A DNA stretch of 64,000 nucleotides from an uncultured Alphaproteobacteria bacterium (GTDB lineage: Bacteria > Pseudomonadota > Alphaproteobacteria > HIMB59), in NCBI GenBank assembly GCA_902575065.1, contig CACGPU010000001.1, forward strand, positions 1 to 64,000. The letters run 5' to 3'. Shown here piece after piece: positions 1 to 64,000 of the stretch. The first letter of the stretch is position 1; every line of letters starts with the position of its first letter. The translations under genes and the position numbers were made by a program. The notes under the pieces are model-generated. The model made no database searches, was not told where the DNA came from, and saw only the letters and a program-made list of their open reading frames with translations.

Positions 1-1
1 A

Positions 2-709
2 ATTAAAAGAGTTTGTTTAGAGCTTGGTGGTAAGGGAGGTAATATTATTTTTGCTGATGCATATCCCAATGCTGTTAGAGATGGTGTAAGGAATATAATG
101 AGTAATTCTGGTCAATCATGTGATGCACCTACACGAATGTTAGTTGAAAAATCAATTTATGAAAAAGCTGTTGAGGAAGCTGCAGATGAAGCTAAAAAGA
201 TAGGCGTAGATTTACCATCTAAATCAGGAGATCATATAGGACCTGTAATTAATAAATCTCAATTTGAGAAAATACAGTCGTTAATTCAAAGTGGTATTGA
301 CGAGGGTGCAAAACTTGTAGCTGGTGGAGCGGGTAGACCATCAAATCTTGAAAAAGGTTATTATGTAAAACCAACTGTATTTACAAATGTTAGTAATGAT
401 ATGAGAATAGCTAAAGAGGAAATATTTGGTCCAGTGCTATCCATTATTCCTTTTGAGTCTGAAGAAGAGGCAATTTCGATAACTAATGATACACCATATG
501 GATTAGGTAATTTTTTACAAACTGAGAATAAAGAAAGAGCCAGAAGAGTTTCAAAACAATTGAGGGCCGGTGTAGTTCAAATCAATGGAAATGCTCCTGA
601 CGCTGGAACACCTTTTGGAGGCTACAACCAATCTGGTAATGGACGAGAGGGTGGAACGTGGGGTCTGCATGAATATTTGGAAGTTAAAGCAATTAGTGGT
701 TGGAAATAG
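2..709 (+). CDS. Aldehyde dehydrogenase family protein (C-terminal part, 5' truncated by window edge)
   Basis: NAD(P)-dependent oxidation of an aldehyde to the acid. The reading frame is open from base 2 with no start codon, so the N-terminal half (most of the cofactor-binding domain) lies outside the window. The visible part begins at the family motif LELGGK, whose Glu (fragment residue 7) is the general base, and contains GQSCDAPT with the nucleophilic Cys at fragment residue 40 (bases 119-121). The EEIFGPV and PFGGYNQSGNGREGG segments near the end are also typical. The stop codon directly abuts the next ATG, so it is probably co-transcribed with the VOC gene. The substrate cannot be read from the sequence; a role in the neighbouring methylated-compound catabolism is inference. 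Confidence 0.93.
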   Translation: MKRVCLELGGKGGNIIFADAYPNAVRDGVRNIMSNSGQSCDAPTRMLVEKSIYEKAVEEAADEAKKIGVDLPSKSGDHIGPVINKSQFEKIQSLIQSGIDEGAKLVAGGAGRPSNLEKGYYVKPTVFTNVSNDMRIAKEEIFGPVLSIIPFESEEEAISITNDTPYGLGNFLQTENKERARRVSKQLRAGVVQINGNAPDAGTPFGGYNQSGNGREGGTWGLHEYLEVKAISGWK

Positions 710-1090
710 ATGATAGGATTTGTCATGGTTGGAACAAACGATCTTGATAAAGCTACTGGGTTTTATGATACCCTTCTTGATATTATTGATTTAAAGAGAA
801 TTGAAAAAACTGATACTTATGGCTCCTACGCCCCTAAATCAAATCCCGAGGCAGTAGAATTTTATGTTACAACTCCTTTCAATGAAGAAAAAGCAACAGT
901 TGGTAACGGAACTCAAATTTCTTTTTATATAAATAATAAAGAAGCTGTCGACTTATTTCATTCTACTGCAATAAGTTTAGGTGCAAAAGATGAAGGCGCC
1001 CCAGGTGAGAGATATGAAGGTGAGTATTATTCTTATATCAGAGATTTAGATGGCAACAAAATTTGTGGTTACACTTACCTCAATAAATAA
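710..1090 (+). CDS. VOC (glyoxalase/bleomycin resistance/dioxygenase) family protein
   Basis: A 126-residue single vicinal-oxygen-chelate domain. It starts with the usual strand leading into the DLDKATGFYDTLL helix and ends with the YIRDLDGNKICGY strand typical of small glyoxalase-like proteins. VOC proteins bind a metal and act as isomerases, lyases, dioxygenases or resistance proteins; the exact reaction is not predictable here. The ATG follows the aldehyde dehydrogenase stop with no gap, implying translational coupling, so it may act on the same pathway, for instance in detoxifying or isomerising an aldehyde or keto intermediate (inference). Confidence 0.85.
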   Translation: MIGFVMVGTNDLDKATGFYDTLLDIIDLKRIEKTDTYGSYAPKSNPEAVEFYVTTPFNEEKATVGNGTQISFYINNKEAVDLFHSTAISLGAKDEGAPGERYEGEYYSYIRDLDGNKICGYTYLNK

Positions 1091-1107
1091 AGATTTATTT
1101 TATTTTT

Positions 1108-2028
1108 ATGTCCTATTCTGATATTGAAAATAAATTGAACTCAGGAAAAATTATTATTCTTGATGGTGGGATGGGTGCTGAACTAGAAAAACTCGGAGCC
1201 TCTATGGATAATGATCTTTGGTCTGGCAGATGTTCTGTAGATAATCCTGAAATCGTATACAAAGCCCATCAAAATTTTATTCAATCAGGCTCTGATATTA
1301 TTACTACTAATACTTACGCTAGTACTCCAATTTCAATGAAAGAATATGGTTATGAAAATCATATCGAAGAATGGAATAAAGCGAGTGTAAAAATAGCTAA
1401 AAAAGTTATTGATAATTCAAATTATAATGTATGTGTAGCTGGCTCAGTTTCTACATATGGTAGTTGGGATAGAATTGAACCAAAATTTTTAAAACCAGGT
1501 TTTTTAAAACAATTAAGTATTTTATCTGAAGCAGGTGTTGATTTAATTATCCTTGAAGCAATGACTTCATCAACAAGAACAATTGAGACACTATTAGATT
1601 GTTCAAATGAATTTGATATATCAGTATGGCTTTCAATATCGTGTGCATTGGACAGAGAAAGAGACAAACTTATGCTTGGTTATCAAGAAAGTATAAGTAA
1701 TTCTGAGGCATTCTTTTACGATGATTTTGAAAATTCAATTAATGAATTTAAAAAAATTCATGATGGTCCTATATTAATAGCTCATTCCGATATAAAGGTC
1801 ATAAATCAAGGAATTCAAATAATCAAAAGTAATTATAATGGTGTTATTGGGGCATATCCGAATAACGGTTTTTTTAAAAAACCACATTGGAATGTGGTAG
1901 AGAGTATTTCTCCACAAGAGTATTATGAAGAGGCTAAATTATGGGTTGAAAGTGGAGCACAAATTATAGGTGGTTGCTGTGGAGTTAGCCCTAGTCATAT
2001 TAAAGCATTATCAGTCTTAAAGAATTAA
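1108..2028 (+). CDS. Homocysteine S-methyltransferase family protein (first copy)
   Basis: Zinc-dependent methyltransferase that moves a methyl group from a betaine- or sulfonium-type donor to homocysteine, giving methionine. The 306-residue TIM-barrel protein opens with ILDGGMGAELEKLG, carries a Cys in the SISC strand, and ends with QIIGGCCGVSPSHI. The single Cys plus the Cys pair are the zinc ligands known in BHMT and MmuM. It lies 17 nt after the VOC gene and converges on the enolase-superfamily gene with a 3-nt gap. A second family member lies 1.1 kb away on the opposite strand (3161-4147). The methyl donor is unknown; betaine, S-methylmethionine and DMSP-like sulfoniums are all possible for the family. 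Confidence 0.9.
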   Translation: MSYSDIENKLNSGKIIILDGGMGAELEKLGASMDNDLWSGRCSVDNPEIVYKAHQNFIQSGSDIITTNTYASTPISMKEYGYENHIEEWNKASVKIAKKVIDNSNYNVCVAGSVSTYGSWDRIEPKFLKPGFLKQLSILSEAGVDLIILEAMTSSTRTIETLLDCSNEFDISVWLSISCALDRERDKLMLGYQESISNSEAFFYDDFENSINEFKKIHDGPILIAHSDIKVINQGIQIIKSNYNGVIGAYPNNGFFKKPHWNVVESISPQEYYEEAKLWVESGAQIIGGCCGVSPSHIKALSVLKN

Positions 2029-2031
2029 TTT

Positions 2032-3157
2032 TTAAGTTAATTCTGTTTCTTTGTAAGAAGATGTATCTTCCATTAACAATTTAGTATCAATATTTATACC
2101 TAAACCATCATTGTCCTCTATTTTGACAAATCCATCTTTTATTTCATAGTTTTGATTACTAAATTTTAATGAGTATGGAATATATTCAGGAAAAAATTCT
2201 GCCATTTCTGTATTTGCAAAACTCATACATACATGTACCATCGCTGAAGCTGCAATTGACATAGAATTCCAACAATGAGGAGAAACTGTAACTTTTTTTT
2301 CATGAGATAATTTGATTATTTTTTATCAAATCAATAATTCCCCCAACACCTGAAATATCTGGATTGAAAATATCAACTGCATCCAAAGCTAAAGTTTCAA
2401 TAAAATGATTTAATCCACATTGCTTTTCACCTGAAACAATTCTCAAATTTGTTTTCTCTCTAATATCTTTAAGTGATCTTGTTGCTTCACCATCAACTGG
2501 TTCTTCAAACCAATGTGGTCTAAATTCCTCAACAAGTGAAGCTAGATTTAATGATATATTTGTATCTTTAGGGCAGGCTAGGTCTAACATAAGAGGTATT
2601 TTATAGCCTAAAACATCTCTTATTTTTGAAACACATGTTGCTGCTTGTTCAACAGTTCTATTTTGAAGTGGATATATTTTAATTCCTCCATAACCATCGC
2701 TTAGCGTTTCTATACATCTTGATGATAATATTTCATCATTTTTAAAATCCTCACTCCATATTGTTGCATAAACAGGAACTTTTTCTCTATAATCCTTTGA
2801 TAAAATTTTATAAAGAGGTTTTTTTTCTTTCTTCCCCTCTATATCCCAAAGACTCATTTCTATAGCACTTGTTGCAGCGGAAAAGTCAATTCCACGATGT
2901 CCATCAGCAATTAAATTTGACTCTCTATAAAATCTATCTGGTGTTATGTCTTTTACATGAGATAAAGAACTCATTAAATTATGAATAATTTCTACAATTC
3001 CTTTTTCTCTTGCAGGTAATGAAAAAGCCTCACCCCAGCCCTCAAAACCATCATTGTTAGTTAATTTTAAAAATATAAATGGTTTTATTTGTGACCATCC
3101 ATCTTCAGTTTGTTTTGACTTAGTTATCCATGTCTCCACTTTTCTTATGAATGTCAT
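2032..3157 (-). pseudogene. Enolase-superfamily (mandelate racemase/muconate lactonizing-type) enzyme, frameshifted
   Basis: Two adjacent minus-strand frames together encode one member of about 374 residues, the normal family length. The first (3157 to 2300) carries the capping domain and barrel with candidate metal ligands Asp in LMLDLACP, Glu in WFEEPVDGE and Glu in VSGEKQCG, then stops just after GGIIDLIK. The second frame resumes with KLSHEKKVTVSPHCWNS and ends at 2032. The two join exactly if one T is removed from the six-T run at 2319-2324, reading DLIKIIKLSHEKK without interruption. It is therefore either a recent pseudogene or a homopolymer sequencing error. The family abstracts a proton alpha to a carboxylate (racemase, dehydratase or cycloisomerase). 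It sits 3 nt downstream of a homocysteine methyltransferase gene on the same strand. Confidence 0.82.
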
Positions 3158-3160
3158 TAT

Positions 3161-4147
3161 TTAAAATTTTTCAATTAATTTCTTTAAATGATTATCACTT
3201 ACACCACAACATCCACCAATGATTTGTATTTGATCATCAATAAATTCTAGGCAAGAATTTGCAAATTCATCTTCATTACATGTAGCTATAGCTTCATGTG
3301 TACTTGTATCAAATTTATGTATTTCTGGATAAAACATCATAGGGCCATTCCAATGATCTTTTATAACTTTCAAGCCACCATAGCTATCTTGAAACCACGT
3401 GTGCATAATACCATAAACATCTCCACCAATATTTGTTAATTTTTTTATAATATCTTCAAATAAAATTATATCATCTTCAGGTAAAAATTTCGGTTGTTCT
3501 TGATATATCTTTTCATCATAAATTAGTGATTTTTCTTTTTCAGCTCTAAAATTTCTTCCAACTATCGTGTTATCATATTTACTTACACAACAACTTAATC
3601 CAACCCATACAGGTAAACCAGTTTGTAAAGCAGCATTCAATAATAATTGTGAATGGTCTATGTCTAATAACATTTCTAATATTAAAATATCTACACCAGA
3701 ATTTTTTAATGTGTTAGCTGCCTCTATATAATTCTCTTCTTCTTGTTTAAATGACGGAATAAACCTTGGATCAGGTACAAATTCATTTTCCTTTAAAGCA
3801 AAAAAATTGGAGAGACTTCCAGCTATAGCAACCTGATTTTCTTTATTACAGTTTTCTAATGCTTTTCTTGCTAATTCGACAGATCCAGTTAAAAATTCTA
3901 TAGTTTCATTTTCACGATTTAAACTTTGTAAAACGTGTCTACTGGTTGCAAAAGTGTTAGCGGTAATGATATCACATCCAGCATTGATGAAGTTTTCATG
4001 AACTTTTACAACAATATCAGGAGATGTAATTGTTGATAATGCTGCAAAAGCAGGGCTCATATCACCTCCTAATTTAGCAATCTCAGAACCATTTCCACCA
4101 TCGAGGAAAATTTTTGAATTGTTATTTAATTTTTCTTTATAAATCAT
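3161..4147 (-). CDS. Homocysteine S-methyltransferase family protein (second copy)
   Basis: A 328-residue zinc methyltransferase of the same family as the gene at 1108-2028 but clearly diverged from it. It opens with IFLDGGNGSEIAKLGG, has a Cys pair in the GLSCCVSKYD strand, and ends with QIIGGCCGVSDNHLKKL holding the zinc-binding Cys pair. Its start overlaps the stop of the upstream DMT transporter gene (ATGA-type, bases 4144-4147), and the enolase-superfamily gene follows after 3 nt, so transporter, methyltransferase and enolase-like gene form one minus-strand operon. Having two paralogues here suggests different methyl donors or sequential demethylation of one multi-methylated substrate (inference). 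Confidence 0.9.
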   Translation of the reverse strand: MIYKEKLNNNSKIFLDGGNGSEIAKLGGDMSPAFAALSTITSPDIVVKVHENFINAGCDIITANTFATSRHVLQSLNRENETIEFLTGSVELARKALENCNKENQVAIAGSLSNFFALKENEFVPDPRFIPSFKQEEENYIEAANTLKNSGVDILILEMLLDIDHSQLLLNAALQTGLPVWVGLSCCVSKYDNTIVGRNFRAEKEKSLIYDEKIYQEQPKFLPEDDIILFEDIIKKLTNIGGDVYGIMHTWFQDSYGGLKVIKDHWNGPMMFYPEIHKFDTSTHEAIATCNEDEFANSCLEFIDDQIQIIGGCCGVSDNHLKKLIEKF

Positions 4148-5037
4148 GATTTTTTTGTGTTTGGCGCTAGTACTACTGCTAAAATTCCACCAAGCACAAT
4201 CATTGAACTTCCTATTATTTCACGCCAGCCAAAAGGTTCATCTGTCAAAATACTAGAACTTGTCACACCAACAAGTATTTCTGATAAAAAAAGAATAGAA
4301 CACAAACCCGCACCTAATTTGCTAGGAGACCAGAATATTACTACACCTGTGGGTATAAAATAAAAAACAGATATAAAGAAAAGAAATGAAGACATTGCAA
4401 CGAAAGAGTCCATTGTAGGCATAGGTCCTAAATAATCTTTCAAAAAGATACCAGCGACTATGTTAAATAAAGTTCCATAAAAAAAGAAAGAAAAAATTGT
4501 TGGGAATACACCATCTGTCTTTGCGATTTCTAATTTTATCATCCCGCCAGCAAATAATGCCCCTCCAGCAAAAGCTAACCAATCACCAGCATTCTCTGGT
4601 AAAGGGATTATCGTTTGCTTACTAAATACTACCCATAGCCCTCCTAAAGCTAAACCAAGTGTTATAGCTCTTTCTATCCCAGGTCTTTTTTTCAAAAATA
4701 AAATTTCAAAAATAGTAGTCCATATTGGTGTCATGTAAAAAAGTATTAATGCTCGAACTACATCAGTTAAAAGAAAACTCAACGCATAACAAATAAACCC
4801 GCCCCCACAAAGTAAGCCTGTTATCGGTAGCTCTAAACCAAAAGTTCTTCCATTAATTTTACGCCACACTGCAATTGGAGATAAAATTAAAACTCCAATA
4901 ATCATTTGTGCAATGGTTCCCCAACCACCAGTAAGACCACCGTCTTCTAATATTCTTTGTGGTAACCAATATATACCCCATGATCCAGCTGATATAGCAA
5001 GGGCAGCTGCTATTTTATAATGATGAGGATGCCTCAT
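4144..5037 (-). CDS. EamA/DMT-superfamily permease
   Basis: A 297-residue inner-membrane protein with about ten hydrophobic segments arranged as two EamA repeats; the second half ends in ILTDEPFGWREIIGSSMIVLGG, the usual close of the second repeat. The superfamily includes metabolite and amino-acid exporters and some importers; the substrate is unknown. It is translationally coupled to the downstream methyltransferase (4-nt overlap) and lies 5 nt downstream of the amidase stop, so it belongs to the same minus-strand operon. Export or uptake of the methylated substrate or product of these enzymes is a reasonable guess only. Confidence 0.88.
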   Translation of the reverse strand: MRHPHHYKIAAALAISAGSWGIYWLPQRILEDGGLTGGWGTIAQMIIGVLILSPIAVWRKINGRTFGLELPITGLLCGGGFICYALSFLLTDVVRALILFYMTPIWTTIFEILFLKKRPGIERAITLGLALGGLWVVFSKQTIIPLPENAGDWLAFAGGALFAGGMIKLEIAKTDGVFPTIFSFFFYGTLFNIVAGIFLKDYLGPMPTMDSFVAMSSFLFFISVFYFIPTGVVIFWSPSKLGAGLCSILFLSEILVGVTSSSILTDEPFGWREIIGSSMIVLGGILAVVLAPNTKKS

Positions 5038-5042
5038 TATTA

Positions 5043-6458
5043 TTAATCTAGCAGAGGTTTAAACTTACTAAAGTTAAATATTTCCTCATATTTTTTTGCA
5101 AAAGCAAATAATTGTAAATCACTTTTTCTTTTTCCAATTATCTGCATACCCATTGGCATACCAAATTCATCAAATCCGACAGGGATAGTGAATGTCGGTA
5201 ATTCAAGAAGACTAGACAATATAAAAATTTCTAACCAACGGTGGTAAGTATCTAACTGAAAAGAATTTATTTTTTCAGGAAACTGTTGATTTTTATCAAA
5301 CGGAAATAGTTGTGCAGAGGGTAACGCTAGAAAATCAAAGTTTTTAAAAATATTTTCAATTTGTTCTTCACACCTTTTTTTTTGTTTATAAGCACTATCT
5401 AAGTCTTCATTTTTTATATTTTTTCCGTGATTGTACTCCCATATAGCTTGGTAAGTCATTGTATTAATATCTTTTATGTTCATTGCTAAAGTATCCTCGT
5501 AAATACTTTTTGATCTAAACGTTATCCAACTATTCCATAGAGCTTCATTATCAAAATCTGGTTTTAATCTTTCAATTTTTACATACAAGTTTTCTAATTT
5601 TTTAAGTTGAGACTCACACATATCTAAAATTTTTGTTTCAATTTTATAATTATTATTCATATTAGATAACCAACCTATTTTGACATTGGTTAAATCTTCA
5701 TCTTTTATTTTTTGATTTTTAAAAAGTTCTTTTAAATCAAAAGAATAGTTATCCCTTGTATCACTTCCAATCATTTCATCTAATAAAAATGCCATATCAC
5801 TTGGTGATTTTGCTAAACAACCAGGTGTTGTGAGTATGGGAATTTTTGATAATTGGTTCCCTCTATCAACTGAAATTAAGCCAGGTGTAGGTCTGTATCC
5901 ATAAATATTTGCATATGCTGCTGGTCCTCTGCATGATCCCATTTGATCAGTGCCGTCTGCAAATGGTATTAGTCCTGCTGCTACAGCAGTACTGGCTCCT
6001 CCACTTGATCCTGCTGCAGATTTTGTATTATCATAATAATTAGAAGTTGGGCCAAACAATCTGTTTATTGTATGTCCACCAACACCTAATTCTGCTGTGT
6101 TAGTCTTTCCAATTATAATAGCTCCGCTTTTAATAAGACGTTCAACAAACAATGAATTTTTTTTGGGAAAATAATCTTTTGTTCCAGGATAGCCATATGT
6201 TGTTTTTATGCCAACTACATCACTTAAATCTTTAATAGCTATGGGGATTCCATCTAAAGTCTTCTCAGATTGAGTTGAATTATCTTTATATACAGCTTCT
6301 TTAATAAGATCCCCTCTATCCTTGAGAAGTACTATTGCATTTAAATCTGGATTAAATTTTTCAATTCTATCCAAATAGTATTCCATTACCTCTTTAATAG
6401 ATATTTGTCGCTGATTTATATTGTGTATTATTTCTTCAACAGATTGATCCTCAAGCAT
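5043..6458 (-). CDS. Amidase signature family hydrolase
   Basis: Serine hydrolase cleaving a carboxamide to acid plus ammonia or amine. The 471-residue protein has the family's triad: Lys76 in PIAIKDLSD, the cis-Ser at about 151 in AAGSSGGAS, and the nucleophile Ser175 in GTDQMGSCRGPA. The last segment is unusual, since most members read GTDxGGSxR; here Met replaces the first Gly, but the nucleophile remains. GatA is unlikely because no gatC or gatB is nearby and the C-terminal part is divergent. It lies between an iron alcohol dehydrogenase (6 nt away) and a DMT permease (5 nt away), so an amide of a small catabolic substrate is likely. Confidence 0.88.
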   Translation of the reverse strand: MLEDQSVEEIIHNINQRQISIKEVMEYYLDRIEKFNPDLNAIVLLKDRGDLIKEAVYKDNSTQSEKTLDGIPIAIKDLSDVVGIKTTYGYPGTKDYFPKKNSLFVERLIKSGAIIIGKTNTAELGVGGHTINRLFGPTSNYYDNTKSAAGSSGGASTAVAAGLIPFADGTDQMGSCRGPAAYANIYGYRPTPGLISVDRGNQLSKIPILTTPGCLAKSPSDMAFLLDEMIGSDTRDNYSFDLKELFKNQKIKDEDLTNVKIGWLSNMNNNYKIETKILDMCESQLKKLENLYVKIERLKPDFDNEALWNSWITFRSKSIYEDTLAMNIKDINTMTYQAIWEYNHGKNIKNEDLDSAYKQKKRCEEQIENIFKNFDFLALPSAQLFPFDKNQQFPEKINSFQLDTYHRWLEIFILSSLLELPTFTIPVGFDEFGMPMGMQIIGKRKSDLQLFAFAKKYEEIFNFSKFKPLLD

Positions 6459-6464
6459 ATAGGC

Positions 6465-7655
6465 TTAGCGAGCTTGTTTTATACTTTGAGTAACAATGTC
6501 TTTCATTTGCAACAATGATGCTTCTTTTGGATTTGTTGCATAGGCTTGATCCTGCATAGCTTTTTTTGCAATCCTTTCAGCACAGTCTTCAGGAACATCA
6601 ATTTCACTTAAACTTTTAGGGATATTTAATCTATCAAGTAACAATTCAATATTTTGAGTAAATTCATTTACTGTATGATTTTCAAATTGCATAGCTTCTG
6701 ACATTCTTTGAACTTTTTCATCCATACCTGGTAAATTGAAATGAAGAACAGGTGGTAAAACAATAGCATTCGTTAAACCATGATGAGTATTAAATTCTGC
6801 TCCAACCATGTGGGATATTGAATGAACATTACCTAATCCCTTTAAAAAGGATATTCCTCCCAAATATGATCCTATGATCATTGCACCTCTTGCCAACAAA
6901 TTATTTGGTTCTTCTACAGCTAAAACAAGAGATTTTGAAATTAAATTAAGACTTTCCAAAGCAGCTCCATCACAAAGTGGATGAAAACCTGGCACACAGT
7001 ATCCCTCGATACTATGTACAAGAGCATCGACACCTGTCCACGCTGTTAATTTTGGAGGTAATTCTAATGTTAACTCAGGATCTACTAGTGTGAATATAGG
7101 TCTTACATCTGGATGCCAGATGCAAAATTTCATTCCTTTTTCTAAATGTGTAACCATTGCTGTTATTTCTGTTTCAGCCCCGGTTCCTGCAGTTGTTGGG
7201 ACAGTTATTATTTTTGGAAATGCATTTTCTTTTGTTATTTTTGGCACTGGTTGTTCAAACTCAAAATCCCATAATGGGGTTTCACTATTAACAGTTAAAC
7301 ATATAGACTTACCACCATCCATAGCACTCCCACCACCAATAGCTATGATTGAGTCGTGACTTCCATTTTTAAACTGGTCACATCCTTTTGATATCTCATC
7401 ATCTCGTGGGTTAGGCGATATATTATAAAATAAATCTGATTTAATATTATTTTTAGATAATAATGCTATTAACTTCTTAATAAAAGGAAGATCCTTGCTG
7501 CCACTATCTGTTACAATAAGAGGATTTTTAATATCAAATTCCTCACAAAATTTTGCAATTTCATTAAATCTTCCTGGTCCGTAATATGTGGTTGTCGGAA
7601 AAGTCCAGTCTTGGTTAGAGAGGATATCTTTTTCGTTTAGTTTAAAGTTTTTCAT
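6465..7655 (-). CDS. Iron-containing (type III) alcohol dehydrogenase
   Basis: NAD(P)-dependent oxidoreductase of 396 residues in the Fe-ADH family. The N-terminal domain has the TTYYGPGRF entry strand and the dinucleotide-binding AIGGGSAMDGGK loop. The C-terminal helical domain carries the metal ligands: Asp and His in TGVDALVHSIEGY, then His residues in the HSISHMVG and NTHHGLTNA segments. It is the first gene of the minus-strand run 7655 to 2032 and is separated by only 41 nt from the divergent DMT permease at 7697. The substrate is probably a short alcohol or hydroxy-acid; paired with the amidase and the aldehyde dehydrogenase it fits stepwise oxidation of a small alcohol, but this is inference. 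Confidence 0.9.
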   Translation of the reverse strand: MKNFKLNEKDILSNQDWTFPTTTYYGPGRFNEIAKFCEEFDIKNPLIVTDSGSKDLPFIKKLIALLSKNNIKSDLFYNISPNPRDDEISKGCDQFKNGSHDSIIAIGGGSAMDGGKSICLTVNSETPLWDFEFEQPVPKITKENAFPKIITVPTTAGTGAETEITAMVTHLEKGMKFCIWHPDVRPIFTLVDPELTLELPPKLTAWTGVDALVHSIEGYCVPGFHPLCDGAALESLNLISKSLVLAVEEPNNLLARGAMIIGSYLGGISFLKGLGNVHSISHMVGAEFNTHHGLTNAIVLPPVLHFNLPGMDEKVQRMSEAMQFENHTVNEFTQNIELLLDRLNIPKSLSEIDVPEDCAERIAKKAMQDQAYATNPKEASLLQMKDIVTQSIKQAR

Positions 7656-7696
7656 TTAGAATAATAAAGTTTATAACAAGTTAATAGTTATATGAA

Positions 7697-8608
7697 ATGA
7701 TTAATTTTATTTATAATCAAAAAAATACATTTCTTGCAATCTCTGCAATGGTTATTGGAGTTATATTCATAGATATACATGGATTGATTGTAAAATATTT
7801 AGGAGGTGAGTATTCTACAATTCAACTAGCTCTTTTTAGAAATACTTTTGCGATAATCCCCCTAATACTTTTACTAATTTATAATAAAGAAAGCTCAGAC
7901 CTTTTTAAAAATTTAAATAAAAAATTTATTTTATTTTGTTTTATCAGAGGTTCTTGTTTTTTGGCTATTAATATCTTGTATTACATTGCAATAAATAATA
8001 TGGAATTTGCTACAGCATCTACACTAACTTTTTCCTCTACATTTTTTATAGTAATTTTATCAATCTTCTTTTTAGGAGACAGAGTGGGTATATATAGATG
8101 GTCAGCTGTTATAATTGGCTTTGTTGGAGTTGTAATGATTATGAAACCTAATAGTAGTATTTTTTCTTATTATTCTATTTTACCAATACTAGTTGCTTTC
8201 TTATGGGCTGTCCAAGTGATAGTACTAAAATTTATACCAGATAATTTTTCTACAGGAAAAATTCAATTCTATTCTCTCTTTTCATCTTTTCTTGGTTCAT
8301 TAATATTTATTTTTTTTACAAGTGGTCATACATATATTGAGAGCAATACTGACTTTTTAATTTTATCATTAATTGGTATTTTTGGAGGAACAGCTGCAAT
8401 TCTATTTATTTACTCTTATAGGTTAATAGCAGCTAGTAAAATCGCAGTTTTTGAATATTTAGCAATACCCTCATCTTTTATTCTAGCATGGATATTTTTT
8501 GGTGAAGCACCTTTTGATCAACTTTTTCCTGGAGTTTTATTAATAGTTTTTGCAGGAATGATTATTATTTGGAGAGATAAAAATAAAAAAATTAATAAAC
8601 CAAACTAA
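7697..8608 (+). CDS. EamA/DMT-superfamily permease
   Basis: A 303-residue polytopic membrane protein with about ten transmembrane segments in two EamA repeats; repeat ends such as AVIIGFVGVVMIMKP and GVLLIVFAGMIIIW are typical. The ATG at 7697 is used because the ATG at 7692 runs at once into a stop. It is transcribed alone, divergent from the iron alcohol dehydrogenase and convergent with the ABC ATPase (9-nt gap). The substrate cannot be inferred. Confidence 0.88.
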   Translation: MINFIYNQKNTFLAISAMVIGVIFIDIHGLIVKYLGGEYSTIQLALFRNTFAIIPLILLLIYNKESSDLFKNLNKKFILFCFIRGSCFLAINILYYIAINNMEFATASTLTFSSTFFIVILSIFFLGDRVGIYRWSAVIIGFVGVVMIMKPNSSIFSYYSILPILVAFLWAVQVIVLKFIPDNFSTGKIQFYSLFSSFLGSLIFIFFTSGHTYIESNTDFLILSLIGIFGGTAAILFIYSYRLIAASKIAVFEYLAIPSSFILAWIFFGEAPFDQLFPGVLLIVFAGMIIIWRDKNKKINKPN

Positions 8609-8617
8609 ATGATAAGA

Positions 8618-9652
8618 TCATTTAGATTTCATAGACTTCATAACAATGGTTCGATCAATTTCTCCAACTAGCTCTCCAGATTTGGAATTTATTATAGGGT
8701 AGGCCGTATCATCTTCACAAATCTGGTCAATTAATGTTTCAATTTTAGCATTTTCATCTATGCATTTTGTTTTATCTGAAAATAATTTTTTTGACTCATC
8801 AGAACATTCTTTACGCATAACTTTTCCTGCGCTTAATACTTTATATTTTGGAACATCTTCACAAAAATCTTTAACGTATTTATCAACTGGATTTGCCACA
8901 ATTTCTTCAGGTGTTCCAACTTGAGAAATCTCTCCATCTTTCATAATAGCAATATGATCTCCCATTTTTATTGCCTCTAAAAAATCATGAGTAATAAAAA
9001 CCATAGTTCGTTGTAATTTTTTTTGAATGTCTAAGAGTTCATCTTGCATTTCTCTTCTAATCAATGGGTCTAAAGCAGAAAATGGCTCATCAAATATTAA
9101 GATTTCTGGCTCAACTGCCATCGCACGTGCTAAACCAACTCTTTGTTGCATTCCACCTGATAGCTCTCTTGGATAATTATTATGCCAACCTTTTAAACCA
9201 ACTAGATTTAAAGACTCTGTAGCCTTGTCTAATCTTTCTTGTTTTTTTTCTCCTCTAATTTCTAAACCATAAGAAATATTTTCAAGAACTGTCCGATGTG
9301 GAAAAAGTCCAAAGTGTTGAAATACCATACTCATTTTATTTCTTCTAAGATCAAGAAGGCTATTTCTACTAATTTTTGTAATGTCAATATCATCAATAAT
9401 TACCGATCCAGATGTAGGTTCAATTAATCTAGTTAAACATCTAACTAAAGTTGATTTTCCACTACCTGATAATCCCATTACAACAAATGTTTCACCTTTT
9501 TGAATGGAAAAGCTGACATCTTTGACAGCTATTACATGTCCGGTTTTTTCTTGTACTTCGTCTCTACTTAAATTTGGATCTAAATTGTCTAAAATTCTTT
9601 TTTCATCATTACCAAAAATTTTCCATATATTTGAGCAAATAATTTTATCCAT
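8618..9652 (-). CDS. Betaine/proline-type ABC transporter ATPase (ProV/OpuAA-like)
   Basis: ATP-hydrolysing subunit of a quaternary-amine importer. The 344-residue protein has Walker A GLSGSGKST (about residue 59), the signature LSGGMQQRVG, Walker B LIFDEPFSAL and the H-loop FITHD. The N-terminal extension with DEVQEKTGHVIAVKDVSF is characteristic of ProV/OpuAA and not of generic ATPases. The C-terminal tail (about 265-344) is a shortened CBS-like region, a module that in OpuA senses ionic strength. Unlike usual proVWX operons, this gene is transcribed away from its permease (97 nt between starts), so the two halves are probably driven from a shared divergent promoter region. Confidence 0.92.
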   Translation of the reverse strand: MDKIICSNIWKIFGNDEKRILDNLDPNLSRDEVQEKTGHVIAVKDVSFSIQKGETFVVMGLSGSGKSTLVRCLTRLIEPTSGSVIIDDIDITKISRNSLLDLRRNKMSMVFQHFGLFPHRTVLENISYGLEIRGEKKQERLDKATESLNLVGLKGWHNNYPRELSGGMQQRVGLARAMAVEPEILIFDEPFSALDPLIRREMQDELLDIQKKLQRTMVFITHDFLEAIKMGDHIAIMKDGEISQVGTPEEIVANPVDKYVKDFCEDVPKYKVLSAGKVMRKECSDESKKLFSDKTKCIDENAKIETLIDQICEDDTAYPIINSKSGELVGEIDRTIVMKSMKSK

Positions 9653-9749
9653 ATTATCCTGGTTAAAGGCTATTATAATTGTGAATTAATACTATTAAAA
9701 TAAAATTATTTTTATAAATTCTTATATAGTTGAATAAATATAATTAAAT

Positions 9750-11873
9750 ATGTCTTTAAATCAAAATATAGCTACTAAAAATAAATTAAATAAAAATATA
9801 ATTTTTTACTTAAGTATTTTTATCATTGGGGCAGTAGCTTATTATCTATCGATTATTAATGAGGACCCTACTGTATTTCCTAAATCTATTACTGATGAAT
9901 TTAAATTTACCGCATGGATAAATGCTGGAGAAGATTATTTAAAAGATAACTATAGATGGATAACGAGATTATTTGCCTCTTTTTTACAAGCTGGTTACAT
10001 GGCATTGGAAAATTTCTTTGTTGAGTCTCCGTGGATTTTAATAATGTCTTTAATGGCTCTTCCAGCTTTAGCATATGGTGGTATTAAACTTGCTCTATTT
10101 TGTATGTTTACAGTTTATTTCTGGGGTGCAGTTGATATGTGGGAAGTCTCTATGCAAACATTAGCATTAATGGGCTTATCAGTAATTTTATCTGTAATTT
10201 TTGGAGTTATCCTAGGGATACTCAGTTCTCAAAGTGATAGATTTGAAAATTTTTTAAAACCTATCTTGGACACCATGCAAGTCATGCCTGCCTTTGTATA
10301 TTTATTCCCTGCTATGTTCTTTTTTGGAATTGGCGGTGCTCCAGCAATACTTGCTACACTAATTTATGCTATGCCTCCAATTATTAGGTTAACAAATTTA
10401 GGGATAAGACAAGTATCTAAAGAAACAATAGAGTCAGCTGAGTCTTTTGGATCTAATAAATTTCAACTTTTATTTAAAATTAAAATACCGATGGCCTTAC
10501 CAAGTATCATGATGGGTGTTAATCAAACAATTATGATGGCTTTAGCTTTAGTTGTTCTTGCAACTTTTATTGGTGCCGAAGGTTTAGGTGGTCAAGTATG
10601 GCAAGCAATTAGAAAATTAGATGTTGGTTGGGCGATGGAAGGGGGCTTGTGTATTTTATTTATGGCAATAATGTTTGATAGAATAAGTAGTGCTATTAGT
10701 AAAGAAAAAGAAACCTTACCTGATGATGTAAAAAAATTTTACTTATTACCGCAAAATTTACACAGAAACCCTTTAGCAAACTTGATTGAATTACCTTTGA
10801 GAATATCTGTAAAGCTCACAAATATATTTTTTACAACTATTGTTAATGTTTTTGCTAGTTTAATTGCTAGCTTTATTTCTTTTTTTAATAAGTCTCAAAA
10901 AGGTTCAGTTAAAAATTTTATAAACCAACGATATTTTTTATTTTCATCATTTTTAATTTTTATCTTTATTTATATTTTTGATGCATACATTTATAGTATA
11001 GGAACTTTTCCAGAAACTTGGGCAATTGATATTCAAAAACCAATAGAAGATACTGTCAAGGCAATGACTCTTGATCCTGGTTTTATATCATTTGCAAAAG
11101 GCATGAAGTATTTTGTTTACTTATATTTGCTAAACCCATTAAATTTATTTCTAACTCAGATACCTTGGTGGTATACAATGATTGTTTTTATCCTTATAGG
11201 ATATGTGACAGTTGGAATAAAGTTTGCCACCATCACCGCAATATTATTAGCCTTTATTGGAGCTACAGGTATGTGGGTGCATTCAATGATTACGCTATCT
11301 TCAGTATTAGTTTCAGTTTTAATTTGTTTTGTAATAGGAGTACCACTTGGAGTAATAGCATCCTACAATAAATGGTACAGAGATATCCAAAATGTTGTTT
11401 TAGATGCAATGCAAACTTTGCCTTATTTTTGTTATTTAATTCCTGTTTTAATGTTTTTTGGAGGAAATATAGTATCTGCAGTTATTGCAACAGTTATATA
11501 TTCTGTACCACCAATAATAAGATTAACAGCTCTTGGGTTGTCACAAGTTTCAGGGAGCTATTCAGAGGTATCTAAATCTTTTGGAGGAACAGGAATTCAA
11601 ACTTTAAATAAAGTAAAATTTCCACTAGCTGTTCCCAGTCTCGTCATGGGCTTTAATCAAACTGTAATAATGGCTTTTGCAATGCAAATTGTTACACCAT
11701 TGATTGGAGGAAAAGGTCTAGGACTTCAAGTATTTAATGCACTTCAAAGATCAGATACAGGAAGAGGTCTATCAGCTGGTTTAGCTATCGTTCTTCTAGC
11801 TATTATCATCGATAGGATAACCCACGCCTGGACTAAGAAACAAAGACAAGCCCTTGGATTAGATAAATCGTAA
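9750..11873 (+). CDS. Betaine-type ABC transporter, fused double permease (ProW-ProW)
   Basis: A 707-residue inner-membrane protein that contains two complete ProW/OpuAB-type permease domains in tandem. Domain 1 (about 80-315) carries ESAESFGSNKFQLLFKIKIPMALP and domain 2 (about 470-700) the matching SEVSKSFGGTGIQTLNKVKFPLAVP; both are the EAA-like loops that contact the ATPase. The two halves are similar but not identical, so one polypeptide supplies both sides of the pore. It is divergent from the ATPase gene and its stop overlaps the start of the molybdoenzyme gene (TAATG at 11871), which ties transport to that enzyme by translational coupling. Confidence 0.92.
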   Translation: MSLNQNIATKNKLNKNIIFYLSIFIIGAVAYYLSIINEDPTVFPKSITDEFKFTAWINAGEDYLKDNYRWITRLFASFLQAGYMALENFFVESPWILIMSLMALPALAYGGIKLALFCMFTVYFWGAVDMWEVSMQTLALMGLSVILSVIFGVILGILSSQSDRFENFLKPILDTMQVMPAFVYLFPAMFFFGIGGAPAILATLIYAMPPIIRLTNLGIRQVSKETIESAESFGSNKFQLLFKIKIPMALPSIMMGVNQTIMMALALVVLATFIGAEGLGGQVWQAIRKLDVGWAMEGGLCILFMAIMFDRISSAISKEKETLPDDVKKFYLLPQNLHRNPLANLIELPLRISVKLTNIFFTTIVNVFASLIASFISFFNKSQKGSVKNFINQRYFLFSSFLIFIFIYIFDAYIYSIGTFPETWAIDIQKPIEDTVKAMTLDPGFISFAKGMKYFVYLYLLNPLNLFLTQIPWWYTMIVFILIGYVTVGIKFATITAILLAFIGATGMWVHSMITLSSVLVSVLICFVIGVPLGVIASYNKWYRDIQNVVLDAMQTLPYFCYLIPVLMFFGGNIVSAVIATVIYSVPPIIRLTALGLSQVSGSYSEVSKSFGGTGIQTLNKVKFPLAVPSLVMGFNQTVIMAFAMQIVTPLIGGKGLGLQVFNALQRSDTGRGLSAGLAIVLLAIIIDRITHAWTKKQRQALGLDKS

Positions 11874-14218
11874 TGGGTTTTAAGAAAGATCTTCCCTTAA
11901 CTAGTTCGCATTGGGGAACTTATAGAGCAAAAGTAAATAATGGGAAAGTCACAGAATTAATTGGATGGGAAAATGATAAAGATCCATCACCAATAGGACC
12001 AGGTATTCTAGACATTCACGATAATCAAACGCGAATTGATAAGCCTATGATAAGAAAAAGTTGGATCGATAATGGACCAGGAACAAACAATAACTTAAGA
12101 GGAATAGATCCTTTTGTAGCTGTATCTTGGGATGAAGCTGAAAATATAGTGGCCAAAGAATTAAATAGAGTAAGAGAAAACTTCGGTAATTCTTCAATAT
12201 TTGGTGGATCTTATGGCTGGGCTAGTGCTGGAAGATTTCACCACGCTCAAAGCCAATTACATCGTTTTTTAAATTGCATTGGTGGCTACACAAGATCAAA
12301 GTTTACTTATAGTTTTGCAGCAGCAGAAGCAATGGTCCCCCATATACTTGGAAGTTATAGAGCCTATCTTGATACCTGCACTAGTTGGGACTCAATCGAA
12401 GAAAACACAGAACTATTTGTATGTTTTGGAGGAGTTCCTTTAAAAAATGGTCAAATAGCTCAAGGTGGAACCGGGAGTCATAATCAAAAAGAAAAACTAA
12501 TTAGTTCTGCTAAAGCTGGCATAAAATTTGTAAATTTAAGTCCACTGAAAAGTGACTTATTAGACGAAGTTAAAGGAAAATGGTTACCCTTAAGACCTAA
12601 TACTGATGTTGCAATTATGCTCGGCCTAGCACACACTCTATACAAAGAAAATTTATATAGTGAAATATTTATTGAAAAATACACAGAAGGATTTGATATT
12701 TTCTTACCATATCTTTTAGGAGATTTAGATGGAGTTGTAAAAGATGCTAATTGGGCTTCAGAAATAAGTGAAATCTCATCAGAAGAAATAATATCTCTAG
12801 CAAGGGACATGTACACAAAGCGAACTATGATATCTGTTAGTTGGTCTTTAACTCGCCAAGACCATGGTGAACAGCCTTTTTGGGCAGCAATTATGCTTGC
12901 GTCAATGTTGGGTCAAATAGGTTTACCAGGTGGTGGTTTTGGATTTGGTTACAGTGCAACTAATCACATTGGTGGGCAGTTTTCTATTATTCCTGGTGCT
13001 GCTTTTCCGCAATCTGACAATAAAATTGATAATTTCATCCCAGTTGCAAGGATAAGTGATTTACTTTTAAATCCAGGTAAAACTTTTCATTTTGATGGTA
13101 AGGAGTATGAATATCCTGATATTAAATTAATTTATTGGGCAGGTGGAAACCCATTTCATCATCATCAGGATATTAATAAACTTTTGCTAGCTTGGCAAAA
13201 ACCTGAAACCATTATTTCTAATGAATGGTGCTGGAATACTTTAGCTAAATATTCAGATATTATCTTACCTTGTACCACCCCACTTGAAAGACAAGACATA
13301 ATGCTTACCCCAAGAGATCCTTATGTAATTTCAATGTCAAAATTAGTTGAGCCTTTTGAAGAGGCTAAAAGTGATTTTGATATTTTTAAAGGAATTGCAA
13401 AAAAAATGGATATCGAAAATCTTTTTACTGAAGGAAGAGATGAAGAAGATTGGCAAAAATGGATTTATCAAGAAACTTCAGTCAAATCAAAGACATTAAA
13501 AAATATTGATTTTCCTAGCTATCAGGAGTTTAGAAAAATTGGGTGGTTTAAAGTTCCACCACCAAAAGAAAATACAATAATGTTAAAAGATTTTAGAGAA
13601 GATCCTATTAAATTCCCACTCTCCACTCCAAGTGGAAAAATAGAAATATATTCCAAAACAGTAGATAGTTTTAATTATGATGATTGTCCTGGTCATCCAA
13701 CCTGGTTAGAGCCCTGTGAATGGCTTGGAAATAAAAATAAAAACTATCCTTTACATTTAATATCTAATCAACCAAAAAATAAATTACATAGTCAAATGGA
13801 TCACGGAGGTTATAGTAAATCTTTTAAAATTAAAGATCGTGAACCAATTGAAATGAATAGTGTTGATGCGAGCAGTCGTGGAATAAATGAGGGAGATATA
13901 GTAAAACTTTTTAATGATAGAGGTGCCTGTTTAGCTGGTGTAAACATTAATGATAATATTCGCCCTGGAGTTGTTCAAATTAGTACTGGTGCATGGTACG
14001 ATCCTGAGGATACTAAAAAATTAAAAACTATTTGTAAACATGGCAATCCTAATGTCCTTACAAAAGACAAAGGAACTTCAAAATTAGGTCAAGGTCCTAT
14101 AGCACACTCATGTCTTATCGAAGTAGAATTAGTTAAAGATAATATTTCTCCTGTGACTGCATTTGACCCTCCTGTTATTATTCGTGATTATAAATCTAAT
14201 AGAGTCATTGATAAATAA
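11873..14218 (+). CDS. Molybdopterin S-/N-oxide reductase (DMSO reductase/biotin sulfoxide reductase family)
   Basis: A 781-residue molybdenum enzyme with bis-MGD cofactor, most like BisC and DorA/TorA. It starts SHWGTYRAKVNNG without any twin-arginine signal, so it should be cytoplasmic like BisC. The segment GGSYGWASAGRFHH holds Tyr114 and Trp116, and FTYSFAAAE holds Ser147; by my count these match the active-site Tyr, Trp and Mo-ligand Ser of Rhodobacter DMSO reductase. From knowledge of the family, the Tyr is absent from TMAO reductases, so an S-oxide substrate is favoured. No Cys cluster for an FeS centre is seen at the N-terminus. It overlaps the permease by 1 nt and abuts the GcvT-like gene exactly, so its substrate is probably what the transporter imports. 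Confidence 0.9.
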   Translation: MGFKKDLPLTSSHWGTYRAKVNNGKVTELIGWENDKDPSPIGPGILDIHDNQTRIDKPMIRKSWIDNGPGTNNNLRGIDPFVAVSWDEAENIVAKELNRVRENFGNSSIFGGSYGWASAGRFHHAQSQLHRFLNCIGGYTRSKFTYSFAAAEAMVPHILGSYRAYLDTCTSWDSIEENTELFVCFGGVPLKNGQIAQGGTGSHNQKEKLISSAKAGIKFVNLSPLKSDLLDEVKGKWLPLRPNTDVAIMLGLAHTLYKENLYSEIFIEKYTEGFDIFLPYLLGDLDGVVKDANWASEISEISSEEIISLARDMYTKRTMISVSWSLTRQDHGEQPFWAAIMLASMLGQIGLPGGGFGFGYSATNHIGGQFSIIPGAAFPQSDNKIDNFIPVARISDLLLNPGKTFHFDGKEYEYPDIKLIYWAGGNPFHHHQDINKLLLAWQKPETIISNEWCWNTLAKYSDIILPCTTPLERQDIMLTPRDPYVISMSKLVEPFEEAKSDFDIFKGIAKKMDIENLFTEGRDEEDWQKWIYQETSVKSKTLKNIDFPSYQEFRKIGWFKVPPPKENTIMLKDFREDPIKFPLSTPSGKIEIYSKTVDSFNYDDCPGHPTWLEPCEWLGNKNKNYPLHLISNQPKNKLHSQMDHGGYSKSFKIKDREPIEMNSVDASSRGINEGDIVKLFNDRGACLAGVNINDNIRPGVVQISTGAWYDPEDTKKLKTICKHGNPNVLTKDKGTSKLGQGPIAHSCLIEVELVKDNISPVTAFDPPVIIRDYKSNRVIDK

Positions 14219-15415
14219 ATGGGAAATTTACAAGAAGAAGCTGATCTAAACAAAACAATTAAAATTAGTGCGCGTAGATTTGAAGAGTCTCCATTCATTC
14301 AGCGTACTAATACTTCGAATATGGTCAGAGGTGTCTATGCAGGAAGATACTTTCCTATGAAAATTGATGAAGATCCTTTAGAAAAATATTGGCTTTTAAG
14401 ACAAAAAGCTCTTTTATTTGATGTCCCAGAAAAACCGATAGAAATATCAGGAAAAGACTCAGTTTCTTTTTTGAATAAAGTGCTGACAAGAGATATTTCA
14501 AAAACAAAAATTGGCAGAGGTTATTATGCACTCGCCTGTACGCCAAAAGGTGGAATTTTCATGGATGGAGTTTTATTTAGATTTGATGAAGAAAAGTTTT
14601 GGTACGTTCAAGCAGACGGCCCATTTGAAGATTGGCTTATTGCTCATAGTTCAAATTATGATATTCAAATAAAAGACCCTAAATCCAGAGTTCTTCAAAT
14701 TCAAGGTCCGGCATCAATCGATATTATGAAGTTAGCTTCTAATGGAAAGATTGATGAAAATATGCCTTATTTTACATCCAATTTTTTTGATCTAGGAGGG
14801 CAAAATTTATATGTTTCAAGAACAGGTTTTACAAATGAATTAGGATTTGAAATTTTTTGTGATGGTTTTAACACAGACCATTTGGCTCTATGGGACTATC
14901 TTATTGAATGTGGTAAACCATATGGTATGCAATTTTCTGCCTCTAGAGCCATGACTATTAGAAGAATTGAGGGTGGTATTTTTGGAAATTTAACTGATAT
15001 AGATACAACAATTACTCCTTTCGAAGCAGGCCTAGGGTATTTTGTGAATATGGATAAAGATTTTATCGGTAAAGATGCATTAATTAAAAAAGATAAAAGG
15101 ACTTGTTTATTTGGAATAACATGTAAAACAGCAGTTCCTAAAGCCGGAAGTAAAATAAACATTAATGATAAAGAAGTCGGCTACATAACAGCAGGTGTAC
15201 CATCTCCAACACTCGAACAAGGAATTGGTTATGTAAGATTTTATAAACCAAATGATTATATAAATAAAGAGATAAAAATAATTCTCCCAGATAATTCTTC
15301 ACACACCGGAGTCGTTGTAGATTTACCCTTTTATGATAAAGAAAAAAAAATTGTAAAGGGGATAGATAGATCTATTCCCATTAAACCTGATAGTTATTCT
15401 TTTGATGCAAAATAA
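14219..15415 (+). CDS. GcvT-fold aminomethyltransferase / folate-dependent demethylase family protein
   Basis: A 398-residue protein of the glycine-cleavage T-protein family, which transfers a one-carbon unit from an amine or sulfonium to tetrahydrofolate. Visible family features are DVPEKPIEISGKDSVSFLNKVLTRDI, CTPKGGIFMDGVLF, the YVSRTGFTNELGFEIF motif (T-protein: TGYTGExGFE), and the C-terminal barrel ending in IGYVRF. Relatives include GcvT, DmdA and the folate domains of sarcosine and dimethylglycine dehydrogenases. It does not start like SAR11 DmdA, and no gcvH or gcvP is nearby, so a dedicated demethylase of an imported compound is favoured over glycine cleavage. It directly abuts the molybdoenzyme and overlaps the SDR gene. 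Confidence 0.88.
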   Translation: MGNLQEEADLNKTIKISARRFEESPFIQRTNTSNMVRGVYAGRYFPMKIDEDPLEKYWLLRQKALLFDVPEKPIEISGKDSVSFLNKVLTRDISKTKIGRGYYALACTPKGGIFMDGVLFRFDEEKFWYVQADGPFEDWLIAHSSNYDIQIKDPKSRVLQIQGPASIDIMKLASNGKIDENMPYFTSNFFDLGGQNLYVSRTGFTNELGFEIFCDGFNTDHLALWDYLIECGKPYGMQFSASRAMTIRRIEGGIFGNLTDIDTTITPFEAGLGYFVNMDKDFIGKDALIKKDKRTCLFGITCKTAVPKAGSKININDKEVGYITAGVPSPTLEQGIGYVRFYKPNDYINKEIKIILPDNSSHTGVVVDLPFYDKEKKIVKGIDRSIPIKPDSYSFDAK

Positions 15416-16193
15416 TTTTCTTAAAAATAAAAAAATTATTTTATCTGCTGGTGCTTCTGGGATAGGTTTAGCTATTGTAAAATTATTACTATTACAAGGT
15501 GCTTTTGTTTATACTTGTGATATTGATAAAAAAAATATTAATAAACTGAAAAAAAATTCATACTTTAATAAAAAACTTTTTATATCAGAATGCGATGCTT
15601 CAAAAGAAGATGAGGTAAAAAAATTTTATAAAGAAATATCAAATAAAACCAAAAAAATAGATGGACTTATAAATAATATTGGAATAGCTGGACCCACATC
15701 TCCTTTAGAGAAAATTAAATCTGATGATTGGGAAAAGACTTTACATGTAAATGTTAATAGTCATTTTTATTTTACTAAATATGCAATACCCATGATTAAG
15801 AAATCTAAAAATGGCTCAATCATCAATATTTCCTCTACAGCTGGTATTGATGGTTTTCCTAATAGGTCACCTTATGCGGCAAGCAAATGGGCCTTAGTTG
15901 GTATTACTAAAACTTTAGCAATGGAATTAGGTAAATTTAATATACGAGTAAATGCAATATGCCCGGGTTCTGTTAAAGGTGCGAGAATGATGAGGGTCAT
16001 AAAAGCGAAAGCAAAAATGTTAAAGCAATCTGTAAGATCAATTGAAAAAGATTTTGTTTCTATGAGTTCTTTAAAACAATGGGTTTATGAAGATGATATA
16101 GCAAAAATATGTTCCTTTTTAATTTCTCAAGACTCCCTTAGAGTCTCAGGTCAAGTAATTTCTATTGATGGAAATACTGAGAGAATGGATTAA
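15405..16193 (+). CDS. Short-chain dehydrogenase/reductase (SDR)
   Basis: Classical SDR of about 262 residues. Cofactor loop SAGASGIGLA (TGxxxGIG variant), NNIG in place of NNAG, catalytic Ser in INISSTAG, and Tyr-Lys in SPYAASKWA are all present. The ATG at 15405 is preferred over the TTG three bases upstream; it overlaps the stop of the GcvT-like gene by 11 nt. It converges on the DUF849 gene, the two stops overlapping by 4 nt (16190-16193). The family oxidises alcohols to ketones; with the neighbouring beta-keto acid cleavage enzyme it would fit conversion of a 3-hydroxy acid to a 3-keto acid that is then cleaved, a carnitine-like logic (inference). Confidence 0.9.
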   Translation: MQNNFLKNKKIILSAGASGIGLAIVKLLLLQGAFVYTCDIDKKNINKLKKNSYFNKKLFISECDASKEDEVKKFYKEISNKTKKIDGLINNIGIAGPTSPLEKIKSDDWEKTLHVNVNSHFYFTKYAIPMIKKSKNGSIINISSTAGIDGFPNRSPYAASKWALVGITKTLAMELGKFNIRVNAICPGSVKGARMMRVIKAKAKMLKQSVRSIEKDFVSMSSLKQWVYEDDIAKICSFLISQDSLRVSGQVISIDGNTERMD

Positions 16194-17077
16194 GTTTTTA
16201 TTAGCTTTAAATAATCTCTAGTCTCTTGGGGACTCATAATAGAGGAGCCCAACTCATGAACTATTTTTATTGCCTTTTCAACTAATTGTGGATTAGTTGC
16301 AAGTTTTCCCTTTGATAAATATAAATTATCTTCAAGCCCAACTCTGGGATTACCTCCAAGTAAAACTGTTTGTGCAACAAAGGGCATTTCATTTCTTGAA
16401 ATTGCAAAGCCTGACCAAATAGCATTTTTAGGCATGACATCTAACATTGCAATCATAGCTGTAGTTTTTGCTGGAGCTCCCCAGGGAATTCCTAAACACA
16501 TTTGATATAAGGGTGGGTCACTAAGTAGTCCTTCTTCATAAAGTTGAGCACCAAACCACATGTTACCTAAATCAAATGCTTCAACTTCAGGTTTAACCCC
16601 AATTTCTTTTAATCGTTTTGCTGCTTTTCTTAAATCATTTGGAGTATTGACTGCCAACACAGAACTATCACCAAAATTTAATGTACCAGCATCAAGTGTA
16701 CAAATTTCCGGAAGTAATTCCTCTACATGAGATATTCTTTCCATAATATTAGCCATATCTGTATATGGACCAAAATCCATTGGGTTATCTCCTTCACCTA
16801 TATCTAAATCACCTCCCATACCGGTTGTTAAATTAATAATTACATCAGTGTCACTAGATCTAATTATTTCAACTACTTCCTTATAAAATTCAAATTTTCG
16901 ACTAGGCGTTCCATCTTCCTCTCTGACATGAATATGAACTATAGATGCACCTGCTTGAGCAGACTCTATTGCGGATTTAGCTATTTGTTTTGGAGTCTTT
17001 GGAAGATCTGGATGTTTTGATGCAGTGTCACCGGATCCATTAACAGCACATGTAAGAAATACTTTAGTTTTCATCAT
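16190..17077 (-). CDS. Beta-keto acid cleavage enzyme (BKACE, DUF849)
   Basis: A 295-residue TIM-barrel zinc enzyme that condenses a beta-keto acid with acetyl-CoA and splits it into acetoacetate and a new CoA ester. Family marks are the start KVFLTCAVNGSG, the zinc-binding HIHVREEDGTPSR with its two His, the INLTTGMGGD strand, and CTLDAGTLNFGDS. Known members act on 3-keto-5-aminohexanoate or dehydrocarnitine; specificity is not readable by eye. It is the only gene on its strand here, reading towards the SDR, with 133 nt of divergent spacer before the binding-protein gene. Alternative starts at 17077 and 17074 are equivalent. Confidence 0.9.
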   Translation of the reverse strand: MMKTKVFLTCAVNGSGDTASKHPDLPKTPKQIAKSAIESAQAGASIVHIHVREEDGTPSRKFEFYKEVVEIIRSSDTDVIINLTTGMGGDLDIGEGDNPMDFGPYTDMANIMERISHVEELLPEICTLDAGTLNFGDSSVLAVNTPNDLRKAAKRLKEIGVKPEVEAFDLGNMWFGAQLYEEGLLSDPPLYQMCLGIPWGAPAKTTAMIAMLDVMPKNAIWSGFAISRNEMPFVAQTVLLGGNPRVGLEDNLYLSKGKLATNPQLVEKAIKIVHELGSSIMSPQETRDYLKLIKT

Positions 17078-17164
17078 TTTTAATAGTATTACACTTAATT
17101 AATTAATAAAAAACATATTTTATAGGATTTTGTTACCTATTAATGAATAAATAACATATGTACT

Positions 17165-17203
17165 TTGACTATTTTTTGCTAATATAAATACTTTATGGGA
17201 GGG
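17165..17203 (+). promoter_or_regulatory. Candidate promoter and strong Shine-Dalgarno of the betaine-type binding protein gene
   Basis: TTGACT at 17165-17170 followed 16 nt later by AATACT (17187-17192) resembles a sigma70-type promoter. A strong GGGAGGG at 17197-17203 sits 8 nt before the ATG at 17211. Most genes in the window lack a recognisable Shine-Dalgarno, so this fits high translation of a periplasmic binding protein. The -10 is imperfect and would leave a very short leader, so the promoter part is tentative. Confidence 0.4.
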
Positions 17204-17210
17204 ATACTCT

Positions 17211-18212
17211 ATGAGAATATCTAAAACAATTATAACTTTTATTCTATCCTCTATTCTTTTTACCGCAACATTCAGTAAAGCTAATGCTGAAAAATTATTA
17301 GCAGCAATCGCTGACTGGACTGGTGGAGAGATTTCATGTCAAGTAGCTGTAAGCATACTTGAGGATGAGTTAGGATACGAAATTGATAGAATCGTATTTG
17401 CTTCAGGAACTGGCTTGTGGGAAGCCATTGCTGCAGGCGATATTGATTTTGCATGTGAGTCATGGCCTAGTTATGCTGAAGCTGATGACGTTATGTTAAG
17501 TGGCGACCTTATCCATGGTGGAGAAGTTAAAATGACTTACTCTGGTGATGGAAGTGTAAAATTACTTGGAACTGTTGGTATTACTGGTATGTCAGATTAT
17601 TATGTTCCAAAATATTGGGCTGATGCAAACCCAGATTTTTCTAGTTATGCTGATTTAAATAAATTTAAAGAAGATTTTGCTACTATGGAGTCTGGTGGAA
17701 AAGGTCGATTAATTGGTTGTCCAGTTGCTGGTTGGAACTGTCATGATCAAAAAAGATTAGATTTACTTGGTTTAGACTTTGTTGCTGATGAATTGGGAAC
17801 CGAAACTGCTGCTCTTGCTGAAGCGCAAGGTATGTACGACAGAGGCGAGCCTTTCTTAATGTACCTTTGGGAGCCTCATTGGTTCTTTGGTGTTAACGAA
17901 TTAGTAGGTGTTAAATTAGCTCCAAACAAAACATGTGATACCTTTACAGAGGCTAACAACTGGGAAACTTGTGGCGCTGACTATTGGCCAGCTACTGGTT
18001 GGGCTGTTGATTATCCAATGAACTACGGTAATCCTGATACATTTGCTAAACCAGAAAACCAAAAAGCACTTGAGTTCTTTGGTAAAATGGCTTTATCAAA
18101 TGCAGATCAAGCAGCTATGCTCGTTAAAGTTCGTGAAGGTGGAGAGCTTAATGATGTTGTTGCTGAATGGAAAGCAAACAATAAATCTACTTGGGAGAAG
18201 TGGTTACCATAA
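17211..18212 (+). CDS. Betaine-type ABC transporter substrate-binding protein (ProX/OpuAC-like)
   Basis: Periplasmic binding protein of 333 residues. Residues 1-26 form a Sec signal peptide with cleavage likely after SKANA. The mature part begins LLAAIADWTGGEISCQVAVSILEDELGYEI, has GTGLWEAIAAGDIDFACESW and a Trp-rich segment near YLWEPHWFF; such aromatic residues form the cage that binds quaternary ammonium or sulfonium groups in ProX/OpuAC. It has its own strong ribosome site and lies 5.3 kb downstream of the fused permease, with the enzymes between. It is probably the binding partner of the ATPase at 8618 and the permease at 9750, since no other betaine-type components are visible. Confidence 0.92.
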   Translation: MRISKTIITFILSSILFTATFSKANAEKLLAAIADWTGGEISCQVAVSILEDELGYEIDRIVFASGTGLWEAIAAGDIDFACESWPSYAEADDVMLSGDLIHGGEVKMTYSGDGSVKLLGTVGITGMSDYYVPKYWADANPDFSSYADLNKFKEDFATMESGGKGRLIGCPVAGWNCHDQKRLDLLGLDFVADELGTETAALAEAQGMYDRGEPFLMYLWEPHWFFGVNELVGVKLAPNKTCDTFTEANNWETCGADYWPATGWAVDYPMNYGNPDTFAKPENQKALEFFGKMALSNADQAAMLVKVREGGELNDVVAEWKANNKSTWEKWLP

Positions 18213-18248
18213 TCCTAGAATAATCTAGATTTTTTATTTTATTTATTA

Positions 18249-18269
18249 GGCCCTGTATATTGCAGGGCC
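18249..18269 (+). terminator. GC-rich hairpin downstream of the binding-protein gene (possible transcript 3' end)
   Basis: GGCCCTG at 18249 pairs perfectly with CAGGGCC ending at 18269, around a 7-nt loop. It is one of very few G+C-rich inverted repeats in the window and lies 37 nt after the stop of the binding-protein gene and 26 nt before the matB start. No T tract follows it (the T-rich stretch is upstream), so it is not a textbook intrinsic terminator; it may instead be a 3' stabilising structure. Confidence 0.45.
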
Positions 18270-18294
18270 AACCTAATTACTCCGTTGATATACT

Positions 18295-19791
18295 TTGACA
18301 GACTCACTTTATTCAAATCTTATTGAAACTAATTTAGACAATAATAAAACTTTTTTAATATTAGATGATGGATCCGAAATTACTTATAAAAATTTCATAA
18401 TTCTTGCATCAAAAATTTCTCACAAATTATCAAAATTAGGGTTAAAAGCAGGAAGTCATATTCTTGTAAAGTCTGCCAAATGTAAAGAAACTTTAGCTCT
18501 TTATTTGTCATCTATTCTTACTGGATCAGTTTTTTTTCCACTTAATACAAGTTATACAGTTAACGAAACAATCTATTTTATAAAAGACTCAAAACCTTCT
18601 TTTCTTATATGTGATAAATCAGAAATTGATAGCTTGAAACCAATTTGCGATGAAATTGGCTGTAAAATTTTATCTTTAAATGCAAACGGAATAGGTGAGA
18701 TTACTGATGGTATAGAAAACCTTGATAGTTTTTTTGAACCATCAAAAAGAAGCCACAATGATCTAGCAGCACTTTTGTATACTTCTGGAACTACAGGAAA
18801 ACCTAAAGGAGCTATGTTAACTGAACAAAATTTAGTTTCAAACGCACAAGAGCTAATAAATTTATGGAATATAAATCGCAATGATACTTTAATCCATTCA
18901 CTTCCAATTTACCATACTCATGGATTGTTTGTTGCTATTAATACTTCTATGATAAGTGGGGCTACTATTAGATTTATAAAAAATTTTAATACAGACTCAA
19001 TTATTGAGGCATTTAATTATTCAACTCTGATGATGGGTGTTCCAACTTTTTATACGAGATTGTTGAATGACAAAAGGCTAGATAAGAAATTAACACAAAA
19101 TATGAGATTATTTATATCTGGAAGTGCTCCATTATTAAATCAAACTTTTAAAAATTTTTATAGAGTAACCGGCCATCAAATACTAGAGAGATATGGTATG
19201 ACTGAAACTAATATGAATGCTTCTAATCCTTGTGATGGGGAAAGAAAGGCAGGATCAGTTGGTAAACCCTTAAAAGATATTAAAATAAGAATAAATAATA
19301 TTCAAAGTGATAATACAAAATCAGAAAATGATATTGGAACAATAGAAATAAGTGGTCCTAATGTATTTAAAGGTTATCTAAATAATCCAAAAAAGACAAA
19401 AGAGGCATTTACTAAAGATGGTTTTTTTATAACCGGTGATATTGGATATTTTGATATTGATGGATATCTATTCATATCTGGAAGAAATAAAGATTTAATT
19501 ATAAGTGGTGGATATAATGTTTATCCTAAAGAAATTGAAGATATTATTAATCAACACGAATTAGTTTTAGAGTCTGCTGTTTTTGGTATCCCTAATGACG
19601 ATTTAGGTGAAGTACCTATTGCAGCAATAGTTATGAAGAATAAATTTACGGATTTAAATCATCTTAAAGATTTTTTAAAAAAACACTTAGTGAAATATAA
19701 AATTCCATATAAATATATATTGTTGGATGAACTTCCAAAAAACGTCATGGGAAAAGTTCAAAAAAATACTTTAAAAGAAAAATATTCCTAA
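18295..19791 (+). CDS. matB: Malonyl-CoA synthetase (AMP-forming acyl-CoA ligase)
   Basis: Activates malonate to malonyl-CoA with ATP and CoA. The 498-residue protein has the AMP-binding motif LLYTSGTTGKPKG (about 161-173), the MatB-like LPIYHTHGLFVAINT, LERYGMTETNMNASNP (A5 motif and the malonate-pocket region), the hinge SGRNKDLIISGGYNVYP and the C-terminal PKNVMGKVQK lysine. The start is a TTG; no suitable ATG lies near the N-terminus, and the conserved fold begins soon after. It follows the binding-protein gene and its hairpin. Whether it belongs to the upstream catabolic system (for example recycling a C3 product) or is independent cannot be decided. Confidence 0.88.
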   Translation: MTDSLYSNLIETNLDNNKTFLILDDGSEITYKNFIILASKISHKLSKLGLKAGSHILVKSAKCKETLALYLSSILTGSVFFPLNTSYTVNETIYFIKDSKPSFLICDKSEIDSLKPICDEIGCKILSLNANGIGEITDGIENLDSFFEPSKRSHNDLAALLYTSGTTGKPKGAMLTEQNLVSNAQELINLWNINRNDTLIHSLPIYHTHGLFVAINTSMISGATIRFIKNFNTDSIIEAFNYSTLMMGVPTFYTRLLNDKRLDKKLTQNMRLFISGSAPLLNQTFKNFYRVTGHQILERYGMTETNMNASNPCDGERKAGSVGKPLKDIKIRINNIQSDNTKSENDIGTIEISGPNVFKGYLNNPKKTKEAFTKDGFFITGDIGYFDIDGYLFISGRNKDLIISGGYNVYPKEIEDIINQHELVLESAVFGIPNDDLGEVPIAAIVMKNKFTDLNHLKDFLKKHLVKYKIPYKYILLDELPKNVMGKVQKNTLKEKYS

Positions 19792-19824
19792 ATCCCAAAA
19801 ATATTCTTTTTTTTAATAATTTTA

Positions 19825-20496
19825 ATGTATAAGTTTTATATGTCTTCGGCAGTTATATTTGGTGCTACTGGTTTAGTTGGCAGTTATTTATTAAAAAATT
19901 TAATAAATGATGAATATTATACTAGCATTAAAATTTTTACTCGTTCAGAAGTTAATATAAAACATCCAAAATTAGAAATTATTAATACAGATTTAAATAA
20001 TGTTGAGAATATTAAAGATCAGATTATTGCTGATTGTTGTTTTTTTTGTATTGGTACAACAAAGAAAAACTCTCCTGAAAGAAGTGAATATCAAAGGGTA
20101 GAGCTAGATTTACCCAAGGAAATAGCCCATATATGTAAATCTAACTCAATAAAGTCCTTCGTCTATATTTCATCTGGTTTTGCTGATCCTAATAATAAAG
20201 GTGAATATTTAAGGTTTAAGGGCCTAGTTGAAGAAGAGTTGAAAAGATTAAACTTTGATAACCTTGGTATTTTAAGACCATCTTTTTTGCTTGGAAAAAG
20301 AAAACAGTTTAGACTTGCTGAGAAAATTGGAATACCCATTTTTAAGCTATTAACACCATTATTTTTAGGCCCGCTTAAAAAAATGAGACCAATTCATGCA
20401 AAAAAAGTAGCTAATGCAATGTCAAATATTGTAAAGAAGAACTTAGATCAAACTACATACGAGTCTGATGAAATAGTTACGATTAGCGAATATTAA
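19825..20496 (+). CDS. NAD(P)-binding Rossmann protein, HTATIP2/atypical SDR-like
   Basis: A 223-residue protein with the nucleotide-binding loop VIFGATGLVGSYLL near the N-terminus, a FFCIGTTKKN strand-loop, and YISSGFAD followed by YLRFKGLVEEEL, as in the HTATIP2/NmrA-like atypical SDR group. These proteins are usually annotated as oxidoreductases or quinone-linked chaperones; the reaction is unknown. Starts at 19825 and 19840 are both possible; the second begins five residues before the Rossmann strand and may be the real one. It lies 33 nt after matB and 15 nt before the deacetylase gene, so it probably belongs to the same transcript. Confidence 0.78.
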   Translation: MYKFYMSSAVIFGATGLVGSYLLKNLINDEYYTSIKIFTRSEVNIKHPKLEIINTDLNNVENIKDQIIADCCFFCIGTTKKNSPERSEYQRVELDLPKEIAHICKSNSIKSFVYISSGFADPNNKGEYLRFKGLVEEELKRLNFDNLGILRPSFLLGKRKQFRLAEKIGIPIFKLLTPLFLGPLKKMRPIHAKKVANAMSNIVKKNLDQTTYESDEIVTISEY

Positions 20497-20511
20497 AGAA
20501 AATTTATATTG

Positions 20512-21420
20512 ATGAAAAAACTAAATGTTGTTTACAATGATAACTATGACATTCCTCTACCAGAGGGCCATAGATTTGTTGGTACTAAATTTTCTGATTT
20601 ATATAATTTTATCAAAAACTCAAATTTATATACGAATTTAACAATTCACCAAAGTAACTCAGCTCCTATAAATGATGTACAAGTAGTACACAACAGTGAT
20701 TATGTTTTGAATGTTAAAGAAGGTAATCTATCAAGAGATCAGGAGAGAAGAATAAATTTACCATGGAGTGCTAGATTAGCTAAAAGATCTTTTTTAGCTA
20801 TACAAGGCACACTACAAACATCTCAATTGGCGTTGGATTATGGTATTGCATGTCATTTAGCAGGTGGGACTCACCATGCTTTTAAAGATTGTGGATCTGG
20901 TTTTTGTGTATTTAACGATTTAGCCTATGCCTCGATAACTTTACTTAATCAAAAAAAAATAAATAAAATTTTAATATTAGATTTAGATGTTCATCAAGGT
21001 GATGGAACTGCTTCTATTTGTGAAAATATTGATAATATTTTTACATGTTCAATTCATTGTAAAAATAATTTTCCATTTGACAAAAAAAATAGCAATTTAG
21101 ATGTGCCAATAGATGATGAAGTAGATGATGTTAAATATATAAATATCCTCACAAAAACGCTTGATCAAATAGAGTCTAATTTTACACCTGATATTGTTTT
21201 TTACGATGCAGGAGTGGACGTTCACTCAAACGATGATCTCGGTAATCTAAACCTTTCTGATGATGGCATTAAAAAAAGAGATGAAATTGTTTGTGAGTAT
21301 TTCAAAGAAAAAAAAGTACCTCTTTGTACTGTTATAGGTGGAGGCTACAGCAAGAACAAACAAGAATTGGCATCACGTCACTTTTCAATATTTGAAACTG
21401 TAAGTAAAACTTATTTATGA
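20512..21420 (+). CDS. Histone deacetylase/acetoin-utilisation (AcuC-like) family deacetylase
   Basis: Zinc-dependent amidohydrolase of about 302 residues with the HDAC core: GTHHAFKDCGSGFCVFND (catalytic His pair), ILDLDVHQGDGTA with the Asp and His zinc ligands, YDAGVDVHSND with the third ligand, and the Gly-rich GGGYSKN near the end. Bacterial relatives remove acetyl groups from small amines, polyamines or acetylated proteins. The ATG at 20512 is preferred over the TTG one codon upstream. It overlaps the end of the convergent bioY gene by 6 nt. The substrate is not known. Confidence 0.88.
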   Translation: MKKLNVVYNDNYDIPLPEGHRFVGTKFSDLYNFIKNSNLYTNLTIHQSNSAPINDVQVVHNSDYVLNVKEGNLSRDQERRINLPWSARLAKRSFLAIQGTLQTSQLALDYGIACHLAGGTHHAFKDCGSGFCVFNDLAYASITLLNQKKINKILILDLDVHQGDGTASICENIDNIFTCSIHCKNNFPFDKKNSNLDVPIDDEVDDVKYINILTKTLDQIESNFTPDIVFYDAGVDVHSNDDLGNLNLSDDGIKKRDEIVCEYFKEKKVPLCTVIGGGYSKNKQELASRHFSIFETVSKTYL

Positions 21421-21969
21421 ACTTTTTTGATTAACTCTATGAATCAATCCAAAAATTATAGCTATAGCTAATACAATCTTAAGAAATTCACTATACAAAA
21501 ATGGCAATAAACCAAGATTTATAGCTTGTTCAAGACCTACAAAAAACGAAAGGTGACTAATACCACATAGAAATATTACAAATGCACCAGCAAAAATAGT
21601 AGCCGATAACTTGATCAAACCTGTGTTTATTTCAGATTTGAGAATATATGCAATCATAAATGCAGAAATTACCATTCCGTATAAAAAACCAAATGTTGGG
21701 GAAAAAATGTAGCCAATTCCTCCACCATTAGCAAATAAAGGCAGTCCTAGCACACCTAAAACCACATAAATTAAAGTTGAATAAAACCCAATCATGCCCA
21801 TTGATGCAGCAATAAAGAAAACAACCAATGTTTGTAATGTCATTGGGACAGGGTAAAAGGGAATAGAAATTTTAGAGGATACTGTCAGTAAAATCACTCC
21901 TAGTATAGTTAAATAGTACTTAGAAAAGAAATGTGTACCAAAGAGATTTTCTGTAATAGTTCTACTCAT
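21415..21969 (-). CDS. bioY: BioY-family biotin transporter substrate-capture subunit
   Basis: A 184-residue membrane protein with six hydrophobic segments and the BioY signature region ISIPFYPVPMTLQTLVVFF near residue 40, followed by GLPLFANGGGIGYIFSPTFGFLYG, the conserved biotin-binding stretch. BioY binds biotin and works alone or with an ECF energising module; no bioM/bioN is seen nearby, so it is a solitary BioY. Its start lies 7 nt after the stop of a 70-residue protein gene, so the two form a small operon. Presence of BioY suggests biotin salvage, typical of streamlined auxotrophs (inference). Confidence 0.92.
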   Translation of the reverse strand: MSRTITENLFGTHFFSKYYLTILGVILLTVSSKISIPFYPVPMTLQTLVVFFIAASMGMIGFYSTLIYVVLGVLGLPLFANGGGIGYIFSPTFGFLYGMVISAFMIAYILKSEINTGLIKLSATIFAGAFVIFLCGISHLSFFVGLEQAINLGLLPFLYSEFLKIVLAIAIIFGLIHRVNQKSS

Positions 21970-21976
21970 CGTATGC

Positions 21977-22189
21977 TTATCTTACTTTATCTTCGTCCTT
22001 ATAAAATCTTGGATCAAATTCATCTAATTTTATACCTCTAAATGTCTTATAAAATGAGCCAAATTTATAGCTACCAAGTTGCTCTAATGGTGTATTTGTA
22101 AACTTTGCTTTAGCTGCTTCCTCCGACTCAGCCTCTATAGTTACCTGAAAGTCATATGACATAGTCATATCTATTATGAATTTTCTCAT
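21977..22189 (-). CDS. Small hypothetical protein upstream of bioY
   Basis: A 70-residue soluble protein I do not recognise. It starts MRKFIIDMTMSYDF, contains an acidic helix TIEAESEEAAKAKF, and ends in charged residues. A perfect AGGAGG ribosome site (complement of 22196-22201) lies 6 nt before the ATG, among the strongest in the window, so it should be well expressed. It is the first gene of a two-gene unit with bioY (7-nt gap). A link to biotin uptake or its control is suggested only by position. Confidence 0.72.
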   Translation of the reverse strand: MRKFIIDMTMSYDFQVTIEAESEEAAKAKFTNTPLEQLGSYKFGSFYKTFRGIKLDEFDPRFYKDEDKVR

Positions 22190-22314
22190 ATCTAACCTCC
22201 TATTAATAATTATCTAAATATCATAAATATAGTGATTTTAATCAAAAAAATATAAAAATATTTAAAATTATACCCATTGGGAATGATAAAATCTTTGATA
22301 TAAGTTCAATAAAT

Positions 22315-22749
22315 ATGGACAATAAAATTTTAATAATTAATGGCCCTAATCTTGAAATGTTAGGTAAACGCAAAGAGAGTGTTTATGGAAATTTCACATT
22401 AAAAGATCTGGAAAACGAGTTACTTAAGGAGTCTGAAACATTAGGATGTACTCTTGATTTTTTCCAAAGCAATATAGAAGGAGAGATCATCAATAAAATA
22501 AATGGCTTAGATGAGTCGTACGCTGGTATCATAATTAATCCTGGTGGTTTGACTCATACCTCGGTTTCATTACACGACTCCCTTGAAATTAAATCAATAT
22601 TTAAAATAGAAGTTCATTTATCCAATATATACTCTAGAGAGGACTTTCGAAGAAAGTCTCTCATAGCACCAGCTTGTGATTGTTCAATTATAGGTATGGG
22701 TAAAGATGGATTTATTTACGCATTAAGATATTTAATAAAAAACATATAA
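22315..22749 (+). CDS. aroQ: Type II 3-dehydroquinate dehydratase
   Basis: Third step of the shikimate pathway: 3-dehydroquinate to 3-dehydroshikimate. The 144-residue length is standard for the dodecameric type II enzyme. Motifs seen are INGPNLEMLGKR with the following SVYG (catalytic Tyr), FFQSNIEGEIIN, IINPGGLTHTSVSLHD, and EVHLSNIYSREDFRRKS with the active-site His. In many relatives the third motif reads NPGAYTHTS; here the Ala-Tyr pair is Gly-Leu. In many alphaproteobacteria aroQ precedes accB-accC, but here it stands alone between bioY and the ugp operon. Confidence 0.93.
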   Translation: MDNKILIINGPNLEMLGKRKESVYGNFTLKDLENELLKESETLGCTLDFFQSNIEGEIINKINGLDESYAGIIINPGGLTHTSVSLHDSLEIKSIFKIEVHLSNIYSREDFRRKSLIAPACDCSIIGMGKDGFIYALRYLIKNI

Positions 22750-22839
22750 ATCAAAGCTTATTTTAAATTTCATAAATATTTAATATTTTTATATTAAGTT
22801 ATACACAGCCAATATATTCCTGAGTCTATTAAATAGTTA

Positions 22840-22871
22840 TATAATGGCAACAGGAACGTTCTAATAGGAGG
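22840..22871 (+). promoter_or_regulatory. Candidate promoter -10 and strong Shine-Dalgarno of the ugp operon
   Basis: A perfect TATAAT at 22840-22845 is followed by AGGAGG at 22866-22871, 5 nt before the ugpB ATG at 22877. A -35 at the right distance (TTCCTG at 22817-22822) is weak. Between them GAACGTTC at 22854-22861 is an 8-bp palindrome near the expected transcription start and could be an operator; this is only a suggestion. Confidence 0.45.
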
Positions 22872-22876
22872 ACATA

Positions 22877-24184
22877 ATGAAAAAACTAATTAGTATTTTT
22901 GTACTTTTAGTTTCTTTTGCATTTACTTCAAACAGTTACAGTAAAACCGAAATTCATTGGTGGTATGGTAACAGTGGTTTTTTAGGTGATGTAATCATAG
23001 AAATAGCTAATCGATTTAACGAGTCACAAGATGAGTATATGGTTATCCCTACTGGTAAAGGAAGCTATGAGGACAATATGGCAGCTACAATAGCTGCTTT
23101 TAGAGCAGGTGATCAACCTCATTATTCACAAGTCTATGATGCAGGTGCAGCTATCATGGTAGCACAAGTTAAAAATGGAGTTGTGATCGGCTTTGAAGAG
23201 ATGGCCGAAAAATATGGTATTGATGTTGATGCTGATAACTACATTCCTGGTATAAAAAACTTTTATGCTGATGGTGATGGAAAAATGATCGGTGTTCCAT
23301 TTAATAGTTCTACATGTCTCATGTATGCCAATATGGATATCTTAAACGAAGTTGGTATTGAAGAGGTTCCAAAAACTTACGAAGAATTTGAAGGTATGGC
23401 TCAAAAGATACTCGATGCTGGATATATTCCTCTTCTTCAAAGTCACAGTCCTTGGATTTGGACTGAAAATTTCTTCTCAAGGCATAATTTATTGATGACA
23501 GATGGCAATAATGGCTATGATGCGGTTCCAACGAAAACACTTTTTGCTGAAACAGAAGCTTTTGTTTATCACTGGACTAAAGTTAAAGAATGGTACGAAA
23601 AGGGTTGGTATGGCTACAAGGGAAGAGCATGGGGAGATAACCAAGCACCATTTACTAATGGTGAAGCTGCATTTTGGTTTGGTTCTGCTGCGTCTTTTGG
23701 AGGTATGAAAGGTGTACTTCCAAACTTTACAACTAACCCAATACCATATTGGGATTCAGTAACAGACGGAAAAGAGTATCCAACATTTATTGGTGGTGCT
23801 GCTAATTGGATTTTAAACGGTCATACAGAAGAAGAGTATAAAGGACTTGCAAAATTTATTGAATTTATGGGTTCACCAGAAATGGATTTATACTATCATA
23901 ATATGACAGGTTACGCTGCTGTAACAAAAGGTGGTATAGAGTTAGCTGAAACTATAAATTTTTATAGAGCTTCTCCTTATCATAAAGCTGTTGGTGATCA
24001 ATTAGGTCTTGAGGGTTCAACTATCCCTGGTGGATATAGAGCAGGTAACTGGCCTCAAATTCGTGAAGTAATATACGAAAATGTTGAGCCAATGCTTAAT
24101 GGCGATATCACTGTTGAAAAAGCTCTAAGCAATATGGATAAGGGTGCAGCAAAACTATTAAAACAGTTTGCTAAAACTCTATAA
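22877..24184 (+). CDS. ugpB: sn-Glycerol-3-phosphate-type ABC transporter binding protein
   Basis: Periplasmic solute-binding protein of 435 residues. Residues 1-22 are a Sec signal (cleavage after SNSYS). The mature N-terminus EIHWWYGNSGFLGDVIIEIANRFNESQDEY and the following GKGSYEDNMAATIAAFRAG are characteristic of UgpB. It should bind a phosphorylated glycerol or glycerophosphodiester in the periplasm and deliver it to the permeases encoded just downstream. The gene has its own strong ribosome site and is separated from the permease genes by a strong hairpin, which likely keeps the binding protein in excess. Confidence 0.93.
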   Translation: MKKLISIFVLLVSFAFTSNSYSKTEIHWWYGNSGFLGDVIIEIANRFNESQDEYMVIPTGKGSYEDNMAATIAAFRAGDQPHYSQVYDAGAAIMVAQVKNGVVIGFEEMAEKYGIDVDADNYIPGIKNFYADGDGKMIGVPFNSSTCLMYANMDILNEVGIEEVPKTYEEFEGMAQKILDAGYIPLLQSHSPWIWTENFFSRHNLLMTDGNNGYDAVPTKTLFAETEAFVYHWTKVKEWYEKGWYGYKGRAWGDNQAPFTNGEAAFWFGSAASFGGMKGVLPNFTTNPIPYWDSVTDGKEYPTFIGGAANWILNGHTEEEYKGLAKFIEFMGSPEMDLYYHNMTGYAAVTKGGIELAETINFYRASPYHKAVGDQLGLEGSTIPGGYRAGNWPQIREVIYENVEPMLNGDITVEKALSNMDKGAAKLLKQFAKTL

Positions 24185-24198
24185 TTTATATTATTTTA

Positions 24199-24229
24199 AA
24201 AAGGAGGATATTTATAATATCCTCCTTTT
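24199..24229 (+). terminator. Strong intercistronic hairpin between ugpB and ugpA (partial terminator or RNA stabiliser)
   Basis: A perfect 13-bp inverted repeat, AAAAGGAGGATAT paired with ATATCCTCCTTTT around a 5-nt loop (24212-24216). The 3' arm ends in TTTT, so it can act as an intrinsic terminator. It sits in the 51-nt gap between the ugpB stop and the ugpA ATG at 24236. The 5' arm contains the ribosome-binding consensus GGAGG and the 3' arm CCTCC, so any ribosome site here would be masked. This layout fits reduced expression of permeases relative to binding protein. Confidence 0.65.
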
Positions 24230-24235
24230 AATTTA

Positions 24236-25114
24236 ATGAAAAAAGTTCAATTTAAATCAAATTATTCTCAATATTTTTTCTTAGCTCCTCAGCTTTTAAT
24301 TTTATTAATTTTTTTATATTGGCCAATTATTCAAACGTTTAAAGATGCATTTACTATGCAAGATGCTTTTGGTTTTGGTTCCCAGTTTGCTGGCTTTGAT
24401 AATTTTTTATTTATTTTTTCTGATCCATCCTATTTTACTGCTTTCAAGTTTACAATTATCTATAGTTTCGTAATTACTCTTATTACAGGTTCAATTGGTT
24501 TATTACTTGCCGTGCAAGCTAATAAAGTCATGCATGGAAAAAGTGCATATAAAACACTATTAATTTGGCCTTATGCTATCGCACCGGCTGTCGTTGGTGT
24601 TATGGCTAATTATTTTTTCAGTGAAAGATATGGTTTACTTCATCATTTATTTAATAATTTATGGGGTTTTAATTGGTATGAAAATGTATTTGATGCATAT
24701 ATTTATGTAATTATAGCTGGTTCCTGGAAACAAATAAGTGCAAATTTTATTTTCTTTTTAGCTGGACTTCAGGCTATTCAAAAAACAGTTATTGAAGCTT
24801 CTATTATTGATTGTAAAAGCAACATTCGAAGATTTTGGACAATTACTTTTCCTTTATTAATGCCGACTACTTTTTTCTTAATTATAATTAATATAACTTA
24901 TGCCTTCTTTGATACATTTGGAATTATTGATACAACCACTATTGGAGCTCCTGGTAGCGAAACTAAAACTCTTGTTTATAAAGCCTACATTGATGGCTTC
25001 AAAGGTTTAGATCTTGGAAGTGCTGGTGCCCAATCAATCATGATGATGATAATAGTTCTTGTTATTACAATTTTTCAATTCAGATACATAGAGGGTAAAA
25101 TTCACTACAATTAA
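24236..25114 (+). CDS. ugpA: Ugp-type ABC transporter permease
   Basis: Inner-membrane permease of 292 residues with six transmembrane segments. It opens YFFLAPQLLILLIFLYWPIIQTFKDAF, typical of UgpA/MalF-type subunits, and has the ATPase-contacting loop EASIIDCKSNIRRFWTITFPLLMPT. The EAA loop has Cys-Lys where the usual sequence is DGA, a mild departure. No Shine-Dalgarno is free in front of the ATG, which lies just after the hairpin. Its stop overlaps the next permease start by 1 nt. Confidence 0.92.
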   Translation: MKKVQFKSNYSQYFFLAPQLLILLIFLYWPIIQTFKDAFTMQDAFGFGSQFAGFDNFLFIFSDPSYFTAFKFTIIYSFVITLITGSIGLLLAVQANKVMHGKSAYKTLLIWPYAIAPAVVGVMANYFFSERYGLLHHLFNNLWGFNWYENVFDAYIYVIIAGSWKQISANFIFFLAGLQAIQKTVIEASIIDCKSNIRRFWTITFPLLMPTTFFLIIINITYAFFDTFGIIDTTTIGAPGSETKTLVYKAYIDGFKGLDLGSAGAQSIMMMIIVLVITIFQFRYIEGKIHYN

Positions 25115-25935
25115 TGACTAAATATATATCTTCAACTATTAATCATTTTATTCTTTCAATTGGTTTACTTATTATGGTTGTTCCAATATGGATAATTTTT
25201 GCAAGCTCAACACATTCAAGCCTTTTTATAAATACCAACGGTTTACAATTTTTTTTAGGAGATAATTTTATTGATAATTACTCTAGGGTTTTATTTAAAC
25301 AATCTGGTTTTTTTAATGAAATAACAGCTCTTAAAATGTTTTTTAATAGTTTTGTTATGGCAACAGGTATAGCGACTTTATCTGTAATTACATCACTTAT
25401 GGCCGCATACGGTTTAGTTTATTTTAAAGTCAAATATGCGACTTTTATATTTTGGTTAATTTTTATTACTTTATTAGTTCCTTTGGAGCTTAGAATAATG
25501 CCCTCATACATAGTTATGTCAAAATTAAATCTTGTAAATACATTTGCTGGCTTAATTCTACCTATCTCTGCCTCTGCAATAGCAACCTTCTTTTTTAGAC
25601 AATTTTATAAATCAATTCCTGATGAATTATTAGAAGCGGCTAAATTAGATGGAACTAATAGTTTTAGATTTTTTATAGATTTTTTAATTCCTTTATCTAA
25701 AACGATGATTGCTGCTGTTTTTATATTTATGTTCGTATTTGGCTATAATCAATACCTTTGGCCATTAATAATGACTACTAGTGAACAATATTGGACGGTT
25801 GTAATGGGTCTTAAGACAATGTACGGATCTATTGCTGACCGCTTTGCTTTTGTAATTATGTCAATGATCCCACCAGTAATTATAATTATTTTTCTACAAA
25901 AATTATTTATTCAAGGAATATTTCAAAATAAATGA
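25114..25935 (+). CDS. ugpE: Ugp-type ABC transporter permease, UgpE-like copy 1
   Basis: A 273-residue six-helix permease. Core motifs are LVPLELRIMPSYIVMSKLNLVNTFAGLILP and the EAA loop LLEAAKLDGTNSFRFFIDFLIPLSK, followed by FGYNQYLWPLIMTT. It begins at the last base of the ugpA stop (TAATG) and its own stop overlaps the start of a second, clearly paralogous UgpE (25932). Copy 2 is very similar along its whole length, indicating a tandem duplication. With one UgpA and two UgpE-like chains, the complex may exist in two forms, or one copy may be for a different substrate (inference). Confidence 0.92.
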   Translation: MTKYISSTINHFILSIGLLIMVVPIWIIFASSTHSSLFINTNGLQFFLGDNFIDNYSRVLFKQSGFFNEITALKMFFNSFVMATGIATLSVITSLMAAYGLVYFKVKYATFIFWLIFITLLVPLELRIMPSYIVMSKLNLVNTFAGLILPISASAIATFFFRQFYKSIPDELLEAAKLDGTNSFRFFIDFLIPLSKTMIAAVFIFMFVFGYNQYLWPLIMTTSEQYWTVVMGLKTMYGSIADRFAFVIMSMIPPVIIIIFLQKLFIQGIFQNK

Positions 25936-26783
25936 AATTCAAACCATTAGAAATACTAACACACATTATTCTCATACTTGGCGTTTTATTAATGGTATTA
26001 CCAATTTGGTTTTCTTTTGCCACTTCAACTCATGATAATGTTTCAATAATGACTGAGGGAATGAAATTTTTTTTAGGTGAGAGTTTTTCTCAAAATTACA
26101 ATGAAGTTTTGAATGAAAAAGGGGGTTGGTCTGAGGAAGTTACTGCAGCAAGAATGTTTGTAAATAGTTTTATTATGGCTCTTGGTATCGCAACGTTGAA
26201 AGTTGTCATCTCAGCTATGTCAGCTTACGCATTAGTTTATTTTAGATTTAAATTAGCTGTTCCAATATTTTGGCTAATTTTTATTACTCTTTTAGTTCCA
26301 CTAGAAGTAAGAATTTTTCCAAGTTATAAAATTGTATCAGATCTTGGTCTTACAAATACATATACAGGACTTATACTCCCACTAGTTGCTTCTGCTACTG
26401 CAACATTTTTCTTTAGACAATTTTATAAAACAATCCCTGATGAATTGTTAGAGTCTGCAAAATTAGATGGTGCAAATAGTTGGAGATTTTTTATTGACTT
26501 CTTATTGCCTCTATCAAAAACAATGTTAGCGGCTATGTTTATTTTTATGTTTGTCTATGGATATAGCCAATATTTATGGCCTTTAATAATGACTACTGAC
26601 GAAAAATATTGGACAGTAGTGATGGGAATGAAGATAATTTTTACAGAAAATTATGAGGGTGTTGCTTTACCTAGAACAGGTGAAAGATTTGCCTATATTA
26701 TATTATCAATGCTACCACCTGTGTTAGTTGTTGTAATTCTTCAAAGATGGTTTATCAAAGGATTGATTCAAACAGAAAAATAA
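25932..26783 (+). CDS. ugpE: Ugp-type ABC transporter permease, UgpE-like copy 2
   Basis: A 283-residue paralogue of the preceding gene with the same core: LVPLEVRIFPSYKIVSDLGLTNTYTGLILP, EAA loop LLESAKLDGANSWRFFIDFLLPLSK and YGYSQYLWPLIMTT. It has ten residues more, mainly around the TENYEGVALPRTGERFA loop, where copy 1 reads MYGSIADRFA. Loop length and sequence in this region match UgpE of other bacteria, so this copy is probably the ancestral form (inference). The start overlaps copy 1 by 4 nt (ATGA) and the ugpC ATG follows 2 nt after its stop. Confidence 0.92.
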   Translation: MKFKPLEILTHIILILGVLLMVLPIWFSFATSTHDNVSIMTEGMKFFLGESFSQNYNEVLNEKGGWSEEVTAARMFVNSFIMALGIATLKVVISAMSAYALVYFRFKLAVPIFWLIFITLLVPLEVRIFPSYKIVSDLGLTNTYTGLILPLVASATATFFFRQFYKTIPDELLESAKLDGANSWRFFIDFLLPLSKTMLAAMFIFMFVYGYSQYLWPLIMTTDEKYWTVVMGMKIIFTENYEGVALPRTGERFAYIILSMLPPVLVVVILQRWFIKGLIQTEK

Positions 26784-26785
26784 AA

Positions 26786-27832
26786 ATGAGTTTTTTAGAA
26801 TTACAAAATATTACTAAAATATATCCTAATGGCACTAAAGCTGTTAATGAGACTTCTTTAAATATTGAAAATGGAGAATTTGTTGTATTTGTTGGACCTA
26901 GTGGATGTGGCAAATCAACATTATTAAGAATGATTGCAGGTCTGGAGGATATTACAAATGGAGAAATATCTCTAGATGGAAATATTATTAATAAAATTGA
27001 TCCATCTGAAAGAGATGTAGCAATGGTTTTTCAAAATTATGCACTTTATCCTCATATGTCAGTATTTAATAATATGGCTTATGGTCTTAAAAATAGAGGA
27101 ATATCTAAAGAAGAGATCAATAACAAAGTTAATGATGTAGCTAAACTCTTAGAAATAGATCAATTACTCACAAGAAAACCAAGTATGCTTTCAGGAGGGC
27201 AAAGGCAACGAGTTGCAATGGGAAGAGCCATAGTTAGAAATCCAAAAATATTTTTATTTGATGAACCATTATCTAACTTAGATGCAAAATTAAGAAATCA
27301 AATGCGTTTGGAAATCAAACGTCTTCAAAGACAAATGGGCGTAACAAGTATTTTTGTTACCCATGATCAAACAGAAGCGATGACACTAGGGGATAGGATA
27401 GTAGTAATTAACAATGGTGTTGTTGAACAAGTTGGTACACCTAAAGAGATATACTCTAAACCAAATACTAAATTTGTTGCTGAATTTATAGGATCCCCAC
27501 AGATGAATTTATTTAATTGCAAAATTGAAAATGGCATAGCTCATATAGCTGATATGAAAATTAACCTTAATAATTCTACAAACTTAGATGATGCTACTTT
27601 AGGTATAAGGCCAGACGATATCTTAATATCAGATAATGGAAAGCATTCTTGTGTAGCAAATTTAGTTGAATATTTAGGTTCAGATATGATCATTTATTCA
27701 AAAATTGGTGATCAAGAGTTTAGTTGTAAATTGTCTTCGAAGATAAATCTAAATTCAGGAGATACATTTAAATTTGATATATCTGGTACATCAGTGCACC
27801 TTTTTGATAACACTACGGGTTCAAGAGTATAA
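26786..27832 (+). CDS. ugpC: Ugp-type ABC transporter ATPase
   Basis: ATP-binding subunit, 348 residues from the ATG at 26786. An upstream in-frame start at 26747 would overlap the permease and add 13 residues before the conserved FLELQNITKIYP start, so it is rejected. Walker A is GPSGCGKST, the signature LSGGQRQRVAMGRA, Walker B LFDEPLSNLD and H-loop VTHDQTEAM. The C-terminal 100 residues form the TOBE-type regulatory domain of the MalK/UgpC group (IGSPQMNLF, then LGIRPDDI). It completes a full B-A-E-E-C importer. Confidence 0.93.
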   Translation: MSFLELQNITKIYPNGTKAVNETSLNIENGEFVVFVGPSGCGKSTLLRMIAGLEDITNGEISLDGNIINKIDPSERDVAMVFQNYALYPHMSVFNNMAYGLKNRGISKEEINNKVNDVAKLLEIDQLLTRKPSMLSGGQRQRVAMGRAIVRNPKIFLFDEPLSNLDAKLRNQMRLEIKRLQRQMGVTSIFVTHDQTEAMTLGDRIVVINNGVVEQVGTPKEIYSKPNTKFVAEFIGSPQMNLFNCKIENGIAHIADMKINLNNSTNLDDATLGIRPDDILISDNGKHSCVANLVEYLGSDMIIYSKIGDQEFSCKLSSKINLNSGDTFKFDISGTSVHLFDNTTGSRV

Positions 27833-27844
27833 GTTTTACAAAGT

Positions 27845-28576
27845 CTATTTTGGTAAAATACACACAGGGATTGGGTTCATTTTATGAACGTTATTTTTTC
27901 TAATCTCAAGATACTTTTGTCTATTTGATGAATTTTCATTAAGCATTGCCTCTTCAATTTCAGAGTAACTTAAACCAACTTGATCTTCATCAGATCTTCC
28001 ATCAGTCCATAAACCATCTGTTGGGGCTGCATCTATTATGTCTTGGTTTATATTTAGTTCCTTCCCCATATCCCATACTTCTGTTTTTAGGCAATCTGCG
28101 ATTGGAGAAATATCTACTCCTCCATCACCGTATTTTGTATAAAAACCAATTCCAAAGTCTTCAACTTTATTTCCTGTGCCAACAACAATTCCGTTATTGC
28201 TAGCTGCTATTTGATACAAAGTCATCATCCTTAATCGAGCCTGTGAATTTGCATAACCGTGTTCAGAGTCATTTTTAGCAAGAGCTGATTTAAAACTTTC
28301 AAATACAAGAGAGAGGTCTATTTTAAAGTCCACTACATTACTAAAATTCTTTTTTAACCAGTCTATATGATTTATACCTCTTTCATTAGTTGTTTTGTGA
28401 TCAAGTATTGGCATGTTCGCAACAAAAGTTTTTAAGCCTGTTTTTGCTGACAACGTACTTGTTACAGCAGAGTCAATACCTCCAGAAATACCAATAACTA
28501 ACGCATCAACATTATTTGAATGTGCATAATCTTTTATCCAATTTGATATAAATTCAATTTTTTCTTTGGTATGCAT
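27845..28576 (-). CDS. nadE: NH3-dependent NAD+ synthetase
   Basis: Last step of NAD synthesis: amidation of deamido-NAD with ATP and ammonia. The 243-residue protein is the short form with only the synthetase domain. The PP-loop ISGGIDSAV is near residue 30, NSQARLRMMTLYQIA and VVGTGNKVEDFGIGFYTKYGDGGVDISPIADCLK are the substrate and ATP-binding segments. No glutaminase domain is fused, so ammonia must be used or supplied in trans. It converges on ugpC with a 12-nt gap and is divergent from the CFA synthase gene. Confidence 0.93.
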   Translation of the reverse strand: MHTKEKIEFISNWIKDYAHSNNVDALVIGISGGIDSAVTSTLSAKTGLKTFVANMPILDHKTTNERGINHIDWLKKNFSNVVDFKIDLSLVFESFKSALAKNDSEHGYANSQARLRMMTLYQIAASNNGIVVGTGNKVEDFGIGFYTKYGDGGVDISPIADCLKTEVWDMGKELNINQDIIDAAPTDGLWTDGRSDEDQVGLSYSEIEEAMLNENSSNRQKYLEIRKNNVHKMNPIPVCILPK

Positions 28577-28701
28577 ATTTTGTATTACGTTAGATTAATA
28601 TTAAAAGTTCAACTATTTAATTGATATTTTAATTCATTTTATCAATCAATATATGATAAAATTTTATAAATTTTGTATATTTAGATATTTATAAGAAAAT
28701 T

Positions 28702-29889
28702 ATGTCTTTTAGGGTACTTAAATTTTTAATTAAACACTTAATCAAAACAAGATCTGTTATTATAAAATTTGATGGAAATGATCATCTTATTGACAACGGC
28801 ACTGATCCATTAATTTTACAGATTAATAACAAGAAATTTTTAAATAAAATTTTTTATGCTCCTTCTCTCGTGCTTACAGAAGGATATATGGATAAAGATT
28901 ACGAGTTAAACAATTCGACTTTTTATGAGTTTTCTGAATTACTTATTGAAAATTATAATAAATACCTTGAAAAAATATCAAATACTCTAATATTTAGAAT
29001 TATTTTAATTATCAATCCACTATTTCAGTTAAATTTCGTTAAGAGTTCAAAAAGTAATGTCGCAAGTCACTACGATTTATCTGATAGGTTGTATGACTTA
29101 TTTTTGGATAAAACTAGGCAATATTCATGCGCATACTTTGAAAATGAAAACGATTCATTAACACAAGCACAAACTAACAAAATGAGCAGATTAGCTGACA
29201 AATTATTATTAAATTCCAATGATAGAGTTTTGGACATAGGTTGTGGGTGGGGATCACTTAGTAGACATTTTGCAGATCATCATGACTGTAAAGTAAAGGG
29301 TGTTTCATTATCTGAAGAGCAAATTAAATACTGTAATGACCAACTTAAAAAGTCAGATAAAAAAGAAAATTTATCTTATTCTTTACAAGATTATAGAGAT
29401 GAAGAGAATTCTTATACAAAAATAGTTTCTGTTGGAATGTTTGAGCATGTAGGAAAACCCTTTTACAAAACATATTTTAAAAAAATATATAATTTGTTAT
29501 CTGATGATGGCATAGCGGTAGTACATACAATCGGCAATATTAGAGTTCCGAAAATGACTCCTGCATTTATTAGAAAATATATTTTTCCTGGTGGCTATAT
29601 ACCATCTTTGTCAGAGGTAATGCCAGCAGTAGAAAAATCTGGACTTATAATCTCAGATGTAGAGGTCCTTAGATTACATTATGCTAAAACACTTTCTCAT
29701 TGGTTTAAAAATTTTAAAAAAGAAGAAAAAGAAGTTCTTAAACTGTATGATGATAGATTTATAAGAATGTGGGAGGCTTATTTAAATTTAAGTGAATTAT
29801 CTTTTACCAAAGGTGATAATGTGATTTTCCAACTAGTTTTAACTAAAAAAAGAGACTCATTTCCTTTGGTTAGAAAAAAAATTAGTTAA
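28702..29889 (+). CDS. Cyclopropane-fatty-acyl-phospholipid synthase family methyltransferase
   Basis: SAM-dependent enzyme of 395 residues that adds a methylene group to unsaturated acyl chains of membrane lipids. Typical features are VASHYDLSDRLYDLFLDKTRQYSCAYF, the SAM-binding LDIGCGWGSLSRHFA (about 175-190), VSLSEEQIKYC, MFEHVGKPFYKTYF and the IFPGGYIPSLSEV segment. N-terminal residues 1-110 form the smaller lipid-binding region. Transcribed alone. Close homologues can methylate other positions of fatty acids, so the exact product is uncertain. Confidence 0.9.
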   Translation: MSFRVLKFLIKHLIKTRSVIIKFDGNDHLIDNGTDPLILQINNKKFLNKIFYAPSLVLTEGYMDKDYELNNSTFYEFSELLIENYNKYLEKISNTLIFRIILIINPLFQLNFVKSSKSNVASHYDLSDRLYDLFLDKTRQYSCAYFENENDSLTQAQTNKMSRLADKLLLNSNDRVLDIGCGWGSLSRHFADHHDCKVKGVSLSEEQIKYCNDQLKKSDKKENLSYSLQDYRDEENSYTKIVSVGMFEHVGKPFYKTYFKKIYNLLSDDGIAVVHTIGNIRVPKMTPAFIRKYIFPGGYIPSLSEVMPAVEKSGLIISDVEVLRLHYAKTLSHWFKNFKKEEKEVLKLYDDRFIRMWEAYLNLSELSFTKGDNVIFQLVLTKKRDSFPLVRKKIS

Positions 29890-29930
29890 ATATCTCTGTT
29901 TTTGAATTCATATTCAATTATATTTACTTA

Positions 29931-30875
29931 ATGTCATATGAGCAAAAAATTATTAATTATTTTGAAAAGAATTATAAGAAAATAGGTGATGATTGTGCTT
30001 ATATAAACTCAACAAAACAATTAATCTCTTCTGATACTTTAGTTGAAAATAAGCATTTTGATCTAAAGTATTTTACTCCTCAAAACATAGCTCACAGACT
30101 TTTTCTTTCAAATTATAGTGATATTCAATCCTCAGGTGGCGTACCTAAATATGTTCTACTAAATATTAGTTTCCCAAATAAAAACTATAATTTTGTGCAA
30201 CAAATAATAACTAATTTTCATAGAATATGCCTAAGAAATAAGATTGAGATAATAGGCGGGGATACTACTTCTTCTGAGAAAATATTTTTATCTTTAACAA
30301 TTATTAGCGATAAAATTAATAATACTAAAATAACAAAGAGATCTAATGCTAAGGTTGATGATAAAATTTATACATTTTCAGGTATTGGATATTCAAAACT
30401 AGGATACCTAAGTTTATATAGTAAGTTTAAATTACCTAATAATTTAAAAAATTTATCAGTAAAACAATTTTTAAAACCTAAAATGTATATTTATCAAGAT
30501 ATATTTAGGCATCTAAATATTACAAGTTGTATGGATTTATCAGATAGTCTTTTATCAACTTTAGAAACTATTTCGTTGAAATCCAAAAAAAAAATTAAAT
30601 TAAATAATCTCAACTCTGTTAATTCTAAGCTTTGTAAGTTTTTTGAAGAAGAAAAATATATTTCACTTATTTTATCTAGTGGGGAGGAGTATGTTCCAGT
30701 TTTTACCTCACCTAAAAACTTATTATATTTAAATAAAAAAAAACTTTTAATTGAAAGGGGTATTAGAATTATATGTATTGGAAGTGTAGAAAAAGGAAAG
30801 GGTGTAAATCTAAAAAAATTTAATCTTGCCAAAGTAAAAAAATTTGACCATTTTAAAAATAATTACTCTCTTTAA
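29931..30875 (+). CDS. thiL: Thiamine-monophosphate kinase
   Basis: Phosphorylates thiamine phosphate to the active diphosphate. The 314-residue protein belongs to the AIR synthase fold: KIGDDCAYI, ISSDTLVENKHFDLKYFTPQNIAHRLFLSNYSDIQSSGGVP, and EIIGGDTTSSEKIFLSLTIIS carry the Asp residues that bind Mg-ATP. The SDTLVExxHF motif separates it from SelD and PurM. The sequence is very Lys- and Asn-rich, following the AT bias. It overlaps the end of the convergent selU gene by 23 nt. Confidence 0.85.
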   Translation: MSYEQKIINYFEKNYKKIGDDCAYINSTKQLISSDTLVENKHFDLKYFTPQNIAHRLFLSNYSDIQSSGGVPKYVLLNISFPNKNYNFVQQIITNFHRICLRNKIEIIGGDTTSSEKIFLSLTIISDKINNTKITKRSNAKVDDKIYTFSGIGYSKLGYLSLYSKFKLPNNLKNLSVKQFLKPKMYIYQDIFRHLNITSCMDLSDSLLSTLETISLKSKKKIKLNNLNSVNSKLCKFFEEEKYISLILSSGEEYVPVFTSPKNLLYLNKKKLLIERGIRIICIGSVEKGKGVNLKKFNLAKVKKFDHFKNNYSL

Positions 30876-31893
30876 TAACTCTTTTAATATTTATTAAATT
30901 GATTTTATTTAAATATATCTCTTTATAAATATTACTGTCATTTTCAGCTCGAGTCTTTTTATAAGCTCTATCGTAATGATATTCAATTAATGATTTTACA
31001 AACTGAAAATACTCCTTTTTTTTTAAATTTACTTCAATAAGTTTAAATTCCTCTTTTGGAATAATTTTCTTTAATACAATAAGCGCATTTTTCATTAAAT
31101 CTGGTGAATTAGTAAAATATTTGTAATCTTTTAAAATGAATTTCACCCTCTCTGTTAAATTACTCTTTATTTTTACATTTTTACCCAAAGGCATATTTTT
31201 CCAAATTTTACTTGGAATACTTAACTTACCCACTTTAATACTTTCTGCTTCAACCCATATATTTTTTCTTGAATTGAAAGAGTGAAGTTTTTCATAAATT
31301 AATGTTTCAAATAATTTTTGTGATGGTTGAACAGTATTTGGTATATTTCCCAAAATAGAGCCTTTATGTTTGGCCAAACCTTCAAAATCGATCACTTGAT
31401 ATTTTTTTGATAATTCTTTAATAAAAAGTGTTTTCCCTACACCCGTTACACCCATAATTTGGTTAAATTTAAATTTATCAGTATTATTTTCAAAAAAATC
31501 TACTACATAACCTCTGTAAGTCTTATATCCACCCTCTAATAATGTTACGTCGTAACCTATTTGTTTAAGAACTAAATATAAACTAAGTGATCTAAGACCA
31601 CCTCTCCAACAATAAATTAATGTTTTATTTTTTTTATCAAATTTTATTTTATTAATAATTTTGGAAATATTTGCACTAATAATACTAGCTCCTTCTTTTT
31701 TAGCTAAAAAAGAATTCTCTTTATATTTTAATCCTATTTCATGACGTTGTTTATTTGTTAATACGGGATAATTTACTGATCTTGGGATATGGTCTTCAAC
31801 AAACTCTAATGGGGTTCTTACATCAATTATAGTATTATAATCATCGATAGTAGTACTTTTATACGATGTTTTATTGATGCGCATATTTTTCAT
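30853..31893 (-). CDS. selU: tRNA 2-selenouridine synthase
   Basis: Replaces sulfur by selenium (via a geranylated intermediate) at the wobble 2-thiouridine of tRNAs for Lys, Glu and Gln. The 346-residue protein has an N-terminal rhodanese domain (DYNTIIDVRTPLEFVEDHIP and the catalytic Cys in LIYCWRGGLRS) and a P-loop domain (MGVTGVGKTLFIKELS). The start can be at 31893 or at the Met three codons in (31884); both overlap the divergent DUF3108 gene. No selD is in the window, so whether selenium is used is open; without selenophosphate the enzyme would only geranylate. Confidence 0.9.
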   Translation of the reverse strand: MKNMRINKTSYKSTTIDDYNTIIDVRTPLEFVEDHIPRSVNYPVLTNKQRHEIGLKYKENSFLAKKEGASIISANISKIINKIKFDKKNKTLIYCWRGGLRSLSLYLVLKQIGYDVTLLEGGYKTYRGYVVDFFENNTDKFKFNQIMGVTGVGKTLFIKELSKKYQVIDFEGLAKHKGSILGNIPNTVQPSQKLFETLIYEKLHSFNSRKNIWVEAESIKVGKLSIPSKIWKNMPLGKNVKIKSNLTERVKFILKDYKYFTNSPDLMKNALIVLKKIIPKEEFKLIEVNLKKKEYFQFVKSLIEYHYDRAYKKTRAENDSNIYKEIYLNKINLINIKRVIKESNYF

Positions 31894-32626
31894 AATTTTT
31901 TTAATAATATATCCATATTACCTGAACTCTAAAGTAATAAATCTAAAATATGAAATTGATTGGAAATCAATTCACCTAGCAGACTTATTCTGGAAAATTA
32001 AAATTGAAGATAATTTATATGAAATTGATTTCACAATTAAAAGTTATGGTGTGACTGACAAAATTTATGGGTATGAGTCTATTACAAAAGTTAGTGGAGA
32101 AATTAAAGATGATAGCTTCAATCCCATAATTTATAAAAGTAAAACAAAAAGCTCTAAACAGGATAGATTTGAAAATATTATTTTTAACAAGAATGGTACT
32201 ATATCAAATATTGAAATTTCAAAAGAACTCTCCAGTGATCAAATTAATTTGCAAAATACTTTAATTAATGATTATAAATTTTTCACTGATCCGATATCAC
32301 AATTAGTTCAATATTTTATTTTCCAAACAGATTCAAAAAGGTTAATTATTGATGGAATTAACATTTATGAATTATCATCCATTACAAAAAATACTGAAAA
32401 CTTAAAATCTAATAATCCTTCAATATACAAGGGAAACGCTGAAGTTATAGATTTAGTATTTCCTTTTTTTAAAGGTCTTTATAAAGAGAATAAAAAAAAT
32501 AATTTAGAAGTTATAACGGTTTATTCATTTGAAAAAGAAATAATTAAAATTCCTGCTAAATTTAGAATTAATTCAAAAAAATTTAAAGCTAATCTTCATT
32601 TGAAAGAATATGAAATTCTTCAATAA
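31877..32626 (+). CDS. DUF3108 family exported protein
   Basis: A 249-residue protein starting with a hydrophobic leader (about residues 1-17) and continuing with VINLKYEIDWKSIHLADLFWKIKIED, then repeated beta strands as in the DUF3108 family of periplasmic proteins. A typical sign is the strand pair Y-G-x-x-D-K and the KSKTKSSKQDRFENI stretch. Function unknown. The ATG at 31877 is preferred over the TTG one codon before. Its 5' end overlaps the 5' end of the divergent selU gene. The stop overlaps the next gene's ATG by 1 nt. Confidence 0.75.
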   Translation: MRIFFIIFLIIYPYYLNSKVINLKYEIDWKSIHLADLFWKIKIEDNLYEIDFTIKSYGVTDKIYGYESITKVSGEIKDDSFNPIIYKSKTKSSKQDRFENIIFNKNGTISNIEISKELSSDQINLQNTLINDYKFFTDPISQLVQYFIFQTDSKRLIIDGINIYELSSITKNTENLKSNNPSIYKGNAEVIDLVFPFFKGLYKENKKNNLEVITVYSFEKEIIKIPAKFRINSKKFKANLHLKEYEILQ

Positions 32627-33057
32627 TGAAAGTAACAAAAAATAGATCAATCTTAAAAACTATAAGTTATAGAATAGTTGGTTTTATAAATACTTTTCTG
32701 ATAAGTTTTTTTGTTATTTCTTATGGTTCAGAAAACTTTGATGCAACTTCTCCTTTCTATGTAGCTTTAATTGTTTTCATTTTAAAAATGATTACATACT
32801 ATTTTCATGAAAGAGTATGGAATTTATACAAATATGGCAGATTTAATCAAAAAGTAATTAGACTCAGATCATTTTTCAAGGCACTCTCATGGAGATTAGC
32901 CGCATCTACAATAACATTTATTTCTGCTATGTTTATTACATCAAACTTAGATTGGACAAAATTCATTGTCATTTATGAAATAATGAACGGTATATTAATT
33001 TATTATATTCATGAGAGAGTCTGGAATAAAATTCAATGGGGAAGAATTAAAATATGA
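32626..33057 (+). CDS. Tandem DUF2061 membrane protein
   Basis: A 143-residue protein made of two copies of the approximately 60-residue DUF2061 domain. Repeat 1 runs from RSILKTISYRIVGF to YYFHERVWNLYKYGR, repeat 2 from RSFFKALSWRLAAS to YYIHERVWNKIQWGR. Each half has two hydrophobic segments and ends in the HERVWN box. The role is unknown; the family is small integral membrane proteins. It overlaps both the DUF3108 gene (1 nt) and the following membrane protein gene (4 nt, ATGA). Confidence 0.88.
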   Translation: MKVTKNRSILKTISYRIVGFINTFLISFFVISYGSENFDATSPFYVALIVFILKMITYYFHERVWNLYKYGRFNQKVIRLRSFFKALSWRLAASTITFISAMFITSNLDWTKFIVIYEIMNGILIYYIHERVWNKIQWGRIKI

Positions 33058-33401
33058 ATTTCATATTTAAAATTGAAAATAACCTTATGGAGCTTTTTAA
33101 AGGCAATTTACCTTTATACAAAAGTTATTGGATTTATTACGTTCTTGTTAATTTCCTTATTTCGGCACCTCTATTGCTCGTCACAAAAATACATATACAA
33201 AATTTTATTTATACATTTTCATTATATCTTGTATTAAATCTAATCTATTACTTTACATCTTGCATTGGTGTTTGGAGAAGTTCTCAAAAATATAAAGGCA
33301 ATAAAATACTATCTTTTTTAGCTAGATTAATCGTAGTAATAGGCATATCTACAACTATCTTAGAATTGAAAACTATCCTAACTATCATTTATAGTTTTTG
33401 A
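33054..33401 (+). CDS. Small membrane protein of unknown function
   Basis: A 115-residue protein with about three hydrophobic stretches (roughly residues 25-45, 50-70 and 85-112). I do not recognise a family. The start overlaps the DUF2061 stop as ATGA, so translation is likely coupled. The segment FTSCIGVWRSSQKYKGN between the second and third stretch recalls other small bacterial inner-membrane proteins, but this is not enough for a name. Confidence 0.65.
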   Translation: MNFIFKIENNLMELFKGNLPLYKSYWIYYVLVNFLISAPLLLVTKIHIQNFIYTFSLYLVLNLIYYFTSCIGVWRSSQKYKGNKILSFLARLIVVIGISTTILELKTILTIIYSF

Positions 33402-33449
33402 TTATTTAAAAGCCTTCAAATATGAAAAAAAATCCATATTATCAATTTC

Positions 33450-33629
33450 ATGGATGATGAAACACAATTAAAAGTTAGAAAATTTCTCAAAAGGTTAGGG
33501 ATTAGCTCACAACAAGAACTTAATCAATTCATTGAAAATAACCCTGATGTAAAGGATCTATCGATAAAAGTATCTTTTGAAATTAATAATAAGAATGTTT
33601 TTGAGTTTGAAGATAAAATAAATAATTAA
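33450..33629 (+). CDS. DUF6494-like small protein
   Basis: A 59-residue ORF from the ATG at 33450 to the TAA at 33627-33629. It reads MDDETQLKVRKFLKRLGISSQQ, then QELNQFIENNP, then an alternating strand pattern ending in FEFEDKINN. The short helix-helix-beta layout with the RKFLKxxGxxSQ box matches the small DUF6494 family common in alpha- and betaproteobacteria. No function is known. It fills the gap between a small membrane protein gene and the DUF502 gene (5 nt before the latter), supporting a real co-transcribed gene. Confidence 0.72.
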   Translation: MDDETQLKVRKFLKRLGISSQQELNQFIENNPDVKDLSIKVSFEINNKNVFEFEDKINN

Positions 33630-33634
33630 TATAA

Positions 33635-34282
33635 ATGAAAAAAATTCAAAATCATTTTATTAGTGGCATATTAATTGTTGCACCATTAGCTTTATCTATT
33701 TACGTTGCATGGGTAGTAGTTGGTATTGCAGATAAAATATTTAGACCTTTCATACCTCTAAATAAATTTGGTATTCCATCTGAAATACCTGGTGTTGGTT
33801 TAATAGTTGCTTTTTTATTTTTTACAATTTTAGGAGCCATAGCTGGAAGTTTTTTTGGAAAACTTTATCATCGAGTAGTTGATGCTGTTTTATCCAAAAT
33901 TCCCGGCTTAAACTCAATCTATAATACAGTAAAACAGATTATTGATACATTTGCTACGACACAGTCTAATGCTTTTAAAGAGGTTGTTCTTATTGAATAT
34001 CCTCAAAAAGATATTTTTGCACTTGCATTTTTAACAAGTGAAACAAAAGGGGAAATAGCAAAAAGAAAAAATCAAAAGATGATAAATGTTTTCATGCCAT
34101 CTACACCTAATCCAACTACAGGTTTCTTGATGTTTGTTCCATTATCAAAATGTACCAAACTTAATATGTCTGTCGATCAAGCAATCAAATACATCATTTC
34201 TGCAGGACTAGTTACACCCAAAGCACCGGAAATTAAAAAAGCTCTTCCTAAAAAGAAAAAAATTAAAAAGTTAACTAAATAA
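33635..34282 (+). CDS. DUF502 family membrane protein
   Basis: A 215-residue protein with two transmembrane helices in the N-terminal half (residues about 10-30 and 55-80), then the DUF502 core: SKIPGLNSIYNTVKQIIDTF, FKEVVLIEYPQKDIFALAFLTSE, and VFMPSTPNPTTGFLMFVP. It ends in a Lys-rich tail. The function is unknown. The 3' end overlaps the convergent recG gene by 12 nt. Confidence 0.9.
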   Translation: MKKIQNHFISGILIVAPLALSIYVAWVVVGIADKIFRPFIPLNKFGIPSEIPGVGLIVAFLFFTILGAIAGSFFGKLYHRVVDAVLSKIPGLNSIYNTVKQIIDTFATTQSNAFKEVVLIEYPQKDIFALAFLTSETKGEIAKRKNQKMINVFMPSTPNPTTGFLMFVPLSKCTKLNMSVDQAIKYIISAGLVTPKAPEIKKALPKKKKIKKLTK

Positions 34283-36340
34283 TAGTTTTATTGCTTCTTG
34301 CTGCTTAAAAAACATAAGTAACTTATATATATCTTTTTTAAATTTTTCATTTTCATACTCTTTTTTTTCAATCAATTTTTTTACATATTGAAGTGCATCT
34401 ATTATTAGTTCTTGATCATGATAAACATTTACAAACTTGAATAATGAGTCACCACTTTGACGATATCCTAATATGTCACCAGTGCCTCTAATTTCGAGAT
34501 CTTTTTCGGATAATTTAAAACCATCTAAGTTTTCTTTGAATATTTTTAGTCGATTTATCGTATTATCAGGTAAATCCTTGCCATATAAAGCAAAACAATA
34601 ACCTTGATTGTTACCTCTTCCTACTCTTCCTCTTAACTGATGTAATTGAGATAAGCCAAATTTTTCTGCATTTTCAATTACAATATAATCTGCATTTTTA
34701 TTATCTATACCTACCTCTACTACAGTAGTAGCAACTAATATTTTTATATTTCCTTTTTGAAAATTTTGAATAATTCTTTCTTTTTGATCACTCTTAATTT
34801 TACCATGTAACATTTCAACTTCTGAACCAAATATATTCTTCAAAGACCTAAATCGTGTTTCTACATCTTTATACTTTTGAGTCTCTGATGCTTCAACTAA
34901 AGGACAAATCCAGTAAACTTGAGATACATTTGAAATTTTTTTCTTTAACAAAATTTCTATATCTTTAATTTTGTCAATGTTCGATACTTTAGTTATTATC
35001 GGTTTTTGAAAAGCTGGCTTTTCTTTTAGTATTACCTGTTCTATTTCACCATATTGAGCTAATGCAAGTGTTCTTGGAATAGGTGTGGCAGACATTAATA
35101 GAATATTTGTGTTTATTCCTTTTTCAGCTAAATACAGTCTTTGTTGAACACCAAATCGATGTTGTTCATCGATTATTACATATGCCAAGGATGAGAAATT
35201 TAAATTTTCTTGAAAAATAGCATGAGTACCAATAATAAAATTGAATATACCTTTTTCTATTTTTTCATAAATTTTACTTTTATTTTTACTACTTCCAGTG
35301 AGCAATATAGGATTAACTTCTTCACTGTCTAAGTGATTTAATACATTACTGTAAATTTGATTAGCTAATATTTCTGTAGGTGCCATATACGCAACTTGTT
35401 TATGTTTTTGAATAAAAGGGATTGCTGTTAATAAGGATACAATAGTTTTACCTGAACCTACATCACCTTGTAATAGTACTGTTTCTCGATATTGAGTATT
35501 ATTATAATTATTTATATCGTTTATGATTTTACATTGATTTTTTGTCAACTCAAAAGGTAGCTCATTTATCAATTTTTCTTGTAAATTAAATTTAAGATTT
35601 AAACTTTCATTTTTTCTTTTTGTTTTTTCTTTTAAGTATCTAATAGCAAAATAATTTGACACTAATTCATCAACTGCTAACCTTTTTCTAAAATTCTCTC
35701 TATTTTCAATATCTTCTTTTACAGAGGGAAAATGCATTTTTATTAATGATTCATTAAAACTTGAAAAATTATATTTTTTAATAATATTTTCGTTCAACCA
35801 TTCATTAAATTTATTTAAATGATTTTTTGCGTCATTTAAAACTATTCTGATATCTTTTAATGTGATACCCCTTGTTAAAGGATAAATATTTTCAAAAGTT
35901 CTTAACTTATCCTCATTTTCTATCTCTTCTATGTAATCAGGGTGTGCTACACTAAGATTGCTTTTATAAAATGATACTTTTCCACTAATAATTAATTCTT
36001 TGTTTTCAGGATATTTTTTTCTAAGAAAATTTCCTCTTATTGAAAAATAAATTATGTTTATGATTAAAGATCCTTTTTCACACTCAATCACGTAGGGTAG
36101 TTTAGGATTGAAAGGAAAATGATGTTTTTTTACCTTAACGAGAGTGGTAATAGTTTGTCCTTTTTCAAGATTTTTAAAGTCAATATCCTGAGTACGATCT
36201 ATTGATCTAGTCGGTAAATTATAAAATATATCAATAACTGTGTTTATATTTAGATTTTTAAAATAGGACGCTTTCTTTGGACCTATTCCTTTAAGTTTTT
36301 CTACATTCTGATATAAAAAATCGAAACTATTGTCGTTCAT
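34271..36340 (-). CDS. recG: ATP-dependent DNA helicase RecG
   Basis: Branch-migration helicase acting at stalled forks and recombination junctions. The 689-residue protein is of normal length. The N-terminal wedge (KLKGIGPKKASYFKN, then the OB fold with YPLTRGI), Walker A LLQGDVGSGKTIVS, the IIDEQHRFGVQQR box, LMSATPIPRTLAL and GLSQLHQLRGRVGRGNNQGYC are all present, as is the ATTVVEVGIDNKNAD segment. Its ATG (36340-36338) overlaps by two bases the ATG of the divergent sdhE gene within a CATG palindrome. Confidence 0.95.
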   Translation of the reverse strand: MNDNSFDFLYQNVEKLKGIGPKKASYFKNLNINTVIDIFYNLPTRSIDRTQDIDFKNLEKGQTITTLVKVKKHHFPFNPKLPYVIECEKGSLIINIIYFSIRGNFLRKKYPENKELIISGKVSFYKSNLSVAHPDYIEEIENEDKLRTFENIYPLTRGITLKDIRIVLNDAKNHLNKFNEWLNENIIKKYNFSSFNESLIKMHFPSVKEDIENRENFRKRLAVDELVSNYFAIRYLKEKTKRKNESLNLKFNLQEKLINELPFELTKNQCKIINDINNYNNTQYRETVLLQGDVGSGKTIVSLLTAIPFIQKHKQVAYMAPTEILANQIYSNVLNHLDSEEVNPILLTGSSKNKSKIYEKIEKGIFNFIIGTHAIFQENLNFSSLAYVIIDEQHRFGVQQRLYLAEKGINTNILLMSATPIPRTLALAQYGEIEQVILKEKPAFQKPIITKVSNIDKIKDIEILLKKKISNVSQVYWICPLVEASETQKYKDVETRFRSLKNIFGSEVEMLHGKIKSDQKERIIQNFQKGNIKILVATTVVEVGIDNKNADYIVIENAEKFGLSQLHQLRGRVGRGNNQGYCFALYGKDLPDNTINRLKIFKENLDGFKLSEKDLEIRGTGDILGYRQSGDSLFKFVNVYHDQELIIDALQYVKKLIEKKEYENEKFKKDIYKLLMFFKQQEAIKLLFS

Positions 36341-36587
36341 GAATAATTACTACAAAGATAAATTAAAAAAAATAAAATATCGATGTCAAACATTAGGTAT
36401 AAAAGAATTAGATGTAATTTTTGAGAGAATTTATTCAAAACTTGAAAACACTAATGATGTGGCTCTAATTGATCAATTAGATGATTTATTAAAAAATGAA
36501 ACACAATACATATTTGATGTATTTTTTAATGAGTCTTTCATAGATGATAGAATTAAGTACCTTAAAATTATAAATTTATCAAAATAA
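36339..36587 (+). CDS. sdhE: FAD assembly factor SdhE
   Basis: Small protein of about 82 residues that promotes covalent flavinylation of succinate dehydrogenase subunit A. The sequence KIKYRCQTLGIKELDVIFERI has the usual helical start, but the typical RxG-E box of SdhE (RRGMLELD in E. coli) is changed to CQTLGIKELD. I use the ATG at 36339 and not the TTG at 36330. Location between recG and mfd is classic for alphaproteobacteria. It precedes mfd by 2 nt. Confidence 0.82.
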   Translation: MNNYYKDKLKKIKYRCQTLGIKELDVIFERIYSKLENTNDVALIDQLDDLLKNETQYIFDVFFNESFIDDRIKYLKIINLSK

Positions 36588-36589
36588 TA

Positions 36590-39500
36590 TTGGAAAATCC
36601 TATTTCTAAATTTGGCAATAAATCAATTTTATTATGTGAAGATGATAAGATAGCTCTAGACTATGAAAATATTCTAAATATACATTATCCCCAAAAGAAA
36701 ATATGTTATTTTCCAGCACATGACTCTTTGCCATTCAGTTCTGAAAGTTCATCATCTGACATCTTACTTGATAGGTCAGAAAAATTACAGACATTAACTC
36801 ATAATGATATAATAATATTAACTTGCAATAATCTTTTAAAAAAATTTCAAATAAATAAAGATGCTAATCATTTTTTAACTTTATATAAAAATCAAACTAT
36901 TGAAGCTAATACAATTTTAGAAAAATTAGTTGAATTTAATCATTCAAACCAAGCAAATGCTTATAATAAACTCGAATTTTCACTAAGAGGGGATATTTTA
37001 GATATTTATAACAGTAATAATAATCCTTATAGAATTTCATTCTTTGATAATGTGATTGAAACAATAAAAGAATTCAATCCTCAAACACAACTTACTTTTA
37101 AAGATGAGAAAGAGAGGATTGATATATTTAACCCTAATATTGAGTTATTAGAGCCAAGTAATAAAAATAGTTATTTTGAGGATATCGTTATGGGATATTC
37201 CATTTATACAATTAATAGAAGTGACATAATTTTAAAAGAAAAGCTAAATTTTCTTAAAACAATTTTTGATCAAGTTAAACCTGAGATCCCTTTTTCAAAT
37301 TATTATTTAGAAGATAACAAAATAAAAAATTTTAAATTTACAAATATATTATCAAGTTCACCTAAATCATTAAAAATTACATCAAATACCTCTTTAGATG
37401 AATTTTCTAAAATGAGTAATAAAATATATTTTCATAGTGGAAAAAATTCCTCCTCAATAGAAAACGAATTTCTTCAAAAGAAAAATATTGAACCAAATTA
37501 TGGTAATAATTTATATTTCTATAAATCTGTAATCTCAAAAGACTATCTATTTGATGGAATCGTACACCTCAATAAAAACACCCATACTACAAAAAAAACG
37601 AATTTAGACACTATAATCAATTTTAATGATCTTTCATTAGGAGATGCAGTTGTTCATCAAAAGCATGGTATTGGTAGATTTGTATCCATTGATAATATTG
37701 AAATTAATAATCGAATTAGGGAGTTTATTAGATTAATTTATCGCGGTAACGACAAGCTTTTACTACCAATTGAAAATTTAAACTATATTTCAAGGTATGG
37801 GTTTGATGATAATAATCTACTTCTTGATAAATTAGGCACGAATGATTGGATTTTAAGAAAATCTTCAGTTAAGAAAAAAATTCGTTTTCTAGCTAATAAA
37901 CTATTAAAAAATGCAGCAAAGAGATCTACTATAAACATTAAAGAGTTTCAATATAATAATTCTGACCTTGAGAAATTTAATCAACAATTTCCATTTGTTG
38001 AAACTGAGGACCAATTAAACTCAATTGAACAATCTTTAAATGATTTAAAACAAGATAAACCATCTAATCGCCTTATATGCGGCGATGTAGGATTTGGTAA
38101 AACTGAAGTAGCTTTAAGAATTGCATGTGCAACATATTTATCAGGTTTTCAATTTGTAATAGTCGTTCCAACCACATTACTAGCAATGCAACACACTAAT
38201 ACATTTAGCGAGAGGTTTTCAGTTTTTAACATTAAGGTTGCATGTTTATCTAGATTTACTTCGTCAAAAGAAAAAAAAGAAATTTTAATTTCATTAAAGT
38301 CTGGTGATATTCAAATTCTTATTGCAACACATAGTCTTTTTAAAAAAGACATAGAATTTAATAATTTAGGCACACTGGTAATTGATGAAGAACAAAAATT
38401 TGGTGTCGATCAAAAGGAATATTTAATCAACAAATACCCAACTATTCATTTATTTTCATTGTCTGCCACACCTATTCCTAGAACACTTCAGATGTCTTTA
38501 TTGGGCTTAAAAGATTTAAGTATTATTGGAACACCTCCATCAAATAGAATTAGTATAAGAACTTATGTTCAAAAATATGAGTCTGTTGCCCTTATTTCGG
38601 CAATAAAGAATGAATTAGAGAGGAATGGACAAATTTTTATTGTTGTACCAAGAATAAGCAATATTCCTTTTGTCGAAAATGAAATTAAAAAATTAAATGT
38701 AGATCTTTCTTACGGAGTAGGTCACAGTAAAATGAAAGAAAAAGATATTGAGGATGTGTTCATATCTTTTACAAAAGGTGAGATACAGTGCCTTATTTCG
38801 ACAAATATTATTGAGTCTGGAATAGATATAAAAAATGCAAACACACTAATAATATTTAATTCTAATTTATTTGGTTTATCTCAATTATATCAATTGCGAG
38901 GTAGGGTAGGTCGTTCAAATAAAAGAGCATATGCCTATTTATTTCATGACAGTGAAAAATTAATCAATAAAACAGCTCTAAAGAAACTTCAAGTTTTAGC
39001 TAACTATGAAAATCTAGGGTCAAATTTTCAGTTAGCTAATGAGGATTTAGAAATAAGAGGAGCAGGTAATTTACTTGGTGATGAGCAAAGTGGTCATGTG
39101 AAAGATATTGGAATAGAGCTTTACCAAAGTATGTTGAGAGATGAGGTGGAAAGACAAAAAAATAATAATGCAGAAACTGAAGATGATTATGATGAATTTG
39201 AATTCGATGCATTTTTTGAGTATTACATTCCAAAGAATTACATATCTGATGATATTTCCAGGTTGATTATTTATCGTAAATTTACTAATTCAAAGAATAT
39301 TCAAGAGCTCAAGAATGTTTTAGATGAGATATATGATCGATATGGTAATTACCCAGTTGAAGTTACTAATTTATTTAATTTACTAACTATTAAAATTAAA
39401 TCTCTTACCCTTGGTATTTCAAAAATAAATATAAAAAGAAATTTTATTGATATTACTTTTAAAAAAGCAAGTCAAAAAATACTAGATGATTTAATTCAAA

Positions 39501-39619
39501 TGGCACAAGAAAATATTATAAAAATGCAAAGTTCTAGTTCTATTCAGATCAAAAATAATGACAGTAAGGACTTATTTTACACTATAAATCTATTCTATAA
39601 AAAGTTAGGATTAAAATGA
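36590..39619 (+). CDS. mfd: Transcription-repair coupling factor
   Basis: Removes stalled RNA polymerase and recruits UvrA. The 1009-residue protein has a reduced UvrB-homology region (YFPAHDSLPFSSES), the RNAP-interacting domain starting at about residue 345 (FNDLSLGDAVVHQKHGIGRFV), Walker A CGDVGFGKTEVALR (about 500), VIDEEQKFGV, LSATPIPRTLQM, GLSQLYQLRGRVGRS and the C-terminal TRCF domain. It is roughly 130-150 residues shorter than E. coli Mfd, almost all missing before the RNAP-interacting domain. The start codon is TTG, 2 nt after sdhE. Confidence 0.94.
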   Translation: MENPISKFGNKSILLCEDDKIALDYENILNIHYPQKKICYFPAHDSLPFSSESSSSDILLDRSEKLQTLTHNDIIILTCNNLLKKFQINKDANHFLTLYKNQTIEANTILEKLVEFNHSNQANAYNKLEFSLRGDILDIYNSNNNPYRISFFDNVIETIKEFNPQTQLTFKDEKERIDIFNPNIELLEPSNKNSYFEDIVMGYSIYTINRSDIILKEKLNFLKTIFDQVKPEIPFSNYYLEDNKIKNFKFTNILSSSPKSLKITSNTSLDEFSKMSNKIYFHSGKNSSSIENEFLQKKNIEPNYGNNLYFYKSVISKDYLFDGIVHLNKNTHTTKKTNLDTIINFNDLSLGDAVVHQKHGIGRFVSIDNIEINNRIREFIRLIYRGNDKLLLPIENLNYISRYGFDDNNLLLDKLGTNDWILRKSSVKKKIRFLANKLLKNAAKRSTINIKEFQYNNSDLEKFNQQFPFVETEDQLNSIEQSLNDLKQDKPSNRLICGDVGFGKTEVALRIACATYLSGFQFVIVVPTTLLAMQHTNTFSERFSVFNIKVACLSRFTSSKEKKEILISLKSGDIQILIATHSLFKKDIEFNNLGTLVIDEEQKFGVDQKEYLINKYPTIHLFSLSATPIPRTLQMSLLGLKDLSIIGTPPSNRISIRTYVQKYESVALISAIKNELERNGQIFIVVPRISNIPFVENEIKKLNVDLSYGVGHSKMKEKDIEDVFISFTKGEIQCLISTNIIESGIDIKNANTLIIFNSNLFGLSQLYQLRGRVGRSNKRAYAYLFHDSEKLINKTALKKLQVLANYENLGSNFQLANEDLEIRGAGNLLGDEQSGHVKDIGIELYQSMLRDEVERQKNNNAETEDDYDEFEFDAFFEYYIPKNYISDDISRLIIYRKFTNSKNIQELKNVLDEIYDRYGNYPVEVTNLFNLLTIKIKSLTLGISKINIKRNFIDITFKKASQKILDDLIQMAQENIIKMQSSSSIQIKNNDSKDLFYTINLFYKKLGLK

Positions 39620-39810
39620 TGGAAGATCAACAACTCCCAAAAACTAATGCAGAGTGGGCAAACTATTATGAGTCTATAATAGCCGAACTTACTGAAAATC
39701 AAAAAAAAATAGGCGAACCTATTTCAATAGATGAATTTTATGAACTTCCTATAAAAAGGAAACAGAAATATATCAAAAAACTATATTTTAAAATTGGCGA
39801 TGCAGAGTAA
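39616..39810 (+). CDS. Small hypothetical protein downstream of mfd
   Basis: A 64-residue soluble protein, rich in Glu and Lys, with no family I recognise. It starts at an ATG that overlaps the mfd stop (ATGA) and a second Met codon follows directly. The core WANYYESIIAELTENQKKIG is predicted helical, followed by DEFYELPIKRKQKYIKKLYFK. The stop overlaps the start of the following oxygenase gene by 11 nt, which supports real translation within one transcript. Confidence 0.68.
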   Translation: MMEDQQLPKTNAEWANYYESIIAELTENQKKIGEPISIDEFYELPIKRKQKYIKKLYFKIGDAE

Positions 39811-40777
39811 TTATATTCCAAATATAGATTTAGCGGATATTATTAATAAAGATCTTAAAAGTGATGCTGCTGTACAAGTATCAAATAATATTAAAAAAGC
39901 ATCTGAAGAAATTGGTTTTTTTACAGTTACAAATCATGGTATTCCAATTTCAAAAATTGATAATCTTTTAAAGACTTGTAGAAAATTTTTTTATTTAAAT
40001 GAGGAAGAGAAACTTAAAATAGCACCAAAAAAATGGAATCCCAATACAAACACAGTTTATAGAGGTTATTTTCCAAGTTCAGTAAATGGTAAAGAAGGTT
40101 TAGACATAGGAGATCCACTTTTAAAGCAAAATATGGTTGATTTGTTAAAGAAGGAAAAATTTGAAGTTAATCACGATATGTCTTTTCTAGATCCAGACTG
40201 GCAAATTACGATAAATAATTATTTTGATGACCTTCATAATTTAGGAATAACAATATTTAAATCTATTATATCTTCATTTTCTTCAGATTTATCATTAGCT
40301 GAAAAGGCTTTTCAAAGACCTAAAACATTGTCAACTCTGAGATTTAATTACTATCCCAAACAAGAAAAACCTGTTGAAGTCTCTTCACAAGACGGTGTTG
40401 CTTTAGGTTGTGAAACCCATGTAGATAGTGGGATTATGACTATTCTATATCAAGATAAAAAAGGTGGCTTACAAGTACAAAATAGACATTCATTGGATTG
40501 GTACGATGTTCCTCATGATCCAAATGCTTTTGTAATTAATACAGGTTTAGCTCTAGAGTTTTTAACAAATGGTCAAATGAAAGCAACTAATCACAGAGTT
40601 CTTTTTAATCAGGAGGAGCGTATTTCGATACCTTTCTTTTTTGAACCTTCTTATGATTTTATTCTAGACCCAAAACATTTGGATATTTATGAAAATATCA
40701 ATTATAATATTGATAATTATGAAAATTTTCTCACCAATTCGCTTAAAAAATTTGTTGAATATGATAGGCCTGCCTAA
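39800..40777 (+). CDS. 2-oxoglutarate/Fe(II)-dependent oxygenase, isopenicillin N synthase family
   Basis: Iron-dependent oxygenase or oxidase of about 325 residues. The N-terminal DIOX_N region carries IGFFTVTNHGIP, typical of the family. The double-stranded beta helix holds the iron ligands His and Asp in CETHVDSGIMTILYQD, the second His in KATNHRVLFN, and the 2OG-binding Arg in EERISIPFFFEP (RxS). I place the start at the ATG at 39800; a TTG lies two codons upstream. Plant and fungal relatives make hormones or antibiotics; bacterial ones include ethylene-forming and demethylating enzymes. Substrate unknown. Confidence 0.88.
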   Translation: MQSNYIPNIDLADIINKDLKSDAAVQVSNNIKKASEEIGFFTVTNHGIPISKIDNLLKTCRKFFYLNEEEKLKIAPKKWNPNTNTVYRGYFPSSVNGKEGLDIGDPLLKQNMVDLLKKEKFEVNHDMSFLDPDWQITINNYFDDLHNLGITIFKSIISSFSSDLSLAEKAFQRPKTLSTLRFNYYPKQEKPVEVSSQDGVALGCETHVDSGIMTILYQDKKGGLQVQNRHSLDWYDVPHDPNAFVINTGLALEFLTNGQMKATNHRVLFNQEERISIPFFFEPSYDFILDPKHLDIYENINYNIDNYENFLTNSLKKFVEYDRPA

Positions 40778-41219
40778 ATTATCTTTTTTATTTTTATTTG
40801 CATTGATAACAGCATGTGGTGGCTTTAATACTGGTGTAAAAAAGTCAGATACACAAAAAATCAATACTGTAAAATATGGAACACTTGTAGCAGCTGAGCC
40901 AGTTAAAATCACAGGTGAAAGTAGTGGTTTAGGCGCACTAACGGGCGGTTTAGTAGGTTTTGTCGTTGGTTGTGGAGATGGAATTTTAGATGATGATTGC
41001 AGAGATGCAGCGGCTGTTGTAGGTACAATTGGAGGAGCTATTGTTGGATATGTTGCAGGATCTTCGTTGGGTGATCATTCAGGTTTTCAATATGTTGTTG
41101 ATGTAGATGATACTGATGAAGATATTTCAATTGTACAGTCAGGCAAAGAGCAAATCCCAATTGGTTCCAGAGTAACTATTGCTATCGGAGCAAATACCAG
41201 AATAATTATATCTGAATAG
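40761..41219 (+). CDS. Outer-membrane lipoprotein with glycine zipper (SlyB/Pcp-like)
   Basis: Starting from the ATG at 40761 the protein has 152 residues. Its leader ends in ALITACGG with a lipobox Cys (about residue 19), so it is a lipoprotein. The mature part has ESSGLGALTGGLVGFVVG and GTIGGAIVGYVAGSSLG, two Gly-rich amphipathic segments typical of the glycine-zipper 2TM domain, then a small beta-rich end. It overlaps the preceding oxygenase by 17 nt. Family members brace the outer membrane or signal stress. Confidence 0.8.
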   Translation: MIGLPKLSFLFLFALITACGGFNTGVKKSDTQKINTVKYGTLVAAEPVKITGESSGLGALTGGLVGFVVGCGDGILDDDCRDAAAVVGTIGGAIVGYVAGSSLGDHSGFQYVVDVDDTDEDISIVQSGKEQIPIGSRVTIAIGANTRIIISE

Positions 41220-41232
41220 ATATAGATAAATA

Positions 41233-41535
41233 ATGTTTATTGCTATGAATAGATTTAAAGTAAAATTAGGTGAAGAAACTTATTTTGAAGAAATTTGGAA
41301 AAATAGAGATACACACTTAAATAAAGTTCCTGGTTTTAAAAAATTTAATTTAATAAAAAGTGAGTCTAATGAAGAATATACACTCTATGCATCTCACAGT
41401 GAATGGGAGTCAAAGCAAGATTTTATTAATTGGACTAAATCAGAAGCTTTTAGGATGGCTCATAAAAATGCGGGTGAACATAAAACAGTATATTTGGATC
41501 ACCCACAGTTTGAAGGTTTTGAGGTAGTAATTTAA
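41233..41535 (+). CDS. Antibiotic biosynthesis monooxygenase-domain (IsdG/HmoA-like) protein
   Basis: A 100-residue single ABM domain. The IAMNRFKVKLGEETYFEEIWKNR helix-strand, VPGFKKFNL, and SEWESKQDFINWTKSEAFRMAH match the IsdG-type haem-degrading or HmoA-like monooxygenases, including the Asn, Trp and His positions used in haem oxygenation (N near residue 6, W near 66, H near 76). It probably degrades haem to release iron, or acts as a related monooxygenase. No haem transporter is near. Confidence 0.78.
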   Translation: MFIAMNRFKVKLGEETYFEEIWKNRDTHLNKVPGFKKFNLIKSESNEEYTLYASHSEWESKQDFINWTKSEAFRMAHKNAGEHKTVYLDHPQFEGFEVVI

Positions 41536-41559
41536 GTAAATATCACCTATTTTTTATCA

Positions 41560-42000
41560 ATGGACATAGTAAATCACGAGATATTATTAAGTAGTAATAT
41601 GTTAGGGACAATGTTCTTTGCTTGCACAATTTATATAACATTGGTTATAGCTAGGTATGCAACTCTTGCAAAATTAATTAGAGACTCTCGATCTAACATT
41701 GAAACAGATAAATTAAGATTTAAAAGTCAAAGTGAATATTCTTTTCATATCTTGCATTATGAAAAAAGACTTAAATTATTACGTTACACACTTTACTTAT
41801 CTCTTTTTGGAGGGATAGCATTGTGCACAAGCTTATTATTTTTGTTATTAAATTACAGCCTCATCTCTGCTATAAGTTTTGGTATTCATCTTATTTTAGT
41901 ATTATTTGCATTAGTCACTCTTGTATATGAACTAGCTGTATCTTTTGAGGCTTTAACTGAGCATTTAGACATAATGAGAACTTTAAAAGATAAATTTTAA
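41560..42000 (+). CDS. DUF2721 family membrane protein
   Basis: A 146-residue protein with three transmembrane helices (residues about 13-35, 75-97 and 103-127). The stretch NMLGTMFFACTIYITLVIARYATLAKLIRD and the later LRYTLYLSLFGGIALCTSLLFLL match the DUF2721 family. Function unknown. Starts 24 nt after the IsdG-like gene, so it may be co-transcribed with it. Confidence 0.82.
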   Translation: MDIVNHEILLSSNMLGTMFFACTIYITLVIARYATLAKLIRDSRSNIETDKLRFKSQSEYSFHILHYEKRLKLLRYTLYLSLFGGIALCTSLLFLLLNYSLISAISFGIHLILVLFALVTLVYELAVSFEALTEHLDIMRTLKDKF

Positions 42001-42064
42001 CATATAAATAATATTCAAACTGTTCGACTAATTAATTTCTGCCTTTTTTTTATTTCTTCCCTTT

Positions 42065-42427
42065 TTATCTTATAGAAACATATACACTACCACCCATACT
42101 TAAAACTTTTCCGTAGTCCTCTAGTAACTTTGCAAAATCTGGGAAATAATCATTTTTACTGGCATTTTCGACATGTCTTTGAACACTCTCCATAGATGCA
42201 AATTGTTCATTTATTGTAAATAATGTGTTTCCAGTTTCGCCCTTACTAGGATCGGTAGGGTCATTAAATTCTGGTGCTTTAGTAAAGTAAGCATTTAATA
42301 AATGATCTGTCCCATCAGAATAAAATTCAGTCATCCATTTTCCATGGGTGCTAAAAATATTTTCAACTTCAGCAGCTTTATCATTTGGTACAGCATAGGA
42401 AAGATTTATACATACACGTTCAGTCAT
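42065..42427 (-). CDS. Hypothetical protein, possible dimeric alpha/beta-barrel fold
   Basis: A 120-residue soluble protein without a family I recognise with certainty. The opening beta strand ERVCINLSYAVPNDKAAEVENIFSTHGKWM and the segment INEQFASMESVQRHVENA suggest an ABM-type ferredoxin-like barrel, as in the IsdG-like gene nearby. A good AAGGAG ribosome site precedes the ATG. The neighbouring tRNA-Ser is on the same strand, upstream. The function is open. Confidence 0.6.
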   Translation of the reverse strand: MTERVCINLSYAVPNDKAAEVENIFSTHGKWMTEFYSDGTDHLLNAYFTKAPEFNDPTDPSKGETGNTLFTINEQFASMESVQRHVENASKNDYFPDFAKLLEDYGKVLSMGGSVYVSIR

Positions 42428-42492
42428 TTTTTCTCCTTTTAAATAAAATAATTATATTAATTATACATTTTGAAAATAGAAGTTAGATTAAA

Positions 42493-42582
42493 TGGCGGAA
42501 GGACTGGGATTCGAACCCAGGAAAGAGTTGCCCCTTTGCCGGTTTTCAAGACCGGTGCTTTCAACCGCTCAGCCATCCTTCC
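42493..42582 (-). tRNA. tRNA-Ser(UGA)
   Basis: On the minus strand a 90-nt class II tRNA. The acceptor stem GGAAGGA pairs with TCCTTCC, followed by discriminator G and an encoded CCA (42495-42493). T8 and G9 follow the stem, the D arm reads GGCTGAGCGGTTGAAAGC, the anticodon stem CCGGT/ACCGG encloses anticodon TGA (UCA codons), the long variable arm is present, and the T arm has GGTTCGAATCC. All expected parts are intact. Confidence 0.97.
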
Positions 42583-42687
42583 GATGTCATAAACGTCTAG
42601 AATGTATATATTACGTTATTTTTAAATCAATCGTAATTTTATATTATTAGTTGATATATTCTTTTGCCACTCATGTTATGTTTTTAA

Positions 42688-43443
42688 GTGATTTTAAGTA
42701 ATCTTCCAACATTAACTTTTTTTTATATTTTATTAGCATATTTTATTGGTGGCATTACCCAAGGTATTCTTGGTGTTGGACTAATCACAGTTGTAATTTC
42801 TTTACTCTCATTTGTCGTGGATGTAAAAGAAACAATAGCTCTTGTGATAATACCAACAATTATTACTAGTTTTTTTCAGATGATAAATGGAAATAATTTG
42901 AGGAAGATTTCTATTGATACGAAATTTTTTTTAATTTTTTCAACTCTAATCATCATTCCAGGAGTAATTTTACTTAAAACACTGCAATCGGATTTAATTT
43001 TAATATTTATAGCTATTTTACTTTTTGTTAATTCTTCACTTTTTTTATCAAATAGAATTATTTCAATACCTAATCATAAAAGTTCAATAATTCAATCGAT
43101 AACAGGATCTTTTAATGGATTTATTATTGGTCTAACAAGTATTTATACCATGCCTTTTGTATTTTTATTACAATCACTAAAATATGATAAAGAAAAAACT
43201 GTTCAATTTATGGGATTGGCTTTTTTACTTTATAGTTTAATGCAATTTTTTTCTTTTATATTTTTAAAGCTAATTGATATGAGCACAATTATTCCTTCAT
43301 TAATTGTATCCATACCAGTTGTAATAGGTTTTTTTTTAGGAAAAATAATTAGAGGATACGTTTCAGAAATACTATTTAAAAAGTTATTTTATATTATGTT
43401 ATTATTGATGAGTGGGGTAATTTTAATTAATGGTGTTTTGTAA
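42688..43443 (+). CDS. TauE/SafE family sulfite/sulfonate exporter-like protein
   Basis: A 251-residue membrane protein with about eight hydrophobic segments. The start YFIGGITQGILGVGLITVV and the mid segment GSFNGFIIGLTSIYTMPFVFLLQSL are the two Gly-rich repeats of the TauE/SafE family. It begins with GTG. Family members export sulfite, sulfoacetate or organosulfur anions, fitting an organism that breaks down organosulfur compounds, although substrate cannot be read here. Divergent from the tRNA. Confidence 0.85.
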   Translation: MILSNLPTLTFFYILLAYFIGGITQGILGVGLITVVISLLSFVVDVKETIALVIIPTIITSFFQMINGNNLRKISIDTKFFLIFSTLIIIPGVILLKTLQSDLILIFIAILLFVNSSLFLSNRIISIPNHKSSIIQSITGSFNGFIIGLTSIYTMPFVFLLQSLKYDKEKTVQFMGLAFLLYSLMQFFSFIFLKLIDMSTIIPSLIVSIPVVIGFFLGKIIRGYVSEILFKKLFYIMLLLMSGVILINGVL

Positions 43444-43453
43444 TTGAAACGAA

Positions 43454-43840
43454 CTAATTACCAGTGGTTCCGTCTATTCTATTAGTACTGTAAATAGCAC
43501 CTAACATAAATACAACAACTGAAGCGGGAAATAAAAGATAACCAATCGTGTATGTATCTGGATAATACTGCATACCTATGTACAGAATTATTGCTTGGAG
43601 TAGGCAAAGTAATAGAAATATGTAATTGGTTCCAATTCTACTTAAAAGTACAGCTAAGGGTTTCAATACAACTATGACTGCTGCACAAACAAAAATTATT
43701 GCTGGGATAACATTTAACGATAAGCCCATTGACTCGGCATATGTGTAATCCTCTAGGGACTCCCATGGCAGGACCATGGATAGGAACATCATAATAATAG
43801 CCGAATAAACAAATTTTTTGCCTGTATTAGTCAAAATCAT
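43454..43840 (-). CDS. Hypothetical four-helix membrane protein
   Basis: A 128-residue protein with four hydrophobic segments (about 10-25, 40-60, 68-90 and 98-120). I do not recognise a family. Starts with MILTNTGKKFVYSAIIMMFLSMVLPW. It is divergent from the hydroxy-acid dehydrogenase gene (41 nt) and convergent with the TauE-like gene (10 nt). Confidence 0.62.
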   Translation of the reverse strand: MILTNTGKKFVYSAIIMMFLSMVLPWESLEDYTYAESMGLSLNVIPAIIFVCAAVIVVLKPLAVLLSRIGTNYIFLLLCLLQAIILYIGMQYYPDTYTIGYLLFPASVVVFMLGAIYSTNRIDGTTGN

Positions 43841-43881
43841 ATGTTATTTATAACAAATACAGGCTTTTTAGCAAAATTATT

Positions 43882-45030
43882 ATGAGATTAGATAACTGCT
43901 TAAATTTTAAAGATTTCAGGAAGTTAGCCAAAAAAAAACTTCCATCTCCCGTATTCCATTATATCGATGGTGCTGCAGATGATGAAGTGACATATAGAAG
44001 AAATACATTGGCCTTTGATGATGTTGATTTAATACCAAACGTATTAAGAGGTGTAAAAGATATTGATTTATCTACAACTATTTTTGGAAAAAAAATAGAT
44101 TTGCCTTTTTATTGTTCACCAACGGCTCTCCAGAGAATATTTCATTACGAGGGAGAGAGAGCTGTAGCTAAGGCAGCTCAAAAATTTAATACCATGTTTG
44201 GTGTGTCTTCTTTAGCTACGGTAAGTGTAGAGGAGATTTCGAAACTAGTGGATACACCAAAGATGTTTCAATTTTATTATCACAGAGATAAAGGATTAAA
44301 CAATTCAATTCTTCAAAGAGCAAAAGATGCTAATTTCGATGTTATGGCTTTGACTGTTGATACTATAACAGGCGGCAATAGAGAAAGAGACATAAGAACT
44401 GGTTTTACATCACCTCCTAAATTTACTTTATCAAGCATATTCAGCTATGTTACTAAACCAACATGGGCAATTAATTATTTAACTAAAGGCAAATTTGAAC
44501 TACCACACCTTCAAGATTATGTAAAAGAGGGAACTAATACAGCAATTTCAATTGGTAATTACTTTTCTACTATGCTCGATCAAGATATGAATTGGAAAGA
44601 TGCTGAAAAATTATGTTCTGATTGGGGTGGTCATTTTGCATTAAAAGGAATACTGAGTGTTGAAGATGCAAAAAGAGCAGTGGATATTGGATGCACTGGA
44701 ATTGTCGTTTCTAACCACGGAGGAAGGCAATTAGATGGTGCAAGATCACCTTTTGATCAGTTAGCTGATATAGTTGAGGCAGTAGGAGATAGAGTAGATG
44801 TAATTTGTGAAGGGGGTATCCAAAGAGGTACTCATATGCTTAAAGCTTTGTCATTGGGAGCTAAAGCTTGTGCTGGAGGAAGACTTTATTTATATGCATT
44901 GGCAGCTGCTGGACAAGTAGGTGTAGAAAAAGCTTTAAGTATTTATAAAACAGAGTTGGAACGAGATATGAAGTTGATGGGCTGTAAAAAAATATCTGAC
45001 CTTTCTACCAATAATATTAAATTTAAGTAA
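43882..45030 (+). CDS. lldD: FMN-dependent alpha-hydroxy-acid dehydrogenase (L-lactate dehydrogenase-type)
   Basis: A 382-residue TIM-barrel flavoenzyme that oxidises L-lactate or a related L-2-hydroxy acid. Typical features: FHYIDGAADDEVTYRRN near the N-terminus, SPTALQRIFHYEGERAVA, LTVDTITGGNRERDIR, LKGILSVEDAKRA with the catalytic Lys, and VSNHGGRQLDGARS with the catalytic His and Arg. It stands alone. The choice between L-lactate dehydrogenase and glycolate or mandelate oxidase is not certain, but the NRERDIRTGF segment favours LldD. Confidence 0.88.
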   Translation: MRLDNCLNFKDFRKLAKKKLPSPVFHYIDGAADDEVTYRRNTLAFDDVDLIPNVLRGVKDIDLSTTIFGKKIDLPFYCSPTALQRIFHYEGERAVAKAAQKFNTMFGVSSLATVSVEEISKLVDTPKMFQFYYHRDKGLNNSILQRAKDANFDVMALTVDTITGGNRERDIRTGFTSPPKFTLSSIFSYVTKPTWAINYLTKGKFELPHLQDYVKEGTNTAISIGNYFSTMLDQDMNWKDAEKLCSDWGGHFALKGILSVEDAKRAVDIGCTGIVVSNHGGRQLDGARSPFDQLADIVEAVGDRVDVICEGGIQRGTHMLKALSLGAKACAGGRLYLYALAAAGQVGVEKALSIYKTELERDMKLMGCKKISDLSTNNIKFK

Positions 45031-45101
45031 ATTAAATTATAGTTGCTGTCGTTGTCACTAATCTTAAAGATTTTATAATATAAACTGTTTAATAGAATCT
45101 T

Positions 45102-46157
45102 ATGTTCATCAAATTATTATTAAAATCAGTATTTATATATTTATTTACTCTAAATTTGCATGCACATGACCCAAAAAATTGTGATGTACTGCAAAACTAT
45201 GATTTTTCTGGTTTTGAAAGCTGGAAAATTGAAGTTGTAAATAGATCGAACGAATTTGGGCTAGATGAGGATTTTGTATCAAAATTAATTGCACCATATG
45301 AGGTAAATAAAAGAGTTATTGAAAATGATAAGTGCCAGCCAGAATTTACTTTAACTTTTTCGGAATATATTGAAAAAAGAAATTCGGATACAAGAATTCA
45401 AAATGGAATTAATAATAAAAGTAAATACAGTAATTTATTAGATAAAATTGATAACTATTATAATGTTCAATCAAGATTTATTTTATCTATATGGGGTTTA
45501 GAAACTGCTTACGGAAAAATTACAGGCAATTATCCTGTATTAGAAAGCCTTTTAACCATGTCATATGACGAAAGAAGAAGACGATACTTTACGAAAGAAT
45601 TATATAATGCACTAAAAATTCTTGAGCAAGGACACATTAATGTTGCTAATTTCAAAGGTTCCTGGGCAGGAGCTATGGGTCAAAATCAATTTATGCCCTC
45701 TAGTTTTCTAAATTATGCTCAAGATTTTAATAATGATGGTAAGAAGGATATTTGGACTGATACAGAGGACTCACTCGCTTCTATTGCAAGATATTTACAA
45801 GGGGTAGGGTCAAATAAATGGGATCCAAATTACACTTGGGGCAGAGAGGTTATCCCCCCAGAAAATGTAAAATCTTTAGAACCTAAATTGTTCGTAAAAA
45901 GAGAAAAAGGTTGTTTAGCAGTAAAAAAATTATCAAAAAAATTACCTTTAAATGAATTTAGACTAATGAATTTTAAAAAGATGAATGGTAATTCTCTAGA
46001 TAATTTGGATATTAATAGCTATCTATTAAGGATGGGTAGGGAAGAGGGTGATTACAGGTATTTTATTGTTTATGATAATTATTTAAATATTCTCTCATAC
46101 AACTGTTCTAACTATTATGGTCTTTCTGTTGGATTGTTAAGTGATAAATTTAAATAA
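45102..46157 (+). CDS. mltB: Lytic murein transglycosylase B
   Basis: Cuts peptidoglycan glycan strands to give 1,6-anhydro products. The 351-residue precursor has a Sec leader (about 1-20) with no lipobox. The catalytic Glu lies in SIWGLETAYG, followed by RRRRYFTKEL, GSWAGAMGQNQFMPSSF and DGKKDIWTDTEDSLASIARYL, all classic. The C-terminal region continues past the catalytic core without a recognised peptidoglycan-binding domain. It opens the long murein/replication/translation operon that extends to 52470. Confidence 0.92.
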   Translation: MFIKLLLKSVFIYLFTLNLHAHDPKNCDVLQNYDFSGFESWKIEVVNRSNEFGLDEDFVSKLIAPYEVNKRVIENDKCQPEFTLTFSEYIEKRNSDTRIQNGINNKSKYSNLLDKIDNYYNVQSRFILSIWGLETAYGKITGNYPVLESLLTMSYDERRRRYFTKELYNALKILEQGHINVANFKGSWAGAMGQNQFMPSSFLNYAQDFNNDGKKDIWTDTEDSLASIARYLQGVGSNKWDPNYTWGREVIPPENVKSLEPKLFVKREKGCLAVKKLSKKLPLNEFRLMNFKKMNGNSLDNLDINSYLLRMGREEGDYRYFIVYDNYLNILSYNCSNYYGLSVGLLSDKFK

Positions 46158-46914
46158 TATTAATAAAATACTGTTTTTACTAATTTTATCATCATGTACA
46201 ATTACGTCTGTTGATACTGTAGATGATAAAAAAACCGAAGAAGAGGTTGAAACTCAAGAATACTTTAAAAAATCAGAAGTTATTATATCACCACTTGATG
46301 ACTACAATATTGAGCTAAGTGTTATGGAAAAGTTTGTTACAGATGAAAGAATTAAAGGCAATAATATCCATCATTCTAATTTGCCTATACCAAGCGTGGT
46401 AAAACTGTCAGATCCTAGTAACTTAGATAACAATATTATTGTCAGAAACATTAAGTTAGATACTGAAAATAGGCTTTCATTAAGTCAAGAGATTATTGAT
46501 AAAATATCACTTAATACAAAAGTATATTTAGAATATTTAAAAGATGAATCAATAATTCTAAGAAATGTTGTCGACTCAAAAGAAGAGAGCAAGGTAAAGA
46601 TGGATGATACAGAAATTTCATTTGAACAGTTAGATCAAGATCAAACTGAAATCAGTGAAAAACTTGATTATGAGAAAATTAAAACTCTAGAAATTAAAAA
46701 TTCTAAAAAACAAAACACTATATTAGTTGAAATTTATAAAGATATAAATCTTGCAAAGCTTAAAACTAATAAAATCAAAAATTTAGGATTGTTTTATGAG
46801 GAAAATGAAGAGGGAATTAAGGTTTTTGCTGGCCCATTTCTAAAGAGTGATATAAATCTTAAGTTAGATTTTTTGATTAAAAACGGATATTTGAATGCTA
46901 AAAAAACCCCTTAA
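46141..46914 (+). CDS. rlpA: Degenerate RlpA-like lipoprotein with C-terminal SPOR-like region
   Basis: A 257-residue lipoprotein (leader ends SSC, lipid Cys about residue 19) with a GTG start overlapping mltB by 17 nt. Position between mltB and dacA is that of rlpA, a septal transglycosylase. The stretch HHSNLPIPSVVKLSDPSNLDNNIIVRNI followed by SLSQEIIDKISL aligns by eye with the RlpA double-psi barrel, but the conserved ASWYG, TANGE and NDRGP motifs are absent; the catalytic Asp is therefore missing. The last 70 residues (NTILVEIYKD, GIKVFAGPFL) look like a SPOR domain that binds denuded glycans. So it may still locate to the division site but has probably lost its activity. Confidence 0.72.
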   Translation: MINLNNINKILFLLILSSCTITSVDTVDDKKTEEEVETQEYFKKSEVIISPLDDYNIELSVMEKFVTDERIKGNNIHHSNLPIPSVVKLSDPSNLDNNIIVRNIKLDTENRLSLSQEIIDKISLNTKVYLEYLKDESIILRNVVDSKEESKVKMDDTEISFEQLDQDQTEISEKLDYEKIKTLEIKNSKKQNTILVEIYKDINLAKLKTNKIKNLGLFYEENEEGIKVFAGPFLKSDINLKLDFLIKNGYLNAKKTP

Positions 46915-48022
46915 TTTATTATTTATAGCAATAATTATTCTATTTCCTAAACAATCTCTTACTATTGAAAGTTTGGCAAAAACGGCGCTTGTAATCGATT
47001 TATCAACAAACGAAGTTCTTTTAGAAAAAAACTCTAAAGCCAGAACATATCCATCAAGTATGACCAAGATGATGACCGCTCTTGTAGCCTTTGAAAAAAT
47101 CAAAAATGGTACTTTATCATTAGATCAAGAGTTTTTAGTAAGTAAAAAGGCATGGAAAATGGGCGGATCAAAGATGTTTATAGAGGTAGACAAAAGAGTA
47201 AAAGTTTACGATTTGTTACTAGGAATTATTGTTCAGAGCGGAAATGATGCCTCGATTGCTATAGCAGAGGGTATATCTGGCTCTGAGGAAATTTTTGCTA
47301 TTGAAATGAATAATTTAGGAAAAAAAATAGGACTCACAGATACTAATTTTACAAATAGCAGTGGCTGGCCTGATGACAATCATTACACAACAGCTGAAGA
47401 TCTTGCTAAAATTGCTGAGTACACGATTAAAAATCACTATGAATTATATCAAATGTACAAATTAAGTGATTTTACATACAGCGGGATCAAACAAGATAAT
47501 AGAAATCCACTCCTATATACATTTGAGGGGTCTGATGGCTTTAAAACAGGTTATACAGAAGCAGCTGGCTACGGTTTGGTTGGATCTGCTGAAAGAGGGG
47601 ATAGGCGCCTGATTATTGTTCTAAATGGACTAGACTCTTCCAAATCAAGAGCCCAGGAGTCTCTAAGATTAATGGATTGGGGTTTCAACAATTTTCAATT
47701 AGTAGATTTTTTTAAAAAAAATGAGGTTATTCAAGAAGTTGATACTTGGCTAGGTAAAGACGACAAAGTAGACCTAGTTGCTTTAAGCGATATAAGTGTG
47801 AGCATTCCAAAAGCACAATTATCTTCTGCTAAAGTTAATGTGATAGTAGAGGAGCCTATTGCAACTCCTATTCAAAAAGGCGACCAAATAGCCAAACTTC
47901 AAATATCGTTTGCTGATAAGAATACTGAATTTCCTTTATTTTCAGCTGAGGACATAGAGCAAAAGAATTTCTTTTCAAGAATATTTTCAGCTATTTATTA
48001 TATCATTCTTGGATCTAACTAA
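46895..48022 (+). CDS. dacA: D-alanyl-D-alanine carboxypeptidase (PBP5/6-type)
   Basis: Removes the terminal D-Ala from peptidoglycan stem peptides. The 375-residue precursor has a Sec leader (cleaved about residue 24). Catalytic motifs SxxK in PSSMTKMMTAL, SxN in QSGNDASIA and KTG in GFKTGYTEAAGYGLVG are intact. The C-terminal beta domain and an amphipathic membrane anchor (NFFSRIFSAIYYIIL) follow. It overlaps rlpA by 20 nt. Confidence 0.94.
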   Translation: MLKKPLNLLFIAIIILFPKQSLTIESLAKTALVIDLSTNEVLLEKNSKARTYPSSMTKMMTALVAFEKIKNGTLSLDQEFLVSKKAWKMGGSKMFIEVDKRVKVYDLLLGIIVQSGNDASIAIAEGISGSEEIFAIEMNNLGKKIGLTDTNFTNSSGWPDDNHYTTAEDLAKIAEYTIKNHYELYQMYKLSDFTYSGIKQDNRNPLLYTFEGSDGFKTGYTEAAGYGLVGSAERGDRRLIIVLNGLDSSKSRAQESLRLMDWGFNNFQLVDFFKKNEVIQEVDTWLGKDDKVDLVALSDISVSIPKAQLSSAKVNVIVEEPIATPIQKGDQIAKLQISFADKNTEFPLFSAEDIEQKNFFSRIFSAIYYIILGSN

Positions 48023-48037
48023 ATAATATCATATAGA

Positions 48038-48637
48038 ATGAAAGTAATCAGTTTTGAAGGTTTCGAATATTCTGGAAAATCGACACAGATAAAACTTTTA
48101 AAAAAATATTTTATAAAAAATAATATTAAATCTACTTTTACTAGAGAGCCTGGAGGTAATAAAGATCTAGAAAAGATAAGAAATGTGATTTTAAAGTCTA
48201 ATTTCGATAATTTAAGTTTAATAATGTTTTTCTTTGCATCCAGATTTGCATTATTATCTTCAATTAAAAAGAATGATTTTATTGTATTTGATAGATTTTT
48301 TGACTCTACTTATGCTTATCAAAAATATAATTCTAGAGAAAAAAAACTTATTATTAGTTTAATTAAGTTAATTGATAAGAAATTTATCCCAAAGATAACT
48401 TTTTATTTGAAGTTAGATAAAAAAAATTTAATAAGAAGGAAAAATAAAAGATTATATTCAAATAAATTTGATAAAAAATATTTCGGACAATTCTCAAGAA
48501 TTCAAAAAAATTATGAAGAAATATCTAAAATAAAAATAGGTGGACGTAAGTTTGTTGCTATTGATGCATCATTATCTGCTAATGAAGTACATGACAAAAT
48601 CATATTAAATTTAAAAAAATGCAAATTGATAAAGTAG
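48038..48637 (+). CDS. tmk: Thymidylate kinase
   Basis: Phosphorylates dTMP to dTDP. The 199-residue protein has the P-loop EGFEYSGKST (canonical ExxDGxGKST; here Tyr replaces Gly), the TREPGG segment, DRFFDSTYAYQ, and a shortened LID region with RRKNKRLYS. It overlaps holB by 19 nt, the standard tmk-holB pairing. Confidence 0.9.
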   Translation: MKVISFEGFEYSGKSTQIKLLKKYFIKNNIKSTFTREPGGNKDLEKIRNVILKSNFDNLSLIMFFFASRFALLSSIKKNDFIVFDRFFDSTYAYQKYNSREKKLIISLIKLIDKKFIPKITFYLKLDKKNLIRRKNKRLYSNKFDKKYFGQFSRIQKNYEEISKIKIGGRKFVAIDASLSANEVHDKIILNLKKCKLIK

Positions 48638-49407
48638 TAAATACTATAAAATCTGAGAGTAGTGGCTTTTACTTATTAGAGACTACTAATAGTGAGAATA
48701 TTTCATATTTAGAGGAACAAATTTTAAATAGTTTCTATGAGAAACAATATGAAATAGATACAAGTTTTATTATTCTAGAGCCCGAAGAAAAATCAAAATT
48801 TATAACAATTGATCAAGTAAGAAAAATGAAAAAAGAGTTTCTACATACTAATGTATTAAACCTTAGCAAAGTAATATTTGTCAGAGAGGTAAATTATTTA
48901 AATATTAATGCTTTAAATGGACTTTTAAAAATCATTGAAGAAATACCATCAAAAACCTATTTTATTTTTTGCTCTAAAAACTTAATAAGTTTACCTGAAA
49001 CAATAATTTCAAGGGCTAGAGTTATCAGAGATTTGAATTCAAAGATAAATTTTAGTGATTTCAATTCAATGAAAGAAGACATAGTAAGACAAAATCAAAA
49101 TATTTCAGACGAATTAATACACTCTATTATTAACCCCTTCATTGATTTAAAAAGTACTGATTTTTTTGAAAAGATTAAACTATTTAATAAAGATCAAATA
49201 AGCGTATGTTCATTAATATTTTTAAAAATGCTCAATTACTATTTAAGAAGTAATTTAAATAATAAAAAACTTTACAAGTACCTATTAAAACTTCATTCAG
49301 ATTATTTAACTGATGTAGATGAAAGTTTAAAATTCAATACATTAACAAATGACCTAATTTCAATCTATTTTACAAGATTAAATTCTAATCTTATTAAGCA
49401 TGTCTAA
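48619..49407 (+). CDS. holB: DNA polymerase III delta' subunit (reduced)
   Basis: Clamp-loader subunit. Only 262 residues, against 320-340 in most proteobacteria. The AAA+ core shows ITIDQVRKMKKEFLHTN, KVIFVREVNYLNINALNGLLKIIEE and KTYFIFCSKNLISLPETIISRARVI (sensor 1 SRC-like). The N-terminal P-loop (usually GPxGxGKxxLA) is not visible; YLLETTNSENISYLEEQIL stands in its place, and the four-Cys zinc module is gone. Delta' does not hydrolyse ATP, so this reduction may be tolerated. Identity is supported by the tmk-metG context. Confidence 0.82.
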   Translation: MQIDKVVNTIKSESSGFYLLETTNSENISYLEEQILNSFYEKQYEIDTSFIILEPEEKSKFITIDQVRKMKKEFLHTNVLNLSKVIFVREVNYLNINALNGLLKIIEEIPSKTYFIFCSKNLISLPETIISRARVIRDLNSKINFSDFNSMKEDIVRQNQNISDELIHSIINPFIDLKSTDFFEKIKLFNKDQISVCSLIFLKMLNYYLRSNLNNKKLYKYLLKLHSDYLTDVDESLKFNTLTNDLISIYFTRLNSNLIKHV

Positions 49408-50920
49408 TAATTATTTTACAACTCCGATTTATTATGTGAATGATAAACCACATATTGGACATGCCTACACCTCAATTGCTGTTGATATATTAAAAAGATT
49501 TTATGATTGTAGAGGTCTCGATTCTTATTTTCTAACAGGAACAGACGAGCATGGACAAAAAGTTGAAAGAGCCGCTCAAGAAAAAAATATTGATCCTCAA
49601 AAATTTACGGATATGGTTTCAGAAAATTTTAAAGATTTAAGTAATTTATTAAATTTATCTAATGATGATTTTATAAGAACAACAGAAGAAAGACATAAAA
49701 AGTCTGTTCAAAATCTATGGAGAGTTCTGTTGGAAAAAGATGAAATTTATTTGTCCAAATATAGCGGATGGTATTCTGTAAGAGATGAAGCTTTTGTAGC
49801 TGACAATGAAATAGTTGAAAAAAATGGTAAAAAATATAACAGTTTTGGATCTGAATTATCTTGGGTTGAAGAAGAGTCATATTTTTTTAGACTTTCTAAA
49901 TGGCAAAACAAACTGTTAGATTTTTATAAAAATAATCCAAATTTTATAGTCCCAAAATCTAGATCTAATGAAGTTATTAAATTTGTTGAGTCAGGGTTGA
50001 AAGATCTATCCGTTTCTAGAACAACATTTAAATGGGGAATTGATGTCCCTACAGATGAGAAACATATTGTTTATGTTTGGTTAGATGCACTAACTAACTA
50101 TATTTCAGCTTTAGATTATCCAAATAAAAATTCTGATTTATATAAAAAATATTGGCCTGGGATACATGTAGTAGGGAAGGATATAATAAGATTTCATGCT
50201 ATTTTCTGGCCTGCTTTTTTAATGGCTGCAGAGTTAGATCCTCCAAAACAGATCGTAGCGCATGGTTGGTGGACAAATGAGGGTCAAAAAATTAGTAAAA
50301 GTCTTGGTAATGTAATTGACCCTAAAGAATTGATTGATGAATACGGTCTAGACTCAGTAAGATATTTTCTTTTTAGAGAGGTTCCATTTGGCAATGACGG
50401 TGATTTTTCAAAGGTGGCTATCAAAAATAGAATTAATGGTGAATTGGCAAATAACTATGGAAATTTAATACAAAGAATACTTAGTTTTATTTGTAAAAAT
50501 TTAGAACAAAATATTGATTTAACTAAAGATAATTTTAATTTTGAAATGTTAAAACAAATTAATGACTCTGAAAAAGAGTTGTTTGACTATATGGAAAATT
50601 ACAAATATGACGAATACCTTAAAAAATTATTCTTATTTATGAATGATTTAAATAATTATGTCGATAAATCTGCTCCCTGGGTATTAAAAAAAACAGATCC
50701 TGAACAAATGAAAAAAGTTTTGGCTAATATTTGCCTATGCATTATCAGGGTTAGTCAATATTTAGTTCCTTTTATGCCTTCAAAAACCTCAGAAGTATTC
50801 AATTTATTCGAAAATACAAATAATATTAAATTAGATATTTTTGATAATTTTAAAGAGGTAACTAACTTAAAATTTCTAAAAATACGACAACCTGAACCTT
50901 TATTTACTAAAATTGAATAA
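49400..50920 (+). CDS. metG: Methionyl-tRNA synthetase
   Basis: Charges tRNA-Met. A 506-residue class I synthetase with HIGH in PHIGHAYTSI, KMSKS as KISKSLGN, TGTDEHGQKVERAA and the HAIFWPAFLMAA helix. It lacks the long four-Cys zinc knuckle and the C-terminal dimerisation domain, as usual for this short type. It overlaps holB by 8 nt and tatD by 8 nt. Confidence 0.95.
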   Translation: MSNNYFTTPIYYVNDKPHIGHAYTSIAVDILKRFYDCRGLDSYFLTGTDEHGQKVERAAQEKNIDPQKFTDMVSENFKDLSNLLNLSNDDFIRTTEERHKKSVQNLWRVLLEKDEIYLSKYSGWYSVRDEAFVADNEIVEKNGKKYNSFGSELSWVEEESYFFRLSKWQNKLLDFYKNNPNFIVPKSRSNEVIKFVESGLKDLSVSRTTFKWGIDVPTDEKHIVYVWLDALTNYISALDYPNKNSDLYKKYWPGIHVVGKDIIRFHAIFWPAFLMAAELDPPKQIVAHGWWTNEGQKISKSLGNVIDPKELIDEYGLDSVRYFLFREVPFGNDGDFSKVAIKNRINGELANNYGNLIQRILSFICKNLEQNIDLTKDNFNFEMLKQINDSEKELFDYMENYKYDEYLKKLFLFMNDLNNYVDKSAPWVLKKTDPEQMKKVLANICLCIIRVSQYLVPFMPSKTSEVFNLFENTNNIKLDIFDNFKEVTNLKFLKIRQPEPLFTKIE

Positions 50921-51695
50921 TTTAATAGACAGTCATGTAAATTTTGGTCATGAATTACTTAAAAATTCAGTATCAGATATCTGTAAAGATGCTCTAGAAA
51001 ATAACATAGAGCGAATTTTAAGTATAAATTCTAATATATACGAGTTTCAGAAAGATATTAATTTAATTAAAGGTTTTAATTTTGTCGATATCACTTTAGG
51101 TCATCACCCAAATAATACTCTTGATATCAAACCTGAGGAAATAAAGACTCTTTTAAATGAAAATATTAAAAAATTTAAAGATAGAATTGTTGGAATAGGG
51201 GAAACAGGCTTGGATTATCATTATGATATTCCTAAAAATAAGCAAATAGAAAGCTTAGAGATACATTTAGATGCAGCTAGTGTTTATAATTTACCGTGTA
51301 TAATTCATATGAGAGATGCTGAAGAGGATATGATTAAAATTTTAACTAAATACTCAAAAAAAATAGGTGATATTCTTATACATTGTTTCACTGGAAGTGA
51401 AGAATTTGCAAAAAAATGTATTGATTTAGGTTGTTTTTTTTCTTTGTCAGGCATTATTACGTTCAAAAATGCAAATAAATTAAGAGATACAATTAAAATA
51501 CTACCAATTAAAAAAATTATTTTTGAAACTGATAGTCCTTATCTTACGCCAGACCCTTTAAGAGGTAAAATTAATAAACCAAGCTATTTAAAAATTATAG
51601 TTGAAAAATATTGTGAAATTACGGGAAACGACTACATTAATGTATGCGAAATTAGTACTTATAATTACAAAAAGCTTTTTAAAATAAATGATTGA
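50913..51695 (+). CDS. tatD: TatD family metal-dependent DNase
   Basis: A 260-residue TIM-barrel hydrolase. Family residues are present in GETGLDYHYD, IIHMRDAEED, LIHCFTGS and FETDSPYL. The start reads IDSHVNFG, whereas TatD proteins almost always read DSHCHL; the second His of the HxH metal pair is thus Asn here. The start codon is TTG and overlaps metG. The change may weaken the first metal site; the others are kept, so activity may persist with altered metal binding. Confidence 0.88.
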   Translation: MNNLIDSHVNFGHELLKNSVSDICKDALENNIERILSINSNIYEFQKDINLIKGFNFVDITLGHHPNNTLDIKPEEIKTLLNENIKKFKDRIVGIGETGLDYHYDIPKNKQIESLEIHLDAASVYNLPCIIHMRDAEEDMIKILTKYSKKIGDILIHCFTGSEEFAKKCIDLGCFFSLSGIITFKNANKLRDTIKILPIKKIIFETDSPYLTPDPLRGKINKPSYLKIIVEKYCEITGNDYINVCEISTYNYKKLFKIND

Positions 51696-52470
51696 AAAAA
51701 CTGAAATAAATGTATTAGGATGTGGCTCAAGTTTTGGAGTCCCTTTATCTCATGACATATGGGGTAATTGTGATAAATCAAATCCCAAAAACCAAAGAAC
51801 ACGACCTTCAATACTTTTAAAAAAAGCTGGTAAATCACTACTAATTGATACTAGCCCTGATTTAAGAAAACAGTTAATCGACAATAAAATTGATAATGTT
51901 GGCTCAGTTATTTACACACATTCCCATGCTGATCACATACATGGAATTAATGATTTAAGGACTATTTCACTGATAAATAGAAAAAAAATACCAATTTATG
52001 CTGATAAAATAACTTTAGAGACTCTTCAAACTAGCTTTTCTTATTTGTTTTCAAAGTCATCCACCCATGGTTATGAACCCATTTTAAATGCTAACGTTCT
52101 TAATGGGAATAATATTGAGATTGAGGGTTTTAAAATTGAGATTATTCCACAAAATCATGGAAATATTGACTCCTATGGTTTCATTTTTGATAATAAAATA
52201 GCTTATAATTTAGACATCAAGTATTTTTATGATGAGGATTATTTAGATAGAATTAAAGGCATTCAATGCTGGTTTCTTGGTTGTTTGAGATATGATGAAC
52301 ACCCATCTCATGCCAGTTATTCTGAAGTGATTGATTGGGCAAAAAAAGTTAACGCAAAACAAACTTTTCTTAGTCATATGACTGCCCATATTGATTATGA
52401 AACTGAATATAAAAAACTGTTTAATAATAATATATATCCAGCTTACGATGGACTTAAAATAACTATCTAG
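51688..52470 (+). CDS. MBL-fold metallo-hydrolase (PhnP-like)
   Basis: A 260-residue metallo-beta-lactamase fold protein. The metal motif THSHADHIHGINDLR is intact (HxHxDH), with IPQNHG and LSHMTAHIDY giving the further ligands, and an early GCGSSFGVPLSHDIWGNCDKS as in the PhnP or cyclic-phosphodiesterase group. It follows tatD with an 8-nt overlap, the usual order in alphaproteobacteria. Likely cleaves a phosphodiester of a nucleotide or similar; details unknown. Confidence 0.88.
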   Translation: MIEKTEINVLGCGSSFGVPLSHDIWGNCDKSNPKNQRTRPSILLKKAGKSLLIDTSPDLRKQLIDNKIDNVGSVIYTHSHADHIHGINDLRTISLINRKKIPIYADKITLETLQTSFSYLFSKSSTHGYEPILNANVLNGNNIEIEGFKIEIIPQNHGNIDSYGFIFDNKIAYNLDIKYFYDEDYLDRIKGIQCWFLGCLRYDEHPSHASYSEVIDWAKKVNAKQTFLSHMTAHIDYETEYKKLFNNNIYPAYDGLKITI

Positions 52471-52509
52471 ATTCTTATAATATATATTATGCAACAAATA
52501 GATGTGTAA

Positions 52510-52968
52510 ATGTCGATAAAATCAGTTAAAGAACACCTTAGTATTATCGCCCCTGACCTAGAGATATCAGAATTTAAAGAGTCAACAGCAACTGTTGAAC
52601 AAGCTGCAAACGCTCATAATGTTGAGAAAGGACAAATAGTAAAAACAATTGCTTTAATTATAGAAAAACCAATTTTGTTAATGACTTCTGGAAATGTAAA
52701 AATCGATAATAAAAAATATAAGAATTTCTTCAAAAAAAAGGCAAAAATGCTGTCTGCCAATGAAACATTGCAAATCACCTCTCACCCTATTGGCGGAGTT
52801 TGTCCTTTTGGATTACCAAATAAACTAGATATTTATTACGATAAGTCCTTAAATAACTTTGACATAGTTATACCAGCGGCAGGATCTACCAATAGTTCTG
52901 TGAAAATTCAAACAAAAAGGCTTATAGAATTAACTAGTGCTTTTAAAGTTGATGTATGTAAAAAGTAA
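52510..52968 (+). CDS. YbaK/EbsC-type aminoacyl-tRNA deacylase
   Basis: A 152-residue single YbaK domain. The start has the helix region with EFKESTATVEQAANA, then GQIVKTIALIIEKPILLMTSGNVKIDNKK and HPIGGVCPFGLPNKL, the typical Gly-Gly loop that closes the active site. Family members deacylate mischarged tRNAs (Cys-tRNA-Pro and related). A separate prolyl-type editing protein of the same superfamily is encoded at 61160. Confidence 0.88.
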   Translation: MSIKSVKEHLSIIAPDLEISEFKESTATVEQAANAHNVEKGQIVKTIALIIEKPILLMTSGNVKIDNKKYKNFFKKKAKMLSANETLQITSHPIGGVCPFGLPNKLDIYYDKSLNNFDIVIPAAGSTNSSVKIQTKRLIELTSAFKVDVCKK

Positions 52969-52982
52969 GTAAAAACAGTATA

Positions 52983-53255
52983 TTATTTACTGTTATTATA
53001 CTTAGATTTTACAATTTTTGGAGCAGTTGCAAAAGTAGCCGCTGTCATAAAAGTTCCAAAAATAAGAAGAAAATGTGCGCTAGCTGTGATGCCAAAAATC
53101 AAAAAAGAGCCAAAATATAGTGAAAAAATTATACACCACATCCATGCTAAAAGTTGCATAATTAGGTGTCTAAGGGCCACACTAGGTATTTTTCTTAGAG
53201 GATTCCAGTCAGCGTCCATGACTCCACTGTAAATTTGCATAAACATGTTTTTCAT
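52983..53255 (-). CDS. Small hypothetical membrane protein
   Basis: A 90-residue protein with two hydrophobic segments (about 30-52 and 55-78) after a basic N-terminal stretch (WNPLRKIPSVALRH). No family recognised. It converges on the YbaK gene with a 14-nt gap and is divergent from the DsbA-fold gene. It is AT-typical and in normal codon use, so likely real. Confidence 0.58.
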   Translation of the reverse strand: MKNMFMQIYSGVMDADWNPLRKIPSVALRHLIMQLLAWMWCIIFSLYFGSFLIFGITASAHFLLIFGTFMTAATFATAPKIVKSKYNNSK

Positions 53256-53336
53256 GGACTTTTATACATGCGACAGATGTGACCAGATCACTTATTTTTA
53301 ATAATAATTTTAATTATTTCAGTTAAGGTAGAAACT

Positions 53337-53930
53337 ATGAGAAAAATTGAATTCTGGTACTCAATTGGAAGTACATATACTTACCTCTCCACGCAAAGAT
53401 TAGCGCAGATAGAGACTGAAAATGAAGTTGTATTTGAATGGTGTCCTTTCAGTGTGAGATCAAGAATGATTGAAATGGAGAATGTCCCTTTTATGGCTGA
53501 AAAAAAAAGAGATAAGATTGATTATATGTGGCGGGATGTTCAGAGAAGAGCTAACTTCTATGGATTTGATGCAAAAGTACCTGCTCCCTACCCACTTAAA
53601 GAGTTCGATTTAGCTAACAAAATTGCAATTTTAGGAAAAGATCAAGGGTGGATCAAAGAATATACTATTTTAACTTATAAAAAGTGGTTTTTAGACCATT
53701 TGGAGCCTGGATCAGAGCCAAATCTGAGTTCTACTCTTAAAGAAATTGGACTTGATTCAGATAGTTTAATAAAACAAGCTCAAACAGACGAAATTGAACA
53801 AAAATATTTAAAAAACACAGAAATGGCCAAAAATAAAGGCATTTTTGGAAGTCCCACATTTATCGTTGAAAATGAGGTTTTTTGGGGAGACGACAGATGT
53901 GAAGATGCCATAAAATGGCTTTCAAAATAA
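53337..53930 (+). CDS. DsbA-fold 2-hydroxychromene-2-carboxylate isomerase family protein
   Basis: A 197-residue thioredoxin-fold protein without the CxxC motif. It starts IEFWYSIGSTYTYLSTQRL, as in the HCCA isomerase/kappa-class GST group, has PFSVRSRMIEMEN, and the cis-Pro region GIFGSPTFIVENEVFWGDDR. Family members use glutathione to isomerise aromatic degradation intermediates or act as peroxidases. No aromatic pathway is near, so the substrate is unknown. Confidence 0.85.
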   Translation: MRKIEFWYSIGSTYTYLSTQRLAQIETENEVVFEWCPFSVRSRMIEMENVPFMAEKKRDKIDYMWRDVQRRANFYGFDAKVPAPYPLKEFDLANKIAILGKDQGWIKEYTILTYKKWFLDHLEPGSEPNLSSTLKEIGLDSDSLIKQAQTDEIEQKYLKNTEMAKNKGIFGSPTFIVENEVFWGDDRCEDAIKWLSK

Positions 53931-54449
53931 TGTCTATTTTCAATTTTTTTGCGTTTTTAGGTATATTGAAATTTTATCAAGTATAAAACCCTTGGTAATT
54001 TTATGAATTCGACTATTGATTTACTAAAAAAAATATTGATAATATTTCAATTCAAAATCCAAATATTTCAAAAATTTTGTGAGTGTCGCAATTTACATAA
54101 GCTTTTTTGCCTAAAATTGTCCAGTTTTAATGCTTTTTAATAGTTTTTTTGAAATCACAGATTGGAGTAACTGTTTTGATAGTTTTATTGGAAAGTAATG
54201 TTAACTATCACTTAATTTAGTGCTCTAATTTGCTATTTAATTAGATAAAATTTGTGAATATTTATTTAATTCCTTCAAAATCAAATTAATTTTCAATATT
54301 TATTCTTAATAACTCATTTTATGTTTATTTTATTTTTGATTTAGTCAGATTATTTGTTTTTTTCTTTCTAGATGTAATATATAATAAATGTAATTTAGTA
54401 GTAAATACAGTATTTTATTATAAATATTTAATATAAATTATAATTAAGT
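53931..54449 (+). other. Gene-free convergent intergenic region
   Basis: 519 bp between two genes that end towards each other (the DsbA-fold gene and typA), unusual in a window where convergent genes normally overlap or lie within a few bases. It is extremely AT-rich. The longest open stretch from an ATG (54003-54140, 45 codons) has no recognisable product and no ribosome site. I see no tRNA, no clear hairpin followed by T tract, no DnaA-box cluster, and no direct repeat array. It may be gene decay, an unrecognised small RNA, or a replication/segregation site. Confidence 0.5.
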
Positions 54450-56267
54450 TTATGGATTTCCAACTTTGGAAAATTTTTTTCTCTCGTTTGGATCAAGATA
54501 CCTTTTTCTTAGTCTTAAGTTTTTAGGAGTAACCTCCAATAATTCGTCAGAATTGATGTAGGTCATCATTTCCTCAAGTGACATCATCCTAGGGGCAGTT
54601 AAATTTACAGCCTCATCAGAACCAGATGCCCTAACATTAGTTAATTGTTTTCCTTTTAGAACATTTATCTCTAAATCATTATCTCTAGTATGCTCACCGA
54701 CTACCATACCTTGATAAACAGGTGTTTGGTGTTTAACAAACATTACACCTCTATCTTGAAGCTTCCAAATAGCATAAGCTATTGCTTTACCGTTTCCTGT
54801 GGAAATTAACGCGCCTGCCCTTCTCTCTGTAATCTCCCCTTTAAATGGTTTATACGAGTGAAACACTCTATTTAATACACCAGTTCCTCTTGTGTCTGTT
54901 AAAAACTTACTTTGATAGCCAATTAGTCCTCTAGAGGGCGCAATAAATAATAACCTTGTTTTATCAATTCCAGATTTTCTCATATCTAACATATCAGCTT
55001 TTCTTTGATTCATGTTATCAATAACTATACTAGAAAACTCTTCATCTACATCTATCGTTACCTCTTCATAGGGTTCACACTTTGTCCCCTCTACATCTTT
55101 GTAAACTACTTTAGGTCTAGAAAGAGATAATTCAAAACCCTCTCGTCTCATGGTTTCTATTAAAACACCTAATTGCAATTCACCTCTTCCTCCAATTTCA
55201 AATGAATCTTTATTTTGATTTTCTGAGAAGGTAATAGCAACGTTTGTCTCAGCCTCAGCTATTAATCTATTTCTTATTAAAGTTGATGTTACTTTTTTAC
55301 CTTCAGTTCCAGCTAATGGTGAGTCATTAACCATAATGTTTATTGACATAGTAGGAGGATCTATTGGTGTAGATTTTATTGGTGTTTCTATATCAGTTGA
55401 ACAAATGGTGTCTGACACTGATGTGATTGATAAACCTGCTATGCAAACTATATCTCCAGTGTTAACTGAGTTAACAGTTATTTTTTTAGTTCCCTCAAAT
55501 TTTAAAAGTTTAGTAAGTCTTCCAGTTTCAATGATTTTACCAGATAAGTTTAAAGCATGAACGCTGTCGTTTATTTTTGCAGATCCCTGCTCTACTCTTC
55601 CAATTAGACATCTTCCTAAGTATGGATCATAGTCTAAAAGTGTTGATAACATTGCAAAAGGTCTAGTATTATCAACATCTGGTGATGGTACATGACTGAT
55701 AATTTTATTTAACAGAGGCGTTAGGCTGGATCTATTATCTGACAAATCATTAACACACCATCCACTTCTACCTGATGCATATAAAACTGGAAAATCTAAT
55801 TGTTGAGTATTTGCATCAAGTGAGACAAATAAATCAAAAACTTCGTTTAACACATCATCTGGTCTTGAGTCAGATTTATCGATTTTATTGATTACTACTA
55901 TCGGCTTAAGTCCTTGTTTTAAAGCCTTTCCTAAAACAAATTTTGTCTGAGGCATTGGACCTTCTGAAGAGTCAATAAGCAAGATAACACCATCAACCAT
56001 TGATAAGACACGTTCTACTTCACCACCAAAATCTGCATGTCCAGGTGTATCGATTATATTTATTCGAGTATCTTGAAAAATTATAGAAGTAGGCTTTGCT
56101 AAAATAGTTATGCCTCTCTCTTTTTCTAAATCATTAGAGTCCATAATTCTTTCTGATATTTCTTGATTATCTCTAAATATTCCACATTGCTTCAATAAAT
56201 TATCAATAAGAGTAGTTTTCCCATGATCAACATGAGCAATGATTGCAAGATTCTTAATATCGTTCAT
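54450..56267 (-). CDS. typA: Ribosome-associated GTPase TypA/BipA
   Basis: Translational GTPase of 605 residues, standard length. G motifs: [15 protein letters not shown] (P-loop), [13 protein letters not shown] (switch I), [16 protein letters not shown], and [10 protein letters not shown]. The later domains II and III are as in EF-G, followed by the TypA-specific C-terminal domain ([38 protein letters not shown]). It binds the 70S ribosome and aids 50S assembly at low temperature or stress. Transcribed singly on the minus strand. Confidence 0.96.
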
Positions 56268-56293
56268 TGAGATAGATGTCTTATAGATTAAAA

Positions 56294-56953
56294 TTAACTA
56301 TTTAAAAGCTTATTTTTTGCTTCAGTTATTAAATTTGATAAATAATTATTACCATCTTTATCAGGATGGAACTTCTTCATTAAGTCATAATATGATTTTT
56401 TAATATCATCATCAGAAGCTCCTTTTTTAAGACCCAAAACTGATAGCGCTTCCTCCTCTGTCATTTGTGATTTGTCTGAAGAGGATGTTGATTGTTTATT
56501 TTGACTAATAATTACATTTAAAATATTAAATCCACGAGGATCATTTATTTTTAGTTCCTCTAAGAGCTTCGATACCTCATTTTGAGATAGGGAGGAAAAA
56601 GAACGGCCTTTAAAAGCTCCCTCTATAATATGAATTGTAGCTTGACGTGATTGTAACACAATTTCAATTTGTAAATACTTAGTATTAATTTTTGGTTTGA
56701 ACTTACTTCCAAAAGAAGATCGCGAAAACAAGTTTAATATAGTTAGTAATGATGAGATCCTTCGAAAAAAAAGTAAAGCAGGAGCTAAAGCAACAGGTAG
56801 AAAATTTAATTTTCCTGAAAAAATTAAAAAACATCCTAGAATTACTATTAATGAAATAATTAAATATTTTTTATAACGAGACGATAATTGATTACCAAAA
56901 AAAATAAAGACACATATAGCTACAATTGAAAATAACAATAAGAGTTTAATCAT
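56294..56953 (-). CDS. Membrane-anchored J-domain protein (DjlA/TIM14-like)
   Basis: A 219-residue protein with three or four hydrophobic segments in the N-terminal third and a J domain at the very C-terminus (about 165-219). The HPD tripeptide is present in MKKFHPDKDGNNYL, and the J domain starts MTEEEALSVLGLKKGASDDDIKKSY. The middle region resembles the alphaproteobacterial DnaJ-like family with a TerB-like helix. It should recruit DnaK to the membrane. It overlaps msrA by 4 nt. Confidence 0.88.
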   Translation of the reverse strand: MIKLLLLFSIVAICVFIFFGNQLSSRYKKYLIISLIVILGCFLIFSGKLNFLPVALAPALLFFRRISSLLTILNLFSRSSFGSKFKPKINTKYLQIEIVLQSRQATIHIIEGAFKGRSFSSLSQNEVSKLLEELKINDPRGFNILNVIISQNKQSTSSSDKSQMTEEEALSVLGLKKGASDDDIKKSYYDLMKKFHPDKDGNNYLSNLITEAKNKLLNS

Positions 56954-57525
56954 CCTAAATTAATTTTTAATTGTTTAATCCTCTGCTCTCTTCCACAACT
57001 GTACTTGTAATATGTATATCTTATTGGATTTTTTTTGTAATAATCCTGATGATAATCCTCTGCAACATAGAAGTTTTTAAAAGGTAAAATCAATGTTTCC
57101 ACCTTCTGTTTGTGATTTTCCTGAATTTTATCTATGTAAAAGTTAAATTTATCTATAACAATTTGGTCATTGCTGAAAAGAGCACTTTTATAAGAATAAC
57201 CTTTATCACAAAATTGACCAGCACTATCAAAAGGATCAATATTTACAAAAAAAACCCTAATGATCTTATCTAAACTAACAATATCTGAGTCAAAAATAAT
57301 TTCAGCCACTTCTATATGGCCTGTATCGCCCTTTACAACTTCTTTATAAGTAGGATTTTCTACATGACCTCCTGAATATCCAGATCGAACGTCAATTACA
57401 CCTTTTAATTTTTCATAAACCTCCTCAACACACCAGAAACAACCACCAGCTAAGTAAATTGTATTAATTTTTGCGTAAGCTGTAATAGGTATCAAAAATA
57501 AGAAAAGAAAAAGTCTAAAGATCAT
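56950..57525 (-). CDS. msrA: Peptide methionine (S)-S-oxide reductase, exported
   Basis: Reduces methionine sulfoxide in oxidised proteins. The 191-residue protein has the signature AGGCFWCVEEVYEKLKGV with the catalytic Cys, GYSGGHVENPTYKEV, GHIEVAEIIFD and EDYHQDYY. Residues 1-18 form a signal peptide (IFRLFLFLFLIPITAYA), so it acts in the periplasm. No MsrB is beside it. It sits in a run with aminotransferase, msrA and J-domain gene, overlapping both by 4 nt. Confidence 0.93.
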   Translation of the reverse strand: MIFRLFLFLFLIPITAYAKINTIYLAGGCFWCVEEVYEKLKGVIDVRSGYSGGHVENPTYKEVVKGDTGHIEVAEIIFDSDIVSLDKIIRVFFVNIDPFDSAGQFCDKGYSYKSALFSNDQIVIDKFNFYIDKIQENHKQKVETLILPFKNFYVAEDYHQDYYKKNPIRYTYYKYSCGREQRIKQLKINLG

Positions 57526-58364
57526 ATAGCGTTGATAAATAAATTACGAAACTTCAATGTATTTAGACCGGGCTTACCGTTTGAAATAGTAAATTTATCA
57601 ACTTTAACTATGGGCATTACAAAATTAGTAGCACTTGTCATGAATGCTTCATCTGCATCAAGAAAAGATTTAATAGAAAATTTTTTTTCCTCAAATTTAA
57701 ATTTATTTTTTTTTAAAATTGATATTAATTTATGTCTTGTACATCCCTTTAAAATTCTAAAGTTAAGCGGGTGCGTAATACATTTATTTTTTTTTATAAT
57801 CCAAATACTTGAGGAATTACCCTCAGTTATCATATTTCTATTATCAAATAATACTGCTTCATGTGATTTATTTTCCTTTGCATGATTTGCAGCTAGAACA
57901 TTACCTAATAGAGAAATACTTTTAATATCTGACCTATGCCACCTTATATCTGGATAAAGAGATGTTTTTACACCTTTTAGTGCTAACTTATTTAAATATT
58001 CAAAGTTTTTATTAATTGAGTATATAATAATATTAGGCTTAAGTTTATCAGGATATTTATGTTCCCTTGGGTTTTGATCCCCTCTTGTAATTTGAATATA
58101 AATTATACCCATTTTTAAATTATTTAATTTTTTGATTTTATTGGTGATACTAATTATTTGATTTCTATTGAATTTAATTTTCATATTCATTTTTTTTAAT
58201 GAAACAAACAATCTGTTTAAATGAAGATTTAAATCTACTAATTCACCTTTGAATACAGCAATGACCTCATAAACCCCATCAGAGAATTGAAAACCTCTAT
58301 CTGTTACACTGATATACGATTGATTTAGAGGTTTATACTTTCCATTAATATAACATGTTGTCAT
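57522..58364 (-). CDS. Class IV aminotransferase (D-amino acid/branched-chain type)
   Basis: PLP enzyme of 280 residues. It begins YINGKYKPLNQSYISVTDRGFQFSDGVYEVIAVF, as in D-amino acid transaminases, with the catalytic Lys in HRSDIKSISLLGNVLAANHAK (about residue 145) and the PLP-binding Glu in MITEGNSSSIWII. The D-amino acid form makes D-Glu or D-Ala for peptidoglycan; the branched-chain and ADC lyase relatives share the fold. The RGFQFxDGVYE start favours the D-amino acid enzyme. Confidence 0.85.
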   Translation of the reverse strand: MTTCYINGKYKPLNQSYISVTDRGFQFSDGVYEVIAVFKGELVDLNLHLNRLFVSLKKMNMKIKFNRNQIISITNKIKKLNNLKMGIIYIQITRGDQNPREHKYPDKLKPNIIIYSINKNFEYLNKLALKGVKTSLYPDIRWHRSDIKSISLLGNVLAANHAKENKSHEAVLFDNRNMITEGNSSSIWIIKKNKCITHPLNFRILKGCTRHKLISILKKNKFKFEEKKFSIKSFLDADEAFMTSATNFVMPIVKVDKFTISNGKPGLNTLKFRNLFINAI

Positions 58365-58393
58365 AAGAATATCTTTTTGATTATATTAATACC

Positions 58394-59197
58394 ATGAATC
58401 TTAAAAGACGAGATTTTATTAAAAAATTTTCTTGTGCTTGTTGTGCGCCTTTATTTTTACCTTCTTGTACTGAGGTAGCTATTACAAATCGTAAACAACT
58501 CTCAATTATTTCAGATGAAAGTATCAATAAACAAGCTCTTCAAGCCTACGAACAAGTCAAAAAACAAGAAAATTTAATTGAGTCTGGGCAAAATTTTAGA
58601 GCAGTAAGAGAGGTAGGTCTCAGAGTTACAGAGTCAGTAGAAGAGTATTTTTTAAAAATGGGTCAATCAGAGTCTATAAAAGATTATAATTGGGAATTTA
58701 TCTTAATTGATGACAAGGACACACTTAATGCTTGGTGTATGCCTGGTGGTAAAATAGCTTTTTACACTGGGATCTTAGATGTAGCCGCTAATAATGATGG
58801 TTTGGCCTCAATAATGGGACATGAAATTGCTCATGCGGTTGCTCGCCATAGTGTTGAAAGGGCCAGTCAAGCACTAGCAATAAATGTTGGCACTACTATT
58901 TTGGATATTGCCTTAGAGGGTGCCCTTTCGAATACCTCAGCTGATGATTATTTAGTAAATTTAGGTCTATCTTTACCTTTTAACAGATTACAAGAATCTG
59001 AGGCTGACTATTTAGGATTGGCCTTTATGACAATGGCAAAATACGATAATCATGAGTCATATAAAGTTTGGCAGCGAATGGCTGAAGCGCAAAAAGGAAA
59101 TGCACCACCTGAGTTTCTATCTACGCACCCTTCCCCCAAAAATCGTATCGAAAAGCTTAAAAACTGGATACCTGAAGTTGACCTAAGATTTACCTAA
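58394..59197 (+). CDS. Exported M48 family zinc metallopeptidase (BepA-like), Tat substrate
   Basis: A 267-residue periplasmic protease. Residues 4-12 are KRRDFIKKF, a twin-arginine motif, followed by a hydrophobic stretch with several Cys ending in LPSCTEV, a lipobox-like site. The catalytic HEIAHAVARH is in the middle, with the third zinc ligand Glu in LQESEADYLGLAFM. The C-terminus has STHPSPKNRIEKLKNW. Family members such as BepA/LoiP degrade misfolded outer-membrane proteins. Tat export of an M48 lipoprotein is rare and worth noting. Confidence 0.9.
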   Translation: MNLKRRDFIKKFSCACCAPLFLPSCTEVAITNRKQLSIISDESINKQALQAYEQVKKQENLIESGQNFRAVREVGLRVTESVEEYFLKMGQSESIKDYNWEFILIDDKDTLNAWCMPGGKIAFYTGILDVAANNDGLASIMGHEIAHAVARHSVERASQALAINVGTTILDIALEGALSNTSADDYLVNLGLSLPFNRLQESEADYLGLAFMTMAKYDNHESYKVWQRMAEAQKGNAPPEFLSTHPSPKNRIEKLKNWIPEVDLRFT

Positions 59198-59249
59198 AGC
59201 GTTGTTTTGTCATACTTTAAACAAATCAGAAATTTAATATATTTTTAAT

Positions 59250-59468
59250 ATGAATAAAGTTATTAAGTTAAAAAAGCAGTCAAAAACAAGTGACTCTGAT
59301 AGCATAAAACAGCTAAACAGTAAGCTGAACAAACTTGATAAGAAAATCGATAACCTCTATGAAAGATTAGACGGTCATATTAACAAAATAGATAAAGTTT
59401 ATTCTAGATTAGAGGAACATTTTTCTGGAATCGAAAAGCTTTTATCCTTCTTTAAGTTTAGAAAATAA
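59250..59468 (+). CDS. Small coiled-coil hypothetical protein
   Basis: A 72-residue, Lys-rich protein that is almost entirely a heptad-repeat coiled coil: LNSKLNKLDKKIDNLYERLDGHI and NKIDKVYSRLEEHFSGIEKLL. No family is recognised; SlyX-like proteins have similar size but differ in sequence. It ends exactly where the broken SRAP gene on the other strand ends (59468 against 59469). Confidence 0.62.
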   Translation: MNKVIKLKKQSKTSDSDSIKQLNSKLNKLDKKIDNLYERLDGHINKIDKVYSRLEEHFSGIEKLLSFFKFRK

Positions 59469-60037
59469 CTATTTCGATAACTCATAATTTATGGCATCAG
59501 AAGATCTTAGTAGCTCCTCATAACCGTTCGAAAACCATTTCCTTACATTATTTTTATTAATAATGACTGGATTTCTATTGTGAATAAATTCTATATTTTT
59601 CAGTGAGGATTTAGTTAAAATTGAAAAATAAAAAGTATTATCTATTAATTTATATACACCTGCAAAAAACTGACTGGTGTTTTGGTAAATAGTTTATATT
59701 TTTCTTTCAATTCTTGAGTTTTCATCCATTCAAAATAATAACTAAAAGGAACTAAACAGCGGTTATTTGCTATAAGACTATTACTAAAAGATTTTTCGTG
59801 AACTGTCTCTGATCGAATATTGAAAAGTGTTTTTCCTTTCGGAAGCCATTCAAATGATAAGCCCCAACTTGATTGTTTAAATACAAATTTAGAGTTTAGA
59901 TTAAAGACAATAGGTGCTCTATTAGAAGGGCAAATATCTTCATTTTTATAATCAAATATTGATTTGAAGTTATTTATAGTTTCCTTCTTAAAAGAAGAGT
60001 GATTATCTTTAAGATTAAGCGAATATCTTCCGCACAC
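59469..60037 (-). pseudogene. SRAP (YedK/HMCES) family abasic-site sensor, frameshifted
   Basis: SRAP proteins form a thiazolidine crosslink with abasic sites in single-stranded DNA. The first frame (60037 to 59645) gives MCGRYSL with catalytic Cys2, the FNIRSET Asn, and the Glu in YYFEWM, then goes out of frame after KTPVS. If one A is added to the six-A run at 59664-59669 the reading continues FFAGVYKLIDN, then EFIHNRNPVII (the catalytic His), and ends at 59469. The full product would be 189 residues, the usual size. This is either a pseudogene or a homopolymer sequencing error. Confidence 0.85.
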
Positions 60038-60039
60038 TA

Positions 60040-61122
60040 TTAAATTTTTCTAAAATTCAAGTAGTTAGAAATATCAAAGTCCTTATATGAAGTTCTCAAA
60101 CCTAAAAATTGAAAATAATCATCCCTAATTTTTTTTCCAAGAGGTGTATCTGTATAATTATCTAAAACATCATTGATATTTTTTTTAGCTTCAATGACAA
60201 TATCATTAGGTAGTTGCCTGAATTCTACACCAAGTGATCTCAATTTTTCTAAAGCAACAACCTCTTTGTACATAAAATCAGACAACATTTCTTGATTTTC
60301 TGACTGACAAGCATACTCGATGATGCTCTTAGCTTCACTATCAAATGAGTTCCATTTATCTAAATTCATTCCTAATGAAATAGAAACTGTAGGTTTTTTA
60401 AAATCTGGATAATAACAGTAGTTTGTCACTTTATAAAAACCAAAAGCTAAATCCATAACTGGATTGGACCAATCTGCAGCGTCTATAGCACCACTTGCTA
60501 AAGACTGAAGAATTTCACCTCCTGGTATATTTATAGAAGTTGCCCCCATAGTCTTTAATAGATCACCACCCATACCAGGACTTCTTATTTTAAGCTTAGA
60601 AACATCCTCGAGACTATTTAATTCGTTTTTGAACCAACCAAATAATGTAGATCCAGTATTACCAACTAAAAAATGTTTAATATTAAAATTAGAACCTAAT
60701 TCATCCCATAATAATTGACCATTACCAGAATATATCCATGAATTAAATTCCTCGGCAGTCATTCCAAAGGGAACCGCAGCAAAAAAAGGATAGGCTTTGT
60801 TCTTCCCTCCCCAATAAAACTCTGCTGAGTGATATAAATCAGCTGTTCCAGATGACACGGCATCAAACACTCCAAACGGTGGTACTAATTCACCAGCTGA
60901 GTAAACATTAACCTTTATTCTTTTATTGGATAAGTTCTCAATTCGCTGAGCCAACCTGTTTGCACCTAAACCTATACCAGGGAAGTTCTCTGGCCATGAA
61001 GTGACCATATTCAACTCTGTTACAGTGCTTGCGTGTAAATTAAAACTTGAGAGTGCAGCTGCACCCAGTACAGGAATTGAGGCTTTTTTAATAAAATTTC
61101 TTCTATTAATTTTTTTTTTCAT
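60040..61122 (-). CDS. TRAP transporter substrate-binding protein (DctP family, Tat-exported)
   Basis: A 360-residue periplasmic binding protein. The start I use (61122) gives MKKKINRRNFIKKASIPVLGAAALS, a twin-arginine signal; a GTG start 8 residues upstream is less likely. The mature part starts TELNMVTSWPENFPGIGLGANRLAQRIE and has LKIRSPGMGGDLLKTMGA and GEILQSLASGAIDAADWSNPVMDL, resembling the TakP group that binds 2-oxo acids. No DctQ or DctM membrane genes are in the window, so it is an orphan. Adjacent to the broken SRAP gene (2-nt gap). Confidence 0.9.
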   Translation of the reverse strand: MKKKINRRNFIKKASIPVLGAAALSSFNLHASTVTELNMVTSWPENFPGIGLGANRLAQRIENLSNKRIKVNVYSAGELVPPFGVFDAVSSGTADLYHSAEFYWGGKNKAYPFFAAVPFGMTAEEFNSWIYSGNGQLLWDELGSNFNIKHFLVGNTGSTLFGWFKNELNSLEDVSKLKIRSPGMGGDLLKTMGATSINIPGGEILQSLASGAIDAADWSNPVMDLAFGFYKVTNYCYYPDFKKPTVSISLGMNLDKWNSFDSEAKSIIEYACQSENQEMLSDFMYKEVVALEKLRSLGVEFRQLPNDIVIEAKKNINDVLDNYTDTPLGKKIRDDYFQFLGLRTSYKDFDISNYLNFRKI

Positions 61123-61159
61123 ATTTTTATATAAATAAGATAACACTTTATAAATAAAA

Positions 61160-61678
61160 ATGAAATTAGAAGCAAAAAGTTTATTAGCCGCACTTAATGA
61201 TCATAAAATAGAATATAAACTTTTTGAACACGAGGCTTTTTTTACTGTCGAGGAGTCTAGTAAATTAAAATCGGATTTGAATATGCAAGGTGCGCATACA
61301 AAAAATCTTTTTTTGAGGGATAAAAAGAGAAATTTTTACTTACTCTCTTGCTTAGATAGCACTGAAGTTGACCTAAAAATTATTAAAAACACTATACAGT
61401 GCCAAGGAAATCTCTCTTTTGGAAGTGCAGAATATTTATATGATAAACTTGGAGTCAAACCAGGCTCTGTTAGTCCCTACTCTTTAATCAATGATGTAGA
61501 TAAGGATGTAAGTTTTTACTTAGATAAAAAAATCAATGATTGTGAATTATGCAATTTTCACCCACTAGACAACACTAAAACAATTCAAGTAAAAACAGAG
61601 GATTGTATTAAATTTCTAAAAACAATTACGACTGTGCGATTGATTGATTTTACGACTATGGAAGTAATTAATCTCTGA
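61160..61678 (+). CDS. Prolyl-tRNA editing deacylase (PrdX/ProX-type YbaK superfamily)
   Basis: A 172-residue freestanding editing domain that hydrolyses Ala-tRNA-Pro. It starts LLAALNDHKIEYKLFEHEAFFTVEES, then GAHTKNLFLRDKKRNFYLLSCL, LSFGSAEYLYDKLGVKPGSVSPYSLIND, which is the typical PrdX course with the conserved Lys in KNLFLRDKK. It partners prolyl-tRNA synthetase. The 3' end overlaps the convergent yajQ gene by 11 nt. Confidence 0.92.
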   Translation: MKLEAKSLLAALNDHKIEYKLFEHEAFFTVEESSKLKSDLNMQGAHTKNLFLRDKKRNFYLLSCLDSTEVDLKIIKNTIQCQGNLSFGSAEYLYDKLGVKPGSVSPYSLINDVDKDVSFYLDKKINDCELCNFHPLDNTKTIQVKTEDCIKFLKTITTVRLIDFTTMEVINL

Positions 61679-62153
61679 AATTTTGAAACTGTAAAGGAAT
61701 TTTAATGTCACTTGATTTTAATAATTCGATCATTGATTGTAGATCGTCTCTTTTCTTTCCAGTAATTCTTACTTCATCACCATTAATTGAAGCTTGAACC
61801 TTTGCTTTTGATGATTTAACAAGATTTGTTATTTTTTTTGAGTCCTCTTTTGATATTCCATTCAAAATATCAATAAATTGTCTTACTCTGTTTCCAGAAG
61901 CTGTTTCAGTTGATTTTAGGTGAATAAATTTTGGATCTATTTTTCTTCTTACAATATTATTTTTTAAAATATCATTAAATTGAGTTAATTTAGTATTGTC
62001 CGTTGTCTCTATTGTAATAGAAAAATCGTTTCGTTCGATTGTTGAATTAGTATTCTTAAAGTCAAATCTATTATCAACTTCTCTTTTAGTATTATTGATG
62101 GCATTATCAATTTCTTGAATATCTGGTGACGAGACAACATCAAAAGAAGGCAT
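61668..62153 (-). CDS. yajQ: YajQ family nucleotide-binding protein
   Basis: A 161-residue protein beginning MPSFDVVSSPDIQEIDNAINNTKREVDNRFDFKN, exactly the family start, and ending with ISGKKRDDLQSMIELLK-like and IPLQFQNFRD strands. YajQ proteins bind cyclic di-GMP or nucleic acids and affect transcription. I start at the ATG at 62153, not at 62168. It is divergent from the DMT permease, the two start codons only 2 nt apart. Confidence 0.94.
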   Translation of the reverse strand: MPSFDVVSSPDIQEIDNAINNTKREVDNRFDFKNTNSTIERNDFSITIETTDNTKLTQFNDILKNNIVRRKIDPKFIHLKSTETASGNRVRQFIDILNGISKEDSKKITNLVKSSKAKVQASINGDEVRITGKKRDDLQSMIELLKSSDIKIPLQFQNFRD

Positions 62154-62155
62154 AA

Positions 62156-63028
62156 GTGAACAATACAATATTTTTATTTATTTCAACACTAATAGTTTGG
62201 GGACCTACCTGGTATATTATTAAATTTCAACTTGGTATTGTTGATCCAATGACATCAGTTTTTTACCGGTTTTTCTTATCATCAATAATAATTTTAATAT
62301 TTTGTATATTAAAAAAAATAAATCTTAAATTCACTCTAAAGGAGCATTTTTTTATAGCTGCTCTGGGTATATCATTATTTAATATAAATTATGTACTGTT
62401 TTATCTATCTACAGTTCATTTAATAAGTGGATTTGTTGCTTTATGTTTTTCATCAATATTATTTATGAATGTTGTAAATAATATTATTTTTAAAGGTAAA
62501 TTTCCAAAAATTATGACTTTGGTTGGAGGTTTTATTGGAACGTTAGGATTACTTTTCATATTTTATGATGAAATTATTAATTTTGAATTATCAAAGAGCA
62601 CAAGTATTGGGATTTTACTTGGTGTATTGGCGACATATTTTGCATCTATTGGCAACTTAATTTCAGAGTATACCTCTAAAATTAAATTGAATGTTGTTGC
62701 TGTTACAGGATATGGGATGTTGTATGGCTCCATAACATTATTAATTTATCTTTTAATAACTGGTACTGAATTAAATTTTGATTTTAGTTACAGATATATT
62801 ATATCTTTACTTTATTTATCTATTTTTGGAAGTGTATTCGGTTTTATTCTTTATCTTTCAGTAATAAAAAATATAGGCGCCAATGATGCAGCATACATTG
62901 CAATAATAATGCCACTTATAGCACTAATTATTTCTACAATATTTGAAGGTATGATATGGAACTTAAATTTATACATTGGGTCGTTTCTTGTGATATTTGG
63001 AAATATATTAATTTTAAAAAAAAATTAG
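62156..63028 (+). CDS. EamA/DMT-superfamily permease
   Basis: A 290-residue membrane protein with about ten transmembrane helices in two EamA repeats. It begins at GTG; TLIVWGPTWYIIKFQLGIVDPMTSVFYRFFLSS is the usual first-repeat opening, and the second repeat ends LIALIISTIFEGMIWNLNLYIGSFLVIFGNILI. Substrate unknown. Third DMT permease of the window. Overlaps the convergent MFS gene by 4 nt. Confidence 0.88.
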   Translation: MNNTIFLFISTLIVWGPTWYIIKFQLGIVDPMTSVFYRFFLSSIIILIFCILKKINLKFTLKEHFFIAALGISLFNINYVLFYLSTVHLISGFVALCFSSILFMNVVNNIIFKGKFPKIMTLVGGFIGTLGLLFIFYDEIINFELSKSTSIGILLGVLATYFASIGNLISEYTSKIKLNVVAVTGYGMLYGSITLLIYLLITGTELNFDFSYRYIISLLYLSIFGSVFGFILYLSVIKNIGANDAAYIAIIMPLIALIISTIFEGMIWNLNLYIGSFLVIFGNILILKKN

Positions 63029-64000
63029 TTTTTGAATAATTTCTTTTGTAAAATTACGATGATGCTTACTATGAAAAAAAGTATAAACATAGGTGTGTAT
63101 ACAAATTCTATGCCTATCATATCTGCAACATAACCTAAGGTAGGAGGTGCTATCATGAAAACCCCATATGTGCCTATTGTAATAATTGAAATACCGACAG
63201 TGGGATCAACACCTTTTATAGAGGAACCATACGTGTAACAAATTGGAATAACAGAAGAAACACAAAAACCAGCTATGATAAATCCAATTATTGCAAAAAA
63301 TAAAGAACCACTAAATGCAATTACTAAAGAACCAACCAATGAACCTACAACTGAGAAAACAAGAAAATTATAAATTCCAAACATTTGTTTTAATTTATCT
63401 CCTATTAGTCTTCCAAAAACCATGCTTCCATTAAAGGCTATTGCAGCAAGTCCAATATTGAAACCGTCTGCATTAATGTAATCTCTCATGTATAAAGACC
63501 CCCAGGAGTCGGTCCCCCCTTCCAAAAAAACTGCTGTGATAGCTAATACAACCAAAATTATAAGAAATAAGGGCCAACTAAAAAAAATTGAAAAAAAAGA
63601 TAAGGGGTCTGATTTATTATTTTCTATAGTTAAACTACTAAAAAATATTAATGGAGCTAAAAATACAATATAGACAAGAGAATTTATAAAAAAACTAATT
63701 TTAAATTCTAAGAATAAACTTGTTAACAAAGATCCAGATAATAGTCCAATACTCCAAAATGCGTGAAAGCCTGACATCATTGGTTTATTTAGTTTTTTTT
63801 CTAAAGAAGTGGCTTGAACATTAAGAATTACTTCAAAAAGTCCATAACAAACACCAAAAATAAGACTGAGTATTGCCATTAATTTGAATGAATGGGCAAA
63901 TGGTATGAGCAACCATAAAATACAAATTAGAAATCCAGATAAAAGAGATATTTTTTTTGATGGATAGAGTTGCATTATTTTTGGCATCGCTATCATTGTC
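63025..64000 (-). CDS. Major facilitator superfamily transporter (5' end beyond window)
   Basis: At least 323 residues of an MFS permease with about ten hydrophobic segments visible. The reading frame runs on past the right edge; the Met at 63996 is probably internal, because the visible part starts in the loop before the third or fourth helix (PSKKISLLSGFLICILWLL). The segments FHAFWSIGLLSGSLLTSLF and TDSWGSLYMRDYINA recall the FucP/YfkF-like sugar or drug exporters, but specificity is not certain. Confidence 0.82.
   Translation of the reverse strand, partial: TMIAMPKIMQLYPSKKISLLSGFLICILWLLIPFAHSFKLMAILSLIFGVCYGLFEVILNVQATSLEKKLNKPMMSGFHAFWSIGLLSGSLLTSLFLEFKISFFINSLVYIVFLAPLIFFSSLTIENNKSDPLSFFSIFFSWPLFLIILVVLAITAVFLEGGTDSWGSLYMRDYINADGFNIGLAAIAFNGSMVFGRLIGDKLKQMFGIYNFLVFSVVGSLVGSLVIAFSGSLFFAIIGFIIAGFCVSSVIPICYTYGSSIKGVDPTVGISIITIGTYGVFMIAPPTLGYVADMIGIEFVYTPMFILFFIVSIIVILQKKLFKN

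Follow-up and report, generated by a model that had tools for sequence, protein, structure and literature searches.

Genes for a permease, a molybdenum oxide reductase (Mo) and a GcvT-fold enzyme (GcvT1) form a conserved unit in Pelagibacterales and, partly, in Rhodobacterales, and an iron-containing alcohol dehydrogenase (FeADH) belongs to this unit too. We propose, from sequence comparisons, that the cluster would serve the catabolism of a methylated onium zwitterion through import, reduction by Mo, demethylation by GcvT1 and oxidation of the tail, and we put the probability of this reading at roughly one half. The unit lies in a 64,000-nt stretch from an uncultured Alphaproteobacteria bacterium (contig CACGPU010000001.1 of assembly GCA_902575065.1, positions 1 to 64,000, forward strand), which we call the window. 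For the seven genes named in an earlier, sequence-only reading (the last seven below), the frames are open, the placement is correct and profile searches returned the families that had been stated:

2-709, plus strand: aldehyde dehydrogenase (ALDH), truncated by the start of the window and contig, with an open frame through base 2
710-1090, plus strand: VOC/glyoxalase-fold protein (PF00903)
1108-2028, plus strand: homocysteine S-methyltransferase 1 (PF02574; NF007020 136.6 bits, below the cut-off of 215)
3161-4147, minus strand: homocysteine S-methyltransferase 2 (PF02574)
4144-5037, minus strand: EamA transporter (PF00892)
5043-6458, minus strand: amidase (PF01425)
6465-7655, minus strand: FeADH, outside the interval of the sequence-only reading
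8618-9652, minus strand: ATP-binding subunit, ProV type (TIGR01186 368.2 bits, above the cut-off of 326.6)
9750-11873, plus strand: fused permease of 707 aa (two PF00528 (BPD_transp_1) stretches; TIGR03416 427.1 bits, above cut-off)
11873-14218, plus strand: Mo, molybdenum S/N-oxide reductase (TIGR00509 (bisC_fam) 943.8 bits over residues 12-769, under the curated cut-off of 1017.55, or 1017.6)
14219-15415, plus strand: GcvT1, GcvT-like (PF01571 and PF08669)
15405-16193, plus strand: SDR (start ATG 15405 or TTG 15402)
16190-17077, minus strand: BKACE (PF05853 299.5 bits)
17211-18212, plus strand: ProX-like periplasmic binding protein, TmoX-like (PF04069 119.7 bits)

The permease, Mo, GcvT1 and SDR genes do overlap or abut, as had been claimed. 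The permease stop and the Mo start have one base in common (TAATG, 11871-11875), the end of Mo at 14218 directly abuts the start of GcvT1 at 14219, and the SDR ATG sits 11 bases within GcvT1. Because the ATPase gene is divergent and the BKACE gene convergent, the seven genes are not a single transcript. An Rfam search of window positions 1-26000 gave zero matches at E<=1.

We compared the best 80 of 295 loci, made up of 30 near, 25 middle-distance and 25 distant loci. Within these 80, GcvT1 is in the same stretch as Mo in 29 of the 30 near, all 25 middle and 18 of the 25 distant loci. FeADH is present in 20 of the 25 middle loci, the other five being cut upstream (that is, in 20 of the 20 that are long enough), and the 18 distant loci with GcvT1 include 10 with FeADH, 11 with the permease and 9 with the ATPase gene, which in Pelagibacterales loci lies beside Mo. 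Among 52 genomes of the genus, Mo and the close form of GcvT are held by the same 33 and jointly absent from 19. In a set of 394 genomes from the family of strain SB2, eight of the nine with a Mo of at least 63% have a GcvT of at least 62% within 2-59 bases, at cut-offs set after the lists were seen. The linkage of Mo and GcvT1 exceeds chance. The gene order expected to recur in relatives does so for permease-Mo-GcvT1 and not for SDR and BKACE; the ATPase and ProX genes remain in the vicinity, but their arrangement differs between the two lineages and they were not seen in all distant loci among the best 80 of 295.

Five distant GcvT1 loci show no permease though they are uncut right at Mo (L086, L097, L103, L106 and L109), and six distant loci have Mo without GcvT1 (L084, L091, L092, L094, L101 and L107). 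Mo is absent from the stretch in L115, which retains permease-GcvT1-FeADH-ALDH, and in L113, which retains transporter-GcvT1; both arrangements would be expected if Mo were an optional entry step. L114 also has no Mo in the stretch; there a Rieske enzyme (GbcA family 148.9 bits, cut-off 670) is the direct neighbor of GcvT1, and an MTTB gene lies near. The genomes of all three loci have Mo homologues at 44-61% elsewhere, so the apparent lack of Mo may reflect Mo acting in trans. Plasmid searches gave no match above 60% identity; a Phaeobacter plasmid region carries a distant GcvT (36%) and a Mo (59%) amid TRAP, CoA-ligase and crotonase genes.

By its score below the TIGR00509 cut-off, Mo is a divergent member of the BisC family or a relative, and its best solved chain is the DMSO reductase 1eu1. 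Tyr114, Trp116 and Ser147 (DorA numbering), the last of which we take to be the ligand of the molybdenum, occur in 81 of 81 aligned Mo rows. The tyrosine singled out in the sequence-only reading is present throughout, and excerpts of PMC5122715 give both the Tyr114/Trp116 rule for S-oxide reductases and the lack of Tyr114 in E. coli TorA. No twin-arginine leader was found on Mo by eye, and moaA is present in the window's genome above its profile cut-off. Mo thus appears to be a cytoplasmic molybdenum S/N-oxide reductase, of the S-oxide type by its residues.

GcvT1 is probably a folate-dependent methyltransferase (a demethylase) in a clade of its own, apart from DmdA and the T-protein (tree support 99/98). 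Its scores do not reach the cut-offs for DmdA (NF009133, 158.4 bits against 410), for the T-protein (NF001567, 165.5 against 300; TIGR00528, 131.6 against 235.85 bits) or for Tdm (NF053776, 187.2 bits against 1100), and it has GcvT domains only, with no DUF1989. A true DmdA is encoded elsewhere in the window's genome (482.8-482.9 bits, above the NF009133 cut-off). The closest paralogue of GcvT1 in its own genome (47%) adjoins the TMAO demethylase, and a profile scan confirmed both Tdm and Tmm there. The first Asp of the T-protein DD motif, presumably catalytic, is Met in GcvT1 and GcvT2 rows, Asp in 1woo and Tdm, and Asn in DmdA. The DMSP-contacting Trp of DmdA (W171 as numbered in an excerpt of PMC7487153, which is W197 of 3tfh by our own count) is Phe in the GcvT1-clade rows shown, and Trp in DmdA and GcvT2. 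Predicted structures had a mean pLDDT of 61.1 for GcvT1 and 61.5 for the binding protein, and none of the conclusions draws on them.

The permease resembles a 690-aa permease located beside the genome's own TMAO demethylase, and both have two permease domains. The binding protein matches the profiles of 4xz6 (77.8 bits) and 7yle (32.8 bits; assigned as DmpX by name and residues), and W36, W85, W175, Y218 and W220 are invariant in 10 aligned rows. It appears to be TmoX-like with a four-Trp cage, which points to an onium ligand. The Trp cage of TmoX is kept, while Glu131 of TmoX, which binds the oxide oxygen, is Ser128 in the window protein and Phe220 is Tyr218. Roseobacter-type binding proteins retain the Glu and have Met at the Phe220 position; they share 28% with those of Pelagibacterales, and the pockets differ. 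In an alignment with DmpX (four Trp, Tyr200, Thr64 and Glu113) the Trp and Tyr residues correspond, Glu113 is Ser, and the position of Thr64 is unsure. Tyr218-x-Trp220 aligns with Tyr200-x-Trp202 of DmpX, but we rejected this motif as proof of a sulfonium ligand, because its occurrence in E. coli ProX and in a SAR11 carnitine-type protein means that it is not diagnostic.

The sequence-only gene set had overlooked FeADH and probably ALDH in the window. Relatives carry further genes that it lacks: a CitE-like lyase, a choline-dehydrogenase-like GMC enzyme, a BetI-like repressor, SBP56 and, in some loci, a second GcvT. ALDH is probably a member of the conserved unit: it is 57-58% identical to the ALDH of seven roseobacter-type loci, and among the best 80 of 295 loci it is present in 2 of the 25 middle ones, whose flanks mostly end short of the ALDH distance. 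Of the other neighbors in this set of 80, homocysteine S-methyltransferase 2 occurs in 29 loci, the amidase in 41 and EamA in 37 (a more distant EamA is in some roseobacter-type clusters), and the VOC protein resembles, by eye, the VOC of a cluster (c39) present in 4. Homocysteine S-methyltransferase 1 is a possible second methyl acceptor. In roseobacter-type loci the BetI-like repressor scores 144.4 bits (cut-off 118), the choline-dehydrogenase-like GMC enzyme has a subfamily score of 723.2 (cut-off 605), and the ALDH scores 417 bits as BADH, below the cut-off of 668.6. A CitE/RipC-like lyase recurs in relatives, including 10 distant loci of the best 80 of 295, and in three of these (L090, L093 and L096) SBP56 adjoins it. 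SBP56 scores 159 bits against an MtoX cut-off of 650, its match in L106 and L120 is weak and broken-looking, and none was found in the window's genome, which is 85% complete.

The SDR and BKACE genes are not part of the core and seem to belong to a carnitine pathway of the type reported from Arctic SAR11. Among the best 80 of 295 loci, SDR is in 28 of 30 near, 8 of 25 middle and 0 of 25 distant loci, and BKACE in 28, 5 and 0. Seven of the eight middle SDR loci have a carnitine-dehydrogenase-like gene and the eighth a gamma-butyrobetaine-dioxygenase-like gene; five have BKACE. The window's own genome has a carnitine-dehydrogenase-like and BBOX-like pair on another contig (G000:C11), with scores below the curated cut-offs. 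The suggestion that these two enzymes complete the pathway of the conserved unit was not borne out, as they are mostly absent outside the window's lineage and otherwise accompany carnitine-type genes; on these counts a single pathway including them was rejected as the conserved unit. All 33 genus genomes with Mo and GcvT1 have BKACE, plus one with a contig-edge copy (33 of 34 BKACE genomes have Mo), while 29 genomes of the genus have a carnitine-dehydrogenase-like gene, five of them without BKACE, and these counts speak against placing BKACE in a carnitine module; co-occurrence at genus level cannot separate SDR and BKACE from the unit, because the block is present or absent jointly. BKACE is probably a 3-dehydrocarnitine cleavage enzyme, and the two enzymes may serve carnitine, having been joined to the operon in one lineage. 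Gonyol as substrate, from which SDR would form a beta-keto acid for BKACE to split with release of a DMSP thioester, was considered early and is chemically neat, but was dropped because SDR and BKACE accompany carnitine-type genes outside the window's lineage.

In the proposed route a ProX/TmoX-like ABC importer would take up the methylated onium zwitterion, GcvT1 would pass a methyl group from the onium center to tetrahydrofolate by DmdA-like chemistry, and Mo would strip the oxygen in the cytoplasm on either side of demethylation, so that an S-oxidised form may join this route as well. A hydroxyl tail would be oxidised to the acid by the alcohol and aldehyde dehydrogenases, with a CitE-like lyase perhaps completing carbon breakdown in relatives. 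The single-pathway idea of the sequence-only reading survives for the transporter, the S-oxide-type Mo and the GcvT-fold enzyme as a unit, and for a methylated zwitterion carrying an oxidisable heteroatom as substrate; it fails for SDR and BKACE. That the substrate class is a methylated onium zwitterion whose oxide is reduced in the cytoplasm is, on balance, probable. Our best guess within this class is a non-DMSP dimethylsulfonium compound built on a choline-like skeleton; the skeleton is suggested by the BetI, choline-dehydrogenase subfamily and BADH-like ALDH genes of roseobacter-type loci, and sulfur by SBP56 beside the lyase in three loci. A more novel reading, less likely than not, is an aerobic SAR11/roseobacter pathway, undescribed so far, that would consume both the reduced and the oxidised form (a sulfoxonium or sulfoxide) of a non-DMSP dimethylsulfonium osmolyte (dimethylsulfonioacetate/sulfocholine type), in which a cytoplasmic Mo S-oxide reductase would be paired with a folate-dependent demethylase of a new clade; the exact substrate, a sulfocholine-to-dimethylsulfonioacetate skeleton plus its S-oxide, is doubtful. 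Against the onium-zwitterion explanation as a whole we count the Phe at the DMSP-specific Trp position of DmdA in GcvT1, the low SBP56 scores and its absence from the window's genome, the 28% identity and differing pockets of the binding proteins, the confinement of the BetI, GMC and SBP56 clusters to distant loci among the best 80 of 295, and, in the same set, the distant loci with GcvT1 but no permease (5) or Mo but no GcvT1 (6).

A serious rival to the sulfonium reading is a pathway for nitrogen betaines, that is, for choline-, betaine- or carnitine-type compounds, with GcvT1 as a folate-dependent betaine demethylase, FeADH and ALDH acting on choline-like alcohols, Mo acting on an N-oxide or hydroxylamine or in repair, and the carnitine genes belonging to the same theme. 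The TmoX-like binding protein would suit it, as would the TorT-like gene near the more distant GcvT in L116, the BetI and choline-dehydrogenase-like genes of roseobacter-type loci, and the overlap of SDR with GcvT1, the tracking of Mo by BKACE in the genus and the carnitine-type genes in the same genome. The GcvT paralogue (47%) beside Tdm and the Rieske and MTTB genes near GcvT1 in L114 are further nitrogen signs, which we also set against the sulfur reading. However, an oxide cannot form on a quaternary nitrogen, so it is hard to see what an S/N-oxide reductase would do with choline, betaine or carnitine, and the active site of Mo is of the S-oxide type. The genome already has a TMAO demethylase (1159.6 bits, above cut-off, with DUF1989) and a permease, and a betaine demethylase of GcvT1's kind that depends on THF is not known to us. 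We consider this rival possible, if rather improbable.

Import of DMSOP, its reduction to DMSP by Mo and demethylation by GcvT1 is unlikely. It would account for the S-oxide-type residues of Mo and for the alignment of the Tyr-x-Trp motif with DmpX (not diagnostic, as noted above), and DMSOP is abundant, its demethylation by DmdA being named a future priority in excerpts of PMC10686828. But the true DmdA elsewhere in the genome (482.8 bits) would make a second DMSP demethylase redundant, GcvT1 lacks the DMSP-specific Trp, no DmdBCD set was recognised within the window interval, and the alcohol and aldehyde dehydrogenases, BetI and the lyase would be left unexplained. Least probable is that Mo performs general cytoplasmic repair of biotin or methionine sulfoxide and resides in a methyl-compound operon by chance: Mo is of the BisC family, H. 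influenzae MtsZ acts on free MetSO and biotin sulfoxide (excerpts of PMC5122715), and six distant loci among the best 80 of 295 have Mo without GcvT1. The proximity of Mo to GcvT1 (2-59 bases) in eight of nine SB2-family genomes, the base that its gene shares in the window with that of the permease, and the joint presence (33) or absence (19) of Mo and GcvT1 in 52 genus genomes all argue against chance residence.

Pelagibacterales and marine Rhodobacteraceae turn over much of the oceanic methylated sulfur and nitrogen, and carriers of the cluster include both groups. A defined gene set that joins a transporter, an S-oxide-type reductase and a GcvT-fold enzyme makes routes for zwitterions other than DMSP, TMAO and glycine betaine testable. 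In SAR11, the labels 'glycine betaine transporter', 'aminomethyltransferase' and 'DMSO reductase' may conceal a separate pathway; if the dimethylsulfonium explanation is true, this would be a new path by which these zwitterions reach methanethiol or enter sulfur assimilation. An aimed search limited to openly licensed PubMed Central, with no bioRxiv, found no paper on this gene set. Excerpts of PMC7221440 infer an unidentified demethylation route for dimethylsulfonioacetate, and those of PMC10686828 leave DMSOP demethylation open, with 'reductase' absent from a term count of its main text.

The cluster shares parts with several known systems. Like the BisC, DorA and MtsZ S-oxide reductases, Mo belongs to the TIGR00509 group and has Tyr114, Trp116 and Ser147, but it is under the family cut-off and sits in an operon with an importer and a GcvT-fold enzyme. 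DmdA with the DmpXWV importer likewise combines a ProX-type ABC importer, an aromatic cage and a GcvT-fold enzyme, whereas GcvT1 scores only 158 bits (cut-off 410) and has Phe for Trp, DmdA is elsewhere in the genome, and the window cluster has a Mo S-oxide-type reductase and an alcohol dehydrogenase. The TMAO pathway (Tmo, Tdm, Tmm and a neighboring GcvT; L128) has in common the fused permease, the TmoX-like protein and a standalone GcvT paralogue (47%); the window cluster differs in lacking a Tdm/DUF1989 protein, in having Ser for TmoX Glu131 and in having the Mo reductase. The SAR11 carnitine island (BBOX, CDH, BKACE, CHDH and ALDH; excerpts of PMC12421898, which also name a lactoylglutathione lyase and a DMT transporter) shares BKACE and the relatives' carnitine-dehydrogenase-like gene, but its section 7 names neither a molybdoenzyme nor a GcvT, and the carnitine-dehydrogenase-like and BBOX-like genes of the window's genome are on a separate contig. 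Finally, bet choline operons share a BetI-like repressor, a choline-dehydrogenase-like GMC enzyme and a BADH-like ALDH with the roseobacter-type loci, to which the latter add Mo, one or two GcvT genes, a CitE-like lyase and sometimes SBP56.

The seven genes that the sequence-only reading had joined into one pathway, importing an oxidised methylated zwitterion (perhaps DMSOP), were all found at the positions and in the families proposed. The claimed contacts also hold: permease and molybdoenzyme (Mo) genes share a base, Mo abuts the GcvT-like gene (GcvT1), and GcvT1 and the SDR overlap by 11 bases, with the ATPase gene divergent and the BKACE gene convergent relative to this chain. The window's genes of interest are:

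2-709, ALDH
1108-2028 and 3161-4147, two homocysteine S-methyltransferases adjoining the cluster
2300-3157, mandelate-racemase-type, 285 aa against 376 aa in locus L060; looks truncated or shifted
6465, FeADH
8618, ATPase; 9750, permease
11873, Mo (S/N-oxide reductase)
14219, GcvT1; 15405, SDR; 16190, BKACE
17211, ProX-like/TmoX-like binding protein
22877-27832, genes of a sugar-type ABC transporter, among them two adjacent inner-membrane permeases (25114, 25932), similar by eye and perhaps a tandem duplication

No Rfam match (e.g. SAM riboswitch) was found in positions 1-26000 at E ≤ 1. The genome (1.25 Mb, 27 contigs, 85% complete) has a single match to the Mo protein, and the collection lists its close relatives as uncultured Alphaproteobacteria or Pelagibacteraceae.

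We compared gene order, by tblastn and ORF clustering, in the best 80 of 295 confirmed loci from the genome collection, counting a gene as present if the stretch examined encodes a protein at least 50% identical to that of the window, or a member of a named ORF cluster. By Mo identity, 30 of these best 80 are near (at least 84%), 25 middle (70–84%) and 25 distant (below 70%; chiefly Rhodobacteraceae, with some bins labelled Halieaceae, Gammaproteobacteria or Flavobacteriales). Within this sample Mo and GcvT1 largely stay together: GcvT1 is in 29 near loci (the exception is a 3.5-kb contig), all 25 middle and 18 distant ones, and one of the other seven stops about 200 bases past Mo. FeADH is present in 23, 20 and 10, respectively; in the near and middle loci lacking it, the sequence begins at too short a distance from Mo to include it. 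Among the 52 genomes of the window's genus, Mo and GcvT1 occur at 75% or more identity in the same 33, a sample that overlaps the near loci and is not independent of them. In the family of the Rhodobacteraceae strain SB2 (394 genomes, scored on the top candidates of each; E ≤ 1e-200 for Mo and ≤ 1e-95 for GcvT), 9 genomes have Mo at 63% or more, 13 have GcvT1 at 62% or more, and 8 have both (Fisher p ~9e-13, with cut-offs picked after viewing the lists); in all 8 they lie 2–59 bases apart. The other GcvT1 genomes comprise one whose contig opens on a Mo fragment (G283, locus L121), one with GcvT1 near a contig start (G092), and three (G073, G223, G437) with no Mo beside GcvT1 and Mo homologues at 44–61% elsewhere.

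The SB2 cluster (L104/L122) reads GcvT2-VOC-GMC-MR-EamA-BetI-ProX-ATPase-permease-Mo-GcvT1-FeADH-184-aa protein-ALDH-CitE-like lyase, where GcvT2 is a second GcvT clade and the 184-aa protein has no Pfam or NCBIfam match. Additional genes in other loci encode SBP56, a 2Fe-2S ferredoxin, a CoA-binding-like protein, a further SDR and a GST. Among the 18 distant loci with GcvT1 (best 80 of 295), the permease is in 11, FeADH and the lyase in 10 each, ALDH and BetI in 7 each, GMC in 5, and GcvT2 and SBP56 in 3 each (SBP56 in L090, L093 and L096; its match in L106/L120 is weak and broken-looking). No permease was seen in L086, L097, L103, L106 or L109, none of which is cut right at Mo. In the same best 80, the BetI, GMC and SBP56 clusters have members in distant loci only, and the lyase cluster also in 12 of 25 middle loci. 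BetI (144.4 vs 118) and the choline-dehydrogenase subfamily (723.2 vs 605) exceed curated cut-offs; assignment of SBP56 to its Pfam family is certain (690 bits), but the protein scores far under the MtoX cut-off (159 vs 650), and none was found in the window's 85%-complete genome. Mo is absent from the 8.3-kb stretch of L115, which keeps permease, GcvT1, FeADH and ALDH, and from L113, which keeps transporter and GcvT1; both fit Mo as an optional entry step, but Mo could act there in trans, and L113 has other ORFs in between. Six distant loci (best 80 of 295) have Mo without GcvT1, two of them (L091, L107) with FeADH nearby.

The proposal that SDR and BKACE complete the pathway was not supported: near loci hold each in 28 of 30, middle loci in 8 and 5 of 25, and distant loci in 0 of 25 (best 80 of 295). 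From their gene company we read the two as a putative carnitine module, because a carnitine-type gene accompanies SDR in all 8 middle loci of this sample that have it (in seven it belongs to the carnitine-dehydrogenase cluster, in L069 it is a GBBH/TauD dioxygenase), because on contig C11 of the window's genome a gene resembling carnitine dehydrogenase (below cut-off at 354.7 bits) lies next to a gamma-butyrobetaine-dioxygenase-like gene (318.6, cut-off 414.75), and because an Arctic SAR11 island described in passages of PMC12421898 combines BBOX, carnitine dehydrogenase, BKACE, and choline and aldehyde dehydrogenases. One cluster member matches NCBIfam at 346.5 bits (cut-off 414) and two more have 3HCDH domains; the cluster is in 7 middle and 0 near loci, and the BBOX cluster in 2 middle ones (best 80 of 295). 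Against this module, Mo is in 33 of 34 genus genomes with BKACE, whereas BKACE is in 24 of 29 with a carnitine-dehydrogenase-like gene, and SDR begins within GcvT1, so that SDR may have a role in the GcvT1/Mo operon.

A cytoplasmic, active Mo enzyme is plausible, because no twin-arginine leader was seen by eye at its N-terminus (MGFKKDLPLTSSHWGTYR...) and the genome has moaA over its cut-off. It does keep a Tyr missing in TMAO reductase, as proposed: Tyr114, Trp116 and Ser147 occur in every one of 81 rows, all gathered with the window's Mo, and the alignment in the available part of PMC5122715 has Tyr114 and Trp116 in S-oxide reductases and no Tyr114 in E. coli TorA.

The GcvT1 clade (support 99/98) spans Pelagibacterales and Rhodobacterales in a tree with several long branches, where its neighbours are GcvT2 and the GcvT beside TMAO demethylase (Tdm), and DMSP demethylase (DmdA) is far off. 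The DD motif is Met-Asp in GcvT1, Asn-Asp in DmdA, and Asp-Asp in T-protein and Tdm; the residue named as key for DMSP in the portion of PMC7487153 available is Phe in GcvT1 (position mapped by counting). Judged by these two tests, GcvT1 is not a T-protein and not a DmdA. Most economically, it would transfer a methyl to folate from an onium centre. A separate DmdA (482.9 bits) is encoded in the genome, and contig C1 carries Tdm (1159.6 bits, with DUF1989) and Tmm (737.4 bits); all three score over cut-off. On C1 a standalone GcvT-like gene (L128:6182-7351) adjoins Tdm and a fused permease; its product shares 47% identity with GcvT1 and has Ile in place of the T-protein Asp. GcvT2 (L098:479, L105:14882, L119:17024, L122:2110, L102:13973) bears a DmdA-type Trp absent from GcvT1, which suggests two different demethylation steps; in SAR11 the two homocysteine methyltransferases may take its place. 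On the mobilizable Phaeobacter inhibens plasmid pP66_d (L111:5218-19797), one region encodes a distant GcvT and a Mo S/N-oxide reductase together with a TRAP transporter, a crotonase, an SDR, an ALDH and an AMP-binding CoA ligase; it may handle a related compound in a parallel way.

The substrate would carry an oxidisable heteroatom, removable methyls and an alcohol tail, and sulfur would fit best, since an oxide cannot sit on quaternary nitrogen, whereas DMSP is oxidised to DMSOP (the latter from passages of PMC10686828). The choline-type genes point to oxidation of an alcohol to an acid, so the substrates would be sulfur analogues of choline and betaine. Of 16 phytoplankton species, 11 contain dimethylsulfonioacetate, and Ruegeria pomeroyi makes MeSH from it by a route that the available text of PMC7221440 leaves unidentified, citing DmdA as not recognising it. 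R. pomeroyi may lack a window-type cluster, given the four OpuAC binding proteins reported in part of PMC10030565, and its MeSH production may then be unrelated. A nitrogen onium compound is the rival substrate: a GcvT1 paralogue is linked to Tdm, the transporter is TmoX-like, GcvT1 in L114:6018-8722 adjoins a gene resembling Rieske glycine betaine monooxygenase and has an MTTB-family methyltransferase gene nearby, and a more distant GcvT in L116 is near a TorT-like gene (219 bits, cut-off 200). L114 has no Mo in its stretch and CobW and TauD genes near GcvT1; in L116:7221-13690 the GcvT is at 53%, near the TorT-like periplasmic protein and sugar-type ABC permeases. Tyr-x-Trp in the binding protein cannot decide between sulfur and nitrogen, because it is also present in ProX of E. 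coli and in a carnitine-type protein of SAR11.

A literature search aimed at the gene set or substrate found no description of the set in titles and abstract openings, and the available text of PMC12636525, a survey of Pelagibacteraceae Mo enzymes, does not name a BisC/DorA-type enzyme as such. Every family in the cluster is already known, and we class it with a known kind of system, onium-osmolyte catabolism. The window's cluster has Mo, whereas the accessible description of the Arctic SAR11 carnitine island names no molybdoenzyme. The binding protein matches the profiles of TmoX (77.8 bits) and 7yle (32.8 bits), the latter presumably DmpX, to judge by name and residues. The window's protein retains their Trp cage and has Tyr at the site of DmpX Tyr200/TmoX Phe220, but Ser for the Glu of both; roseobacter-type proteins retain the Glu and have Met at the Tyr200/Phe220 site.
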